From Lachnospiraceae bacterium (GTDB lineage Bacteria; Bacillota; Clostridia; Lachnospirales; Lachnospiraceae): 53,075 nucleotides of DNA. Below the pieces are notes generated by a model. The model did no database searches. It was given only the letters and a program-made list of their open reading frames with translations, and was not told the origin of the DNA. Made by a program: the position numbers and the translations under genes. The stretch covers positions 1 through 53,075 of the forward strand of contig JAJQGP010000068.1 in the NCBI GenBank assembly GCA_021200475.1. Reading direction: 5' to 3'. Of this stretch, positions 1-53,075 are shown in pieces (position 1 is the first letter of the stretch; each line of letters opens with the position of its first letter).

Positions 1-564
1 CGCCGCCTCCAGAACGAATTCCGGAATGTTCCGGCGAAGTACTCGAAGCTGAAAGGTTCCAGGCTCATGCTGCTTACAAAAAAGTGCAACCAGAGAACCT
101 ACTGGGAAGCTTACGGGTATGAGGAAAAACTCGCGCGCCTTCAGGCCCTGCTCGCTGAATTTCCGGACCTGTGTGAGGTATTTGATGCCCTGCAGGAATA
201 CCATTTCATCTGCACAGCTGACACGGAACCCATCCGCCGGCTCAGGCTGACCGAATGGATCAACAAGTATCTGTCTTCTGAAGTCGAGGAAGTCCGTGAT
301 GCCGCCAAAACTGTCCAGAACTGGAAAGAAAATATTTTGAACAGTTTCACTCACGGCATTACGAACGGCCCGGTGGAAGCCTTAAATAATCAAATCAAGC
401 GGCTGAAGAAGATCTCCTGCGGCGTCCATGACTTTGAAGGCTTCCGGAAACGGATCCTTCTGTGCTTCGGAACCACCAGCTTTGTCCGTAACCAGTACAC
501 CATCTTCGGCGAAAAACACGCCCATAAGATATCCATCAAGAAGGAGGATTTAAGCCATGATTAA
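1..564 (+). CDS. ISL3-family transposase, C-terminal part
   Basis: The frame is open from the first base of the window, so the N-terminus lies outside. The visible part is the C-terminal half of an ISL3 (IS204/IS1001/IS1096/IS1165) DDE transposase. The strongest sign is the block around residues 115-150, containing GPVEALNNQIKRLKK and then FEGFRKRILLCFG, which is the family's conserved end with the final catalytic Glu in the VEA.N motif. It catalyses cut-and-paste movement of its own element. The stop overlaps the start of the small gene at 557, and an AAGGAGG site at 541-547 serves that downstream gene. The element ends somewhere before about 1290, where it interrupts a glycosyltransferase gene read from the other strand. 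Confidence 0.85.
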   Translation, partial: RRLQNEFRNVPAKYSKLKGSRLMLLTKKCNQRTYWEAYGYEEKLARLQALLAEFPDLCEVFDALQEYHFICTADTEPIRRLRLTEWINKYLSSEVEEVRDAAKTVQNWKENILNSFTHGITNGPVEALNNQIKRLKKISCGVHDFEGFRKRILLCFGTTSFVRNQYTIFGEKHAHKISIKKEDLSHD

Positions 565-868
565 CAATGTATCCCACCACTTTGACCCCGATGATGATTT
601 TTACGCCCATATCCCCCACGTCAGATGCGTGCACGGGGAGTGCCCCTGCAGCCGCTCCAGCCTCTGCGATATCTGGACGGAATTCCAGATCAGCCAGGTT
701 TCCCTCGGAGAATGTAACGAACTCCTGCACGGCAACTGGCTGGAGATAACACGCCTCCGGAACTACACAGACTACCTGCAAAAGCTCCTCAAAAACAACG
801 GTATCGACCACGAGAGCGAGTTCCAGGCGTGGGATTCCATGATAGAAGAACCCGATCCGGAGGAATGA
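557..868 (+). CDS. Small Cys-containing protein translationally coupled to the transposase
   Basis: 103 codons, not recognised. The ATG lies inside the last codons of the transposase (8-bp overlap), preceded by a strong AAGGAGG at 541-547, so the two are probably translationally coupled. The N-terminal third is His/Cys-rich, with HVRCVHGECPCSRSSLC around residues 22-38, which could bind a metal. The rest is helical and acidic at the end (EEPDPEE). It may be an accessory protein of the ISL3 element or a passenger. No function is claimed. Confidence 0.5.
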   Translation: MINNVSHHFDPDDDFYAHIPHVRCVHGECPCSRSSLCDIWTEFQISQVSLGECNELLHGNWLEITRLRNYTDYLQKLLKNNGIDHESEFQAWDSMIEEPDPEE

Positions 869-1290
869 AGCCAAAGATGGTTCCAGAACCCATGAGCCTC
901 TTTGCACATAATATTCAGTTGTATAAACCCGGTATTTTACCAACCAGCCATCCTGCGCCCGCAGGGTGGCCTTTCTTCCCGGAAATGGCCAATATAATAG
1001 AGCCCCTCAAGGCCCTACCCATAACCATCCGGTATTAAACTGTCCGGTTGTAAAAATGTTATCAGTATCATAAAACTTGCCTTTCTGTATCTGTATAGGT
1101 TTATGGCATGGCTGCCACCTACTTGCCACCCTAATTGAATGCCAGAACCACTCCTGCTTCTGAGAAATACCGTGGCAGGGGGTGGTGTTCTGCACCCTTC
1201 TTTTCCCCAATTTCTTACCAAATGCCCAGAAGGCCTGTAGTTAAGCGGCCTGAGGGCGTTTTCCTACCGCCATTTCACGGAGCGCCGGAG
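869..1290. other. Non-coding right part of the ISL3 element up to the broken glycosyltransferase
   Basis: No credible gene is seen here. A strong hairpin sits at 947-970. The homology of the minus-strand GT2 fragment stops near 1290, so the insertion boundary is placed at about 1275-1295. I could not identify the terminal inverted repeat because the left end is outside the window. Confidence 0.4.
947..970 (+). terminator. Hairpin downstream of the transposase unit
   Basis: GCCATCCTGCG and CGCAGGGTGGC form a stem of about 11 bp (one G-T pair) with a 2-nt loop, followed on the plus strand by CTTTCTTC. This is consistent with a rho-independent terminator for the transposase and the small gene. 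Confidence 0.5.
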
Positions 1291-1487
1291 ATACCGTGAA
1301 TTGATGAACAGTCGGCAGAACTCTTTTCTATTTCAGCCCAAGTCCGATCAGTAGAGCCATCATCCACGCATACAAGCTCGTATGGGATTTCAGCAGACTC
1401 TAACACAGTACCTATCGCCGAAACAGCCAATGGCAACATTTCTTCTTCATTATACGATGGAATTATCACTGATAATAGACCACGCAT
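1275..1487 (-). pseudogene. Family 2 glycosyltransferase, N-terminal fragment cut by the IS
   Basis: The start ATG at 1487 has an AGAAGGGA site upstream. The first 55 residues are a GT2 N-terminus: LLSVIIPSYNEEE followed by ELVCVDDGSTDRTW, the nucleotide-binding beginning with its DDGS motif. They resemble the complete GT2 at 48593-49561. After HGIS, where the family continues with FSRNFGKE, the sequence changes to unrelated DNA and reaches a stop, so more than 200 residues are missing. It was probably the last gene of the polysaccharide operon before the ISL3 insertion. It would have transferred a sugar to a lipid carrier or a glycan. It is not functional as it stands. Confidence 0.75.
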
Positions 1488-1582
1488 TCAATCCCTTCTC
1501 CGTTTTGATAGTTATAGTTTTATGTCCCAACGAAATAATAGAAACTATTTTTAGGTAACTGCTACTGCAATAATCTCTCTCA

Positions 1583-2649
1583 TTATTTCAAATTGTACTT
1601 CTTATTATAGACATAATGCAAAAGCCAAAAGGCGGGTTCCATAGGGAGCAAGAAAGTCAATAATTTCAAAAGCGTGTTTCTTCTTGGAGCCGATAAAGCT
1701 TCCTTCCTGAATGCATAAGGATATACAGCATTTATCTTCAGTTCCTTCAACTCAGCCTTTACAAATTCTTTATCAGGAAGGCAAGCTAGAGTATAAGCCA
1801 CGTTTTCCTGAGAATGATGAATCTTATTCTGAAGTTCTGCTTCAAATTCATCTGGCACTGTAACTTTCTGACCCTCATAAGTCTCAAGCATTTCACGCAT
1901 TGCCTTATAATAAGCCACGGCCCTTGAAGCACTTTTGGAATGCATCACAGAAGTATTTCTGATTCTATAGTAATAACAAATTGCATCACATTTATGCCGA
2001 TTAGGCTTAGAGAGTCTCATGTTCCAGTAAAACAGAGTATCCTCTTGAGCTATCATTCCTTTATTGAAGAATAAGCTATTATTCAACAAATATTCACGTT
2101 TAATAGGTCCTGCCCAAATAACATTCATTTTTATACCCTGCTCATCTGTAGGCAAATCATCTGATCTTTCAAAATTCAGATTACCCACCGATATTTCTGG
2201 TATGGGATTTCCATCAATGAATCTCTGGTAGTTTCCCAATAGCACATCCGCATTTGACTCCTTTACATATTGCAGCATAGGCATAACAGCAGAAGCATTC
2301 AAAACATCATCAGGATCAATGAACCAGATGTACTTTCCATTTGCTTCTCTTATCAATCGATTTCTACTATATGACACGCCACGATTACTTTCATTCCTCA
2401 AAATACGCATTTGAGGATTTCCCTTTTTTATTTGCTCCAAAACGCGAGCAGAATCATCTGTAGAACAATCATCAACACATACAATTTCATAGTTTATGAC
2501 ATTTAAATCAACCGCTACAATAGAATCTATACATTCTTGTAGATATGCAGCTACGTTAAATACAGGGAGACAAAAGGAAACTTCAATTTCTTCAGAATCG
2601 GAATACCCCCCCCCCGCAAAATTTCAACAGTATTATTCATATATTTCAT
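1583..2649 (-). CDS. Phase-variable GT2 glycosyltransferase, out of frame here (G10)
   Basis: Start ATG at 2649 with AAGGAG upstream. Codons 12-15 are a run of ten G (2606-2615 on the plus strand as C10). As written the frame runs off after the run and stops after 32 codons. With 8 or 11 G the frame opens into YSDSEEIEVSFCLPVFNVAAY, then CVDDCSTDDS, and on to the end at 1583, giving a normal GT2 of about 354 residues. Downstream parts include a complete GT-A fold (SYSRNRLIREANGKYIWFIDPDD, with the DxD-type metal site) and a C-terminal helical region. The frame is otherwise intact, so this looks like a switchable gene in its OFF state and not a decayed one. The acceptor and donor sugars are unknown. 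It is transcribed after the CapE-like gene. Confidence 0.8.
2606..2615 (-). repeat. G10 homopolymer near the 5' end of a GT2 gene
   Basis: Ten C on the plus strand, read as G10 in codons 12-15 of the minus-strand gene 1583-2649. Lengths of 8 or 11 give the full protein; 10 gives a 32-codon product. This position, right after the start, is typical of a contingency-locus tract. Confidence 0.85.
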
Positions 2650-2678
2650 GTACTCCTTAAAATCTTTTTGTGTCCATC

Positions 2679-3716
2679 TTACTTATTCATGCTGGAAAGC
2701 TCATCTTGAATATAGCTTAAAGCCAACAATTTTTCTTTTACTTGTTCTACATCCAACAAGGCAGTATTGCTAGAGTCAAACTCGTGCAACGGGTTTCTTT
2801 CCGTATCACCGTTAACAAAGTAGTTATCATAGTTAAGATCCCGGTTGTCAGCGGGTACACGATAAAAATCCCCCATGTCTACAGCATGAGAACACTCCTC
2901 ATTGGTAAGCAAGGTTTCATACATCTTCTCACCATGACGAATACCAATAACCTTAATCTCTGTCGATGGATCGAACAACTCTTTCACAGCTTGGGCAAGG
3001 ACACCAATTGTACAAGCCGGTGCCTTCTGAACGAGGATATCACCGCTTGTCCCATGTTCAAAAGCAAACAGAACTAAATCAACCGCCTCATCAAGCGACA
3101 TGATGAATCTCGTCATATTAGGCTCAGTGATTGTAATCGGTTTTCCCTGCTTAATCTGGTCGATCCACAGTGGAATAACAGAGCCCCGGCTGCACATAAC
3201 ATTACCATATCTGGTGCAGCAAATCTTGGTGTTCTCAGAGTTTCTTGCCTTGGCCACAGCAACACGTTCTTCAAGGGCTTTTGTGACGCCCATAGCGTTA
3301 ACGGGATAAGCAGCCTTATCAGTAGACAGGCAGATTACGCACTTAACCCCTTCCTCAATTGCGGCAGTCAGAACATTATCCGTTCCGAGTACATTAGTGC
3401 GTACAGCTTCCATCGGAAAGAACTCGCAAGACGGAACCTGCTTAAGAGCTGCCGCATGGAATATGTAATCAACACCGTGAATTGCCGTGCGAACAGAGTT
3501 AATATCTCTAACGTCACCGATAAAGAATTTAATCTTACCTGCAACCTCTGGCATGTTCGCTTGGAATTCATGGCGCATATCGTCCTGCTTCTTCTCGTCT
3601 CGTGAAAATACACGAATCTCCCCGATGTCGGTTTTAATAAAACGGTTTAATACAGCATTACCGAAGGAACCAGTGCCTCCTGTGATCATTAATGTTTTTC
3701 CTGCGAAGAGTCCCAT
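2679..3716 (-). CDS. CapE/FlaA1-like UDP-GlcNAc 4,6-dehydratase
   Basis: 345 residues, an extended short-chain dehydrogenase that should oxidise and dehydrate UDP-GlcNAc to a 4-keto-6-deoxy sugar nucleotide (inverting type) for the polysaccharide. Seen: an N-terminal NAD(P) site TGGTGSFGNAV (residues 12-22), RVFSRDEKKQ (typical for the FlaA1/CapE group), the STDKAAYPVNAMGVTKALEE active-site segment where Met replaces the usual Tyr of YxxxK, and the TRYGNVMCSRGSVIPLW block. Start ATG at 3716 has GGAGG upstream. CapF- and CapG-like partners of the FucNAc pathway are not in the window, so the final sugar cannot be named. It lies between the flippase and the switched-off GT2. Confidence 0.85.
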   Translation of the reverse strand: MGLFAGKTLMITGGTGSFGNAVLNRFIKTDIGEIRVFSRDEKKQDDMRHEFQANMPEVAGKIKFFIGDVRDINSVRTAIHGVDYIFHAAALKQVPSCEFFPMEAVRTNVLGTDNVLTAAIEEGVKCVICLSTDKAAYPVNAMGVTKALEERVAVAKARNSENTKICCTRYGNVMCSRGSVIPLWIDQIKQGKPITITEPNMTRFIMSLDEAVDLVLFAFEHGTSGDILVQKAPACTIGVLAQAVKELFDPSTEIKVIGIRHGEKMYETLLTNEECSHAVDMGDFYRVPADNRDLNYDNYFVNGDTERNPLHEFDSSNTALLDVEQVKEKLLALSYIQDELSSMNK

Positions 3717-3736
3717 AATAATTCATCCTCCAATTT

Positions 3737-5251
3737 TTATTTGTGATTAAATATCTTTGATAAAATCGATTTCATCATATTTTTTTCTGCATCATTTGCT
3801 CCAAACAGTATAAAGCCAAGAGCAAATATCAGCACGTAAACAGTACCACCAGCCAAGAAAGATACAACAGTGTTAGAAATGAAATGTGTTAGAATAAGAG
3901 CTGCTACTGCTCCAATTACTTGGTAGATTAATATTCCTTTATATGCTTTTCTATAAAGGTAAATCATATTCATATTCAAAGCTTTATCGTAATATACATT
4001 TAAAAGGGTAACTTGAAAAATCATTGTTGATACAGCCGTAGCACTAGCCGCGCCAACGATCCCCCACTTATCAATCCAAATAACCGTTAATACAATGTTA
4101 ACCACAGTGGTTAGAATGAGTGATATTGTTCTCGGTTTTGTAAGATTCATAACATTTAAAACATCTTGCATAACCCCGTTCGTTAAATAAATACACATTG
4201 GAACGCTCACTATCAGTGCTATCGTCCAAGCTTCCAAATATGCCGAGCCATATACAATAGTTATGAACTCCCGTCCTACTGAAATAAACCCAAACAGTAC
4301 AGTACCTCCAATAATCGTTACTAGCCTACACGGTTGAATAATAGAATCTACCAGTTGCCTACCTCTTAGGCCACTAGAAACACTGCGAGCAATCTGTGGA
4401 GTATACATTGAAATTGGAACAGTCCCCAGAGAAGAAAATATTTGAAATATATACATCGCAACGGTATACAATGCGACTGTTTCTGGGTCAATTTTAATTC
4501 CGATAACAAACTTATCAACATTACTATTAGCTTGATTTGACAATCCCTGTATAAATATCGCAATACTTAAAGGAAGTGAACTTTTAAGGATTGTCCTATC
4601 AAAGAATCTAAAATTAAATCTGATATGATAGCGTTTTCTGCAATATATGTATGTTATTGTGCATTGCACCAGGCTTAATATAAAATCAACTATTGCAATA
4701 ATAATTGAATACTTCCAATTGAGAATCAGGACTACCAGCAAAAATACACGAAGAACCTGTCTAGCAATTGACATTATAGAATTATAAGTATATTGTTCAA
4801 ACGCAAGGACAATCCCGCATAATGTCGAATTGCAGAATGAAAAAACCAAATACAATGTCACAAAGATAAAAATATATCTGCCATATATTATCTGTGAAGA
4901 TGTTAATGAATTGGCATAGATGAAGTCTATTGAAAAATAGAATATTGCTGAGACAATCAGAATTAAAACCACAAGTAAGCATGTTTCGCCCCATATTGTA
5001 GCTGCATTTTTGTTAATCTCAACCTCATCTGCATCGTTGCTGCGGCAAACAGACAAATTACGAGTCATTACCGTTCCAGTACCAAATTCTAATAGTACCA
5101 GATAATTTGCAAAAGAAGCCATCGTCTGATATACACCATACTCGGTGTCTCCAAGCATACGCAGCAAAAAGGATGACAAAAACAGCCCAACAAGCATATT
5201 TAAGAATGTATTTGTGTACGATAATATAATTCCAGCTCTTCTACTCTTCAT
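3737..5251 (-). CDS. Wzx-type polysaccharide flippase
   Basis: 504 residues, about 12-14 hydrophobic segments along the whole length, MATE/MOP-fold type. The N-terminus (GIILSYTNTFLNMLVGLFLSSFLLRMLGDTEYGVYQ) is the usual start of Wzx/RfbX family proteins. It should move undecaprenyl-diphosphate-linked repeat units across the cytoplasmic membrane to the EpsG-like polymerase encoded two genes upstream in the operon. The start at 5251 has AAGGAG upstream. Codon use and base composition are AT-rich like its neighbours. No frame damage or homopolymer longer than 6 was seen. Confidence 0.88.
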   Translation of the reverse strand: MKSRRAGIILSYTNTFLNMLVGLFLSSFLLRMLGDTEYGVYQTMASFANYLVLLEFGTGTVMTRNLSVCRSNDADEVEINKNAATIWGETCLLVVLILIVSAIFYFSIDFIYANSLTSSQIIYGRYIFIFVTLYLVFSFCNSTLCGIVLAFEQYTYNSIMSIARQVLRVFLLVVLILNWKYSIIIAIVDFILSLVQCTITYIYCRKRYHIRFNFRFFDRTILKSSLPLSIAIFIQGLSNQANSNVDKFVIGIKIDPETVALYTVAMYIFQIFSSLGTVPISMYTPQIARSVSSGLRGRQLVDSIIQPCRLVTIIGGTVLFGFISVGREFITIVYGSAYLEAWTIALIVSVPMCIYLTNGVMQDVLNVMNLTKPRTISLILTTVVNIVLTVIWIDKWGIVGAASATAVSTMIFQVTLLNVYYDKALNMNMIYLYRKAYKGILIYQVIGAVAALILTHFISNTVVSFLAGGTVYVLIFALGFILFGANDAEKNMMKSILSKIFNHK

Positions 5252-5266
5252 TAAAAAATAAACTCC

Positions 5267-6382
5267 TTACCTTTTTCGCACTTCAGCTTCACTCATGATC
5301 CCTGATGCAAATTGTTCTCCCTCTAAGTATCTACAAAAACAATCCACAGCATTTGACGGAGAATATTGAGTTGTCATGGTTGCTATAGCATTTTGAGAAA
5401 CAAGATTGCGTAAATCACTATCTTCTATCAGTTGCTTAACGCACGAATAATATTTATTATAATCATTCCACCTGCAAGAGAAACCGTTCTCTCCATCTCT
5501 AATCATAAACGGAACTGCCCCCATAGCTGAAGAAGCTACGACAGTGCATCCTGCTGTCATTGCCTCATTAACGACAACACCCCAACCTTCATGATAATCC
5601 GATGTAGCGAGAAAAATATCTGACAGACCCATGAGCTTATGTATTTCCTGTGGTGGCATTGCATCTTTTAAATCTACATAACCAACCAGTCCTTTATCAC
5701 TAATCATCTTCAATAGGTTATCTTTCAACTCCCCATATCCGACTATTGTTAATCTATACTCAATATCATCCCTCTTTAATTTTTCAGCAATACGTATGCA
5801 GGTTTCGGGATGTTTCCACTTTATGAATCTTCCAGTCCACAAAATTGAGATAGGAGTACCCCCCCCACGATTATACGAGTCTATCTCGATATTTGGGAAA
5901 TAACCCCATTGTAACATTTTGCCTTTATAACCGGAGATGCGAAGGCCATATGGGAGAAACGCTGAAGCACATAAAACAGCAAAATTATTATCTTCACGAA
6001 TTCTTCTACGAACACTTTTCAAAGTACTTGGAATTATGCAACGCCACGTACCTTTCTTGTAAAATCTCTCGCTAAAAAGAAAACATTTCTTCCCCTGTGC
6101 CAGAAACGAATCAAAAATTCTGTCAGTAACTCCACCTACAATTCCTACATCTGCCCAGTTTACTACATCTTTCAGCAATTCATTTCTTACCACTTTGTCT
6201 TCTGGTAAGACAACTGTATAAGAATATTTATCGCTTAAATCAGTAAAACCAGCATCAATCCTATATTGCGGTAATTTTCCAAAAAGTACAGTCTTGAAGT
6301 CATTACCTAACCTATCATAAAAGGCATTACATAATCCCTCTTGATGTGTTGAAAGAACATCCAAAAAAATCGCAAGCTTCAC
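5267..6382 (-). CDS. Phase-variable GT4 glycosyltransferase, in frame here (G8)
   Basis: A family 4 (GT-B) glycosyltransferase. I place the start at the GTG at 6382 (MKLAIFLDVLS), which has GGAGG eight bases upstream. An ATG pair at 6395-6400 is in frame but lacks a site. The second Rossmann half carries ISILWTGRFIKWKHPE, LTIVGYGELKD and the C-terminal ATSDYHEGWGVVVNEAMTAGCTVVAS block with its donor-binding Glu residues. A G8 run (5859-5866) codes for the linker RGGGT at about residue 173, between the two halves, and is in frame. Gain or loss of one G would cut off the entire donor-binding domain. It follows the polymerase gene. Confidence 0.85.
   Translation of the reverse strand: MKLAIFLDVLSTHQEGLCNAFYDRLGNDFKTVLFGKLPQYRIDAGFTDLSDKYSYTVVLPEDKVVRNELLKDVVNWADVGIVGGVTDRIFDSFLAQGKKCFLFSERFYKKGTWRCIIPSTLKSVRRRIREDNNFAVLCASAFLPYGLRISGYKGKMLQWGYFPNIEIDSYNRGGGTPISILWTGRFIKWKHPETCIRIAEKLKRDDIEYRLTIVGYGELKDNLLKMISDKGLVGYVDLKDAMPPQEIHKLMGLSDIFLATSDYHEGWGVVVNEAMTAGCTVVASSAMGAVPFMIRDGENGFSCRWNDYNKYYSCVKQLIEDSDLRNLVSQNAIATMTTQYSPSNAVDCFCRYLEGEQFASGIMSEAEVRKR
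5859..5866 (-). repeat. G8 homopolymer in GT4 gene (ON length)
   Basis: Eight C on the plus strand, read as GGG GGG GG(T) in the linker between the two halves of the GT4 at 5267-6382. At 8 the frame is open. Plus or minus one would truncate the protein. Confidence 0.8.
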
Positions 6383-6415
6383 TCTAATACCCTCCATCAT
6401 CAGAAATTCAATTTC

Positions 6416-7459
6416 TTACCAACAGAAAGAGTATGGTAAGAATTCACTTCCATTGAGTCTATATGCAAAAAGGATTATGGATATAAACGCTATCAATATC
6501 CTCATCAAATCCTTCTGATCCTCAACTACTATCTCCTGGGCATTTGGCAATAAGACAAGCTGTGAAAACATGAAATAGAAACTTATACGTTCAGCGGCTA
6601 AAGCACCAAAATACCTCATCAGATAGCAAACGACCCCAGCTAACAACATGAAAAAGGCAGGAGTCTGCTCATTTCCGTCCTTAATGTCTTCATTCCATAC
6701 AACAGTTAAAAGAATAATTATTAGATACACAGCTACCGCTATGAATCCGCCGCTACTTACTGTGTCATAGTATTCTCTGTCGAACAATGTATTTGCAAAT
6801 TCCATTATTCGGCTTAATGAAGAAAATATAATAACAGAAGCTATCATTAAGATCACTATTGTGCGGCCATTATATTTCAATCCACAAAGGATATATACTA
6901 TCAAAAACACAATTGCAGTCTGATGAAAAAGGGTTGCAAACGTCACTAAAATGATAAACGGTATGAGATGTCTTTTCTTTGCTTGCTCATAAGCAAATAA
7001 GCATATACACATAGCTAAACTTTGTCGCATACCCTGCAATTCAAACGTAAACAAGCCCAAGGTTATAAATAATACAATAGACAACGCAATATCTTTGCTG
7101 TTATGATCCACAAAATAAAAGAGGACGATAATATATATTAGAGAAGTGATAACCAACAGCCACTGAGGATCCTTAAAAACTCTCGATAAACCATAAATAA
7201 AAAACTGAGAACCAATTTCATATGAATCGGGATTATAAAAATTACTCCATGTTGTGCTTTGGATTGCGCGTTTCATAGCCTCATAATAATGCGTTGTATC
7301 TGCGCTGCCCAAACTATAATTGCGACACCCCATCACGACAAACATAGCTATGCCACAAATTATATAAAATCTACGTTTCTGTTGTTTATCCTCGTTCAAA
7401 TCTGGAAAAGCATATCCCAAAACTAGTGGAAATGCTGCCAGAACTAGATAAATCGCCAT
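6416..7459 (-). CDS. EpsG-family (Wzy-like) polysaccharide polymerase
   Basis: 347 residues, almost entirely hydrophobic, with about ten membrane segments. The N-terminal pattern, a hydrophobic segment followed by a polar loop and CRNYSLGSADTTHYYEAM, is typical of the EpsG family (the motif xGxDTxxY after the second segment). Another family-like block is FELQGMRQSLAMCICLFAYE. It should polymerise repeat units on the outer face of the membrane. Start ATG at 7459 has AGGAG upstream. It lies between two GT4 genes in the same operon. Confidence 0.82.
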   Translation of the reverse strand: MAIYLVLAAFPLVLGYAFPDLNEDKQQKRRFYIICGIAMFVVMGCRNYSLGSADTTHYYEAMKRAIQSTTWSNFYNPDSYEIGSQFFIYGLSRVFKDPQWLLVITSLIYIIVLFYFVDHNSKDIALSIVLFITLGLFTFELQGMRQSLAMCICLFAYEQAKKRHLIPFIILVTFATLFHQTAIVFLIVYILCGLKYNGRTIVILMIASVIIFSSLSRIMEFANTLFDREYYDTVSSGGFIAVAVYLIIILLTVVWNEDIKDGNEQTPAFFMLLAGVVCYLMRYFGALAAERISFYFMFSQLVLLPNAQEIVVEDQKDLMRILIAFISIILFAYRLNGSEFLPYSFCW

Positions 7460-7469
7460 TATTGTTCTC

Positions 7470-8720
7470 CTAATTTATAATATCGTCGTACATGCTAATA
7501 AAATCTTTTGTATTCTTTTTTCTGTCATGGATTTTCTCCGCGAAAGAAATAGCATTATTTGAAATTGAATTGGCGAGCACTGGATTTTCAAATATCTCGC
7601 AAATTCGATATGCTAGCAATTCATAATCTGGAAAATCGTAGAAAAACCCACTCTTCCCGTCTTCTAACAAATCAGTCATACCACCTCTAAAAGCTGCAAT
7701 ACTTGGTGTGCCAATGTGGATTGCTTCCCTCAGGGTCGCGGATGCATTTTCGCAAGCTGATGGAATAACGCAGACATTCGATTTCTGCATGATACCTATA
7801 ACTCCGTTAGTATCCAGTCTATTAAGAAACTCCACGTTATCTTCTAAGTCTAATTCCCTTATCAATTTAGAGATATACTTTGTATATCCTGATGTGATGA
7901 CTAACTTACCTTCTATCGCTTTAGGTGCAAGGAAATATGCCTTCACATCCGGATATCTTCTTCTAACAAGATCAAGAGCCTTTAAAACAATATGTCCGCC
8001 CTTCAAAGGTGTCTGTGCAGATGTAGATGCATATATCGTGTGCTTTTCACAAGTAACTAGCTCCCATTTCTTCGCATTATAAAACTCATCCCTCAAGTTA
8101 TAATAGCAACGATAGTACTTCAGATTTGGATTTATCGAAAGCATAAATGCCTTGTCCCAATCTGTCCTGCCCGTAGCATAGCTCATCTTGGAAATAATTT
8201 CTCGTTCATAACGTGAATTTTTCAAAGATAGGATTTTTCGTTCTATCATGCCATTCAAATGTAGATTTTCTTTCAAAGTACGATAATGTAATAGCTCTCT
8301 TATGGTCAAATCCGCTGTGTGAGATTTAGAAATCTTTGAAACTACACCCTGTATAGAAAGGACATATTTCTTATCAGGATAGTTTCTCAAGTACGAAATA
8401 CTGTGTGTATATTCTGTACCATGAATATGTACGATTTCTGGTTTAAAGTCATCTTCAACCTGATTCCAATAGCGAATCAAACTCTTGTTATAAAACATAA
8501 ATGATTTGCTTCCACCTGGAATTAAGTAATATGTAATTTCTTCAAGTTGAATTTTCTTAAACTCTTTTCCATACACACATGCTATCGCCAAATTGATATT
8601 TTCCGATTGTGATATGGATTTTGAAAGTTCAAACATCCACGTTCCGCTGCTCCCCGTTTGAATGCCTAATGCTTTTGCCAAGTCCGGCAAAACCATGATA
8701 ACGATCCATAAAATATTCAT
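7470..8720 (-). CDS. GT4 glycosyltransferase, paralogue of the next gene, without a G tract
   Basis: 416 residues. GT-B fold with NILWIVIMVLPDLAKALGIQTGSSGTWM at the N-terminus and the C-terminal SACENASATLREAIHIGTPSIAAFRGG block. It is clearly a paralogue of 8823-10066 over its whole length (same LADxLGxQTxSSGTWM start, same HIHGTEY and SIQGV motifs). At the place where the paralogue has a G8 run, this gene codes the same RGG with AGA GGT GGT, so it cannot slip there. The ATG at 8720 has GGAAGG upstream with long spacing. The substrate is unknown. The two genes probably arose by tandem duplication and may add related sugars. Confidence 0.85.
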   Translation of the reverse strand: MNILWIVIMVLPDLAKALGIQTGSSGTWMFELSKSISQSENINLAIACVYGKEFKKIQLEEITYYLIPGGSKSFMFYNKSLIRYWNQVEDDFKPEIVHIHGTEYTHSISYLRNYPDKKYVLSIQGVVSKISKSHTADLTIRELLHYRTLKENLHLNGMIERKILSLKNSRYEREIISKMSYATGRTDWDKAFMLSINPNLKYYRCYYNLRDEFYNAKKWELVTCEKHTIYASTSAQTPLKGGHIVLKALDLVRRRYPDVKAYFLAPKAIEGKLVITSGYTKYISKLIRELDLEDNVEFLNRLDTNGVIGIMQKSNVCVIPSACENASATLREAIHIGTPSIAAFRGGMTDLLEDGKSGFFYDFPDYELLAYRICEIFENPVLANSISNNAISFAEKIHDRKKNTKDFISMYDDIIN

Positions 8721-8822
8721 TTGTCTGTCCGCCTTCCTTAATCATATAATAAGCTGACAGCACATACATAGACAAAGAAAGACTTTGAATCTTATAAACA
8801 GGGTTGAATCGTCTTATTTCTT

Positions 8823-10066
8823 TTATTCAAGTATTTCCCTGTACATTGCAAGATAATCTCTCACATTTTTATCCCTGTCATGCGCTCTCTTAGCTTTTAC
8901 TTTAGCGGCTTCGGAAAACGAATTACAAAGTTCATCGTTTTCGAACAGCTGAGTTATGCGATTTGCAAGATATGGTACCTCCTGATAGTCATAGAGGAAT
9001 CCATCTTCCTTATCCGAAACAAAGTCCGCAACCCCCCCCGGAAAGAAGCGATGACAGGGCAACCTAAGTACATAGCTTCTCTTAAAATCAATGATGTTCC
9101 TTCAATTGCAGACGGAATAACCGTAATTCTACTCTTCAACATATTCTGACACATTTCCTTTCCTGACTGTCTTCCCAGAAAAACTATATTATTTTCTAAG
9201 CCGTGCTTTTTAATCAGCTTATCTACGTATTTGGCATAAGCGGAATTAACGATTAATCGTCCATTTTGACCCATCCCCGGTATTCTAAGTTTAATATCCG
9301 GGTATTGATTCTTCAGCAGTGCTACAGCCTTTATTAACTGATGTACGCCCTTAAGTGGAGTACCTCCCGGATTCGTAAAAATAGAATGTTTCTCAGCTTT
9401 ATTACACTCCCATTTTGGCGAGGAATATAATTCTTCCCTTAAATTATATTCAATTCTAAATACCTTTAGCTTAGGATTAATGGCTTTGCATGTGGAACTA
9501 TCCCAAGTATTTACAGCATTTATATATTGAACTCGTTGCAAAATTTCTGTCTCATATTTTGCATTTCTTTTATGAATGAAGTGCATTTCAATTTCCCCAT
9601 TCATATGTATATTTTGCTGCAAGGTTCTGCCAAAAATAAAGTAGCGAAGCGGAAGCTCTCCGAAATCGACATCTTTTATACGGTTTAAAATTCCTTGGAT
9701 AGAAACAACCGCAGGAACATTCGGACATCCCCTTAAAAAAGCCAAACCGTGTGAGTACTCTGTTCCATGCAAATGAACCAAATCCGGCCGGAAGTCATCG
9801 TTAATTTTTCTCCATATAGACTCATACTTTTTTGTATAGAACAACATATTTTTCCCCGTTCCTGGAAGGAGATAATAGGTTATCCCTTTAACATTCTCTT
9901 TGCAATATGAATCCCCATGCACGCATGCGATTGCCAAATCACAATCCACCTGTGTAGAAAGCATTTTGGATATATCAATCATCCATGTTCCGCTGCTACT
10001 TGTCTGAACTCCTAAATGATCTGCCAAATCCGGCATCACCATATTTGTTATCCATAGAATTCTCAT
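8823..10066 (-). CDS. Phase-variable GT4 glycosyltransferase, frameshifted at a G8 tract
   Basis: Start ATG at 10066 with AGGAG upstream. The frame runs through an N-terminal half like its paralogue at 7470-8720 and the block SAIEGTSLILREAMYLGCPVIASFRGG. At residue about 342 it meets a G8 run (9032-9039) and leaves the conserved frame, ending at 8954 after 370 residues. The true C-terminus (VADFVSDKEDGFLYDYQEV to YLAMYREILE, ending at 8823) is open in the next frame. With nine G the protein would be 414 residues and align end to end with the 416-residue paralogue. As written the last 70 residues, including the helix that closes the two domains, are replaced. A switchable OFF or altered state is inferred. 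Confidence 0.82.
9032..9039 (-). repeat. G8 homopolymer in GT4 gene (OFF length)
   Basis: Eight C on the plus strand. It codes the conserved FRGG motif of the GT4 at 8823-10066. Nine (or six) G would restore the reading frame that matches the paralogue; eight shifts it. Confidence 0.85.
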
Positions 10067-10067
10067 G

Positions 10068-11378
10068 TCATTTCTCCTTATTACTATTGGCTGCTTTCAT
10101 AAATGTGGAAACAAACCTCTCTTTTATTAAATCTTCATTATGATTGCGTTTACCACATTCAAATGCATTTCTCCCGTAGAAATTGAGTAGTTCAGGTTGT
10201 TCTACGAGCCTTCTCAGATTTCCCTCCACTTCACTATAATCGGTTGAAATAACAGCAGCATCATTTTCCCGGAGATACTCTATTGGCGCAATAGTCTCAT
10301 CTCCAATAGCAAAGATACATTTACCGCTCTTAAAATAGTCCGTCAGCTTAGTAGAGAAAGACATTCTGGCTATGTAACGATTTTTCTTTTCCAACGATTC
10401 AACAAAAACAACTATATCCGCAGCCTTTTGAATTGCCTCAATCTCCGTATGAGAAACACTTCCATGATGATGACAGCCATTGGAATTTAAGATTTTCATT
10501 GTTTCTGCTTTTAGCTCTGTAGGCGAATAAATATCAAGCACAATCTTTTCGCCGTCCTGATTAATCTTTTCCATAGCCTTTGAAATTGCCACAAGAGATG
10601 CATCTCTTCCGATCAATAGATTGCCTGTATAAACCATCCTAATCGGACCAGACAGAACAATCTCTTGATATTCCAGGTTTGAGAAATCAACGCCCTTAGT
10701 CAAAACAACACTGTGCGTATCGAATAACAAGTCGGTCTCTTTAGCCTGCGTCTGCGTGATAGTAAACATTTCATCACAGTTCTTAGCCAATTGCTTAACA
10801 TATTTTCTAAGCCAAGCTCTATGAAAATATGAAAGTGGACCGTGGCAATTTACATATGAGTAGTTATCATCCGAAAGGTAACAGACATACGGCTTAGGAT
10901 ACTTCTTTAAAATATAGCGTTGTATGCGTCCAGTAAAAACCACCGGATAAATAGGTATAAAATATACATCCGGGTTTACTTCCTCAATAAACTGATCCAG
11001 CTCTTTGGTCTCCCATTTTCCAAATAACCACACATATTCACGTGCAATCGTCAGAAGCCAAGACTTCTTTTTATGTCCAATAGAATACAATTGTTTTTCC
11101 TGTTGCATTGCTCTCTCTGATTCATCATCTGCAACGCCGCTATTTTCAACTTGACGTCCTACAGGCTTCCGCGTAATAACGCTTTTTATTATGGCGTTCT
11201 CTGAAATCTGGAAAAATTTATTGCATACACTAGTATTGGGCAAAGCGGCACGAGTATATATTTGTGCAACTCTATCCGAGTCCCAGTATTTAAACAAATC
11301 AGTCTGTGTGTGAATGCCACTATCAATGTTCCATTCATTCAGAGATACAGATAAAATCATTGGTTTCTGCTCGCTCAT
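10068..11378 (-). CDS. GT4-like glycosyltransferase
   Basis: 436 residues, GT-B type. The central part has VNPDVYFIPIYPV, and the second half has GPIRMVYTGNLLIGRDASLVAISKAME and KIVLDIYSPTELKAE. The C-terminus (FSTKLTDYFKSGKCIFAIGDETIAPIEYLREND) is the nucleotide-binding part of these enzymes. The N-terminal LSVSLNEWNIDSGIHTQTDLFKYW is less usual. Start ATG at 11378 with AAAGGG upstream. The gene ends two bases before the next gene starts, so the operon is tightly packed. There is no homopolymer tract. The donor sugar is not predictable. Confidence 0.75.
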   Translation of the reverse strand: MSEQKPMILSVSLNEWNIDSGIHTQTDLFKYWDSDRVAQIYTRAALPNTSVCNKFFQISENAIIKSVITRKPVGRQVENSGVADDESERAMQQEKQLYSIGHKKKSWLLTIAREYVWLFGKWETKELDQFIEEVNPDVYFIPIYPVVFTGRIQRYILKKYPKPYVCYLSDDNYSYVNCHGPLSYFHRAWLRKYVKQLAKNCDEMFTITQTQAKETDLLFDTHSVVLTKGVDFSNLEYQEIVLSGPIRMVYTGNLLIGRDASLVAISKAMEKINQDGEKIVLDIYSPTELKAETMKILNSNGCHHHGSVSHTEIEAIQKAADIVVFVESLEKKNRYIARMSFSTKLTDYFKSGKCIFAIGDETIAPIEYLRENDAAVISTDYSEVEGNLRRLVEQPELLNFYGRNAFECGKRNHNEDLIKERFVSTFMKAANSNKEK

Positions 11379-11380
11379 AT

Positions 11381-12361
11381 TTACCCTTTCACTTTATCTA
11401 GCAAAGATAACATGAGTAGAGCACCTCGAAATCCAAGAATTCTGCTTACGATATGCACCATTTTGGGGCGCTTACTCATGCTAAACTTTAACAAGAATCG
11501 CATATCTTTTATACAATCATAATAAACCGACTTTTGGGGGTCATCTGCCCTTACATAGCAAATCATCAAATTAGCATAATACTTTGCCATTATGCCGCCA
11601 AAAGCCTCTCGCCTTTGCTCTGAAATACACGAATTGTCTGTACCCCCCCCAGACCATTTTTTCATAAGATATATATAGTCTTTAAGATTCTTTAACTTAT
11701 TCGTTTTGGATGTAGAACCCTCTCGCTGTCTATATGCTATATAAGGCTTATCAATCACAGATACTGATGTAATGCAAGTTAGCAAGTGACACATCCACTC
11801 CATATCTTCACCTACTAACCCCTCTTCGAATTCAATGTTGTAATCCACAAGCACTTGTCTATGAATAGCCTTGAGCCACGGAGCACCATAAAAAGCATCA
11901 TTCTTTACCAGCGAAAGTAAGATTTCTTCGACGCTATCCATTCCCTCAGCTGCTGCCATTGAGAAAGCACATGTTTCAGGCGTGTCCTTGCCATCATAAT
12001 ACTTGCAAAATTTATACATAATCAATTCAGAAGAGGTGCTCTGTGCCTTTTCATATATGTCTTGCAAGAAATCATCTGATATAATGAAATCATCGCTATC
12101 GATAAAAATAACGTATTCACCGTGAGCAAGCCTAAGTCCAGCATTCCTTGCGGAAGCTTGCCCTGCGTTCTTTTGATGAACAACTAAAGAATTATCGTGG
12201 AAGCTCTTGAAATCGTCGCAAATGTGACCACTGCCGTCAGTCGAACCATCATCGACCAAAATTAATTCATAATCATGGAATGTTTGATTTTCGATGCTGC
12301 TAAGACACTGTGACAAGTATTTTTCAACATTAAAAATTGGTATAATTATACTAAAGTACAT
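11381..12361 (-). CDS. Phase-variable GT2 glycosyltransferase, in frame here (G8)
   Basis: 326 residues. A GT-A fold family 2 enzyme with FSIIIPIFNVEKYLSQCLSS, ELILVDDGSTDGS, AGLRLAHGEYVIFIDSDDF (the metal-binding DSDD) and then the EDMEWMCHLL acceptor-side motif. A G8 run at 11643-11650 codes WSGGGTDN at about residue 237, after the catalytic domain but well before the end, and is in frame. A one-base change would remove the C-terminal 90 residues. Start ATG at 12361 has GGGGGAG upstream. It transfers an unknown sugar in assembly of the repeat unit. Confidence 0.85.
   Translation of the reverse strand: MYFSIIIPIFNVEKYLSQCLSSIENQTFHDYELILVDDGSTDGSGHICDDFKSFHDNSLVVHQKNAGQASARNAGLRLAHGEYVIFIDSDDFIISDDFLQDIYEKAQSTSSELIMYKFCKYYDGKDTPETCAFSMAAAEGMDSVEEILLSLVKNDAFYGAPWLKAIHRQVLVDYNIEFEEGLVGEDMEWMCHLLTCITSVSVIDKPYIAYRQREGSTSKTNKLKNLKDYIYLMKKWSGGGTDNSCISEQRREAFGGIMAKYYANLMICYVRADDPQKSVYYDCIKDMRFLLKFSMSKRPKMVHIVSRILGFRGALLMLSLLDKVKG
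11643..11650 (-). repeat. G8 homopolymer in GT2 gene (ON length)
   Basis: Eight C on the plus strand, coding Gly-Gly-Gly in the GT2 at 11381-12361. In frame as written. Confidence 0.8.
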
Positions 12362-12363
12362 AG

Positions 12364-13536
12364 TTACTCCCCCTTAATTGACGAGGCAATACTATTCATA
12401 TCCAGCAATAAATTATTGAGCATTATTGGTCTGTCAAAATATTTCTCCGCACGCTTTCGTCCGGCATTTGCTAAAGATACTCGCAACGCTTCATTGGAGT
12501 ATACCTCAATCATTGCCTCGGCCAATGCTTCAGGATTTTTTGCTTCAACAAGTATTCCGGAAATGCCATTCTCTACGACTTCCGAAGGGCCAGGAACATT
12601 TGTTGAAATAATGGGTAGTGACATCCCCATTGCTTCCTGTAAAACCTTTCCAAACCCTTCTCGATATGTAGGATGTGTTAGCACGTCAAACATAGCCATA
12701 TGCTTATAGACATCTTCTGGTGGTACGTTTCCCGTAAAAACGATATTGTGATTTCTTCTGGCTCGATCCATCATCTCAGTAGGAACTGCATTTGTGTCAT
12801 CTACCATTCCCACCAATACCAGCCATGCATTTTCTCGGTTGATTTGCACTTTTTCAAATGCCTCAATCAACTCAGAGATTCCTTTATCTCTGTTTATGCG
12901 TCCAACATACCCATAGACAAAAGCATCCTTTGCAATCCCATATTTTTCTCTTAAGGCTTTTCTCTTCTTTTGATGATCAAAAGAATCACACGCAGAAAGT
13001 TCAACTCCAACCGTTCCTCCAATGCCAACAACAGAGATTTTATCACCGGAACATAGACCTTCATCTATGGCGAGCTGCCTATTCATCAGGCTTACTGCTC
13101 TAATCGTTATTGAAAAAGCACACGTCATTTTCTCTATCATTTTGAAAATGACTCTTTTGCCTCCTGAAGCCGAAACATAACGCAACCCAGCTTGGCAATA
13201 TACTCTGGTATGAATTCCAGCCAATATTCCTCCGATCGAAGCATAAAAAGCTGCATTAGGAGTCATGTAGTAGATAATGTCAAATTTGTTTTCTTTAAAG
13301 ATATGTCTCAGTTTAAGAGGGATTCTAAACAAATCAGAAACGCTTATTCCTCTACTCATTTTCAAGTCAATACATTGAGCATAATCAGAATTTCTCTCTG
13401 CGAACCCATCATCCATGTTACAGATCAAAGTAACATCGTATCCGTTTTTTGAAAGATTACGCATATTATCAACTATGAACCAATCCATAGTTTTAGATAT
13501 TGTTGATAAGGCACAGATTTTTACTTTTCTATTCAC
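12364..13536 (-). CDS. GT4 glycosyltransferase
   Basis: About 390 residues. I place the start at GTG 13536 (MNRKVKICALSTIS) with GAGGG nine bases upstream. A TTG at 13551 is also in frame but overlaps the previous stop. Seen: the N-terminal half with DIIYYMTPNAAFYASIGGILAGIHTRVYCQAG, the second half VYGYVGRINRDKGISELIEAFEKV, AWLVLVGMVDD, and the THPTYREGFGKVLQEAMGMSLPIISTNVPGPSEVVENGISG block with the family's EGFG and E-x7-E donor site. It resembles capsular GT4 enzymes such as those adding the first or second sugar. It follows the aldolase gene closely. Confidence 0.87.
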   Translation of the reverse strand: MNRKVKICALSTISKTMDWFIVDNMRNLSKNGYDVTLICNMDDGFAERNSDYAQCIDLKMSRGISVSDLFRIPLKLRHIFKENKFDIIYYMTPNAAFYASIGGILAGIHTRVYCQAGLRYVSASGGKRVIFKMIEKMTCAFSITIRAVSLMNRQLAIDEGLCSGDKISVVGIGGTVGVELSACDSFDHQKKRKALREKYGIAKDAFVYGYVGRINRDKGISELIEAFEKVQINRENAWLVLVGMVDDTNAVPTEMMDRARRNHNIVFTGNVPPEDVYKHMAMFDVLTHPTYREGFGKVLQEAMGMSLPIISTNVPGPSEVVENGISGILVEAKNPEALAEAMIEVYSNEALRVSLANAGRKRAEKYFDRPIMLNNLLLDMNSIASSIKGE

Positions 13537-13547
13537 CGCTTTTGCCC

Positions 13548-14390
13548 TCAAATCTTGTTTTTAATATCATTTACCAACTCAGTCACAACGACATGGTTCT
13601 TTAAAAGTTCCTCTTCCGTCATGCTTTCAGCACTTTTTTCACAGGCGCGGATATCCATTATTCCCTTCTTAAAGACTTCCTTTAGTTCATCCATGTCAGT
13701 CACAATGTTTGCATTGCAAAAACTTCTGGACAATATAGCCGCTTGTGAACCAATTCTATAATGTTCCCTAATGATGTACTCAGCAGGCAAAGTCCCATAA
13801 CCAACTCTCGCGATTCCGCCAAATCCAAAACGTATATTGTATTCCTGCATAAGCATCGCTAATCTATCTACTGTACCATCAGCCAACAGTTCAAACATAA
13901 AATTGAGATGATAGGCCAGGTGCAAGTCGTTAAGTCCAATATGAAGCTCATCAAAGCCACCGGCTTTCACGATTTCCTCAGCTGACTCACAGGCCTCTTT
14001 TGTTTCCAAAAGAAGCATTGTCTTAACCTTCCCATTAACAATAGATAGAAACTGGTCAACCTCGTCTCTGCTTCTATACATTGGAAGCATTAAAATATCT
14101 GCGCCGCATGCGATGGCGGTTTCTATCTCTTCTTTTGATGAACTATATTTACTCGTTGCTACATGAATTGGGTTTACACGAACCAATAATTCAGATGAAC
14201 CAGATGCAGTAACATTTTTTATATTTTCAATATCTGAAAAAGTATGATGTGATTTCACTGTATTCATACCAGCTTGTCGATCTTCTTTTCCTATGTACTC
14301 CATGTCAACAAATAGTCTATTAACACCGGCATCCTGCGCAATCTCTGCTACCTGCGGACTATTAGTTATATACATTAACGATAATGCCAT
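13548..14390 (-). CDS. HpcH/HpaI-family aldolase/lyase in the polysaccharide operon
   Basis: About 280 residues. A TIM-barrel of the HpcH/HpaI (citrate lyase beta, 2-keto-3-deoxy-acid aldolase) superfamily: NRLFVDMEY near the start, ELLVRVNP with the substrate Arg, CGADILMLPMYRSRDE, LLLETKEA with the metal-binding Glu, and ELHIGLNDLHLAY with the metal-binding Asp. Such enzymes join or split pyruvate or a similar unit and an aldehyde. I start it at ATG 14390, seven bases after AGGAG; a TTG at 14396 is less likely. Being second to the sugar transferase in the operon suggests it makes an unusual keto-acid building block or decoration. This is inference only. Confidence 0.78.
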   Translation of the reverse strand: MALSLMYITNSPQVAEIAQDAGVNRLFVDMEYIGKEDRQAGMNTVKSHHTFSDIENIKNVTASGSSELLVRVNPIHVATSKYSSSKEEIETAIACGADILMLPMYRSRDEVDQFLSIVNGKVKTMLLLETKEACESAEEIVKAGGFDELHIGLNDLHLAYHLNFMFELLADGTVDRLAMLMQEYNIRFGFGGIARVGYGTLPAEYIIREHYRIGSQAAILSRSFCNANIVTDMDELKEVFKKGIMDIRACEKSAESMTEEELLKNHVVVTELVNDIKNKI

Positions 14391-14423
14391 ACTCAATCTC
14401 CTATCGAATATTGTTAATAAGCT

Positions 14424-15041
14424 CTACTTCTCGACCTTCTCTTTCTTCTTCATCTCTCCTGTCCCACCTTCAACAACGCCGTCTTCTCTAAGCACTGCGA
14501 AGATTGAACCGAAGAAGCACCTCAAGTCCATCCCAAAGCCCATACGCTTGACATAGTCACCATCCAGCTTGGCTTTGACAGGAATCTCAAGCTCATCCCG
14601 TCCGTTAATCTGTGCCCAACCGGTCAGTCCAGGCTTCACGTCATTTGCTCCATACTTGTCTCTTTCGGCAATCAGGTCATCCTGATTCCAGAGGGCTGGG
14701 CGTGGACCAATGATGCTCATATCGCCTTTGAATATATTCCACATTTGAGGAAGCTCATCTATGCTCGTTTTCCGAATAAACTTCCCGACCTTCGTTATGT
14801 ACTGCTCTGGGTGTTCCATCAAGTGTGTGGGAATGTCCGGCGTAGCTACTTTCATGCTGCGAAATTTATAAAGCGAAAAATAGGATTTATGAATCCCCAC
14901 ACGTTTCTGCTTGAAGATTGCAGGGCCAGGGTCTTCTATTTTTATTGCAATCGCCACGATTCCCATTGGAATCGCCAGAATAATCAGCCCAAGACCGGAA
15001 AGCACAACATCAATAAAGCGTTTGAAAAATTTCAAATACAC
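14424..15041 (-). CDS. Initiating sugar-phosphate transferase (PglC/WbaP C-domain type)
   Basis: 205 residues, the minimal monotopic phosphoglycosyl transferase. One N-terminal hydrophobic segment (residues 10-32) carries the start KRFIDVVLSGLGLI, followed by DPGPAIFKQKRVG, FSLYKFRSM, the catalytic TSIDELPQMWNIFKGDMSIIGPRP block with the Asp-Glu pair, and GLTGWAQINGRD. It should move a sugar phosphate from UDP-sugar onto undecaprenyl phosphate and so start repeat-unit synthesis. The start is GTG 15041 with GGGGAGAG just upstream. The tail is strongly charged (KKKEKVEK). Its pairing with the NeuD/PglD-like acyltransferase upstream suggests a bacillosamine-type or other N-acylated first sugar. 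Confidence 0.92.
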   Translation of the reverse strand: MYLKFFKRFIDVVLSGLGLIILAIPMGIVAIAIKIEDPGPAIFKQKRVGIHKSYFSLYKFRSMKVATPDIPTHLMEHPEQYITKVGKFIRKTSIDELPQMWNIFKGDMSIIGPRPALWNQDDLIAERDKYGANDVKPGLTGWAQINGRDELEIPVKAKLDGDYVKRMGFGMDLRCFFGSIFAVLREDGVVEGGTGEMKKKEKVEK

Positions 15042-15076
15042 AGTTCTCTCTCCCCTATATCAACATCCACAACTGC

Positions 15077-15634
15077 TCAAAAGAAACTCGGCTCAGTGCC
15101 GTACTGTCGCTTATGTTCTTCAATCCACTTATCGTCCGTTCTTCCATAGTACACAGCACCATAATCAACTTTCGTCATGTCAGCTACTGTGGACATAGAC
15201 GGTACAATCGCCCCGGCGTTGATATGGCAGTAATCGCCGACCACAGAATCATGATCCACAATCGCTCCTGCCGAGATAATGCAACCTGCACCAATTTTGC
15301 TGTTGGTTTGAACCACAGCTCCCGCCATCACCACAGTACCCCTGCCGACAGAAACACTCGGACTAATGTGGGCTGCCGGATGAATCAGTGTGGCTATCTC
15401 ATACCTATCCATGAGAAATTCCTGATATTTCTTTCTGGCTACCGCATTCCCGATCGCCACAAAAGCGTAATCGAATTGACCTGTGAATTTATCGTAATCA
15501 GATAACTTGCCAAGCACATCAGACTGGCCTGTATTATCGTCAAGAAATGCTATGTTCTCATATTGTCTTGTCGCCTCGGCCACTTCCCGAACAACTCGTC
15601 CGTGACCTCCTGCTCCAAGTATCAGTAAATTCAT
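15077..15634 (-). CDS. NeuD/PglD-like sugar O- or N-acyltransferase
   Basis: 185 residues. N-terminal Rossmann-like LILGAGGHGRVVREVAEA (residues 4-21) followed by a left-handed beta-helix of hexapeptide repeats (residues 90-160: SVSVGRGTVVMAGAVVQTNSKIGAGCIISAGAIVDHDSVVGDYCHINAGAIV) with the catalytic His in VDHDS. It should transfer an acetyl group from acetyl-CoA to an amino-sugar nucleotide. Start ATG 15634 is preceded by GAGGAGAAATAGAAA. It is the first gene of the compact operon in the transcription direction, next to the sugar transferase. Confidence 0.88.
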   Translation of the reverse strand: MNLLILGAGGHGRVVREVAEATRQYENIAFLDDNTGQSDVLGKLSDYDKFTGQFDYAFVAIGNAVARKKYQEFLMDRYEIATLIHPAAHISPSVSVGRGTVVMAGAVVQTNSKIGAGCIISAGAIVDHDSVVGDYCHINAGAIVPSMSTVADMTKVDYGAVYYGRTDDKWIEEHKRQYGTEPSFF

Positions 15635-15654
15635 TTTCTATTTCTCCTCGGTAT

Positions 15655-15758
15655 GGTTATCTCCAACCGACAGCTGTTCCCATAACCACAGCTCCCTGTG
15701 ATTATCTCCGCCACCTCTATACCAGCAGATTATCTCCGCTGGACACTCGATTATCCCC
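15655..15758. repeat. Four spaced GATTATCTCC-like repeats
   Basis: GATTATCTCC or a one-base variant occurs at 15655, 15700, 15728 and 15749, in the same direction, upstream of the acyltransferase gene. It could be a protein-binding array or part of the degenerate intron end beside it. Confidence 0.4.
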
Positions 15759-15761
15759 GAC

Positions 15762-15788
15762 CATCGGTTTGCCTGTAGCATCTTTTTC
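15762..15788. repeat. 27-bp repeat shared with 18781-18807
   Basis: CATCGGTTTGCCTGTAGCAT and the following seven bases match 18781-18807 with four differences. At 18787-18824 the second copy extends into a near-perfect palindrome; this copy does not. Confidence 0.5.
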
Positions 15789-15794
15789 CGACAC

Positions 15795-15872
15795 GGGCGA
15801 GTAGATACGCCCCTTACGAGGCGTACCCCCTACACAGAACCCGGCGTGCGGCTTTTCCGCACCGGCTCCCTA
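15795..15872 (-). mobile_element. Group II intron 3'-end remnant (domain V/VI-like)
   Basis: Read on the minus strand, 15837-15868 begins GAGCCGG, forms an inner stem GTGCGG/CCGCAC with an A-rich loop and a CG bulge, and closes with CCGGGTTC. It keeps the AGC triad of catalytic domain V. A following hairpin (TACGCC/GGCGTA region, 15795-15832) fits domain VI. One extra base in the lower stem compared with a canonical domain V, and no maturase gene nearby, suggest a dead remnant. Confidence 0.5.
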
Positions 15873-15959
15873 CAGAACTAATTACGCACAGTTATCAACC
15901 ATAGATACTGACATATATCTTGGGCTTCGCCATAGGATAGACTTTCGGCTGTGCAGTTT

Positions 15960-16150
15960 AGCGTGGGTTTTGGTTCTTCCATTTTCGTAGGTGATTTTGC
16001 CGTTTTCGTTGGTGTTTCACCCACATATCCGTAAGTTCTTCCATTTCTATAGGTGTCTCCTGAAACTTTCCGTTTTACTCGGTGTTTTTCATACATCACC
16101 ACTTTTTCCGGAAGTTCTTCTGTTTCCTTCGGTGTTTCCCAGATCCATAG
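15960..16150 (-). repeat. Degenerate tandem repeats of about 25-45 bp
   Basis: On the minus strand, units begin ACACC and continue with a GAAAnnGGAAGAA-like core (for example TAGAAATGGAAGAAC and ACGAAAATGGAAGAAC), five times with uneven spacing. The stretch is open in one frame and would give Thr/Pro/Lys/Glu repeats, but has no convincing start. Function unknown. Confidence 0.35.
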
Positions 16151-16202
16151 CACTTTCTAAACGAATGACATACAGGAGTGTTCTCCATCGGCTACTGCCT
16201 TC

Positions 16203-16293
16203 CCGCATATATGATTACAAAACATCTGTAAAGGGTGCTCCGCATCGCTGCCGCGACAAGCCCTTGACAGATCTTTTGTAATCATATGTACGG
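16203..16293. repeat. 91-bp palindromic element with 33-bp arms
   Basis: Arms 16203-16235 and 16261-16293 are inverted copies with four mismatches (both contain ATATGATTACAAAA), around a 25-base loop. It is too long and lacks a T run for a simple terminator. It fits a MITE- or REP-like mobile palindrome. Confidence 0.65.
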
Positions 16294-16300
16294 TAATCAA

Positions 16301-16322
16301 GCAGAAATCAGCCGATTTCTGC
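16301..16322. other. Perfect 9-bp hairpin
   Basis: GCAGAAATC and GATTTCTGC flank the loop AGCC, eight bases after the larger palindrome and about 85 bases downstream of the end of the regulator gene. It may act as a transcript end or protein site. Confidence 0.4.
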
Positions 16323-16408
16323 AGTTAACACAGCTGCCCCTGATCTTATTTTCTATTCATTACGCTTCCAATGGAAGACATTCATTCGTCAGAAGAAGCG
16401 CCCCTGCA

Positions 16409-16960
16409 CTAAGTCCCTTCCGCATCTCCGCCCATCATTGCCGCATCCGTTTCCATTCTCTCAAAGATTTCTTTTCTGATCTCCGGATGTTTCTTCATAT
16501 ATTTAATCATTGCATCGCTTAACGGGTAATCTTTCGCATCCTCATCCCCGTACAACAGCCAGTCCGCCCCTATCCCAAGAGCTGCTTCTATCTTTTTTGC
16601 ACATTTGATGGTCAGTTGCTGCTTTCCTGAGAGAACCTCATTTAGCAATGCCGCGGATGTATGTGTGCATCTCCCGAATTCCCTCTGGGTCATCCCGCTT
16701 TCTTCCAGAATGCCTTTCAGGCGCTTTCTTCTCAACTCACTGTTTTCTTCTAACTGCGGCTCCTCTGATCCCTCACGGAACCATTCATCACTTACACCGT
16801 ATTCACTACATATTTTTCTGCGAAGTTCCTCGCTGATCGGTGCAGGATCCTCTTCCATGCGTTCTACCTGTCTGTATGTACATCCTATTTTTAAACCGAA
16901 CTCCGTTCGTCTAAGGCCCAGACTTTCTCTCAAGTACCTGATTTTACCTGCATCTGACAT
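16409..16960 (-). CDS. Regulator with two helix-turn-helix (XRE/Cro) domains
   Basis: 183 residues from ATG 16960 (MSDAGKIRYL), with AAGGTG upstream; a longer frame start at 16990 would run into the palindromic operator. It contains two HTH_3 domains: residues about 5-60 (IRYLRESLGLRRTEFGLKIGCTYRQVERME) and about 78-135 (LKGILEESGMTQREFGRCTHTSAALLNEVLSGKQQL). A C-terminal tail follows (MKKHPEIRKEIFERMETDAAMMGG). It is probably a phage- or element-type repressor. A perfect 26-bp palindrome lies 34-59 bases upstream of the start and is the likely autoregulatory site. Confidence 0.8.
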   Translation of the reverse strand: MSDAGKIRYLRESLGLRRTEFGLKIGCTYRQVERMEEDPAPISEELRRKICSEYGVSDEWFREGSEEPQLEENSELRRKRLKGILEESGMTQREFGRCTHTSAALLNEVLSGKQQLTIKCAKKIEAALGIGADWLLYGDEDAKDYPLSDAMIKYMKKHPEIRKEIFERMETDAAMMGGDAEGT

Positions 16961-16993
16961 ATTTTTTACACCTTCCCAAAAAAAGCGCAATTT

Positions 16994-17019
16994 AATAGAG
17001 GGGTATAATCCCCTCTATT
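16994..17019. promoter_or_regulatory. Perfect palindromic operator around TATAAT
   Basis: AATAGAGGGG, then TATAAT, then CCCCTCTATT: a 10-bp perfect inverted repeat centred on a -10-like hexamer, just upstream of the double-HTH regulator. GAGCAAATA also occurs twice further upstream. It probably binds the regulator itself. Confidence 0.65.
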
Positions 17020-17092
17020 TGCTCACCTGATCACATATTTATTTGCTCAATCATCTCTTTCAAAAACAGGCACAAAATATTTCAAAAAACGT

Positions 17093-18616
17093 TTATCTGT
17101 CGTTACCCTCCAAAGGATCGCGCATACGAAGCTTCTGATTTCGATGTTTTAAATTTTCCGGGTGCGTATATTCTATATCTCCTTCATCTACAAGTTCCTT
17201 CATCGCTTTTCCAAATACCGCAGTAAGTTTTGAATACCCAATTTTTTTTACAAGTTCCGTAGTCGATAACTCTCCATATGCTGATAAATTATTTATTATC
17301 AGTTGCTTAATCTCTGGTACAGTAAGCCGTATCCTTTTCTTTTTTTCATCATTAGAATCTTCCTGCGGTAAAAACTGCTGATGCACCGGCAAAATAACAG
17401 TTAAATAGGATCTTTCGGCGTCCGTCTCGAAAACAGGTAAATCCGATCCATTTTGCTGCATAGCTCTTAGTATAGTAGGAATTCCTGTATTTCTCCCTTC
17501 AACAAGATGAAGCTCTTTCAGGAAATCACCAATTCTTCTGTTTCGATATCTTCGAGATACCATCTTTCTGTTTGCAATATCTTCATCCGAAATCGTCCTG
17601 TCTGGTCCCGGAATACTGGTTATCTCCATTTTATCCGGAGTAACCGTTACCGTAACAGGCTCACCAATCTGGTATGATTTGTGATAAACTGCGTTGGAAA
17701 GAGTCTCTTCTATTGCATCATATGGAAAGTTCGATATTCGCTCTGACTCTGCCTGGCCAGATACTTTTATAATTTTTTCCTTTATAATGTAATTACGTAT
17801 ATAACTCAATGCATCTCTCAACTGGCGATCAATCGGACCGGTAAATATTTTTTCCGTCATGCCAACACCGGTTGGATCCGGCTTATCTACAACTTCTATT
17901 CTCGCATACTCAAAATACAGTTCAGGATGTTCACTGAAAAACATCAGTCCAACATTAAGCGGCTTCTTCATTTCACTTGGTCCACCGGTAATTCGCATAT
18001 CCGCCGCAACATCGGAAAGCGGACGTTTCAAACAGTCCCTGTACAAATCACTTCCTACTGTGTGCAGGTATTCAGAAATTAATCCAGAACGTAAATCTTC
18101 AATATCGGCCTTCATATTCACACGATCATCAAACGGTACAGTCTGGGAAAGCTGGAACAATTCTTTTTCTTCCTGCTGATTCGCTCTGATTGTGTTAGAC
18201 AGCTTTCGAATGTAATATACTTTTTCCGTCTTTTCTCCTGTAACAGAGAGTGGGCATTTGTATGGACGTGATTCACCTCCAGGAGCCCACAATACAAGAA
18301 TATTTTTTCCTTCATATTCCACGGATTCTACTATTGGAACATATCTTGGTTCTATAAGATTACATTTCTGCAGCAATTCTTTGTTGATGCGGTCAACAGA
18401 ACTTTTCTCCAGACCTGACACCGGTAATTTAGGCATTCCATTCTCTTCTTCAATTCCGATAATAATGTAACCTCCGCCCCAGTTATCTATATCATTAGCA
18501 AAAGCACATATGGAATGTACTATAGGATCAGGATTCCAATCTGCTTTGTACTCTACTCTTGCATTCTCAACAACTCTGCGATTTATCAAATCTGATATGC
18601 TGATCGGTAATGCCAT
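17093..18616 (-). CDS. AlbA_2 (Schlafen-like) domain protein
   Basis: 507 residues. The N-terminal AlbA_2/divergent AAA-4 domain is seen in ENARVEYKADW (residues 17-27), AFANDIDNWGGGYIIIGIEEENG and RPYKCPLSVTG. The middle part has the ATP-binding-like C-domain typical of these proteins: YDAIEETLSNAVYHKSYQ, ITSIPGPDR, and RRYRNRRIGDFLKELHLVEGRNTGIPTILRAMQQNGS. The end is a winged-helix-like segment (IKQLIINNLSAYGELSTTELVKKIGYS). These are usually called transcriptional regulators or defence-associated, with no certain activity. Start ATG 18616 with AAAGGAGGG. A 12-bp perfect inverted repeat lies in its promoter. Confidence 0.82.
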   Translation of the reverse strand: MALPISISDLINRRVVENARVEYKADWNPDPIVHSICAFANDIDNWGGGYIIIGIEEENGMPKLPVSGLEKSSVDRINKELLQKCNLIEPRYVPIVESVEYEGKNILVLWAPGGESRPYKCPLSVTGEKTEKVYYIRKLSNTIRANQQEEKELFQLSQTVPFDDRVNMKADIEDLRSGLISEYLHTVGSDLYRDCLKRPLSDVAADMRITGGPSEMKKPLNVGLMFFSEHPELYFEYARIEVVDKPDPTGVGMTEKIFTGPIDRQLRDALSYIRNYIIKEKIIKVSGQAESERISNFPYDAIEETLSNAVYHKSYQIGEPVTVTVTPDKMEITSIPGPDRTISDEDIANRKMVSRRYRNRRIGDFLKELHLVEGRNTGIPTILRAMQQNGSDLPVFETDAERSYLTVILPVHQQFLPQEDSNDEKKKRIRLTVPEIKQLIINNLSAYGELSTTELVKKIGYSKLTAVFGKAMKELVDEGDIEYTHPENLKHRNQKLRMRDPLEGNDR

Positions 18617-18628
18617 TCGTCGCCCTCC

Positions 18629-18684
18629 TTTGATACCCTTTATTGATACCCCTTATTATTTCTTTGTATTTTAAGGGGTATCAA
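18629..18684 (-). promoter_or_regulatory. Promoter and operator of the AlbA_2 gene
   Basis: TTGATACCCCTT (18643-18654) and AAGGGGTATCAA (18673-18684) are a perfect 12-bp inverted repeat. A third half-site lies at 18629-18638, overlapping the ribosome binding region. On the minus strand the first arm gives a -35 TTGATA, and AATAAT 18 bases later can be the -10. A repressor bound here would block transcription. Confidence 0.6.
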
Positions 18685-18786
18685 TTCGAATGTCAATACC
18701 TCTCCAGCAAATTTCAAATAACTACCATAGGTTTAACCGCGTCATCTAATGTCTACTCTCTAATTTCACCGGCTCTTACCCATCGA

Positions 18787-18824
18787 TTTACCTGTTGCAT
18801 CTTTTGCAACATGCGACAGGTAAA
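18787..18824. repeat. Palindrome with 14-bp arms
   Basis: TTTACCTGTTGCAT (18787-18800) and ATGCGACAGGTAAA (18811-18824) are inverted with one mismatch. The left side of this copy is shared with 15762-15788. Confidence 0.5.
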
Positions 18825-18869
18825 CCCATTTCTTTTTACTACCTCCGCCTTGACAACTACGTCTAAAGT

Positions 18870-18977
18870 CTCAGCGCCTTTTACTGCCATTGAGACCCCA
18901 TTGCTTTATCTTTAGTAAATGGTTTGTAAAACTGTATTTTAACAACCGAGGAATCAATGGCATGAAAAGGCGCTGAG
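18870..18977. repeat. 108-bp element with 24-bp inverted ends
   Basis: Left end CTCAGCGCCTTTT with TGCCATTGA (18870-18893) and right end TCAATGGCATG with AAAAGGCGCTGAG (18954-18977) are inverted copies with two mismatches around an AT-rich 60-base interior. It sits 19 bases past the stop of the CapD-like gene. A MITE-like element or a very large transcript-end hairpin. Confidence 0.6.
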
Positions 18978-18995
18978 CCAGACAACAAACCACCC

Positions 18996-21074
18996 TTATC
19001 CTTTCGGATTCTCTCCTGCCGGATGGAAGGTCGGCACGATTTTTTCAACCATTTTTACAATATCCGCATTATTTTCATAGCTGGCTTCTGCCAGCTCTTC
19101 CAGCTGCTTCAGAAATTCTTCCACGTCAAAAGGAACTGGTTTTCCAATATAGATCAGTTCGTTATCTGTTTTCTTAAGTCCCTCTTCCGCCATGAGTTTT
19201 TCTTCATACAGCTTTTCTCCGGGCCGTAAACCGGTATATTCGATTTTGATATCCTCATCCGGTTTCAGTCCGGATAGCCGGATCAGGTTGCGCGCCAGGG
19301 TATCGATTTTAACCGGTTCTCCCATATCCAGCACAAAGATCTCTCCGCCCCAGGCATATGTGCCTGCCTGCAATACCAGACCGACTGCTTCAGGAATGGA
19401 CATGAAGTACCTCGTGATCTCCTTATGGGTCACGCAAACCGGTCCTCCGGCTTCAATTTCTTTTTTGAACAATGGAATAACTGACCCATTGCTTCCAAGG
19501 ACATTGCCGAACCGGACGGCCACGAACTGAGTCCCTGTGCGGTCTTTGTTTTTCACGCTCTCGATCTTTAATTCTGAACGGATGCCTTTTTCTGAAGGTT
19601 TTTCCTCCCATCCTGCTGCTTTATGGTCCATTGGGTCACGGGCTGTCTGGCCGTTGATGACTTTATCCTTATGTGCATGGACAAACGGCAGCAGGTCCGT
19701 CCTTCCGCTCTTGCTGATGGCATCCATGCTCTGAATGACCATCTCGCAGAGCCGCTTGGAGGCACCCATGATGTTCGTCGGGTTCACCGCCTTGTCCGTG
19801 CTGATCAGCACAAAGCGCTGTGTTCCATGCATGAGTGCCGCATATGCGGTCTTATATGTACCAATGACATTATTTTTGATCGCCTCATTCGGGCTGTGTT
19901 CCATCAGCGGGACATGTTTGTGTGCCGCCGCGTGATAAACAATATCCGGACGATAAGTTTCAAAGACCTGATTGATTCTCCGGCTGTCGCGGACGGAGCC
20001 GATCAGAACGACCAGATTCAGGTTCTGGTATTTACGCCGCAGTTCCTGCTCAATCTCATACGCATTGTTCTCGTAAATATCAAAAATGATCAGCTGCTTT
20101 GGCTCATGCCCGGCAATCTGCCGGCACAGCTCGCTTCCGATGGAGCCGCCCCCGCCGGTGACCAGGATGGTTTTGCCTTTCAGATACTGGAAGATTTCCT
20201 GCATATCGACCTTGATGGGTTCCCTGCCAAGCAGGTCATCTACGGCTACGGATTTCAGTCGGCTGACCAGGACTTCCTCATTAGCCAGCTGGTAAATGCC
20301 AGGGAGGCTCAGCAGCCTGCAGCCGGTCTCGCTGCATATATTCAAGATTTCCCTTTTTTCAGCAGCGGATGCTGTCGGGATACAGAAATAGATTTCCTCC
20401 ACCCCATATTTTTCTACAAATCCGGGGATATCTTCCCTGCCTCCTGCAACGGGAACACCCTCAATGTACCTTCCCCACTTATTATCATTGTCATCAATGA
20501 AGCAGCACGGCACCAGGTTCGTTTTATCGGACTGCTGCAGTTCCCTCACGACCGTCCTTCCGGCTGCACCGGCTCCGATGATCATGACCTTCTTCGCCGG
20601 ACTTTGCTCTGTATGAGTATCTTTTTTTACCAGTACCTGTGTATAAAACCGATAACTGAACCGCATGCCCGCAACAAGAATCATCTGTAATACGGCACCA
20701 ACGATGTAATAAGAAAAAGGCATCCGCCGGATCAGAACAGTGATCAGGATACCATGGGCAGTCGAAGCGATCAATGAGGATGCGGTATAACGGAGCAGCT
20801 CGTGAAACCCGGCAAATCTCCATATTCCCCGATACATCCGCATGTATGAGAAAAACACGATGGAGGCAACAATATAGATCGGAATGAATCTTGCATAGGA
20901 ATGCAAATATTCCGAAGGAATATCTGTGTACCGGAAATCAAACCTGAGCCATAACCCGATAAAATAAGAAAAGGCGATGGCAGCTGCGTCATACAGCATA
21001 AGCCCCACAGCAATTACTTTCCAATGCTGCAGGCGCAGGCCGCCCCTGATATCTGTTTTCTTGCTGTTATTCAT
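18996..21074 (-). CDS. Membrane CapD/PglF-like nucleotide-sugar 4,6-dehydratase with an insertion
   Basis: 692 residues. Four N-terminal membrane segments (residues 15-135), a CoA-binding-like Rossmann domain (VMIIGAGAAGRTVVRELQQS, about 165-184), then the dehydratase domain: ILVTGGGGSIGSELCRQI, VYHAAAHKHVPLMEHSP, and STDKAVNPTNIMGASKRLCE. Converts UDP-GlcNAc to the 4-keto-6-deoxy form, the precursor of bacillosamine-type sugars, which fits the PglC- and PglD-like genes of the operon at 14-15.6 kb. The segment around residues 455-512 (VHAHKDKV to KNKDRTG) interrupts the place where relatives have only a few residues; about 45 extra residues are hydrophilic and probably a surface loop. Start ATG 21074 with GGGAGTG. 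Confidence 0.88.
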   Translation of the reverse strand: MNNSKKTDIRGGLRLQHWKVIAVGLMLYDAAAIAFSYFIGLWLRFDFRYTDIPSEYLHSYARFIPIYIVASIVFFSYMRMYRGIWRFAGFHELLRYTASSLIASTAHGILITVLIRRMPFSYYIVGAVLQMILVAGMRFSYRFYTQVLVKKDTHTEQSPAKKVMIIGAGAAGRTVVRELQQSDKTNLVPCCFIDDNDNKWGRYIEGVPVAGGREDIPGFVEKYGVEEIYFCIPTASAAEKREILNICSETGCRLLSLPGIYQLANEEVLVSRLKSVAVDDLLGREPIKVDMQEIFQYLKGKTILVTGGGGSIGSELCRQIAGHEPKQLIIFDIYENNAYEIEQELRRKYQNLNLVVLIGSVRDSRRINQVFETYRPDIVYHAAAHKHVPLMEHSPNEAIKNNVIGTYKTAYAALMHGTQRFVLISTDKAVNPTNIMGASKRLCEMVIQSMDAISKSGRTDLLPFVHAHKDKVINGQTARDPMDHKAAGWEEKPSEKGIRSELKIESVKNKDRTGTQFVAVRFGNVLGSNGSVIPLFKKEIEAGGPVCVTHKEITRYFMSIPEAVGLVLQAGTYAWGGEIFVLDMGEPVKIDTLARNLIRLSGLKPDEDIKIEYTGLRPGEKLYEEKLMAEEGLKKTDNELIYIGKPVPFDVEEFLKQLEELAEASYENNADIVKMVEKIVPTFHPAGENPKG

Positions 21075-21193
21075 TTTTCAAACACTCCCTTACCCTGCCC
21101 ACACAGGGATTTTCTCCTCCGCTACTATAGTCACCCGCATGGAACGTCGTCCCTACCGCACAGGGGAAAGTCATAAAGAAAAAAGAATTGCAA

Positions 21194-23296
21194 TTATGCA
21201 GTCTTCCGCCAGTTTTTGCAGAGTTTATCCAGACGCCAGGTGCGTTTCTCGGAAAGCTGTCCCTTTTTATACTGGTCACGCTGCCGCCGTATCCAGGTTC
21301 CCAGACGCAGCCCATTTTTTGTAATATACTTTGCCGGAACCAGCAGATTCCCGTATTCTTTCATATAATCGGCTGCTGCCTGGAATCCTTTTTCCCATTT
21401 GGTTTCAAACTGGTTTTCCCAGTTCATGCCGATCGCATCAAGTCGTTTCACCTGGTTTTCATCCGGCGGAGTTCCCTTTGCCGTTCCGGCGCGCAGAGAA
21501 CGGAGGCGGTAGATCCATGTACCCAGTCGGATCCCGTCTTCGGTCACATACCCGGCCGGGACATCCAGATTGCGGTTTTCCAGGTAATACCGGTAAGCAG
21601 CCGCATAGTTCCGTTCCCAGTAATAGTCCAGGACATCCCAGACCATACCCAGATCATTCAGCTTCTGAATCCGGTCAGGGGTCAGGTATTTCTGACGTGC
21701 CCCGGCATTTTCACAGGCACGTATATCGGCAATCCAGGAGCCAAGGGCAATCCCTTCTTCATCCACATACTTTGCCGGTGGATTCAGGTCACCATATTTA
21801 TCCCGGTACCTCTTTGCCGCAGCATAATTTCGTTCCCAGGTCCGGTCATTCACTGCTTCCCAGCGCATGCCGATAGTATCCAGCCTGCGGATGCGCTCTT
21901 CTGAAAGCGAACCGGCAGCCTCTCCCTTTCGGATTTTTCTCTGATTATAAATCCAGTTGCCGAGGGCATAGCCGTCTTCTGTAACATACCGGTAAGGGAC
22001 ATCCAGGTTTCCGTTTTCCCTGTAAAAAGCTTCCGCCTGTTCAAACATCAGATCCCAGGACGCGGTCAGCGAGTCGTTCAGCTTTTCAAACAGAATGCGG
22101 CAGTCTTGCACCTCATCGATAATCCGGAAATGTTCGTTAACAATTAGCCCGCCTTCCCCAAGGCTGCGGTAATAGGATGTGACCAGCTGCATCTCTTCTT
22201 CGATCTCGCTGATGCTCCACAGGGAGTTTAAATTTGCAACGATGTCGAAGATCACGGCATTTTTCTTTCTGCTTGCCGACAAAGCCCTGCCGATCTGCTG
22301 CTTATAGACAATCGGGGAAACCGTCGGCCGCAGAAGGATGACCCCGCTGATGTCTTCGATATGGACTCCTTCGTTCAATGCATCAATGCAGTAGAGGAGC
22401 CTCAGATGCGTGTCGTCATGGTCATTCCGAAAATCATCAAATGCCCGGTCAGCCCCCGGGTCGCTGGAATACAGGGAATAAACATGCGGATGCGCATCTA
22501 CTTTCGCAAACCATTCCAGGTGGCGCATCATCTCATCCATATGCTCTTTGCTCGAGCAGAACACAATATACTTCCCGGTCCGGTCTGCCATATGTTTATC
22601 AAAAATCACATCCAGTCCATCCGCCATATCCAGGGCGCGGCGTAACTCCTCCAGATACCGCTCACACTCATCCCGAACCAGTTTGCTCCGGCTCTGCCGG
22701 ATGCGTCTCTCATACCGAACCAGGTCCTTCTGCCAGGAATAAACAGAGAGGACGTATTTGGGAGGATTCAGGATTCCCCTGACAATCGCTTCGCTGAGTC
22801 CCATTTCAGAAGCGATATTTCCGTCAAAAAGCTCATCCGCCATATCCCGCTGGTTGTCCAGGTAACGGATATTAGTCGCCGACAGCCCGAGGACCGGAAC
22901 TTCCGGGAATGCGGACAGCAGCCGCTGCACCCCCTGTCCCCACATTTTTGCCCCGCAGCGGTGGAACTCATCCAGGATGATATAGGACGGGGCCATCTCC
23001 ATAATTTCCTCGTCATTCATCAGCATCAGCTTCGCATAAGTACAGAAGCGGATGTTCTCCGGGACTTCGCCGCCGTTTTCCGCCTGCAGGTTTTCCAACT
23101 GTGTACGAAAGATGTATTCCGAAGGGGAAAGCCAGAGGATTTGTTTTTCCGGATAGTCCGCGCAGAGCCGGAATCCGATGAATGATTTCCCAGTCCCTGT
23201 CGGATGGATGACAGCCGCCTTTCCGGTCTTCCCCATCATATCCACCGCAGCGTCATATGCTGACTGGTTATGGTCATACAGCGCAACTTCCAACAT
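21194..23296 (-). CDS. SF2 DEAD/DEAH-type helicase with four helicase-associated domains
   Basis: About 700 residues from ATG 23296 (MLEVALYDHNQSAYDAA), which has GGAGGTGAGG directly upstream; the longer in-frame start at 23365 has no such site. Motor: HPTGTGKSFIG (Walker A), YIILDEFHRCGAKMWGQG (DEFH box), GLSATNIR (motif III), and QQIGRALSASRKK (motif VI). The C-terminal half has four repeats of the helicase-associated (HA) domain, each with W...NG(N/D)L.(V/P)P..Y....G..LG.WI and a closing RLD..GM.W. Such proteins are known mainly from accessory and plasmid DNA; the HA repeats probably bind DNA. The job is unknown; plasmid, phage or defence roles are all possible. Confidence 0.87.
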   Translation of the reverse strand: MLEVALYDHNQSAYDAAVDMMGKTGKAAVIHPTGTGKSFIGFRLCADYPEKQILWLSPSEYIFRTQLENLQAENGGEVPENIRFCTYAKLMLMNDEEIMEMAPSYIILDEFHRCGAKMWGQGVQRLLSAFPEVPVLGLSATNIRYLDNQRDMADELFDGNIASEMGLSEAIVRGILNPPKYVLSVYSWQKDLVRYERRIRQSRSKLVRDECERYLEELRRALDMADGLDVIFDKHMADRTGKYIVFCSSKEHMDEMMRHLEWFAKVDAHPHVYSLYSSDPGADRAFDDFRNDHDDTHLRLLYCIDALNEGVHIEDISGVILLRPTVSPIVYKQQIGRALSASRKKNAVIFDIVANLNSLWSISEIEEEMQLVTSYYRSLGEGGLIVNEHFRIIDEVQDCRILFEKLNDSLTASWDLMFEQAEAFYRENGNLDVPYRYVTEDGYALGNWIYNQRKIRKGEAAGSLSEERIRRLDTIGMRWEAVNDRTWERNYAAAKRYRDKYGDLNPPAKYVDEEGIALGSWIADIRACENAGARQKYLTPDRIQKLNDLGMVWDVLDYYWERNYAAAYRYYLENRNLDVPAGYVTEDGIRLGTWIYRLRSLRAGTAKGTPPDENQVKRLDAIGMNWENQFETKWEKGFQAAADYMKEYGNLLVPAKYITKNGLRLGTWIRRQRDQYKKGQLSEKRTWRLDKLCKNWRKTA

Positions 23297-23536
23297 CCTC
23301 ACCTCCGAAAAAAGCATAGCTTCGCCATCCTGTCCGTTTTTGGGCAGGCTGAAATAAGATGACATCCTTTACCAGCAGCAGCGGCGAGGCGACATGCAGC
23401 CAGTGTCGGGAATTTGTTGTACCAGGGCTCTGACCCCTGGAAATATATTCTGTACATCTGCGCGGTTTAGGTATAAAATTCACCCAAGAAGACCGGACCA
23501 TATGCGGGCCGGATTGTTCCCGCGCATCAGGGCTGT

Positions 23537-23560
23537 CCCTTAGTAAAACACTAAAGGATT
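23537..23560 (+). repeat. Recombinase-site-like palindrome, left copy
   Basis: Arms TCCCTTAGT and ACTAAAGGA around the core AAAAC. The copy at 25392-25417 has the same arms but the core GTTTT, the exact reverse complement, so the two sites are in opposite orientation. They flank the tyrosine recombinase gene. Confidence 0.6.
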
Positions 23561-23613
23561 ACCTATCCCGAAGGCCTTTCCCCTGCGGCTTTTCTGCTTC
23601 AAAGGTATTTTTC

Positions 23614-23634
23614 TGACCACGAAAACTGACCACT
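23614..23634 (+). repeat. Paired TGACCAC repeats, left
   Basis: TGACCACGAA and TGACCACT, 13 bases apart. The same arrangement occurs on the other side of the recombinase gene at 25203-25222 in the same direction. They could be arm-type binding sites of the recombinase or the ends of the element. Confidence 0.5.
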
Positions 23635-23712
23635 CTTAATGCTTTCAGGTTTTATTTTTTCTGACGCATGTATCTTCTGTCTGTTCTGTTTTTCATATAT
23701 TGGAAGAGTTTT

Positions 23713-24942
23713 TTATTCCTGCCTGCGGCTCATAAAGGTTGGCAGTTTGTTTATTTCCGCTTTTTTCGATTCCAGTGAGGGGTGTACGTACCGCTGAAGG
23801 GTAATCTTTATATCAGAATGTCCAAGGATTTCGCTGAGAATTTTAATACTGATGCCGCGCTCCACGCAGGTCGTGGAAAATGTATGGCGCAGGACATGAA
23901 AATTGTGATGCTTCACTCTGGCACGTCTTTCAAAACGCCGGAACCGGTCGCGGCATACCCTGGGTTCCATGAATTTTTCGCTGCCTGTAACGACATATTC
24001 ATCCCCTGTCAGGGCACGTTCTTTCAGATATGGCAAGATGTCAGAAGGGATTGGAATTGTCCGGATGGAGCAATCGGTTTTGGGTTTTCCGACGATCACC
24101 CTGGTTCTGGAACCGGATTCTGTACCGGCATTGGAAATGCGGGAGACCGTCCTGCTGATGGAAAGTGTCCCGCTCTCCCAGTCAAAATCCGTCCAGCGCA
24201 GGCCGCAAAGTTCCCCTTCACGTATGCCTGTGTTCAGGCAGAGGAGGATGCCAAGGGTAAAAGGGGTGTCTTCCTTTAAGGCTTCTGCTTCCATTAATTC
24301 CTGTTCCTGTTTAGTCAGGACGGCAATCCGGGCCTGCTTCACACTGACCGGCATGGACTCCGGTACAGCATCAATGATCTTCCGGGATTTTGCAAACCGT
24401 AAGATACGGTTCAGGGTTCCCTTAATTTCGGAAACGGTCTTGTCAGAGAGACAGCTGCCATTGCTGATGCGTCCGTGTTCTTTCTTATACAAAAGCAGTT
24501 TTCCGATCCTGGCAGAATCTACTTCATTGATGGGCAGGTCGCCAAATTCCGGAAGAATGTGCTTTTTAACCATGAGGGAATAGACAGCGTAAGAGGATTC
24601 TTTGACGGAAAGTTTTTTGCTCTCCAGCCATTCTTCAGCCACCGTGCGGAAGAGAACAGGGGATTTTTCTGGCTTCGCTGATGGCCTGACAGCGGCCGGA
24701 ACAGGAGTGTCTGACATGCCTGCCAGGGAAGTGGTTAAGGATGCTGATGCTGCCTCCTGATCTGTACCTGGCTTTGTATCCAGATCAGCCAGGAAGCCTT
24801 TTTTAAGGTTTCTGGCTCCCTGATAAGTGCGGCTGTACAGATACTTGTAGTTTGTCCTGCCATTTACAGGCCGGCCGCAGATTACCCGCGCTTCCCATCG
24901 CCCGTCTTTCCTTTTGCGGATGTTTTCTCCTCGTCTTCCCAT
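23713..24942 (-). CDS. Tyrosine recombinase (phage/ICE-type integrase)
   Basis: 409 residues. N-terminal AP2-like arm-binding domain (RKRKDGRWEARVICG, about residues 9-50), a long linker rich in Ala/Ser/Pro, a SAM-like core-binding domain (KLSVKESSYAVYSLMVKKHILPEFGDLPI), and the catalytic domain: NTGIREGELCGLRWTDFDWE with the first Arg, HNFHVLRHTFSTTCVERG with His-x-x-Arg, LGHSDIKITLQRYVHPS with the nucleophile Tyr. Start ATG 24942 with GGAAAGG. Resembles integrases of Tn916-type elements. No transfer or phage genes are found beside it, so it is either the relic of an element or acts on the inverted sites flanking it. Confidence 0.9.
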   Translation of the reverse strand: MGRRGENIRKRKDGRWEARVICGRPVNGRTNYKYLYSRTYQGARNLKKGFLADLDTKPGTDQEAASASLTTSLAGMSDTPVPAAVRPSAKPEKSPVLFRTVAEEWLESKKLSVKESSYAVYSLMVKKHILPEFGDLPINEVDSARIGKLLLYKKEHGRISNGSCLSDKTVSEIKGTLNRILRFAKSRKIIDAVPESMPVSVKQARIAVLTKQEQELMEAEALKEDTPFTLGILLCLNTGIREGELCGLRWTDFDWESGTLSISRTVSRISNAGTESGSRTRVIVGKPKTDCSIRTIPIPSDILPYLKERALTGDEYVVTGSEKFMEPRVCRDRFRRFERRARVKHHNFHVLRHTFSTTCVERGISIKILSEILGHSDIKITLQRYVHPSLESKKAEINKLPTFMSRRQE

Positions 24943-25103
24943 TTTCCTTTCCTCTCTTCCTCGTTCAAAGCCACGTCATGAAAAATATTTTTGATGAGCC
25001 ACCTCTGTATATGATCAAACCGAAACAATAATATATCCCGTCCCTCTGCCTGCAGGCAACGGTCTGAACAGGTTTTAGCTGCCTGCTTCCGTCATTTAAT
25101 CGA

Positions 25104-25125
25104 ATAGGGGTGCTTTCACCCCTAT
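25104..25125. other. Perfect 9-bp hairpin upstream of the recombinase
   Basis: ATAGGGGTG and CACCCCTAT around the loop CTTT. It lies nine bases from a second strong hairpin. Confidence 0.5.
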
Positions 25126-25134
25126 CCGCTGCAC

Positions 25135-25176
25135 CAGGCGGGTGCGGCGCAAGCCACAAATTTCCACACCCGCCTG
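25135..25176. other. 10-bp hairpin with 22-base loop
   Basis: CAGGCGGGTG (25135-25144) and CACCCGCCTG (25167-25176) are a perfect inverted repeat. With the hairpin at 25104-25125 it gives two stem-loops in a row about 160-230 bases upstream of the recombinase start: a leader, a replication or transfer site, or a control region. Confidence 0.45.
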
Positions 25177-25202
25177 TGTGCATAAAAAAAGTGGCCGAAC
25201 TC

Positions 25203-25222
25203 TGACCACGAATTTGACCACT
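25203..25222 (+). repeat. Paired TGACCAC repeats, right
   Basis: TGACCACGAA and TGACCACT, 12 bases apart, the counterpart of 23614-23634. Confidence 0.5.
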
Positions 25223-25391
25223 GACAATAAAAGTGTTATTAATTCTTATACCCATATGCAACGTATATTCTGGCAAAAAGCAGGTAAAAAACAGGTAAGT
25301 CCCCGCCACATGTCTTGACAGCAGGAACGTTGTGATGTAAAATTCATGAGTACTTAAGGATTGTAACATATTTTTCAGTACGAAAAAACTG

Positions 25392-25417
25392 CTCCCTTAG
25401 TGTTTTACTAAAGGAGA
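25392..25417 (-). repeat. Recombinase-site-like palindrome, right copy in inverse orientation
   Basis: The same arms as 23537-23560 with the core GTTTT in place of AAAAC. Read on the minus strand it matches the left copy at 21 of 23 positions. Confidence 0.6.
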
Positions 25418-25711
25418 ATCTGTGTAAGATGTCAGATCGAATTATATAATATATAAATGTAAAACCGCAATTTTATGCAAGTTTTTTTGAATCAAAAATC
25501 AAAAAACAGACGCAATTTTACACAAAAATACAGGACAATCCCAAATGGATCACCCTGTAATTGCAACCTGCCCCAATCACCGCTCTGCCTGACCACTGCC
25601 AAATGCAGCTATATCTATCTGATCATGCTTTTTACTCATTCCCATGGCATCCTTGTATGTATTTACATGCAAAAATAATGCGTTGGACAACAAAAAGAAT
25701 TTCTGCCAGGT

Positions 25712-25748
25712 AAACCGGTCACTGAAAACCGAAATCATAGGTACACAT
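25712..25748 (-). pseudogene. Fragment of a second AlbA_2-type gene
   Basis: Read on the minus strand it codes VPMISVFSDR, nearly identical to APMITVFSDR in the intact gene at 26030-27439 (the DNA matches at about 26 of 29 positions). No more of that gene is visible on either side. It lies directly against the left 117-bp repeat. Confidence 0.55.
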
Positions 25749-25749
25749 A

Positions 25750-25866
25750 TGACGGTCGACTTCAATTATCAGCGTCCCATGCATTTTAGAAAACAAGCAT
25801 CCCCTTTTTTTACCCTTTTTTACACGGATTCTGACAAAGCCTGACAAATCCCCGATTTTAAAAAAC
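25750..25866. repeat. 117-bp direct repeat, left copy
   Basis: Begins TGACGGTCGACTTCAATTAT and ends in TTTTAAAAAAC. The copy at 27535-27651 has the same length and differs at only a few positions. Together they bracket the AlbA_2 gene. Confidence 0.85.
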
Positions 25867-25968
25867 CCTTGATTTCAGCGGCTTCCCGGCCTCTGACAAA
25901 TGCAGATAACCCGTGATAATCCCGCAGTTATATCCGTGGCTGATATGTGGCAAATTTGTGTCTTTTTT

Positions 25969-26000
25969 GTGAACGCCCCGGTTTCCCCGGAGCGTTTCAC
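25969..26000 (-). terminator. Strong hairpin downstream of the AlbA_2 gene
   Basis: GTGAACGCCCCGG (25969-25981) pairs with CCGGAGCGTTTCAC (25987-26000), one bulge, five-base loop, 30 bases past the stop. There is no T run after it in the gene's direction, so a terminator role is uncertain. Confidence 0.4.
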
Positions 26001-26029
26001 TCTGGACGATTTACAGATCTCTGTCTGGT

Positions 26030-27439
26030 TCAGATAACCCTCCACCAACCATTCTTATTTGAACCAACTCTGTCAATAATTTTATTTTTCTTTAAATACG
26101 CCACGTTTTTCTCAATTGTTTTATAGCTAAGACCCATCGTATGTGCCAATTGTTGCAATGTTACACTGGGATCGACTTTCATCTCCTCCACGATCCGTTG
26201 TCTCGTCTCATTTAATTTAATGGCATATTTATCCCCTACTTTATCCCCTACTTTATCCCCTACTTTATCCCCCTCATCAGCGGAGAAAAACGTAAAAGGA
26301 ATTTTCACAACAATAGAGTTTTCTCTAAATTCAAAGGCTTCCTGACCATACGCCTTCGTAATCAATGGAACTCCGCGCCCTGATCTCTCACTAATATGCA
26401 GTTGCAAAAAAATATCAGAAAGCTTCTGATTCACCGGTATGGATTCCCCTTTGAAAAAGCCTTCCCGCGTCTGTTTTGGTGGAAGTGCTCCCCGGGATAA
26501 TATCTCAATCCGGTCACTGAAAACCGTAATCATAGGTGCATTTCCATCTTTCCATAAGTTATGAACAAACGCATTGACAACCGCCTCGTGAAATGCATCC
26601 TGATCAAACAACATGATCTCCTTACGCTCTGAGAGTCGATTTCGTTCATCTGCCTGCGGAATATTCAATACATCGCCATACTCAAGCACCTTATCCAATG
26701 ATACAAGAAGGCAATCATTTCCAAATTCTCTGACTGAATACATCGTTGATGCCTTATCTGTCCCATTAAAAAGTGACACTCGAATCGGTATTCTACTGTT
26801 ATCAGATAAGAGCTGTGCCATCAGATTATATTTTCCATCCTTTGTCAATAAGCAAAGATTTTTCTCAAACGTTTCCTGATTCAGGCTGATTCCTCTGCCC
26901 TCATAATAAAGCAACAGTTTGCGAAAAGTAAGTTCCTGATCGTCTGCCTCCATCTTTTCAATTGTTGGAAAACCATTGCGCAAAATATCAAAAAGTCTGG
27001 ATTCACGTTCCGGATATTTGTTCAGATTCACTTTGCTGGAACCAATACGGTAATAGCGGTTTCCATTAAATGCAGTCGGCACCTGACTTGCTGCCGGTAT
27101 AACAAGAACAACGATTCTTTTTCCATCCAACATAATTTCATGAAACTCAAATACAATATCTGGCATAATCTGTCTGGCAAGATAATGCTCCAATGGCTCA
27201 TTTTTCACTTCCTGATGGTAATCAAAGGTCGTTCCAACCACCTCATGCTCATCGTTTGTAATTCCCCATATCAAATATGCCTGATCTTTTCCGAGCATTG
27301 CTGCAGTATTAGACATTGAGGAAATATATTCCCCTATTCCCATCGGCTCGTACCAGTTTTCTTTAAATTCGAACCACTCTTCTTCCGTTGGTAGTGAAAT
27401 CAACTCTCCCACAATCCTGATCAAACTGTTCTGCTTCAT
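26030..27439 (-). CDS. AlbA_2-domain (ATP-binding-like) putative regulator with GDKV repeats
   Basis: 469 residues. N-terminal AlbA_2 domain: EEEWFEFKENWYEPMGIGEYISSMSNTAAMLGKDQAYLIWGITND (residues 19-63), with RYYRIGSSKVNL around 128. The middle has LFDQDAFHEAVVNAFVHNLWKDGNAPMITVFSDRIEILSRGALPP and the RSGRGVPLITKAYG block. Next comes a linker of GDKV repeats (about residues 390-405, 12-bp DNA repeats), then a C-terminal winged helix-turn-helix (IVEEMKVDPSVTLQQLAHTMGLSYKTIEKNVAYLKKNKIIDRVG). It probably binds DNA or RNA; no enzyme activity is proven for this family. The ATG at 27439 has only a weak ribosome site. It is flanked by 117-bp direct repeats and by decayed pieces of relatives. Confidence 0.85.
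   Translation of the reverse strand: MKQNSLIRIVGELISLPTEEEWFEFKENWYEPMGIGEYISSMSNTAAMLGKDQAYLIWGITNDEHEVVGTTFDYHQEVKNEPLEHYLARQIMPDIVFEFHEIMLDGKRIVVLVIPAASQVPTAFNGNRYYRIGSSKVNLNKYPERESRLFDILRNGFPTIEKMEADDQELTFRKLLLYYEGRGISLNQETFEKNLCLLTKDGKYNLMAQLLSDNSRIPIRVSLFNGTDKASTMYSVREFGNDCLLVSLDKVLEYGDVLNIPQADERNRLSERKEIMLFDQDAFHEAVVNAFVHNLWKDGNAPMITVFSDRIEILSRGALPPKQTREGFFKGESIPVNQKLSDIFLQLHISERSGRGVPLITKAYGQEAFEFRENSIVVKIPFTFFSADEGDKVGDKVGDKVGDKYAIKLNETRQRIVEEMKVDPSVTLQQLAHTMGLSYKTIEKNVAYLKKNKIIDRVGSNKNGWWRVI
26229..26270 (-). repeat. 12-bp in-frame tandem repeats (GDKV)
   Basis: ATCCCCTACTTT repeats three full times plus a partial copy, coding GDKV-GDKV-GDKV-GDK in the linker of the AlbA_2 protein. 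Because the unit is 12 bp, copy-number changes keep the frame. Confidence 0.8.
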
Positions 27440-27534
27440 TTCTATCCGCTCACTTTCCTAACTGGCAGGTACTTCATCACACTTAATAGAAAATAACGAT
27501 ACCACAAACGGTCTTCCCTCGTCAACCTGATATT

Positions 27535-27651
27535 TGACGGTCGACTTCAATTATCAGCGTCCCATGAGTTTCAGAAAACACGCATCCCCTTTTTCTACCC
27601 TTTTTTACACGGATTCTGACAAAGCCTGACAAATCCCCGATTTTAAAAAAC
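27535..27651. repeat. 117-bp direct repeat, right copy
   Basis: The counterpart of 25750-25866, in the same orientation, about 95 bases upstream of the AlbA_2 gene start. The gap 27440-27863 otherwise holds no gene I can support. Confidence 0.85.
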
Positions 27652-27863
27652 TCACATAGCTGCTGCCTTCAAAAATCTCCATCAATTCTCTCATGTTCCA
27701 AATCAGGTTCGCGGTATCCATCTCGGTTCGCTTTAACCAGAATACCCTGCCCTCCTGTGATGACCGCAACCGGATTTGAATAATAAATTTGATACTTTTC
27801 GTTTCGCCCGTTGCGTGCTATACTGTCCGAAGCATAATATAATCGAACTGGGAGATGACATTT

Positions 27864-28766
27864 TTGAAAAAAGCAATGAGTTATGGCATTTTAGCTTCGT
27901 TCTTTTTTGCGTTTACGTTTCTGCTCAACCGAAGCATGAACCTGGCCGGAGGATACTGGCTCTGGAGCGCGTGCCTGCGTTATCTCTTTATGCTGCCAAT
28001 GCTGGCTCTGCTGCTCTTTATCAGAAAAGGCAGCCAGATCAGACCTGTCTGTGCTGCCATTCAAAAGGCCCCAGCCCCCTGGCTTACATGGAGTACGGTC
28101 GGCTTCGGCCTGTTCTATCTGCCTCTGACGCTGGCATCCGTCTATGGAGAGTCCTGGCTTACGGCTGCTTCATGGCAGATCACAATTGTGGCAGGCGTCC
28201 TTTTAACACCCCTGTTTGGGAAAAAAATTCCCCTTAAAAATCTGGCGATGTCTGCGCTCATTCTCGTTGGCGTTGCCATTCTCCAGCTGCCGCATATGTC
28301 AGGTCAGACGTTTCAGAACAACTGTGCCGCATTTCTGCCGATTCTGATCGCGGCCTTTAGCTATCCGCTCGGAAATCGCAAAATGATGCAGCTTTGCCCT
28401 CCGGAATTTGATACCCTCCAGCGAGTTTTTGGCATGACGCTTTGCAGTACGCCATTCTGGATTTTATCTGCCATAGCCGCATTTGTGAAATCCGGTCCGC
28501 CCGCTGCCGGCCAGATCATCCAGTCACTGGGAGTCGCCCTGTTTTCCGGAGTGATCGCGACGATTCTTTTCTTCCACGCGACGGATCTCGTAAAGGAAAA
28601 TCAGAAAAAGCTGGCCGCTGTGGAAGCCACCCAATGCGGGGAGGTTCTTTTTACGCTGCTCGGAGGCATCCTTGTGCTCGGAGATCCCTTTCCCGGCCTG
28701 CTCAGTTTTCTCGGCATTATACTGATTATCATTGGAATGGTCGCTAACAGTCTGCTGGCAGGATAA
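27864..28766 (+). CDS. DMT-superfamily exporter (EmrE/EamA-like multidrug efflux family)
   Basis: About 300 residues with ten hydrophobic segments, two five-helix halves, as in the 10-TM drug/metabolite transporters. Typical start KKAMSYGILASFFFAFTFLLNRSMNLAGGYWLW. I choose the TTG at 27864 because GGGAG at 27850-27854 is eight bases ahead of it, whereas it touches the in-frame ATG at 27855. Substrate unknown; relatives are annotated as multidrug resistance efflux proteins. The gene stands alone on the plus strand between AlbA_2 remnants. Confidence 0.8.
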   Translation: MKKAMSYGILASFFFAFTFLLNRSMNLAGGYWLWSACLRYLFMLPMLALLLFIRKGSQIRPVCAAIQKAPAPWLTWSTVGFGLFYLPLTLASVYGESWLTAASWQITIVAGVLLTPLFGKKIPLKNLAMSALILVGVAILQLPHMSGQTFQNNCAAFLPILIAAFSYPLGNRKMMQLCPPEFDTLQRVFGMTLCSTPFWILSAIAAFVKSGPPAAGQIIQSLGVALFSGVIATILFFHATDLVKENQKKLAAVEATQCGEVLFTLLGGILVLGDPFPGLLSFLGIILIIIGMVANSLLAG

Positions 28767-28880
28767 TCCTCTGTTTTCTCAGCGTTTCCTGCAAAGCTGC
28801 CAGAACGCCACCGCGCTCGCCAGGCAGTCTCCCTGGAATGACGTTTATCCCTGCCTTATCCCAGTCATCAGCTGAGAAAA

Positions 28881-28966
28881 TAAATCAAGCTCTTCCCCGG
28901 TCCTGATCGGACCATTCTGCCTTATTCCTATCCGCTCACTTTGCTGCCTGACAGGCGCTTCATTTT
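28881..28966 (-). pseudogene. Decayed 5' end of an AlbA_2-type gene
   Basis: The minus-strand sequence from 28966 to 28881 follows the leader and first 15 codons of the intact gene at 27439: the same AGTGAGCGGATAG just before the start, then an aligned but broken reading (ATA in place of ATG). About three quarters of positions match. The rest of the gene is not present. Confidence 0.5.
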
Positions 28967-29024
28967 CCGTCTGTCCCTCCCTGTATGAATGTGCTATACT
29001 TACTTAAAAAGGAGAGTGACACTT

Positions 29025-29486
29025 ATGCCAAAGCATTACAACTTTTACGGATGGGAAAATGCAACGGTTCCCGCGATTACCGATCAGTATGCCGGGATCC
29101 GGACGCCGCTGGATTTATATGACGCGCTGTCGGGACTCTGGTGTGCAGACACCTGCGCCCCCAGAATGCGCTCTGACTGGTCGCCGGAGAATAAGACACT
29201 GGGCCAACGCTCCATCACCGCCTTTCTGGCACAGGATATTTTTGGCGGTGAGGTCTATGGGATTCTGCGTCCAGGCGGAAACTATCATTGCTATAACGTT
29301 GTCGGAGCCTGTGTCTTTGACCTGACCAGTGAACAGTTCGGAGGTGAGGTTCTGGATTACACGGAGAACCCTCTGCAGTCGAGGACGGTTCATTTTGCAA
29401 AAGAAGAGAAACGTCTGCGGTATGAAAAGCTGAAAGCGGACCTGCGGGAATTTTCTTCTGGTAATCAGGCAGGAGGGATGCTATAA
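29025..29486 (+). CDS. YunG-like protein
   Basis: 153 residues from ATG 29025, with AAAAGGAGAG ahead; the longer in-frame start at 28989 has no site. The central block LWCADTCAPRMRSDWSPENKTLGQRSITAFLAQDIFGGEVYGI and HCYNVVG with FDLTSEQFG fits the YunG family, small proteins of unknown function in Firmicutes. The conserved Cys and His suggest a hydrolase-like fold, but this is not established. No signal peptide; likely cytoplasmic. It lies just before the malic enzyme gene on the same strand. Confidence 0.65.
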   Translation: MPKHYNFYGWENATVPAITDQYAGIRTPLDLYDALSGLWCADTCAPRMRSDWSPENKTLGQRSITAFLAQDIFGGEVYGILRPGGNYHCYNVVGACVFDLTSEQFGGEVLDYTENPLQSRTVHFAKEEKRLRYEKLKADLREFSSGNQAGGML

Positions 29487-29556
29487 TCATCGACGGTATG
29501 AAACAGCTTATCAGAAACAGGTAAACAGAAGAATTTAACCAAAGGAGCTTACTGAC

Positions 29557-30729
29557 ATGGATTACGCAAAGGAATCTTTGAAAATGCACTACGACCTGAG
29601 AGGCAAAATTGAGGTCACTGCCCGCGCAGCCGTTGACTCAAAAGACGCGCTGAGCCTGGCCTATACCCCCGGGGTGGCGCAGCCCTGCCTTGAGATTCAG
29701 AAGGATATTTCCAAAAGCTATGACCTGACCCGGCGCTGGAATACGGTCGCGGTCGTGACGGACGGCACGGCGGTGCTGGGCCTGGGCGACATCGGCCCGG
29801 AGGCCGGAATGCCGGTGATGGAAGGGAAATGTGTGCTGTTTAAAGCATTCGGCGATGTGGACGCGATCCCGCTCTGTGTGCGCAGCAAGGACGTGGATGA
29901 AATTGTCAACACGGTCGCGCTGCTCGCGGGCAGCTTTGGCGGAGTGAACCTGGAGGACATCTCCGCACCGCGCTGCTTTGAGATTGAACGCAAGCTGAAG
30001 GAGCGCTGCGACATCCCCATTTTCCATGATGACCAGCATGGGACGGCTGTGATCACACTCGCCGGCCTGATTAACGCGCTGAAAGTGGTCGACAAGAAAA
30101 TAGAGGATATTAAAATCGTTACCTCCGGCGCAGGTGCCGCAGGCATTGCGATCATCCGGCTGCTGATTTCCATGGGGCTGAAAAATGTCGTCATGACGGA
30201 CCGCCAGGGCGCGATCTGGGAAGGCCGCGATGGTCTGAATCCGATCAAAGAGGAGATGGCCAGAATCACAAACCGGAACCGCGAAAAGGGGCGGCTGGCA
30301 GACGTGATTCGCGGTGCGGATGTCTTTATCGGCGTATCCGCGCCAGGTACGCTGACCGCAGATATGGTACGCACGATGGCAAAGGATCCTATCATTTTCG
30401 CCTGTGCGAATCCGACGCCGGAGATTTTCCCGGATGAGGCAAAGGCCGCCGGGGCCGCCGTAGTGTCCACGGGACGCTCGGACTATCCAAACCAGGTCAA
30501 CAACGTGCTCTGCTTCCCTGGCATCTTCCGCGGTGCCCTGGACGTCCGTGCTTCCGATATCAATGATGAGATGAAGGTAGCAGCGGCTTATGCACTGGCC
30601 TCTCTGGTCAGCGACGAGGAGCTGAATGCGGACTATATCCTGCCCGCCGCCTTTGATCCCCGCGTGAAGGATGCGGTAGCGAAGGCTGCGGCGGAGGCCG
30701 CGCGCAAAAGCGGCGTGGCGCGGATCTAA
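29557..30729 (+). CDS. Malic enzyme (oxaloacetate-decarboxylating malate dehydrogenase)
   Basis: 390 residues, the short bacterial form lacking a phosphotransacetylase domain. Converts malate to pyruvate and CO2 with NAD(P)+. Seen: [15 protein letters not shown] near residue 30 (the catalytic Tyr), the Lys in [29 protein letters not shown] and [16 protein letters not shown] (metal-binding Glu and Asp residues), then the nucleotide fold [15 protein letters not shown], and [27 protein letters not shown]. Start ATG 29557 with AAAGGAG. It ends before a shared terminator with the convergent murA. Confidence 0.95.
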
Positions 30730-30836
30730 GCATACGGGTCATAAAATATACCCGGTTCTGCCCGCCACAGACGACTCACCCGCACCGGCCGCGTCTGGCA
30801 TTATCCGGAAATACTCCCTGCGCGGCCGTGTATATC

Positions 30837-30864
30837 AAAAAAGCAGCCTTCTGGCTGCTTTTTC
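30837..30864. terminator. Bidirectional terminator between malic enzyme and murA
   Basis: AAAAAAGCAGCC, loop TTCT, GGCTGCTTTTTC: stem with an A run on one side and a T run on the other, placed between convergent genes. It works for both strands. Confidence 0.88.
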
Positions 30865-30949
30865 TTACCGTATGCTGCTTTCTCATTCTGTTTTCGGTGA
30901 CCAGCAGCGCCGAAGCTTTTACAGACTGCGATTCGCTTATCGCTTCCCG

Positions 30950-32242
30950 TCAGCCCGTCCGCAGGCGAAATTTCCGTGCTTCTTTTTCACTGTTGATCAG
31001 CTCAATCTCCGCGCCCAGGCTTCTCAGCTTCTCATCAAAGCACTCATATCCGCGCTGAATATACATGATATCGTCGATCGTCGTAACTCCCTCCGCGGCC
31101 AGTCCGGCGATCACCAGCGCTGCCCCGGCTCTCAGGTCCGGCGCGCTGACGCGTGCTCCGGTCAGAGCCTCTACACCTGTAATAATCGCTGTATTGCCCT
31201 CTACGCGGACGTCCGCTCCCATGCGGGTCAGTTCATCCATATATTTAAAACGATTTTCAAAAATACTCTCTGTCACGATGCTGGTGCCGCGCGCCAGTGC
31301 GAGCGTCACGCCAATCTGCGGCTGCAGATCAGTCGGATAACCCGGATAAGGAAGTGTCTTGACATTGGTGCTGCTGAGGCGCTTCGCTGCCACGACTCTC
31401 ACCGCGTTGTCAAACTCCTCTACCTCACAGTCGATCTCCAGAAGCTTCGCTGTCGTCGCCTCGAGATGCTTGGGAATTACATTTTTCACCATCACATCGC
31501 CTTTTGTAGCGGCAGCCGCAAACATAAACGTGCCCGCTTCAATCTGATCCGGGATGATGGAATATTCGGTACGGTGAAGCTTTGCCACTCCGCGGATGCG
31601 GATGACATCCGTGCCTGCGCCTTTGATGTTGGCTCCCATACTGTTCAGGAAATTTGCTACGTCTACCACATGCGGTTCCCGTGCACAGTTCTCTATAATC
31701 GTATAGCCTTCCGCCATCGACGCCGCCATCATGATATTAATGGTCGCCCCGACAGATACGGTGTCCAGGAAAATATGGCTGCCATGCAGATGATCCGCCG
31801 TTGCGATAATATAACCGTTCCGGATCATCACCTTTGCTCCAAGCGCTTTGAACCCTTTGATGTGAAGGTCGATGGGCCTGCTGCCGATGTTGCATCCGCC
31901 CGGAAGCGGCACCTCCGCCCTTTTGTATTTGCCAAGAAGAGCTCCGATCAGGTAATAGGATGCTCTGATTTTCTTGATGTATTCATAATCCACACTGACC
32001 TCGCCGATGTTTTTGCTGTTCAGCATCACCGCGTGGCGTGTGATCCGGTCTACCTTCACACCAATGCTCTCCATCGCTTCCAGGAGTACATTCGTGTCCC
32101 GCACATCCGGCAAATTATCAATCAATACGGTATCATCCGTCATAATCGCTGCTGCGAGAATGCCGAGCGCCGCATTCTTGGCACCGGAGATCTCCACTTC
32201 ACCTACCAGTGGATTCCCTCCTCTGATAATATACTGTTCCAT
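30950..32242 (-). CDS. murA: UDP-N-acetylglucosamine 1-carboxyvinyltransferase
   Basis: 430 residues, full length. First committed step of peptidoglycan synthesis: transfers enolpyruvyl from PEP to UDP-GlcNAc. Seen: ISGAKNAALGILAAAI with the catalytic Lys22-Asn23, RASYYLIGALLGKY, LPGGCNIGSRPIDLHIKG with the PEP-binding Cys at residue 117 (fosfomycin-sensitive type), the late catalytic Asp region (YPTDLQPQ) and Arg segments. Start ATG 32242 with GAGGT. A sigma-A-like promoter is visible upstream. Shares a terminator with the convergent malic enzyme gene. Confidence 0.97.
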   Translation of the reverse strand: MEQYIIRGGNPLVGEVEISGAKNAALGILAAAIMTDDTVLIDNLPDVRDTNVLLEAMESIGVKVDRITRHAVMLNSKNIGEVSVDYEYIKKIRASYYLIGALLGKYKRAEVPLPGGCNIGSRPIDLHIKGFKALGAKVMIRNGYIIATADHLHGSHIFLDTVSVGATINIMMAASMAEGYTIIENCAREPHVVDVANFLNSMGANIKGAGTDVIRIRGVAKLHRTEYSIIPDQIEAGTFMFAAAATKGDVMVKNVIPKHLEATTAKLLEIDCEVEEFDNAVRVVAAKRLSSTNVKTLPYPGYPTDLQPQIGVTLALARGTSIVTESIFENRFKYMDELTRMGADVRVEGNTAIITGVEALTGARVSAPDLRAGAALVIAGLAAEGVTTIDDIMYIQRGYECFDEKLRSLGAEIELINSEKEARKFRLRTG

Positions 32243-32549
32243 TGGAATACCTCTGCTATCGTTTATTCATACTCCATGCGTCCGGTCCTGACCAGGTACT
32301 GCTGCTGCGTCCTGTACCCCTGACCGGTTCCCCCGCTGTTACGCCTTAATCAGATCCTTACCTTTTACGTGCAAATTTCCGGGGCTCCCCTCCCGGAAAT
32401 CAGGCGAAATTATTATAAGTATACCACATTTCAAACGAAAGTAAACCGAATTTCAAATTTTTAAACGTTTTCGTCAATATGAACCAAACATATATTCGAA
32501 TTTTCTGCCCAAACCGCACCTGTTCCGGAACACTGCCGCCGTTTTCGTC
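32243..32549. other. Intergenic region upstream of murA
   Basis: About 300 bases, AT-rich in 32400-32500. It contains the likely murA promoter and the 3' end region of the flavin reductase unit. No gene or RNA is recognised. Confidence 0.5.
32418..32445 (-). promoter_or_regulatory. Likely murA promoter
   Basis: On the minus strand, TTTACT (32445-32440) and TATACT (32423-32418) with 16 bases between. It lies 176 bases upstream of the murA start. Confidence 0.5.
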
Positions 32550-33200
32550 TCACTTGTTTTCAACCACACCTGATCCTCTATGCGATCCTCTGGCCGATCC
32601 GTCAGCGCGGGTCCCACGTGCCCTGCCCTTTCCCCGCTGCTTTCTCCGGACACTGAAGCCAAAGCTTCCGAGCTCCTCTCCCAGTGCAAAATACGTTCCG
32701 TGGGAGTAAGCCATCAGTTCCGCATCCTTCAGGCACAGCTTGCCTTTCTCATCCAGATACCGCGGATCCACGTCTACGCCAAGTACCTCTGAAACAAACA
32801 TATGGTGAGAACCGAGCTCCAGCACTTCCCGAACCCGGCACTCCATATTCACAGGACTCTCTTCGATCAGCGGCGCCGCCACGAAAGCCGCCGGAGCCGC
32901 CGAAAGATGCAGTTCCTGAAATTTATCGACGTCCCGGCCGGAACGGACGCCGCAGTAATCAGCCGCCCGCGCCAGTTTTTTCGTCGTCAGATTCATTACA
33001 AATTCTCCCGTCTCGCGGATGATATTGTAGGAATACCGTTCCGGCCGGACCGAAATTGACACCATAGCCGGAGTACTGCAGATCGTGCCCGCCCAGGCGA
33101 CAGTAAGAATATTCGGCCGTTCTCCCGGCCTCGCACAGCTTACCATCACCGCAGGCAGCGGGTAAAGCATATTTCCGGATTTCCATATTTCTCTGCTCAT
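32550..33200 (-). CDS. Flavin reductase family protein
   Basis: 216 residues. FMN-binding split-barrel of the flavin reductase-like/DIM6-NTAB group: LPAVMVSCARPGERPNILTVAWAGTICSTPAMVSISVRPERYSYNII, then EFVMNLTTKKLARAADYCGVRSGRDVDKF, and HHMFVSEVLGVDVD. It binds flavin; the true substrate is unknown. The last 25 residues are a low-complexity Arg/Gly/Ser tail (RKQRGKGRARGTRADGSARG) not usual for the family, possibly a recent extension after loss of the original stop. Start ATG 33200 with GGAGGG. Confidence 0.85.
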   Translation of the reverse strand: MSREIWKSGNMLYPLPAVMVSCARPGERPNILTVAWAGTICSTPAMVSISVRPERYSYNIIRETGEFVMNLTTKKLARAADYCGVRSGRDVDKFQELHLSAAPAAFVAAPLIEESPVNMECRVREVLELGSHHMFVSEVLGVDVDPRYLDEKGKLCLKDAELMAYSHGTYFALGEELGSFGFSVRRKQRGKGRARGTRADGSARGSHRGSGVVENK

Positions 33201-33315
33201 ACAATCCCTCCAGGATGGATTTTTCGGATTCCTCTTTCCTGCTTACAGCCCTGCCACACATCTTCTGCCTGATCAGAGCTGATTCAGTCAGAAAAATATA
33301 TTGCCCTTCCGCATA

Positions 33316-35043
33316 TTATGCGCCTGTCACCTGACTGATCCCGGTCATCAGGGACGGCACCAGCTGTTTTTTCCGTGAGACGACGCTCTGTAAGTACACA
33401 CTGCCATTCTCCAGCTTCTTATGAAAAGACGCATCGATGATATCGACATCATCTCTGCCATAGCAGATCAGATCCGTCCCCTCCTCTATGATATTCGTCA
33501 GCATAAAACAGACCATATCCAGCTCTTTTCTGGTTACCAGATTCTGTAAAAACGGGGTGATTCGCTCTTTGATATTCTGCAGCTCTTCCTCACTCATGGA
33601 GGTGATCTGGCCGACTCCCACGTTCATGTCGCCCATCTCAAATTTCTTGAAATCCTGATAACAGATTTCCTCCGGCGTTTTGGTCGAGAGATCGCTGCCT
33701 GCGGCAAACATCTCCTTCGCGTGCGCCTCGCATTCAATCCCGGCGATTCTGGCCAGTGCCCGCGCAGCTTCGACGTCCAGCGGGGTACAGGTCGGCGAGC
33801 GGAAGATCAGGGTATCCGAGATAATCGCGCTGCACATCAGACCCGCGATATCCGGTGGAATCTCCACGCATTTTTCCCGATACATCTGATAGATAATCGT
33901 ACTCGTGCAGCCCACCGGCTGATTGCGGAAATAAACCGGATTAATCGTCTCCAGAGAACCGCCGATCCGGTGATGGTCAATAATTTCCATAATTTCCGCG
34001 TCAAGTACATTGTCCACCGCCTGCGAAACCTCATTGTGATCCACAAGGATCAGCCCGCGCCTGCGCACACCCAGCAGATTCCGCCGGGAAATCATCCCCA
34101 CATAATAACCGCCCTTATCCAGGATCGGGAAATCCCGGTAACGCTTTTTCGACATCGTATCCCGGATCGATTCTGTATAATCGGAGAGATGGAAGGTCAG
34201 AAGATTCTCTTCCTTCTGCATAAAAAACTCCACCGGCATACTCTGGTTGATCAGACGTGCCACCGCGTAGGTATCCAGCGGCGTCACAATCACCGTACAG
34301 CCGCGCTCCTCCGCCAGCCGCTGAATCGTCCTTGAAACGGGAGCTCCCAGACATACGACAATGCACCCCGCCTGCATCTCAATGGCACAGAGCTGTCCCT
34401 CATAGCGGTTGCCAAGGATCACCATGTCATGCTCTTTGATATAGTTTTCCATCACATCCGGGTTGGCCGCGGCGATCACCACCTGTCCTTTGTCAAAGTA
34501 ACCGTTGGGGTCGCCGACAATCATCTCTGCCTCCAGTGTTTCCAGAATGTTCCGATACGGTGTTTTTGCCGTGGAGACAATCGAACTCTCATATTCTTCC
34601 ATATAGGACTTCGCGATATCGTTGATCGTGATCAGGCCTTTCAGCTTGTTCTTGGAATTCGTGATCGGAAGGGTAAAAATATTCTGCTCCTGCATCAGCG
34701 TCCACGCGCGCTTGAGGGAAAGATTGCTGCGTACCCCCTCTACCTTGCGGATTTCCATATCCTTCACGCGCGTACCGATATTTTCCAGCAAAAGCGGTGT
34801 CTTTGCGTGAAAACGCTCCAGCACAAACTGCGTCTCCGCACTGATCAGACCGGCCCGGGCCGCCACAAAATTATACGGCTCGCCAAGCTGGTTTTTCAGA
34901 TAAGCATACGCAATCGCCGAGCAGACCGAATCCGTATCCGGATTCTTATGGCCAACCACACAGACCGTGCGTTTGCGCTGCTTTGCATTTTCCGAAGTGT
35001 CCTGCTTCGCATCAGGAACACGTTTCTTTTCTGTCTCTTCCAT
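33316..35043 (-). CDS. Manganese-dependent inorganic diphosphatase with CBS and DRTGG domains
   Basis: 575 residues. DHH-family diphosphatase: HKNPDTDSVCSAIAYAYL (residues 32-49), SLKRAWTLMQEQNIFTLPITNSKNKLKGLITINDIA (CBS), a DRTGG-type insert (residues 190-290), a second CBS with RYRDFPILDKGGYYVGMISRR, then VDHNEVSQA, IIDHHRIGG (the DHH motif), DIAGLMCSAIISDTLIFRSPT and the DHHA2 end. It splits diphosphate to phosphate; the CBS-DRTGG region lets adenine nucleotides regulate it, as described for the Clostridium perfringens enzyme. Start ATG 35043 with AGAGAGG. It follows the nucleoside operon and removes a product of salvage reactions. Confidence 0.92.
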   Translation of the reverse strand: MEETEKKRVPDAKQDTSENAKQRKRTVCVVGHKNPDTDSVCSAIAYAYLKNQLGEPYNFVAARAGLISAETQFVLERFHAKTPLLLENIGTRVKDMEIRKVEGVRSNLSLKRAWTLMQEQNIFTLPITNSKNKLKGLITINDIAKSYMEEYESSIVSTAKTPYRNILETLEAEMIVGDPNGYFDKGQVVIAAANPDVMENYIKEHDMVILGNRYEGQLCAIEMQAGCIVVCLGAPVSRTIQRLAEERGCTVIVTPLDTYAVARLINQSMPVEFFMQKEENLLTFHLSDYTESIRDTMSKKRYRDFPILDKGGYYVGMISRRNLLGVRRRGLILVDHNEVSQAVDNVLDAEIMEIIDHHRIGGSLETINPVYFRNQPVGCTSTIIYQMYREKCVEIPPDIAGLMCSAIISDTLIFRSPTCTPLDVEAARALARIAGIECEAHAKEMFAAGSDLSTKTPEEICYQDFKKFEMGDMNVGVGQITSMSEEELQNIKERITPFLQNLVTRKELDMVCFMLTNIIEEGTDLICYGRDDVDIIDASFHKKLENGSVYLQSVVSRKKQLVPSLMTGISQVTGA

Positions 35044-35077
35044 AGCGTTTTTCCTCTCTGTACTCCCATTGCAGGGC

Positions 35078-35138
35078 GTTACTGGTCACACCCTGAGCAG
35101 ATTTACGTCATTTTTCCCTTACAGATGTGACCTGTAAC
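35078..35138. repeat. 61-bp palindromic repeat, copy 1
   Basis: Ends GTTACTGGTCACA and TGTGACCTGTAAC are inverted with one mismatch, with an interior shared with 40444-40504. It lies between the diphosphatase and pyrimidine phosphorylase genes. A REP/MITE-type interspersed repeat. Confidence 0.7.
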
Positions 35139-35147
35139 GGCATCCGG

Positions 35148-36482
35148 TCAAAACTTTTTTCCCATATATTCTACGCCCTGCGCTGTCACGCGCGCGTAGA
35201 TCAGCGGATGCTTTTGCGGCGACGCGGGCGCAATCGTCACTGCTTCCCCAAACCTGCTGATAGCACTCTCCAGCTTTGCTTCCTCAGAAGTCAGCAGGCT
35301 GGCAATCGTTTCCCCTTTCTTTACCGCATCTCCCGTCTTTTTATGCAGGATAATCCCCGCAAGCGGATCAATCGTACTCTCCTTGGTCTCGCGTCCTGCT
35401 CCCAGAAGCGATGCGGCGACGCCGATTCCTTCTGCGTCCATCTTTGCGAGATAGCCGCTCTCTTCGGCCTGAAACACACCTTCAAACGGTGCCCGCCCCA
35501 GCTTTTCCGGATGGTAGACATACTCCGGATCTCCTCCCTGCCCCTCGATCATAGCGGCAAGCTTTTGCAGAGCCGCGCCGGAGTCAATCGCCTGACGTGC
35601 CAGAGAACGGCAATGGTCAATGTCTCCCTTATCCGCCAGATGCAGCATCTGGGTTGCCAGTGCCAGGCATACTTCCGTCAGATCCGCAGGGCCTTCCCCT
35701 TTCAGAGTATGAACAGCTTCTTCCACCTCCAGCGCGTTTCCAATCTGATACCCCAGCGGTACATCCATATCCGTGATCAGCGCCGCCATTTTTTTGCCAT
35801 TGCGCACGCCAATCGCAACCATTTTCTGTGCCAGCTGAACCGAATCCTCTACCGTCTTCATAAAGGCACCGCTGCCAGTCTTCACGTCCAGCACGATACA
35901 GTCACTTCCAGCCGCCAGCTTCTTGCTCATAATCGACGCCGCGATCAGCGGAATGCTGTCCACCGTCGCAGTCACATCACGCAGTGCGTACAATTTTTTA
36001 TCCGCAGGAGCCAGGTTGCCGGACTGTCCGGTCACCGCAATCCCCGTGCGGCGAACCACATCCAGAAATTCCTCCTTTTCCAGAGCTGTCCGCGTCCCCG
36101 GGATGGACTCGAGCTTATCTACCGTCCCGCCGGTATGGCCAAGTCCGCGCCCGGACAGCTTCGCCACGGTACAGCCGCAGGCGGCGGCAATCGGCGCAAC
36201 AATCATAGTCGTTTTGTCTCCGACACCACCGGTAGAATGTTTATCTGCCTTCACCCCCGGCAGAGAGGAAAGATCCAGCCTCTCGCCGGAACCCGCCATT
36301 GCGTCTGTCAGAATGGCCGTCTCCTCATCCGTCATTCCCTGGAAATACACCGCCATCAGAAACGCGGACATCTGATAATCCGGGATATCGCCTTTCGTAT
36401 ACCCCTCGATCATCCAGCGGATCTCCTTTTCTGAAAGCGCAAGGCCGCTGCGTTTTTTTACAATGATATCATACATTCTCAT
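35148..36482 (-). CDS. pdp: Pyrimidine-nucleoside phosphorylase
   Basis: 444 residues. Cleaves uridine, deoxyuridine or thymidine with phosphate to base and (deoxy)ribose 1-phosphate. Seen: MYDIIVKKRSGLALSEKEIRWMIEGYTKGDIPDYQMSAFLMAVYFQGM, KADKHSTGGVGDKTTM (signature and phosphate site), SGRGLGHTGGTVDKLESIPG, MSKKLAAGSDCIVLDVKTGSGAFMK. The length and motifs fit both Pdp and DeoA; the Lys/Thr-rich K(A)DKHS context is common to Bacillus-type Pdp. Start ATG 36482 after GGGGAGAG. Operon deoD-deoB-cdd-pdp. Confidence 0.93.
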   Translation of the reverse strand: MRMYDIIVKKRSGLALSEKEIRWMIEGYTKGDIPDYQMSAFLMAVYFQGMTDEETAILTDAMAGSGERLDLSSLPGVKADKHSTGGVGDKTTMIVAPIAAACGCTVAKLSGRGLGHTGGTVDKLESIPGTRTALEKEEFLDVVRRTGIAVTGQSGNLAPADKKLYALRDVTATVDSIPLIAASIMSKKLAAGSDCIVLDVKTGSGAFMKTVEDSVQLAQKMVAIGVRNGKKMAALITDMDVPLGYQIGNALEVEEAVHTLKGEGPADLTEVCLALATQMLHLADKGDIDHCRSLARQAIDSGAALQKLAAMIEGQGGDPEYVYHPEKLGRAPFEGVFQAEESGYLAKMDAEGIGVAASLLGAGRETKESTIDPLAGIILHKKTGDAVKKGETIASLLTSEEAKLESAISRFGEAVTIAPASPQKHPLIYARVTAQGVEYMGKKF

Positions 36483-36518
36483 TTGAAGCTCTCCCCTCCC
36501 TGTTTCCTTTCTCGTTCT

Positions 36519-37019
36519 TTATAAATTTTCCGGCCCAAAGCTCAGCGGAAGCAATTCTTCCAGTGTATACGTCTTATAATCCAGCGGGCTTCTCGCCAGT
36601 AAAATCTGGAATGTCTTCGGATCACAGAATTCCGCCATCACCTGCCGGCAGACACCGCAGGGCGGACAGTAGTCCGGTGTAGAACAGTCTCCCTTTGCCG
36701 CAGTGTCCCCGGGCAGACTCCGGGCATCCCGCTCCGACCGTTCTGCCGGTGAAGGCCCCTGCGCATCTGTGTCTGTTTCCATAGCGCCCCCGACAATCGC
36801 GATCCGCCGGAACTGCCGGCAGCCCTCGGATACCGCTTTAAAAATCGCTGTGCGCTCCGCGCAGACCGTCGGTGTGTAAGACGCATTCTCTATATTACAT
36901 CCCTGAAATACCCGGCCATCCGCCGTCTCCAGCGCCGCTCCCACCCCAAAATGAGAATAGGGAACATATGCGCGCTGCCGTGCCTCATACGCCAGCCGGA
37001 TCAATTCGCTCTCCTGCAT
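36519..37019 (-). CDS. cdd: Cytidine deaminase with an internal insertion
   Basis: 166 residues from ATG 37019 (MQESELIRLAYEARQRAYVPYSHFGVGAALE), with GGAGGG before it; an overlapping GTG at 37055 is less likely. It deaminates cytidine and deoxycytidine. Zinc site: CAERTAIFKAVSEG (Cys and catalytic Glu) and CPPCGVCRQVMAEF. Between them, about residues 77-113, lies an insertion (METDTDAQGPSPAERSERDA and on to CSTPDY) where most enzymes have only a few residues. It is hydrophilic and probably a disordered loop near a subunit surface. Activity is likely kept since all zinc ligands are present. Confidence 0.9.
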   Translation of the reverse strand: MQESELIRLAYEARQRAYVPYSHFGVGAALETADGRVFQGCNIENASYTPTVCAERTAIFKAVSEGCRQFRRIAIVGGAMETDTDAQGPSPAERSERDARSLPGDTAAKGDCSTPDYCPPCGVCRQVMAEFCDPKTFQILLARSPLDYKTYTLEELLPLSFGPENL

Positions 37020-37054
37020 TTTCGCCCTCCGATGCTGTCTGGTTTTTCGTTCCA

Positions 37055-38230
37055 CTACGCCTTCACTTCTCCCCAGAAGCTCTGCCCATCCAGATGTTCC
37101 GGAATATCAAACATCTCCAGCACCGTCGCTGCAATGTCCGCAAAGCTGCTCCTCGTGCCTATTGATACACCTGGCCGCACACAGTTGCCATAGAGAAGCA
37201 TCGGCACGTATTCGCGCGAATGGTCCGTTCCCGGGAATCCCGGATCACAGCCGTGATCGGCCGTAATCAGCACCACATCGTCTTCACGCAGCTTGCCCAT
37301 CATCTCTGCAAGCTGCCGGTCAAATACAGTGGCGGCCGCCGCATATCCATCGATGTCATTGCGGTGTCCGTAGAGCATGTCAAAATCTACCAGATTCACA
37401 AAGCAGAGTCCGGTAAACGCTTCCTCCATCAGCGCCAGGGTCTTGTTCATGCCATCCTCATTGTCCTGAATCGGCGTCGTATGCGCGATCCCCTGCCCCG
37501 TAAAAATATCATTGATCTTGCCAACCCCATATGTGTCAAACCCGTGCTCCCGCAGGCTCACCAGCATCGTGCGCTTCGGCGGCACGAGAGAAAAATCGTG
37601 CCGGTTCCTGGTTCTCGTAAAATTCGCTGCATTCTCTCCCACAAACGGCCGCGCAATCACACGTCCCACACCATGCTTTCCCTGCAGGATCGCCCGCGCC
37701 TTACGGCAGTAATCATACAAAGTCTCCAGCGGGACCACATCCTCGTGTGCCGCGATCTGAAACACGCTGTCCGCTGAAGTATAGACGATCAGATCTCCGG
37801 TCTGCATATGCTGCTCCCCATAATCGCGGATCACATCCGTACCGGAATAAGGCCGGTTGCAGAGCACGCCGCGCCCCGTCTGCTCCCGGAAGGGCGCAAG
37901 CACCTCTTCCGGAAATCCGTCCGGGTACACCGGCATCGGCTCCGGCGAAACCACGCCCGCGATCTCCCAGTGACCAATCGTCGTATCCTTGCCCATCGAA
38001 CGCTCCCGCAGCCGCCCGTACGCCGCAATCGGCGCCTCCACACCAGGCCGGCAGGTCACGCCGTCAATATTAAACATGCCAAACCGCTCCAGGTTCGGCG
38101 TGTCATAGCGGTCCGACCGCACAATCGAAGCCAGGGTATTTGCCCCGACATCCCCAAACAGATCCGCATCCGGCTCATAGCCAATGCCAAAGCTGTCGAG
38201 CACAATGATGAATACTCTCTTTACCTTCAT
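37055..38230 (-). CDS. deoB: Phosphopentomutase
   Basis: 391 residues, full length. Interconverts (deoxy)ribose 1- and 5-phosphate, linking nucleoside phosphorolysis to the pentose phosphate pathway. Alkaline-phosphatase fold with manganese sites: FIIVLDSFGIGYEPDADLFGD at the start, STGKDTT-like MGKDTTIGHWEIAG, CNRPYSGTDVIRDYG, and at the end LITADHGCDPGFPGTDHSREYVPMLLYG. ATG 38230 with GGAGG. Second gene of the nucleoside operon. Confidence 0.96.
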   Translation of the reverse strand: MKVKRVFIIVLDSFGIGYEPDADLFGDVGANTLASIVRSDRYDTPNLERFGMFNIDGVTCRPGVEAPIAAYGRLRERSMGKDTTIGHWEIAGVVSPEPMPVYPDGFPEEVLAPFREQTGRGVLCNRPYSGTDVIRDYGEQHMQTGDLIVYTSADSVFQIAAHEDVVPLETLYDYCRKARAILQGKHGVGRVIARPFVGENAANFTRTRNRHDFSLVPPKRTMLVSLREHGFDTYGVGKINDIFTGQGIAHTTPIQDNEDGMNKTLALMEEAFTGLCFVNLVDFDMLYGHRNDIDGYAAAATVFDRQLAEMMGKLREDDVVLITADHGCDPGFPGTDHSREYVPMLLYGNCVRPGVSIGTRSSFADIAATVLEMFDIPEHLDGQSFWGEVKA

Positions 38231-38248
38231 TGCATACCGCCTCCTGCG

Positions 38249-38956
38249 TCACGCGATCTCCAATGCGACCTTTACCATATCGTTGAAGCTGTTCTGGCGT
38301 TCCTCGGAGGTGGTCTCCTCACCGGTCACCATACTGTCTGAAATCGTGCAGATCGCCAGCGCCTTTTTCCCGGCGCGGGCTGCGTTCATGTAAAGAGCCG
38401 CCGCTTCCATCTCAACCGCCAGCGCACCCATCTTCTGCCATTTCTCTGTCGTCGGGCGGTCATTGTAAAATACATCCGCGGAAACCAGGTTCCCCACTTT
38501 GTAATTCAGTCCCATCGTCTCTGCCGCCGCCACAGCGTTTTTCAACAGGTCATAGGAAGCAATCGGCGCAAATGTCCCCGGCAGCTCAAACTGCGCCGCG
38601 TAGTTGGAATCCGTGCACGCCCCCATACCAAATACCAGATCGCGCAGATGCAGCTCCTTTGTCAGAGCCCCCGCTGTGCCGATACGGATAATATTCTCTA
38701 CATCATAAAAGTGAAACAGTTCATAGGAATAAATGCCAATCGAAGGCATTCCCATGCCGCTCGCCATCACGGAAACCTTCTTTCCATGATAAGTCCCTGT
38801 GTAGCCATTGACGCCGCGGACATTGTTCACTAATACCGCATCCTCAAAAAACGTCTCTGCAATGTGCTTTGCGCGAAGCGGATCCCCCGGCATCAAAACC
38901 GTCCTTGCGAAATCTCCTGGTGCTGCCGCAATGTGCGGAGTAGGTGTCTGACTCAT
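38249..38956 (-). CDS. deoD: Purine-nucleoside phosphorylase (DeoD type)
   Basis: 235 residues from ATG 38956 (MSQTPTPHIAAAPGDFA), with AAGGAGG eight bases upstream; the in-frame start at 39007 lacks a site. Cleaves purine nucleosides with phosphate. Hexameric DeoD-type marks: APGDFARTVLMPGDPLRAKHIAETF, GTYHGKKVSVMASGMGMPSIGIYSYEL, RIGTAGAL, and EMEAAALYMNAARAGKKALAICTISDSM with the catalytic Asp. First gene of the operon. A promoter and tandem repeats lie just upstream. Confidence 0.95.
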   Translation of the reverse strand: MSQTPTPHIAAAPGDFARTVLMPGDPLRAKHIAETFFEDAVLVNNVRGVNGYTGTYHGKKVSVMASGMGMPSIGIYSYELFHFYDVENIIRIGTAGALTKELHLRDLVFGMGACTDSNYAAQFELPGTFAPIASYDLLKNAVAAAETMGLNYKVGNLVSADVFYNDRPTTEKWQKMGALAVEMEAAALYMNAARAGKKALAICTISDSMVTGEETTSEERQNSFNDMVKVALEIA

Positions 38957-39098
38957 AATATATGTCCTCCTTATATGATATTTGTTCTCAAAATAATGAC
39001 GAAGCATTTTCCTTTATAGTTTAACATTTTATGTGCATAACTGACAACTGTTTTTTTATTTTACTTCTGTTTTATGTCATTTTAACTATGTTTTTATC

Positions 39099-39120
39099 TT
39101 TTGTTCATATTTTGTTCATA
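39099..39120 (-). promoter_or_regulatory. Tandem 11-bp repeats, possible DeoR-type operator
   Basis: On the minus strand TATGAACAAAA occurs twice in a row just downstream of a -10 box. The TGAACA-rich direct repeat resembles half-sites used by the SorC-type DeoR of Bacillus; that link is inference. It would control the deoD operon. Confidence 0.45.
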
Positions 39121-39132
39121 TTCTCCTGTTAT

Positions 39133-39160
39133 AGTATAGTCACCTCTTAAAGAGAAGCAA
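39133..39160 (-). promoter_or_regulatory. Likely promoter of the nucleoside operon
   Basis: TTGCTT (39160-39155) and TATACT (39138-39133) on the minus strand, 16 bases apart, about 180 bases upstream of deoD. Confidence 0.5.
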
Positions 39161-39217
39161 TTCTCGCCTGTATGTTGTAATGCTCCATTACACATATTGA
39201 TAAATTTTTTCATAATA

Positions 39218-39244
39218 GCCTCCGGTATGCCAGATACCGGGGGC
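39218..39244 (-). terminator. Hairpin downstream of the TPR lipoprotein gene
   Basis: GCCTCCGGTAT and ATACCGGGGGC form an 11-bp stem with one mismatch and a five-base loop, 41 bases past the stop codon. No clear T run follows. Confidence 0.4.
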
Positions 39245-39284
39245 ACTCCTCATTTTAGCGGAAAAACGTTAGCAATCGACAGAC

Positions 39285-40352
39285 TCACTGCCGTGTCTGC
39301 AAAAATTCCCATTCCTTCTGCCCGGCCTCATCGGTCGGATATCTTTCAATGTAAGCCGCAGCTTTTTCGGCTGCCGTCGAAAAATCCAGCATCTTTTCAT
39401 ACGTGACAATCTCATTAAAATACAGCTCCTGCTTCCCGTCTGTCCCGTCCAGCGCCAGGCCAAGACTGATGTAGGTCAGCGCCATATCATAGTTGCCCTG
39501 CATCAACGCGCACTGAACCAGTCCATTATAGCACTGGGCGTTCTCCCCAAATTCCTCCTGAATCTGCTGATAAATGGCAAGCGCGTGCGTGTAATCGTCC
39601 AGCGCCAGATAAACCTTGCCGATCAGATACATCGCCGGCTCGTACTTCTCTTCCACCGGGCCGATCAGCATCTGCTGCGCCTCACTGTAATTTCCCAGAT
39701 AATAATAGATTCTTCCCTGATTATAATAATACTCGGTATCATCGCCGGTCAGGCTCTGTGCCATCTTCAGATAAGTCACGCCAACGGCGGAAAGGTTCTC
39801 CTGCGCGTAGCATTCATAGATATTCATATATAAATCATAATCCGACGGTAAAAGCGCGACTGCCGCGTCAAAATCGGATGCGGCTTTCTCCGTCTCCCCC
39901 TCGCACAGATAGCTCGCGCCGCGCAGAAAATACGCGTCCGCATTACCCTCCTCCGAAGCATTCAGAAGCTCGTTGCAGGTATCGATCACGTCCGCATAAC
40001 TCTCCATACGGTACTGGGCGGTAGCCAGATACAGACGAATATCTTCTGTCGTAGATGGCATACGGGAATCGGTCTGCGCCAGCGCTTCCTCAAAGGCCTC
40101 CGCCGCATTTTCATAATCCCCCAGTCCCATATAAGCCAGGCCAAGTCCGCGGTAAGCCAGCACCAGCGTTTCTCCATCCGCCACTGCTTCCTCAAAAAGA
40201 GTCTCCGCCTCCAGATAATTTTCCTCCGAAAGTGCCTCCAGACCCTCTGCCGTCTTCTCACCGGAGGCTTCTCCCATCGCGCAGCCGCCGGTAAACACTG
40301 CCAATAGCAGCAGCACGCATCCCATATAGCGAATTCGATTTTTCCCCCTCAT
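39285..40352 (-). CDS. TPR-repeat lipoprotein
   Basis: About 355 residues from ATG 40352 (MRGKNRIRYMGCVLLLLAVFTGGC), with AGAAAGG upstream; a longer start at 40421 would put 23 charged residues before the signal peptide. The signal peptide ends in a lipobox (FTGGC), so Cys21 is probably lipidated and the protein sits on the outer face of the membrane. The rest is a row of about eight tetratricopeptide repeats (for example LAYRGLGLAYMGLGDYENAAEAFEEALAQ, YYNQGRIYYYLGNYSEAQQML). It should bind partner proteins; its role is unknown. Divergent from the MscS gene. Confidence 0.85.
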   Translation of the reverse strand: MRGKNRIRYMGCVLLLLAVFTGGCAMGEASGEKTAEGLEALSEENYLEAETLFEEAVADGETLVLAYRGLGLAYMGLGDYENAAEAFEEALAQTDSRMPSTTEDIRLYLATAQYRMESYADVIDTCNELLNASEEGNADAYFLRGASYLCEGETEKAASDFDAAVALLPSDYDLYMNIYECYAQENLSAVGVTYLKMAQSLTGDDTEYYYNQGRIYYYLGNYSEAQQMLIGPVEEKYEPAMYLIGKVYLALDDYTHALAIYQQIQEEFGENAQCYNGLVQCALMQGNYDMALTYISLGLALDGTDGKQELYFNEIVTYEKMLDFSTAAEKAAAYIERYPTDEAGQKEWEFLQTRQ

Positions 40353-40443
40353 CCATCGGTTCCTTTCTCTAATATTTACAGCATGATTCTTTCGCTTCTT
40401 CATAACTGTTCGTACCTTCACAGTTATGCGTCCTCATCTTACG

Positions 40444-40504
40444 CTGCAGGTCACACCCTGACCAGATTTATATTATTTCTATCCTTACAAGTGTGACGTG
40501 TAAC
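40444..40504. repeat. 61-bp palindromic repeat, copy 2
   Basis: GCAGGTCACAC at the left and GTGTGACGTGTAAC at the right with an interior like that of copy 1 at 35078-35138. It lies in the intergenic region between the divergent TPR and MscS genes (40353-40678), which otherwise shows no gene. Confidence 0.7.
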
Positions 40505-40678
40505 CATCTTACCACATCCGCAAAAAATAGTAAATCACCAGACTACCATCTTTCGCCAGATTATGCTATACTGTATTCCTGTTTACAACCCGGCCACACA
40601 CGCTCTGTCACGGGCACTCACGGCATTCCTCCTCTGCTGCAGGGAAATTGCCGCAGCTTCTGCGAAAGGATTTTGATT

Positions 40679-41503
40679 ATGCTGGAAAACTGGTTCTTTA
40701 GCATTCAGGACTATATCGGCAGCTCCGTACCGCTGGTTGTCGCTTTTCTATTAAAGGTCATCCTGTGCATCGCCGTTTATCTGATCGGACGAAAGGCTAT
40801 TGTCTGGCTGATGCGAATATTCCGCCAGATGCTGGAGCGCTCGAAAATGCAGGAGGGAGCGGTTACCTTCTCCTGCTCCATCGTCCGGATTTTGCTGTAC
40901 TGCCTTCTGATCCTGTGGATCGGCATGCAGTTCGGTGTGACAGAAACCTCTGTCGCCGCGGTCGTGGCATCCGGCGGCGTCGCACTTGGCCTGGCCTTCC
41001 AGGGCGGCCTCTCCAACCTGGCCGGAGGTTTTATTCTTCTGGTCTTTCAGCCCTTCCACGTCGGCGATTACATCATCACACAGGGGATGGAGGGCACCGT
41101 CCAGAAAATCGAAATTATGTATACCACCCTTCTGACCACAGATACCCGCCGGGTGATTGTGCCAAATGGCACACTCGCGGACAATGTCATGGTGAATGTC
41201 ACCGCCGCCGACCGACGAAAGCTTGAAGTCAAAGTGAGCATTTCTTACGAAGATGACCTGCAGACCGCCAAAGCAGTCCTTGAACGGCTGATTCAGGAAA
41301 ACGCAGACGTCCTGCACGAGGAAGACCACACCGTCTTCGTGTCCGAGCTGGGGGATAACGGCGTGGTGCTGGGATTGCGCTGCTGGGTGCCTACAAACAA
41401 ATACTATCCCACGCTCTGGCAGATGAATGAAAATATCAAAACCGAATTCGATCGCGCCGGACTGCATATCCCCTATCCGCAAATGGATGTACATTTAAAG
41501 TAA
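40679..41503 (+). CDS. Small-conductance mechanosensitive channel (MscS family)
   Basis: 274 residues from ATG 40679 (MLENWFFSIQDYIGSSVPLVV), GAAAGGA upstream; the open frame extends further back without a start site. Three membrane segments, the third being the pore helix: AAVVASGGVALGLAFQGGLSNLAGGFILLVFQPFHVGDYI, with the Gly/Ala pattern and the FQ..(L)xNxxxG motif. Followed by the beta domain (GTVQKIEIMYTTLLTTDTRRVIVPNGTLADNVMVN) and the C-terminal domain. It opens under membrane tension and releases solutes on hypo-osmotic shock. Confidence 0.94.
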   Translation: MLENWFFSIQDYIGSSVPLVVAFLLKVILCIAVYLIGRKAIVWLMRIFRQMLERSKMQEGAVTFSCSIVRILLYCLLILWIGMQFGVTETSVAAVVASGGVALGLAFQGGLSNLAGGFILLVFQPFHVGDYIITQGMEGTVQKIEIMYTTLLTTDTRRVIVPNGTLADNVMVNVTAADRRKLEVKVSISYEDDLQTAKAVLERLIQENADVLHEEDHTVFVSELGDNGVVLGLRCWVPTNKYYPTLWQMNENIKTEFDRAGLHIPYPQMDVHLK

Positions 41504-41525
41504 TTATTCAGAAAGGAAAATCTTT

Positions 41526-42074
41526 ATGGCAGAACAATCCGCAAACAGAAACACCGGCCTTATCCACATCTACTGTGGAGACGGCAAGGGCAAGACCACA
41601 ACCGGAATGGGCCTGTGTGCCCGCGCTGCCGGCTATGGTCTGCGTGTCCTGATCTATCAGTTTATGAAAGACAATTCCACCAGTGAGCGCAAGGTGCTGG
41701 GACTCTCCGATCATATCACGCTCGTGGACGGTCTTCCCCAGGAAAAATTCAGCTTCCAGATGACCCCTGCAGAAAAGGCGGAGCGGAAAGCTTACTATGA
41801 AAATCAGCTCCGGGCGGTAACGAGAAAAGCCGCCGATGAAAACTACGACCTGCTGTTTCTGGACGAAGTCATATATACCATCCGGGCGGGTCTGCTCGAT
41901 GAGGGGCTTCTTCTTCAGTTCCTCGAAAACAAGCCAGAGCGCCTTGAAGTCATCCTGACTGGCCAGGGACCGAGCGAAGCGCTGCTCCAGATGGCCGATT
42001 ACGTATCCGAAATCCGGAAGATCCGCCATCCATTCGACAAAGGCATCCGGGCAAGAGGCGGGATCGAGAGCTGA
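41526..42074 (+). CDS. cobO: Cob(I)yrinic acid a,c-diamide adenosyltransferase
   Basis: 182 residues. CobO/BtuR type: P-loop YCGDGKGKTTTGMGLCARAAGYGLRVLIYQFMK (residues 15-47), DLLFLDEVIYTIRAGLLDE, and LTGQGPSEALLQMADYVSEIRKIRHPFDKGIRARGGIES at the end, the usual closing motif. It adds the 5'-deoxyadenosyl group from ATP to cobalamin or its precursor. ATG 41526 with GAAAGGA. No cobalamin synthesis genes are near, so it may serve salvage. Ends three bases before the convergent peptidase gene. Confidence 0.92.
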   Translation: MAEQSANRNTGLIHIYCGDGKGKTTTGMGLCARAAGYGLRVLIYQFMKDNSTSERKVLGLSDHITLVDGLPQEKFSFQMTPAEKAERKAYYENQLRAVTRKAADENYDLLFLDEVIYTIRAGLLDEGLLLQFLENKPERLEVILTGQGPSEALLQMADYVSEIRKIRHPFDKGIRARGGIES

Positions 42075-42077
42075 CAA

Positions 42078-43913
42078 TTATCCCGGCAGGCTGTCCCGCA
42101 CACACAGCGCCCCATAGCCGACCTGATTGTTCGGCCACACACGGTAGCCCGGCAGCTGCCGTGCGCCGCGGCAGAGATAAGCACGGACTTTTTCGCCATA
42201 CAGATAGGGATCCTTTCCCCGAACGATCCCCCATTCCATCAGCAGCGCCGCTGATCCGGTCACAAAGGGGGCCGCAAAAGAAGTGCCTGACACAGTCACA
42301 TATCCTCCTCCCACCGCTGTAGTCGTAACGTCTACACCGGGAGCCACCAGGTCCGGGCGATTCCGAAACGGTGTATCCGACCATCCCCGCCCGGAAAAGG
42401 GCGCATACGCATCCCGCCGCGCATCATAAGCGCCGACTGCGATCACGCCCGCCGCGGTGGATGGAATGGTCATCGTCGTATCCGGGGTGGAATTCAGAAA
42501 ACGGGTCCCGTCATTGCGAACGCGGGCTTCCGGCATCCAGAGCGAATATTCCCCCGTAACAATGCGCCGCGGCGTCAGCAGGATCTGCCAGATTCCACTG
42601 TCGATATAGTCCCCTTCCGGGATAAAATCAAGATAAATCTCCTGCTGCGCCTGATACGGACTCGGCTCCCCATAATATACCAGCAGAGCTGTGTTTCCCA
42701 GGCGGTAGCGCACCGTGCCGATTTCCTCCCCAAACGGACCCGCACGGCGCCCATTCGGGTGCACGATCGTGATTCCAAATACGTCCGCGTAATTTTTCCA
42801 GAGCTGGAGGTTCATAGTTGTCTCAAAGTCACTGACCAGAAACTCAATTTCTTTTTGACCGTCCTCCGCCGCGTGAAGGCTCCCGGAAACGTGCCCTCCC
42901 GTATTTCCTTCATTTCCGGTGCCTGCTACAATCACATTTCTGCCCCGGTCAGAGAGCATGTCAATGTAAGTTTCCAATAAAGAAGTTCCCCGATGGGAGC
43001 CATATACATTGCCAAAGCTCAGATTGATCGCCGCCGGCTGACCGTATTCCTCTGCTTTTCGCACAACATACTCCAGCGCCTGCATCAGCTCAACCGTGCT
43101 TGGAAACCCATTCGGGCGCGGAGTGCCAAGCTTCACGACCAGAAGATCGCTTTTCGGCGCCACGCCGCGATACGGGTTGCCGGACGCACGCCCATTTCCC
43201 GCGGCGATGCCCAATACCTCAGTGCCATGGCCGCCAAAATCCTGCTCCGGCACAAGCGCCAGTCCTGCCTCGCGGGAACCTGCCGCCAGAGCTGCATTGA
43301 TGTCCTCCTGCGTATATTCCACGCCGCCCCAAAAACCGGTTGGGACATGACCGAGCCGCGCAGGCAGCGCGCCTGATGCAGATCCGCCGCCTGCGGCTGT
43401 CTCACCATCTGCCCCATTCCCCGCCTCTCGCGCAGGCAGCGCGGCACTCTGATCCCAGATCGCGCGGATGCGCGTGCTTCCGTCTTCCTTCCGGAAATCC
43501 GGATGAAAATAATCCACCCCTGAATCGATCACTGCTGTCAGTACGCCCTCCCCAAACAATTCGAGCGGCGCGGCCTGCACCGGAGAAAGGCAGGAAACGG
43601 TTCTTCCGACCGACACAGAAAAATAAAGGCGCTTCGGCTTCTCCACATATTCTATCTGCCGGATCGCCGCAAGCGCCTGAAGCTGGCTCTCCGGAACCGT
43701 TACGATCGCGTATCCGCCGGAAAGAAGAACCACGTTCCATCCCACGGACAAGTCCGAAAGAGCCGCCTGTAAATCCCCGCTGTATCGTACGATCACCTCC
43801 CAGGTCTGTTCCTCCCGGTGGTATCCCACATCCAGGTCCTCTGATTTTTCCAGCTCCTCCGGTGTCGCGTCCAGTGCCAGGTTCAGCAAATTTTCAATTT
43901 TCTGATCGTCCAT
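42078..43913 (-). CDS. Subtilisin-like S8 peptidase (Csp-like)
   Basis: 611 residues. An S8 peptidase with the triad Asp130 (LTAVIDSGVDYFHPDF), His229 (DFGGHGTEVLGIAAGNG) and Ser about 545 (VSGTSFAAPFVTGSAALLMEWG), and an N-terminal prodomain-like part (residues 1-110). Long inserts in the middle (jellyroll-like, residues 340-460) are typical of clostridial CspB/C-like germination proteases; no signal peptide is seen, as in that group. Residues about 158-188 (ALPAREAGNGADGETAAGGG and on) look like a low-complexity insertion made of repeated GCAGGCAGCGCG DNA. A role in spore germination is inference. Confidence 0.88.
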   Translation of the reverse strand: MDDQKIENLLNLALDATPEELEKSEDLDVGYHREEQTWEVIVRYSGDLQAALSDLSVGWNVVLLSGGYAIVTVPESQLQALAAIRQIEYVEKPKRLYFSVSVGRTVSCLSPVQAAPLELFGEGVLTAVIDSGVDYFHPDFRKEDGSTRIRAIWDQSAALPAREAGNGADGETAAGGGSASGALPARLGHVPTGFWGGVEYTQEDINAALAAGSREAGLALVPEQDFGGHGTEVLGIAAGNGRASGNPYRGVAPKSDLLVVKLGTPRPNGFPSTVELMQALEYVVRKAEEYGQPAAINLSFGNVYGSHRGTSLLETYIDMLSDRGRNVIVAGTGNEGNTGGHVSGSLHAAEDGQKEIEFLVSDFETTMNLQLWKNYADVFGITIVHPNGRRAGPFGEEIGTVRYRLGNTALLVYYGEPSPYQAQQEIYLDFIPEGDYIDSGIWQILLTPRRIVTGEYSLWMPEARVRNDGTRFLNSTPDTTMTIPSTAAGVIAVGAYDARRDAYAPFSGRGWSDTPFRNRPDLVAPGVDVTTTAVGGGYVTVSGTSFAAPFVTGSAALLMEWGIVRGKDPYLYGEKVRAYLCRGARQLPGYRVWPNNQVGYGALCVRDSLPG

Positions 43914-44102
43914 GAAACACTCCCTGCTAAAAGCATCACTGCCATTTTATGAAAAGGCGAAACCATTTCAGAACGGCAGGCTACAGGTCTGCGCTTCGAT
44001 CTGTCCTGAACACATGCGCCGGGTCTGCGTTTCAGTCGTACCTGACGAGCGTCTGCCGGAGAAGTTTCTGCCGGACGGTTCCTCTCCGGCCGCACTGCCG
44101 CC

Positions 44103-44675
44103 TCATGCGTCCGGCCGCAGCATTTTTCTCCGATGATGCTTCCGGCAAAGCGCCGTATAATTATCATTTGCACCCAGGACGACCTGATCGCCTTCGGTAA
44201 TCATTTCTCCGCGCGCGTTAAAGCGGGCATTGCAGGTCGCCGCTTTTCCACACCAGCAGACCGTCTTGATCTCCTCAATCACATCCGCCCACGCGAGCAG
44301 CCACATGCTGCCAGGAAACAGATTTCTCTGAAAATCCGTCCGCAGTCCATAGCAGATCACCGGTACGGCCAGATCATCGACGATGTGTACAAAAAATTCG
44401 ACCTGCTCCTTCGTACAAAACTGCGCCTCATCGACGACCACACAGTCATATTTCTGAATCTCCTCTGTCGTCATCTGCACGAGGTCTTCCACAAAAACGC
44501 ATTCCTTCTTTAATCCGATGCGGGAGGAAATCATCCCTTCCCCGTCCCGGTTATCCAGCTGAGGCTTCGCGAGCAGTGCCTGCTTTCCTCTCTCATAGTA
44601 ATTATAATCCACCATCAGCGCGTTGGCCGTCTTGGAGCTTCCCATCGCGCCATAACGAAAATAAAGCTTTGCCAT
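44103..44675 (-). CDS. tdk: Thymidine kinase
   Basis: 190 residues, type II. Phosphorylates thymidine with ATP, a salvage partner of the nucleoside genes. P-loop LYFRYGAMGSSKTANAL (residues 4-20), DCVVVDEAQFCTKEQVEFF with the catalytic Glu, VICYGLRTDFQRNLFPGS, and zinc ligands CWCGKAATCNARF and CRKHH. The lasso segment (VLGANDNYTALCRKHH) is complete. Start ATG 44675 with GGAGAA. It follows the interrupted LuxR-type gene closely. Confidence 0.96.
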   Translation of the reverse strand: MAKLYFRYGAMGSSKTANALMVDYNYYERGKQALLAKPQLDNRDGEGMISSRIGLKKECVFVEDLVQMTTEEIQKYDCVVVDEAQFCTKEQVEFFVHIVDDLAVPVICYGLRTDFQRNLFPGSMWLLAWADVIEEIKTVCWCGKAATCNARFNARGEMITEGDQVVLGANDNYTALCRKHHRRKMLRPDA

Positions 44676-44690
44676 AGTATCTGTTCTCCA

Positions 44691-45740
44691 TTATTTCAGC
44701 ATATATTTCTTTAGCTCGCTCTTCTGCTCCACACCCAGTTTACTCATAACCGACTTCATATGGGCCTTGACGGTATTGAGTGAGATACCGATATGCGTAC
44801 TGATCTCCTGGTAGGTCCAGCCTCTGGCCGCCAGCATGGCGATGGCAAATTCGGTCGTCGTCAGATTGTCCGCGACATCGTGTCCGGTATCCGGATTATG
44901 TACCTTCCTCCAGCCGTCAGAAAAGCTGTAAGTGATGTTAATGATTCGTTTAAACTCTTCCGGGTAATCCTTTTTCAGGGTAGCTTCCAACACACCGCCA
45001 AGCAGGCCATGATGCTCCCCAAACGGCTCGATCAGGTCATCCGGCCGGGCCAGCTCCCATGCGAGCTGGAGCTATTCCTTGGCTTTGTCCGATTTTTTCA
45101 GACCCATATAGCTCATGACCGCAATCATCCGCAGGTAAATCGTCGGAATCGGGTAAACCTGCGTCTGCAACGCCAGGGCCATCTCTGCATTCCCGATGCT
45201 TCTGCTGTAATCCCCCTGAAGGTATACATAATGTGCCTGTACATAACAGAAAAAGAACCGCAGGCCCGGCGGCAGCAGTGCGAGAGAGGCCGTCTCAAAC
45301 ACGCGCTCATCCTTTAGAGGAAGATGAAGCAGCACGGCTGCCGTAGCAGAGACAAAAGCAGACATCGCCTTCGCTTCCGCAGGAGCGTCCGGCGTATCAT
45401 TGCTATCCGCAAAGGTCTTTTCCATCTCCGTCAGAGCATGACGGGCATGCCGGATATTGCCCGTGGCCAGATTCGCATAAGCATAAACAAGACAGGCCGA
45501 CAGCCGCAGTGCCGTATCCTCATTCACCAGATACGGCTCCATCGCTTTCACCGCCTTCTCCGGATATCCGCTGAAATAATAATATTCTCCCATCGCGATA
45601 TCACGATCTTTTGCGTCCCCGATTGCCTGAACCGTCTCCAAAGCGTGGCCCGGCCGAAAAACGCTGTTCGTGAAAGGCATGAGGGTATGGCGTACCGCTC
45701 TGTCCGACCGGGCGGCCTCCTGCGGAATCTTCATTTCCAT
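44691..45740 (-). pseudogene. LuxR/TPR-type transcription regulator split by an in-frame TAG
   Basis: Read from ATG 45740 (GGAG upstream) it gives 222 codons of alpha-helical, TPR-like protein, then TAG at 45072-45074, and in the same frame continues for 127 further codons (LQLAWELARPDDLIEPFGEHHGLLGGVLEATLKK...) into a C-terminal GerE helix-turn-helix (LTTTEFAIAMLAARGWTYQEISTHIGISLNTVKAHMKSVMSKLG). A single C to T change of a CAG Gln codon explains it. As written the DNA-binding domain is cut off. It stands divergently to the BMP-domain gene and may have controlled it. Confidence 0.8.
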
Positions 45741-45846
45741 AAAGCAGCTGGCTCCTATCTATATATGGTAACAATGTTTGTGCAATATTTTACTCTTTCT
45801 CCTTTCTTTATGCAAGCGGATTCAAATATTTTGGGCGTTTTCACAC

Positions 45847-45875
45847 TTGATTTCCTCTATTCTCCCTTTTATAAT
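45847..45875 (+). promoter_or_regulatory. Sigma-A promoter of the BMP-domain gene
   Basis: TTGATT, exactly 17 bases, TATAAT, ending 51 bases before the start codon at 45927. Confidence 0.8.
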
Positions 45876-45926
45876 ACGCTTGAATCCAATGTGCAGACCA
45901 CCCCACACAGAAAAGGAGAGGGTTTT

Positions 45927-47834
45927 ATGGCAATAGATGATTACAAGAAGGCATATCAGGCAGGGAAAAAAGATTACCAGGCGCGCATGATGCGCGGCGA
46001 ACGCCCCACGCTTCAGGTACTGGACGAGCTTCTCCCCCCGGAAAGCCTGACGACGGTTTCCCTCGGGCTGGTGCAGATCCCGATCGACCAGATTGTCGGC
46101 ACCCGCTATGAAGGACGCGCGACCTCCTTTTCCGGCAGCTTTATGCCCATTCTTGAGGATAATACCGAATTTGCGCAGAAATGGGCGAACTTAAGTACCG
46201 CTCATATGGAGGAAGGGATCCATGATCCCATCAAAGCCTGGGAATACCGGAACCGCTTCTATGTGGAAGAAGGAAATAAGCGCGTCAGCGTCATGAAATA
46301 TTATCAGGCGGTCTCTATTCCCGGAACGGTGACCCGTGTTCTTCCGAAGCGCACAGACGATAAAGAGACCGTGATTTACTACGAATTTGTGGATTTTTAC
46401 AATCTTTCCAAAATTAATTATATTGAGTTTTCCCAGGAAGGCAGCTTTGCGAAGCTGCAGGCCGCGGTTGGCAAAAAGCCGGATGAAGCATGGGACGACG
46501 ATGACCGGCTGAATTTCAGCTCCGTCTACACACGCTTCACAGCCGCGTTTGCCGCAAGGGGCGGCAAAAAGCTCCCCATTAAACCAGGCGACGCATTTCT
46601 CTCCTTCATCACTCTGTACGGTTATCAGGAGGTAAGCGACATCACTACAGATGAGATGAAGACGCTTGTCGCGAAAGCCTGGGAGGAATTCACACTGCTC
46701 GGAGAAGCGGAGACCGTCTCTCTGAAAATGGACCCGACGACGGAGAAAAAACCTCTTCTGAGCCGTCTCCTCACGAAAACGCCTTCCCGGCTGAAGATCG
46801 CATTTATCTATGACAAGACGCCCGGCTCCTCAGCCTGGACCTATTCTCATGAGCTTGGTCGTCTGCACCTGGAACAGACCTTCCCGGAGGAAGTGAGCAC
46901 GATCGCGTACAGCGGGATTACCGCAGAAACGATCAGCGCCTGCCTGGAAAAAGCGATTGCGCAGGGCTGCAATCTGATCTTTACAACGACACCGGTCTTT
47001 GCCGCCGCCAGTGTAAAGGCCGCCATCGCTAATCCGGATGTCCGCATCCTGAACTGCTCCCTGAACACCTCGCATCGCTATATCCGCACCTACTATGCGC
47101 GGATGCATGAAGCGAAATTCCTCATGGGCGCCATCGCCGGCGCGATGGCAGAAAACAACCGCCTCACCTACATCGCCGATTATCCGCTTTTCGGTACGAT
47201 TTCGAATATCAACGCCTTCGCACTCGGCGCAAAGATGATCAATCCGCGTGCGAAGGTATACCTGGAGTGGTCTTCCAAAAAGGACGTGGACATCGACGAC
47301 GAGATCCGCCGTCTCAATCCTTCCTGTATTTCCGGCAAAGATATGGTGATCCCGGAAGAAGCCTCCCGCCTGTTTGGCATTTACCATATCGTGAATGGCC
47401 GCCCGCAGAATCTCGCGATGCCTCTGTGCCACTGGGGACGCTTCTATGAGAAGCTGATCCGGACCATCATGGACGGCACCTGGAAATACGACGACACGGG
47501 CAAGGCCATCAACTACTGGTGGGGCATGTCCTCAGGTGTCGTGGATGTCATCTGCTCGCAGAATCTGCCCATCGGTACCAAACGTCTGGTGGAGCTGCTC
47601 AGACATACCATCAGTGCGGGCGAATTTAACCCATTCTCCGGCATCCTGTATTCCCAGACCGGCGTAGTCAAATCGCACTGGGAGGGGGACCTCTCCCCGG
47701 AGCAGATTGTCAAGATGGACTGGCTGGCAGAAAACGTCGTCGGCTCCATCCCGGAGGAATACGAGCTGACCGAGCAGGCAAAACCGGTCGTCGCACAGCA
47801 GGGTGTTAAAAAATCGCCTGCCAGCCTGACATAA
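45927..47834 (+). CDS. BMP-family substrate-binding-like protein without signal peptide
   Basis: 635 residues from ATG 45927, AAAAGGAGAG upstream; the longer open frame behind it overlaps the regulator gene and is not used. The C-terminal two thirds (from about residue 288, SRLKIAFIYDKTPGSSAWTYSHELGRLHLEQ) is a BMP/PnrA-type periplasmic-binding fold: GCNLIFTTTPVFAAASVKAAIANPDVRILNCS, EAKFLMGAIAGAMAENNRLTYIADYP, and the C-terminal HWGRFYEKLIRTIMDGTWK. The N-terminal part has FYVEEGNKRVSVMKYYQAVSIPGTVTRVLP, ParB-like in look. No signal peptide or lipobox, so it is probably a cytoplasmic sensor of a nucleoside-like ligand. Confidence 0.85.
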   Translation: MAIDDYKKAYQAGKKDYQARMMRGERPTLQVLDELLPPESLTTVSLGLVQIPIDQIVGTRYEGRATSFSGSFMPILEDNTEFAQKWANLSTAHMEEGIHDPIKAWEYRNRFYVEEGNKRVSVMKYYQAVSIPGTVTRVLPKRTDDKETVIYYEFVDFYNLSKINYIEFSQEGSFAKLQAAVGKKPDEAWDDDDRLNFSSVYTRFTAAFAARGGKKLPIKPGDAFLSFITLYGYQEVSDITTDEMKTLVAKAWEEFTLLGEAETVSLKMDPTTEKKPLLSRLLTKTPSRLKIAFIYDKTPGSSAWTYSHELGRLHLEQTFPEEVSTIAYSGITAETISACLEKAIAQGCNLIFTTTPVFAAASVKAAIANPDVRILNCSLNTSHRYIRTYYARMHEAKFLMGAIAGAMAENNRLTYIADYPLFGTISNINAFALGAKMINPRAKVYLEWSSKKDVDIDDEIRRLNPSCISGKDMVIPEEASRLFGIYHIVNGRPQNLAMPLCHWGRFYEKLIRTIMDGTWKYDDTGKAINYWWGMSSGVVDVICSQNLPIGTKRLVELLRHTISAGEFNPFSGILYSQTGVVKSHWEGDLSPEQIVKMDWLAENVVGSIPEEYELTEQAKPVVAQQGVKKSPASLT

Positions 47835-47856
47835 TTATGGGATTCTATATCCCCAG

Positions 47857-47876
47857 GGACAGGGCCTGCCCTGTCC
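47857..47876 (+). terminator. Hairpin after the BMP-domain gene
   Basis: GGACAGGGC and GCCCTGTCC in direct contact (two bases between), 22 bases past the stop. Followed by GCTTCG without a T run, so a weak terminator candidate. Confidence 0.4.
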
Positions 47877-47982
47877 GCTTCGTAAGACCTTCATAACTCA
47901 TTCAAAAGACGTAATGATTCAGACCAGCAGGCCACAGGTCTGCCGATTCTGAACGGTTACCAAAGAAAGGAAACACGCTAAG

Positions 47983-48621
47983 ATGCGGATACTGGCAATC
48001 GCGGACGAGGAATCTCCCTATCTGTGGGATCATTTTGAAAAAAGCAAGCTGGATGGAATTGACCTGATCATTTCCTGCGGTGACCTGCACCCGCACTATC
48101 TTTCCTTTCTAGCCACCTTCACCTCCGCACCGGTCCTCTATGTGCACGGCAATCACGACACCAAATACGATCAGGTGCCGCCGGACGGCTGCACCTGTAT
48201 TGACGATGACATTTTTGTCTTCGAGGGCGTCCGGATCCTTGGCCTGGGCGGCTCCATGCGCTACCATGCCGGCAGCTACCAGTACACCGAACAGGAAATG
48301 AAAAAAAGAGTGCGGAAGCTGCGCTGGAAGCTGTTCCGCAACCATGGATTTGATATTCTGGTCACACACGCGCCCGCCTATCAGCTAAACGACGGACGCG
48401 ATCTGCCGCACCAGGGCTTTCAAAGCTTTATCACTCTGATTGAAAAATACAGCCCGCGCTTTTTCCTGCACGGGCATGTTCATATGTCGTACGGGCGCCA
48501 GTACAAACGCTACGACAAATATCAGAATACACATGTAATCAATGCGTATGACCGCTTCGTCTTTGACTACGAGGCCGACAGCGAAGAAGCGATCATGGTG
48601 TCCTATTATGGGATACAGTGA
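47983..48621 (+). CDS. Metallophosphoesterase
   Basis: 212 residues. Calcineurin-like fold: RILAIADEES (first metal motif, with Asp followed by Glu in place of the usual DxH), LIISCGDLHPHYL (GDxH), VHGNHDTKY (GNHD), ILVTHAPAYQL (H) and FLHGHVHMSYG (GHxH). It hydrolyses an unknown phosphoester, probably in the cytoplasm. Start ATG 47983 with GAAAGGAAA. Its last 29 bases overlap the end of the convergent GT2 gene. Confidence 0.87.
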   Translation: MRILAIADEESPYLWDHFEKSKLDGIDLIISCGDLHPHYLSFLATFTSAPVLYVHGNHDTKYDQVPPDGCTCIDDDIFVFEGVRILGLGGSMRYHAGSYQYTEQEMKKRVRKLRWKLFRNHGFDILVTHAPAYQLNDGRDLPHQGFQSFITLIEKYSPRFFLHGHVHMSYGRQYKRYDKYQNTHVINAYDRFVFDYEADSEEAIMVSYYGIQ

Positions 48622-49561
48622 CCGTATGGTTCCCTTCCGCTGCCGCAGACCGTTTGATTCTCTTTGAAATAATATACCGCGGCCTTCCTTTCACTTCCTC
48701 ATAGATTTTCCCGATATAATACCCGATAATGCCAAGGCTGATCATCACCAGGCTTCCAATGATCAGAATCAGCAGGATCACCGTCGTAAATCCTTCCACC
48801 GCATGTCCGGAAAAATAGCGCACCAGCGTCTGTATCGCCAGAAGAACGGCCGCGATAAAAACAACCACCCCCGCCATAGTCACAAACTGGAGTGCAGCAG
48901 TGGAGAAAACAACAATATTTTTCACCGCGTACTCAATCAAAGACCAGGTTGACCATTTGGATTCCCCCTCGGTGCGCTCCTGCACATCAAACTCCACCGA
49001 CGTAGTCTTAAACCCAATCCAGGACGAAAGCGCCCGGAAAAAGAGATTCCGCTCCGGCAGAGACAGCAGCGCCTCCACCGCGCGACGGTCCAGCAATTTA
49101 AAATCTGAGGCTCGCGACATATCAATCTTCACCGCTTTGGAAAGCATTTTATAAAACAGTCCCGCACTGAGCCGATGCAGGGTACTCTCCTTACCGCGCG
49201 TACGTTTGACGCCCTCGATCACCTCATAGCCCTGCTCCCAGAGACGGTACATCTCCACAAGCGTTTCCGGCGGATGCTGCAGATCGCAGTCCATCACCGC
49301 ACAGCAGTCTCCGGCGGCTTCCGCCAGGCCCGCAAGCATCGCGGCCTCCTTGCCAAAATTCCGCGAAAAGCGAACCCCGGTGACATTCGGATTCTCCCGG
49401 GCGGCCTTTTCGATCTCTTCCCAGGTATTGTCCTTCGACCCGTCATTCACAAAGACAATTTCATATGGAATTTTCTCCGCTGTCAGAATCCGGTCAATCC
49501 GGCGGGAAGCCTTTTGTATCATTTTTTCCTCGTTATATGCGGGAAGTATTACGGAAAGCAA
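48593..49561 (-). CDS. Membrane GT2 glycosyltransferase (GtrB/DPM1-like)
   Basis: 322 residues. GT-A fold with LSVILPAYNEEKMIQ, EIVFVNDGSKDNTW, RFSRNFGKEAAMLAGLAEAAGDCCAVMDCDLQHPPE (DxD-type DCDLQHP), and FKLLDRRAVEALLSLPERNLFFRALSSWIGF, followed by two C-terminal membrane helices (residues 230-255 and 265-290). It should transfer a sugar to undecaprenyl phosphate. The start is TTG 49561, with AAGGGGAT upstream; the only in-frame codons before it end in a stop 15 bases earlier. It is the last gene of the surface-polymer operon and resembles the broken GT2 at 1275-1487. Confidence 0.9.
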   Translation of the reverse strand: MLSVILPAYNEEKMIQKASRRIDRILTAEKIPYEIVFVNDGSKDNTWEEIEKAARENPNVTGVRFSRNFGKEAAMLAGLAEAAGDCCAVMDCDLQHPPETLVEMYRLWEQGYEVIEGVKRTRGKESTLHRLSAGLFYKMLSKAVKIDMSRASDFKLLDRRAVEALLSLPERNLFFRALSSWIGFKTTSVEFDVQERTEGESKWSTWSLIEYAVKNIVVFSTAALQFVTMAGVVVFIAAVLLAIQTLVRYFSGHAVEGFTTVILLILIIGSLVMISLGIIGYYIGKIYEEVKGRPRYIISKRIKRSAAAEGNHTVTVSHNRTP

Positions 49562-49585
49562 TTCTCTTTCATCCCCTTATCCTTT

Positions 49586-50488
49586 TTATCGAAATATCTG
49601 ATCCGCCCGCTTCCAGGCTATGTCTTCATATTTTCCAAAATCCAGCTTCACGGTATCATGCCCCGGATGGCGCTGCTCCTCGGGCGGCAGCCGCATGTAA
49701 TCCCCGTACAGCCAGGTAAGATACGCATCGTATTCCTTTGGCACCGGAAGGGAATAGCCTTCAAAGTCCACATACAGCACTTCACTCAGCCATTTCTCCG
49801 GAAAAGCCCCGCGCGCCATATTCTGCCCCATACCATCATACAGATATCCGGTTTCCCGGTTTCGGAACATGACCAGCGTCTGACCCCGCATCCAAATCGC
49901 CAGCTTCATCGGAATCAGGCCTTTCACTCTGCTCCCAATCCAGCGGATGACCGGATGGCTTCCATCCCCTTTGATTTCCGTATTGCCCCATTTATTAAAT
50001 ACAATCGACCGGGTCACCTTCGTGACCATCCGATGCAGCTTCTGCGACCAGGCATGGCCGGCCGTGCGGTCGTGTGCGAAAATATCCAGGAAAATGCCGC
50101 TGTGGATGTCTGAAAACCGTGCCATAAATTCCGAAGCAAATACAGTTCCATTGACGCGCAGCCTGGTATACGGATTATAATTCGCCCGCTGAAGAAAAAG
50201 CTTATCCGAAAGGTCGTTTTCCGCCACCCGCAGAAATTTTTCATAATCCTCCCGCGGCATCATTACATCCACATCGTCGTCCCAGGGAATAAACCCATGA
50301 TGCCGGATCGCGCCGAGCAACGTTCCGCCCGCAAGGAAATATCGGATATCATTCTTGCGGCAGACACGATCCAGCTCCAGCAAGGTGGCGAGAAGAACCT
50401 TTTGCAGTGTTTTCAGCCGGTCAGCGTCCAGTGTTTCATACGTGTCGCCCAAACGCACAGCGTTTCTGTCTGTTCTGTTCTTCCGCAT
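49586..50488 (-). CDS. LicD-family phosphotransferase
   Basis: 300 residues from ATG 50488 (MRKNRTDRN); an earlier in-frame start at 50536 would add 16 residues. The LicD nucleotidyltransferase fold is seen in LLELDRVCRKNDIRYFLAGGTLLGAIRHHGFIPWDDDVDVMMPREDYEKFLRVA, with the GGTLLGA loop and the DDDVD catalytic Asp residues. The C-terminal part has LPPEEQRHPGHD. LicD proteins add phosphocholine or similar phospho groups to surface sugars. A run of six G (50500-50505 as C6) lies upstream of this start. Flanked by epimerase and GT2 genes of the same operon. Confidence 0.9.
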   Translation of the reverse strand: MRKNRTDRNAVRLGDTYETLDADRLKTLQKVLLATLLELDRVCRKNDIRYFLAGGTLLGAIRHHGFIPWDDDVDVMMPREDYEKFLRVAENDLSDKLFLQRANYNPYTRLRVNGTVFASEFMARFSDIHSGIFLDIFAHDRTAGHAWSQKLHRMVTKVTRSIVFNKWGNTEIKGDGSHPVIRWIGSRVKGLIPMKLAIWMRGQTLVMFRNRETGYLYDGMGQNMARGAFPEKWLSEVLYVDFEGYSLPVPKEYDAYLTWLYGDYMRLPPEEQRHPGHDTVKLDFGKYEDIAWKRADQIFR

Positions 50489-50551
50489 GATTCTTACATC
50501 CCCCCGTCTGCGGTCTGCACTTCTGCTGTTCTGCACAGTTGCCTGTTTTTA

Positions 50552-51763
50552 TCAGGAATGCTCCATCGAACCCATCAGCCGCTCAAACATCTCCGGAAGC
50601 GTCACCTGTGCCCTCCAGCCAAGCGCCCGTGCCTTTTCTGAGCAGATCAGCATCCGGGAGGTCGGCGCATATCCGTATTGATTCGCGTCCTCTGGAATAT
50701 CAAACACCAGCCGTGAGCCGCTCTGCGGATACTTTTCAATCAGCATTTCCGCCATCCCGCGGATGGTACTGTACGTCTCTTCATTTGAAATATTATAAGC
50801 TTCTCCGTCCGTTCCACGCAGAAGAACCGTCAGAATCCCAAGCACCGCATCCGTCGTGTAGCAATAGCAGTGCGCCTTGCTCCCGTCCGTGTGCAGCACG
50901 ATATCTTTACCTTCCATAATGCTGCGCGCAAACTGCGCAAACACACGGTTCTCATTTTTCGGAATCCCCGCGCCGAAGGTCTGCGCCAGGCGCACCATCT
51001 TCACCGGCACCTGGTACTCATGCGCGTATGCCGCACACAGTCCCTCCGCCATGCGCTTGCCCTCTGAATAGCTGCTGCGCACCTGCAGCGGGTCAATATA
51101 GCCATAATCTGCCTCCCGCAGTACCGCTGCCATCCGCGCAGAGCCTGGTATATCCTGCCGCCGACCTGTGGGAGGGGGCAATTCCACAGTGCCGTCCAAA
51201 TGCGAAGCGTTTCTTCCAATGGACGGCACGTCCTGCCGCCGACCCGCGGGAGGGGGCAATTCCATATAACTCGCCGCATCCGGCACACCATAAATCTCCA
51301 TCGAGGAGAAATACACCATGCTCTTCACCTGCTTCTGCCCCGCCAGCTCCAGCAGGTGCTCCGTGCCCTTCAGCGTCGTCAGGATGGTCTCCACCGGGTG
51401 ATCCACAAAATCCTTCGAAGTCGTCACACTCGCGCCATGCAGAATATAATCCACCGGGCCGTCCACAGCAACCGGCGACAGAATATCCCCCGTCACCAAC
51501 TCCAGGCCATCCTCCCGGAAAGCACCCAGCATGGCTTTTCCTTTCTCCGGACTGCGCACCAGCGCCGCCACCTGAAGGTTCAGCGAACGCTTCACACTCG
51601 CGCACACCAGAGCCCGCGCCGCCAGCGACCCGATCAGTCCTGTCGCACCCGTCACCAGAATCCGCTTGTCCCGCAGCATCTCCCAGTCAATCATTTCCGA
51701 CGCCGCAATCCGCTCCAGATCCTCCTGCAGGATTTTATCCTCACTCCATATTTTATCTGCCAT
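50552..51763 (-). CDS. NAD-dependent epimerase/dehydratase with an in-frame repeat insertion
   Basis: 403 residues. Extended short-chain dehydrogenase: ILVTGATGLIGSLAARALV (residues 31-49), DYILHGASVTTSKDFVDHPVETI, MVYFSSMEIYG, and the catalytic SSYSEGKRMAEGL (YxxxK). Between YGVPDAASY and LREADYGYIDPLQ about 48 extra residues are found (MELPPPAGRR, QDVPSIGRNASHLDG, TVELPPPTGRRQDIPG) that are made of DNA repeats (51153-51264). They lie in a loop beside the active site. It is likely to act on a nucleotide sugar, as in TagF/TarI/LicD loci. Start ATG 51763 with AGGAAAAGGG. Confidence 0.88.
   Translation of the reverse strand: MADKIWSEDKILQEDLERIAASEMIDWEMLRDKRILVTGATGLIGSLAARALVCASVKRSLNLQVAALVRSPEKGKAMLGAFREDGLELVTGDILSPVAVDGPVDYILHGASVTTSKDFVDHPVETILTTLKGTEHLLELAGQKQVKSMVYFSSMEIYGVPDAASYMELPPPAGRRQDVPSIGRNASHLDGTVELPPPTGRRQDIPGSARMAAVLREADYGYIDPLQVRSSYSEGKRMAEGLCAAYAHEYQVPVKMVRLAQTFGAGIPKNENRVFAQFARSIMEGKDIVLHTDGSKAHCYCYTTDAVLGILTVLLRGTDGEAYNISNEETYSTIRGMAEMLIEKYPQSGSRLVFDIPEDANQYGYAPTSRMLICSEKARALGWRAQVTLPEMFERLMGSMEHS
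51153..51186. repeat. 34-bp repeat A, copy 1
   Basis: TCCTGCCGCCGACC with GGGAGGGGGCAATTCCA. A near-identical copy lies at 51231-51264. The two flank the palindromic repeat B and are translated in frame (VELPPPTGRRQD on the minus strand). Confidence 0.75.
51187..51235. repeat. 49-bp coding palindromic repeat B, copy 1
   Basis: Outer arms GTGCCGTCCA and TGGACGGCAC, perfect; the inner part has a GCG-GAAGCG-like second stem. It is shared with 53016-53064 at 46 of 49 positions or so. Both are read on the minus strand in the same frame as QDVPSIGRNAS. Confidence 0.85.
51231..51264. repeat. 34-bp repeat A, copy 2
   Basis: Second copy of repeat A, five bases overlapping the end of repeat B. It is translated as MELPPPAGRRQD. 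Confidence 0.75.
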
Positions 51764-51816
51764 GCCCTTTTCCTGACCTTCCAGATTTAATTTTTTGGGG
51801 ACTTCGTGAATCCCAG

Positions 51817-51960
51817 CGCAGCACCGGTATGGGATGGACCCGGACTATTCAAAATAGCGCCGGTCCTTAGCGAGACCGAGCGCAGCGAAAGTCGAGCTTA
51901 GTACCGCTGCGCTATTTTATAAGCGAGAGCGTGTCCGGGGCCGCCCATACCGGTGCTGCG
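51817..51960. repeat. 144-bp nested palindrome between epimerase and cytidylyltransferase genes
   Basis: Outer arms CGCAGCACCGGTATGGG (51817-51833) and CCCATACCGGTGCTGCG (51944-51960) are perfect. An inner pair AAAATAGCGC (51851-51860) and GCGCTATTTT (51909-51918) is also perfect. It can form a very long stem-loop. It fills the whole gap between the two genes, so the transcript must cross it. Confidence 0.7.
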
Positions 51961-51981
51961 CGTCCCTCAGGTGCACTGCCT

Positions 51982-52761
51982 CTATCCTTCGTTCTTCCGC
52001 CGCAGCCGCCGCAGCCTCGACGCGATCCGATCCGGCTGTGTCAGTCCGAAGGCCTGCTCATTCTCCCGATACTGTAAAAGCGCACGGAACATATAGACAT
52101 CCTCCGGCGTCGTCACCTTAATATTACCGCGATTGCCCGGCACAATATGCGGCTGGCGTCCCAGCGCACGATAAATCGTACAGGCATCCACCATTCCCTC
52201 ATAACGGTTCTCTCTCTCCCGGATTCTCTCATGTGCCTCCAGGATATCCTTCAGATAAAAGCTCTGCGGCGCCTGCGCAGCATAGCTTTCGCTGCGCAGC
52301 GGCACATCATCTACTTTCCGTCCGTCCCGGCTGACCAGGATGGTCTCATAGCAGAGAGTCGCTGTGATCGCGCTTCCGTACTTTTCCACACTCTCGATAT
52401 TCTCACTGATCACATCGTACTCCACGCAGGGGCGGACACCATCGTGAATCAGTACAATCGAATCCTCCGGATTTTCCTCCCGTGCGCGAATCAGCGCATT
52501 GTAGATCGAATCCTGCGCGGTCTCGCCCCCGGGAACAACTGCAGCCAGCTTATCAATGTGATAGTCCTCCGCAAGAGCCGTCGCGTAATCCATATAATCC
52601 CTGCTCATGGCAAGGTAAATCCGGTCGATCTCGTCATGCTCCTGAAACAGCTGCATCGTGTGAATCAGGATCGGCTTTCCATTGATCTCCAGAAACTGTT
52701 TGGGAATCCCCGCTCCCATCCGCACACCGCTTCCCCCGGCAAAAATAATCGCGATATTCAT
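51982..52761 (-). CDS. IspD/TarI-like cytidylyltransferase
   Basis: 259 residues from ATG 52761 (MNIAIIFAGGSGVRMGAGIPKQFLEINGKPILIHTMQLF), with a GGGGTGG site; the upstream in-frame extension has no site. CTP-binding GGSGVRM and KQF, then VPGGETAQDSIYNAL, IVLIHDGVRPC and the end VTTPEDVYMFRALL. The IspD and TarI families look alike. The TagF-like, LicD and epimerase neighbours favour TarI (ribitol 5-phosphate cytidylyltransferase) or a relative for a phosphopolyol polymer, but a biosynthetic ispD role cannot be excluded. Confidence 0.88.
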   Translation of the reverse strand: MNIAIIFAGGSGVRMGAGIPKQFLEINGKPILIHTMQLFQEHDEIDRIYLAMSRDYMDYATALAEDYHIDKLAAVVPGGETAQDSIYNALIRAREENPEDSIVLIHDGVRPCVEYDVISENIESVEKYGSAITATLCYETILVSRDGRKVDDVPLRSESYAAQAPQSFYLKDILEAHERIRERENRYEGMVDACTIYRALGRQPHIVPGNRGNIKVTTPEDVYMFRALLQYRENEQAFGLTQPDRIASRLRRLRRKNEG

Positions 52762-52857
52762 CTGTAACCACCCCCGATTTCCGCGTCTTCGCCTGACTTC
52801 CATTGCCAGCAGCCAATCCAGCCCAATACGACGCGATCGCATCAGATGTCATACATT

Positions 52858-53075
52858 TCACAGCATTCCTGTCAGCCGCAAAATCCGCTCCGTCGCATGC
52901 CCGTCACAGGCACCGACATACTTCTCCCGGAACGCATCGATTGTATCCGCCTCATCAGCGCCATCCCCATTTTCCCGGTTGCCTTCCGCCGCCTGCTCTC
53001 CGGGGTCTTTTGCCTCAGTGCTGTCCAAACGCGAAGCGTTTCTTCCAATGGACGGCACGTCCTGTATATTATACA
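52858..53075 (-). CDS. TagF-like CDP-glycerol glycerophosphotransferase, C-terminal end (partial)
   Basis: The frame is open to the window end. The last 25 residues, DAFREKYVGACDGHATERILRL, fit the C-terminus of CDP-glycerol glycerophosphotransferase-family proteins (the pattern F.....GxxDGxATxRI). Before that come residues of low complexity (EAKDPGEQAAEGNRENGDGA) and the QDVPSIGRNASRLDS segment made by repeat B. These would replace a short loop of the normal protein. It should add glycerol or ribitol phosphate units to a surface polymer, together with the IspD/TarI gene that follows. Most of the gene is outside the window. Confidence 0.6.
   Translation of the reverse strand, partial: YNIQDVPSIGRNASRLDSTEAKDPGEQAAEGNRENGDGADEADTIDAFREKYVGACDGHATERILRLTGML
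53016..53064. repeat. 49-bp coding palindromic repeat B, copy 2
   Basis: CAGTGCTGTCC to TGGACGGCACGTCCTG, three differences from 51187-51235. Read on the minus strand as QDVPSIGRNASRLD in the TagF-like gene. Confidence 0.85.

Follow-up and report, generated by a model that had tools for sequence, protein, structure and literature searches.

Poly-G tracts in four glycosyltransferase genes of a Lachnospiraceae polysaccharide operon as probable phase-variation loci

Introduction

Why should four of the seven glycosyltransferase-like genes in one bacterial polysaccharide operon each carry an uninterrupted run of at least eight G, and why are two of these genes out of frame exactly at that run? 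The question is raised by a contig of 53,075 nucleotides from a Lachnospiraceae bacterium (JAJQGP010000068.1 of assembly GCA_021200475.1), which was analysed over its whole length and is referred to here as the window. A reading of the sequence alone had proposed that the runs are poly-G contingency loci. Our analysis suggests, with a probability of about 0.8, that the four tracts are indeed contingency loci which subject surface-glycan genes to slipped-strand phase variation. The label 'Lachnospiraceae-like' used in the sequence-only reading is compatible with the CspB-type germination protease domain encoded in the host genome (G000) and with the breadth of the family, for which our survey counted no fewer than 159 genera.

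Results

On the plus strand, the window contains a C10 run at 2606-2615 and C8 runs at 5859-5866, 9032-9039 and 11643-11650, all of which read as G on the minus (coding) strand. Apart from these four, G/C runs in the window reach a length of 6 at most, and the initial description of four tracts (G10, G8, G8, G8) in glycosyltransferase genes of one operon, in one strand sense and without a further run of seven or more, was thus accurate. Family matches to Bac_transf, Polysacc_synt, EpsG and the seven glycosyltransferase-like genes identify the operon as Wzx/Wzy-type. Its features, with each tract in a separate gene, are:

1583-2649, minus strand: GT2 gene (Glycos_transf_2) carrying T1; family match and frame reading
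2606..2615, minus strand: tract T1, G10, in the N-terminal part, before the GT2 domain; shifted (OFF)
2679..3716, minus strand: nucleotide-sugar dehydratase/epimerase, Polysacc_synt_2, FnlA-like (FnlA match below the NCBIfam cut-off)
3737..5251, minus strand: polysaccharide flippase, Polysacc_synt, Wzx-like; family match
5267-6400, minus strand: GT4 gene (Glycos_transf_1) carrying T2, open through the run; family match
5859..5866, minus strand: tract T2, G8, coding RGGGT immediately before the C-terminal domain; in frame (ON)
6416..7459, minus strand: EpsG-family protein, likely polymerase; family match
7470..8720, minus strand: glycosyltransferase group 1, no tract; family match
8823-10066, minus strand: GT4 gene (Glycos_transf_1) carrying T3; family match and frame reading
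9032..9039, minus strand: tract T3, G8; shifted (OFF), C-terminal part replaced
10068..11378, minus strand: probable glycosyltransferase, no tract; Glycos_transf_1 match weak and under the Pfam cut-off
11381-12361, minus strand: GT2 gene (Glycos_transf_2) carrying T4, open through the run; family match
11643..11650, minus strand: tract T4, G8, coding SGGGT, in a C-terminal region of low conservation; in frame (ON)
12364..13551, minus strand: glycosyltransferase group 1, no tract; family match
13548..14396, minus strand: HpcH/HpaI aldolase-like protein
14424..15041, minus strand: initiating sugar-phosphate transferase (Bac_transf); family match
15077..15634, minus strand: PglD/NeuD-like acetyltransferase

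Frame reading bore out the claim that two genes are open and two are shifted exactly at the tract, in states that derive from one draft assembly; the products of the two shifted genes are accordingly read as truncated or altered. The first of these, 1583-2649, begins with the ATG at 2649, which is preceded by AAGGAG, and its start region and GT2 domain lie in different frames that join at T1. The N-terminal frame of 8823-10066 runs to a stop at 8954, and the expected C-terminal segment (ADFVSDKEDGFLY...) is encoded in another frame, which starts at T3 and is open to 8823. T3 coincides with a Gly-Gly common to three homologues; the T2 region is variable among five. The T2 gene, first given as 5267-6382, is an open glycosyltransferase gene as described; its start was moved to 6400. 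A codon-usage test of frame was dropped since it scored the genes of T2 and T4, both of them open, as noncoding, and open-frame lengths were used instead.

A scan of 1000-18900 for promoters and terminators was not informative (62 promoter-like sites versus 53.9 in shuffled sequences). Our comparisons lend no support to a mobile origin of the operon: phages gave no match, plasmids gave one (6% of the operon, in a Bacteroides plasmid), and the exact flanks of T2 and T4 were found 0 times in viral contigs.

Base composition alone is weak evidence against a chance origin of the tracts. For C runs of at least eight, Markov models of orders 1-4 predict 0.4 to 1.4 across the window and, for 1583-14396, 0.07 to 1.05, with the highest expectations inflated by the tracts themselves. 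The strong argument is the genome-wide length distribution: the host genome contains 139 exact G6, 11 G7, 11 G8 and 9 G9 runs, and 25 runs of G8 or longer (21 without junk sequence) compared to about one expected. When 12 operon ORFs were shuffled synonymously within each gene, 0.12 runs of eight or more arose on average, and none of 1000 shuffles reached the observed three, a count that excludes the 2606 run as it lies outside these ORFs. Resampling from the window's codons did not reach the observed count in any of 1000 trials either; the analysis that comprised both procedures covered 39 of 41 ORFs. Because of this excess and the failure of all shuffles to reach the operon's count, we conclude that the tracts are not due to chance. 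With regard to MutS, which is intact in the host, loss of mismatch repair was rejected as their cause.

Could the homopolymers at 2606 and 9032 be miscounted, so that their OFF states are assembly or sequencing errors in genes that are intact in the cell? The genome is known from a single draft of 180 contigs, two of which carry G/C-rich junk (C3 beside N runs, C162 at its end). In addition, the housekeeping gene radA is shifted at a G8 run, yet 42 of 46 same-genus genomes have it at full length in a single frame (of the remaining four, two have it broken at contig ends and in two it was not found). However, counting errors of one base do not create runs of G8 to G9: exact G7 runs (11) are not commoner than G8 (11) and barely commoner than G9 (9), and two same-genus genomes, G037 and G035, show a similar length shape around their tracts. 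Two weak controls point in the same direction. Of 15 A/T runs of seven or more in the window, 12 fall into listed genes and all of these are open, in a list that comprises open ORFs only. Eight of the 11 G7 runs of the host genome were fetched, of which three were open on both sides, none was shifted and five were undecided, by a frame measure that also fails to score T1 and T3. Taken together, we regard miscounting as quite improbable.

Slippage-prone runs need not serve a purpose, and the rest of the host genome gives reason to consider this. Tracts in the operon lie in surface genes, as do part of those in G037 and G035 ORFs; outside the window, G8 runs put radA and two regulators (LacI-type and AraC-type) out of frame, G9 runs leave yicC and an AMP-binding enzyme open, and further runs occupy intergenic DNA. 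With radA and two regulators affected, adaptive surface switching does not account for every run. The sequence-only interpretation holds in part: contingency loci are well supported by the run-length excess, the same-genus pattern and some length differences at homologous sites elsewhere, but runs in the host genome are not confined to surface genes. Such a spread would be expected under neutral instability, in which runs of about eight G lengthen and slip and frameshifts represent ordinary decay under weak selection. OFF fractions are likewise compatible with drift; two of four genes being OFF is compatible with drifting lengths and gives no sign of selection either way. Neutral instability and phase variation overlap in that both invoke the same slippage, the former without a selected function. 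What argues against neutrality within the host genome is clustering, as four of 21 genomic runs fall within 9,045 bp of one operon (P = 0.0004, before the same-strand requirement).

Other genomes add to this argument. Same-genus genomes carry 0 to 47 tracts of G8 or longer. In G037, the one scored completely, tract-centred regions contain G6 (4), G7 (2), G8 (13), G9 (22), G10 (7), G11 (1) and G12 (1), with a peak at G9 (22/44). Neighbouring tracts no more than 10 kb apart share the same strand in all 16 pairs of G037 and all 14 of G035, and many lie in glycan genes: matches of tract ORFs include GT2, GT4, GT8, FkbM, MptE-like and Polysacc_synt_2, as well as PGA_cap, TupA, Wzy_C, acyltransferase and pyruvyltransferase, among others. 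In two G035 promoters with exact TTGACA and TATAAT motifs, the spacer, of 19 and 15 nt respectively, is largely taken up by a tract, an arrangement matched for neither by any of 300 shuffles; some tracts elsewhere directly follow a lipobox. That tracts recur in the glycan genes of further species, cluster on one strand and take these promoter and lipobox positions speaks against neutral decay, which we consider unlikely.

Lengths differ at one homologous site (G8 in G008, G9 in G017, with flanks 82% and 97% identical) and among three lipoprotein paralogues of G146 (G8, G9 and G8); two homologous pairs in other genomes have equal lengths. Operon DNA matched nine of 46 same-genus genomes in segments only, mostly the dehydratase gene, and none of these matches covers a tract. 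In the fetched loci, homologues of the four window genes all lacked a tract at the corresponding place, and a T4 protein scan of named genomes, which detects close relatives only, gave 13 matching stretches, none coding a relative. Ten of 160 sampled genomes showed a Bonferroni-significant excess of G8-or-longer over G7 runs, one with 39 versus 2. The FnlA-like protein has at least 591 relatives in several phyla, and the best 80 of these loci (1.29 Mb) contain seven runs of eight or more in six loci, two of them from one MAG; hence, such runs also occur outside the genus.

Discussion

The tracts, G runs of 8 or 10 inside ORFs, share with poly-G contingency loci a length of at least 7-8 G within an ORF or promoter, a genome-wide excess and a frame-shifting effect. 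We propose that slipped-strand mispairing at replication would lengthen or shorten the poly-G runs in the four transferase genes, and that any length change other than a multiple of three would put the gene out of frame. As slippage shifts the frame, cells of one clone would differ in the transferases they make and hence in surface glycan. Tract lengths probably change within this strain, OFF proteins are presumably inactive, and the surface glycan would change with tract state; switching may be selected, for instance by phages or antibodies. In a Wzx/EpsG-type pathway, the absence of a single transferase will usually halt or shorten the repeat unit and not create a new polymer. The 16 forms initially derived from four independent switches are for this reason an upper bound.

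Alternatively, a run of fixed length might act during expression, with transcriptional slippage or ribosomal frameshifting yielding a mix of products, and would then be a dosage device rather than a switch. RNA polymerase can slip on long G runs, which makes such a device conceivable, but it predicts neither differing DNA lengths at homologous sites nor tracts in promoter spacers, and we judge it very improbable. Slipped-strand phase variation is our preferred reading.

If poly-G slippage also switches capsule genes in commensal Clostridia, OFF genes are mistaken for pseudogenes in strain comparisons and metagenome assemblies, and clonal diversity is overlooked in studies on phages, antibodies and colonisation. 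The sequence-only reading held that such a set is not a standard example for a Lachnospiraceae-like capsule operon. Consistent with this, we found no published description of poly-G phase variation in glycan operons of Lachnospiraceae or Clostridia among the matches listed, in a search of titles and abstract beginnings that left most subscription journals outside its scope and is no proof of absence.

Surface variation in gut commensals is often framed as DNA inversion. Invertons of gut bacteria resemble the present case as phase variation near surface functions, but rely on site-specific DNA inversion instead of homopolymer slippage; the terms 'homopolymer' and 'slipped' are absent from the main text of that paper (PMC11892184). 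Closer is Bifidobacterium breve, a Gram-positive gut commensal in which replication slippage at an intragenic G-tract switches a pilus, likewise a surface structure (PMC9187656). There, slippage was measured and concerns pilus genes, in two clusters of the strain studied, whereas here it is read from sequence and concerns four glycosyltransferases of one polysaccharide operon.

The Campylobacter poly-G phasome, described with PhasomeIt (PMC6321876), provided our tract cut-off of 7 G. According to that source, its tracts lie on the coding strand, mostly inside ORFs, with lengths peaking at 9 and 10 (53% and 26%), and each strain has 5 to 81 phase-variable genes; G037 likewise peaks at 9, and the scale compares with the 0 to 47 tracts per same-genus genome. 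Unlike in Campylobacter, the lengths here tail towards G8, some tracts lie in housekeeping and regulatory genes, and the host is a Clostridia-type commensal, known from assemblies, rather than a campylobacterium. With up to about 47 runs in related species, the system resembles a Campylobacter-style on/off system for surface sugars, i.e. a known kind, poly-G contingency loci, in a new group. We lean towards the view that several lineages of this large Clostridia family each evolved a poly-G phasome of Campylobacter scale, with translational switches in capsule and glycan-modification genes alongside promoter-spacer and post-lipobox switches, which would make slippage a major and for the most part unreported contributor to the surface diversity of gut commensals.

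Poly-G tracts in the polysaccharide operon

Four homopolymeric tracts lie in glycosyltransferase genes of one polysaccharide operon in the window. Since all host genes lie on the - strand, the C runs of the + strand are G runs on the coding strand:

T1: 2606-2615, C10 on the + strand (G10 on the coding strand); GT2 gene 1583-2649, - strand
T2: 5859-5866, C8 on the + strand (G8 on the coding strand); GT4 gene 5267-6400, - strand
T3: 9032-9039, C8 on the + strand (G8 on the coding strand); GT4 gene 8823-10066, - strand
T4: 11643-11650, C8 on the + strand (G8 on the coding strand); GT2 gene 11381-12361, - strand

Run counts and family matches bear out the sequence-only reading, which had placed all four tracts in glycosyltransferase genes of the same operon and strand sense and had seen no other G or C run of seven or more in the window; the longest remaining run is six. 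Family matches assign further operon genes to an initiating sugar-phosphate transferase, an acetyltransferase, an aldolase-like protein, a Wzx-type flippase, an EpsG-type protein and a FnlA-like dehydratase. Three glycosyltransferase-like genes, one of them a weak match, accompany the tract hosts, and a tract is thus found in 4/7 such genes. Upstream of the operon (16409-27439), a phage-type integrase, a helicase with helicase-associated repeats and two Schlafen/AlbA ATPase-like genes suggest a mobile island adjoining the polysaccharide locus. A GA-cis RNA (RF02987, Rfam match) lies at 51185-51267 on the + strand.

Open-frame analysis agreed with the earlier claim that two host genes are in frame and two are shifted exactly at the tract: the frame is uninterrupted across T2 and T4 and shifts at the run itself in T1 and T3. 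The start codon of the T1 gene, preceded by AAGGAG, enters a short dead-end frame while the GT2 domain occupies a different one; in the T3 gene, the C-terminal portion is in a different frame. Slipped-strand mispairing at such G runs would alter their length, and any change not divisible by three would put the gene out of frame. Slippage would presumably occur at appreciable rates, yield inactive products and alter the glycan, with selection acting on the outcome.

T1 lies ahead of its GT2 domain, in a gene without homologue at the cut-off among the fetched loci. T2 immediately precedes the C-terminal domain, where homologues carry unrelated sequence (5/6 matches compared), T3 falls on a Gly-Gly position common to all three homologues compared (of 4) and T4 lies within a poorly conserved C-terminal region (6/27 compared). 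These places could tolerate more or fewer glycines if the frame is kept. Four independent switches, as proposed, would give up to 16 forms, but distinct polymers are likely fewer than 16 because glycosyltransferases of such a pathway act in series; certain tract states may lack the polymer altogether.

Excess over chance

Markov models of orders 1 to 4 predict 0.4 to 1.4 C runs of at least 8 in the window, and base composition by itself does not decide the excess. Within-gene synonymous codon shuffling of 12 operon ORFs, with proteins kept, gave a mean of 0.12 runs, and the three counted were reached in 0/1000 shuffles. The strongest argument against chance is the run-length distribution of the whole genome (G000), which holds 139 runs of exactly G6, 11 of exactly G7 and 25 of G8 or more, compared to about 0.95 of the latter expected by G6-to-G7 extrapolation. 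Two G/C-rich stretches were treated as assembly artefact, and their four runs were dropped (two next to N runs on contig C3, locus L010; a further two from the end of contig C162, locus L027). This left 21 runs (11 G8, 9 G9, 1 G10); with two artefactual G7 runs also removed, the expectation is 0.62. In simulations, 4/21 runs cluster inside 9,045 bp with P = 0.0004.

G000 has 17 further tracts beyond the window. G8 runs shift the frame of radA and of the genes for one LacI-type and one AraC-type regulator, G9 runs leave yicC and the gene of an AMP-binding enzyme open, and the remaining 12 are intergenic or undecided. radA (locus L023, contig C99, tract at 1832) is split between two frames at G8, while it is full length in a single frame in 42/46 same-genus genomes; this is either a real loss or a warning on the assembly. 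Either runs of such length are simply unstable in G000 or the assembly is imperfect there, and both possibilities call for caution before every run is taken for a selected switch. Confidence in the rival readings and in slipped-strand phase variation, the best explanation, is not mutually exclusive, neutral instability having the slippage mechanism in common with it. Eight of the 11 exact G7 runs of G000 were fetched: the frame is open to either side of the run in three, a shift was scored in none and five were undecided. Of their six ORFs, four were scanned, with matches to a solute-binding protein, a peptidase and a glycosidase and no family for the fourth.

Recurrence in the genus

At least one G8 occurs in 43/47 genomes of the genus, G000 included; the 42 others carry 2 to 47 runs each (each counted once), and four genomes have no run of G8 or longer. 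We fetched 44/44 tracts of G037, 30/47 of G035 and 24 in chosen clusters from seven other same-genus genomes. In the fetched G037 regions, G7 is nearly missing (2) and G9 forms the peak (22); as the regions were picked for tracts, this is informative only for the near-absence of G6-G7 alongside and for the shape above 8. Neighbouring tracts at most 10 kb apart share a strand in 16/16 pairs of G037 and 14/14 of G035, where random placement predicts about 5 and 6.

Pfam scans of tract-bearing ORFs of at least 100 aa (33 of G037, 25 of G035, 24 selected) gave family counts that are indications rather than rates, as they cover 25 of 50 and 25 of 40 families without counting proteins distinctly: among others, GT2 (3), MptE-like (2), FkbM (2) and one each of GT4, GT8, Polysacc_synt_2, PGA_cap, TupA and choline-binding in G037; acyltransferase (2), Wzy_C (2) and one each of Polysacc_synt_2, TupA, fucose pyrophosphorylase, MBOAT and pyruvyltransferase in G035; and short-chain dehydrogenases in both (4 and 2). 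The matches further include sensor kinases and HD-domain proteins. Acyltransferases make up 7/24 ORFs of the selected set, which is biased because some clusters were chosen by homology to the window operon.

Tract types and length differences

After removal of artefacts, 119 tracts (G000, G037, G035 and selected clusters) were typed with open frames of at least 240 bases. The same frame is open on either side in 18, one open frame gives way to another at the run in 20 (one, L194 of G035, with an open frame on the opposite strand), in 58 just one side has an open frame and in 23 neither side does. T1 and T3 fall into the one-side class, so this measure undercounts shifts. The run is followed by T in 79/119 tracts, and the second base behind it is A in 74/119, a context preference.

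At two tracts of G035 (L198, 2086 and 3855), the run occupies most of the spacer (19 and 15 nt) between exact TTGACA and TATAAT boxes, an arrangement equalled in 0/300 shuffles; these are candidate transcriptional switches. Weaker cases are L174 and L166 (G037) and L024 and L026 (G000). Ten tracts have at most three mismatches to both boxes, five of them in the 23-tract class, and most tracts lack a promoter scored against these boxes.

Flanks were compared over 161 tract sites, some places being represented twice. Tract length varies at some homologous sites and is constant at others: one site has G8 in G008 and G9 in G017 (flanks 82% and 97% identical), and three lipoprotein paralogues of G146 (L215, L216), a genome of another genus, carry G8, G9 and G8 directly behind the lipobox cysteine; of these, the G9 copy is out of frame. 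Two pairs are equal (G9/G9), L154/L170 matching on both sides and L165/L212 on one. T1-T4 were in no homologous pair of this comparison. In L170 (G037, tracts 2540 and 3658), two genes next to each other are 95% identical in DNA after the tract, and L206 and L208 (G035), both close to the end of a contig, have 68 identical bases in common ahead of it. The detected homology starts or stops at the tract, and these tracts may be recombination junctions.

Wider family and relation to known systems

We surveyed 160 family genomes at least 90% complete (two of this genus, one each of 158 other genera; artefactual runs still counted), with per-genome medians of 10 runs for G7 and 3 for G8 and longer. 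Ten genomes, G000 among them, have more runs of G8 and longer than the pooled ratio (870 to 2511) predicts, with Bonferroni significance; the other 150 do not. G095 has 39 such runs vs 2 of exactly G7, and G068 has 33 vs 5; at the opposite extreme to G095 within one family, G200 has zero and 26. Three genomes of other genera (G146, G127, G055) contributed 29 tracts, 20 with an ORF of at least 100 aa, of which 16 were scanned with Pfam. Matches were to GT2, to GT4, to acyltransferase in three ORFs, and a hexapeptide and a GH43 match below the cut-off, but a peptidase, a permease and a phosphodiester glycosidase were also found. One further ORF matches families of unknown function weakly, and five have no match.

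Judged from sequence, the tracts can be classed as putative simple-sequence contingency loci. Among the papers listed from an incomplete literature collection, none dealt with poly-G phase-variable loci in glycan operons of Lachnospiraceae or Clostridia. The poly-G phasome of Campylobacter (PMC6321876) and the Bifidobacterium breve pilus switch (PMC9187656) are among the closest known kinds. The window tracts are probably a known kind of system, in a group new for such systems and at a notable scale.
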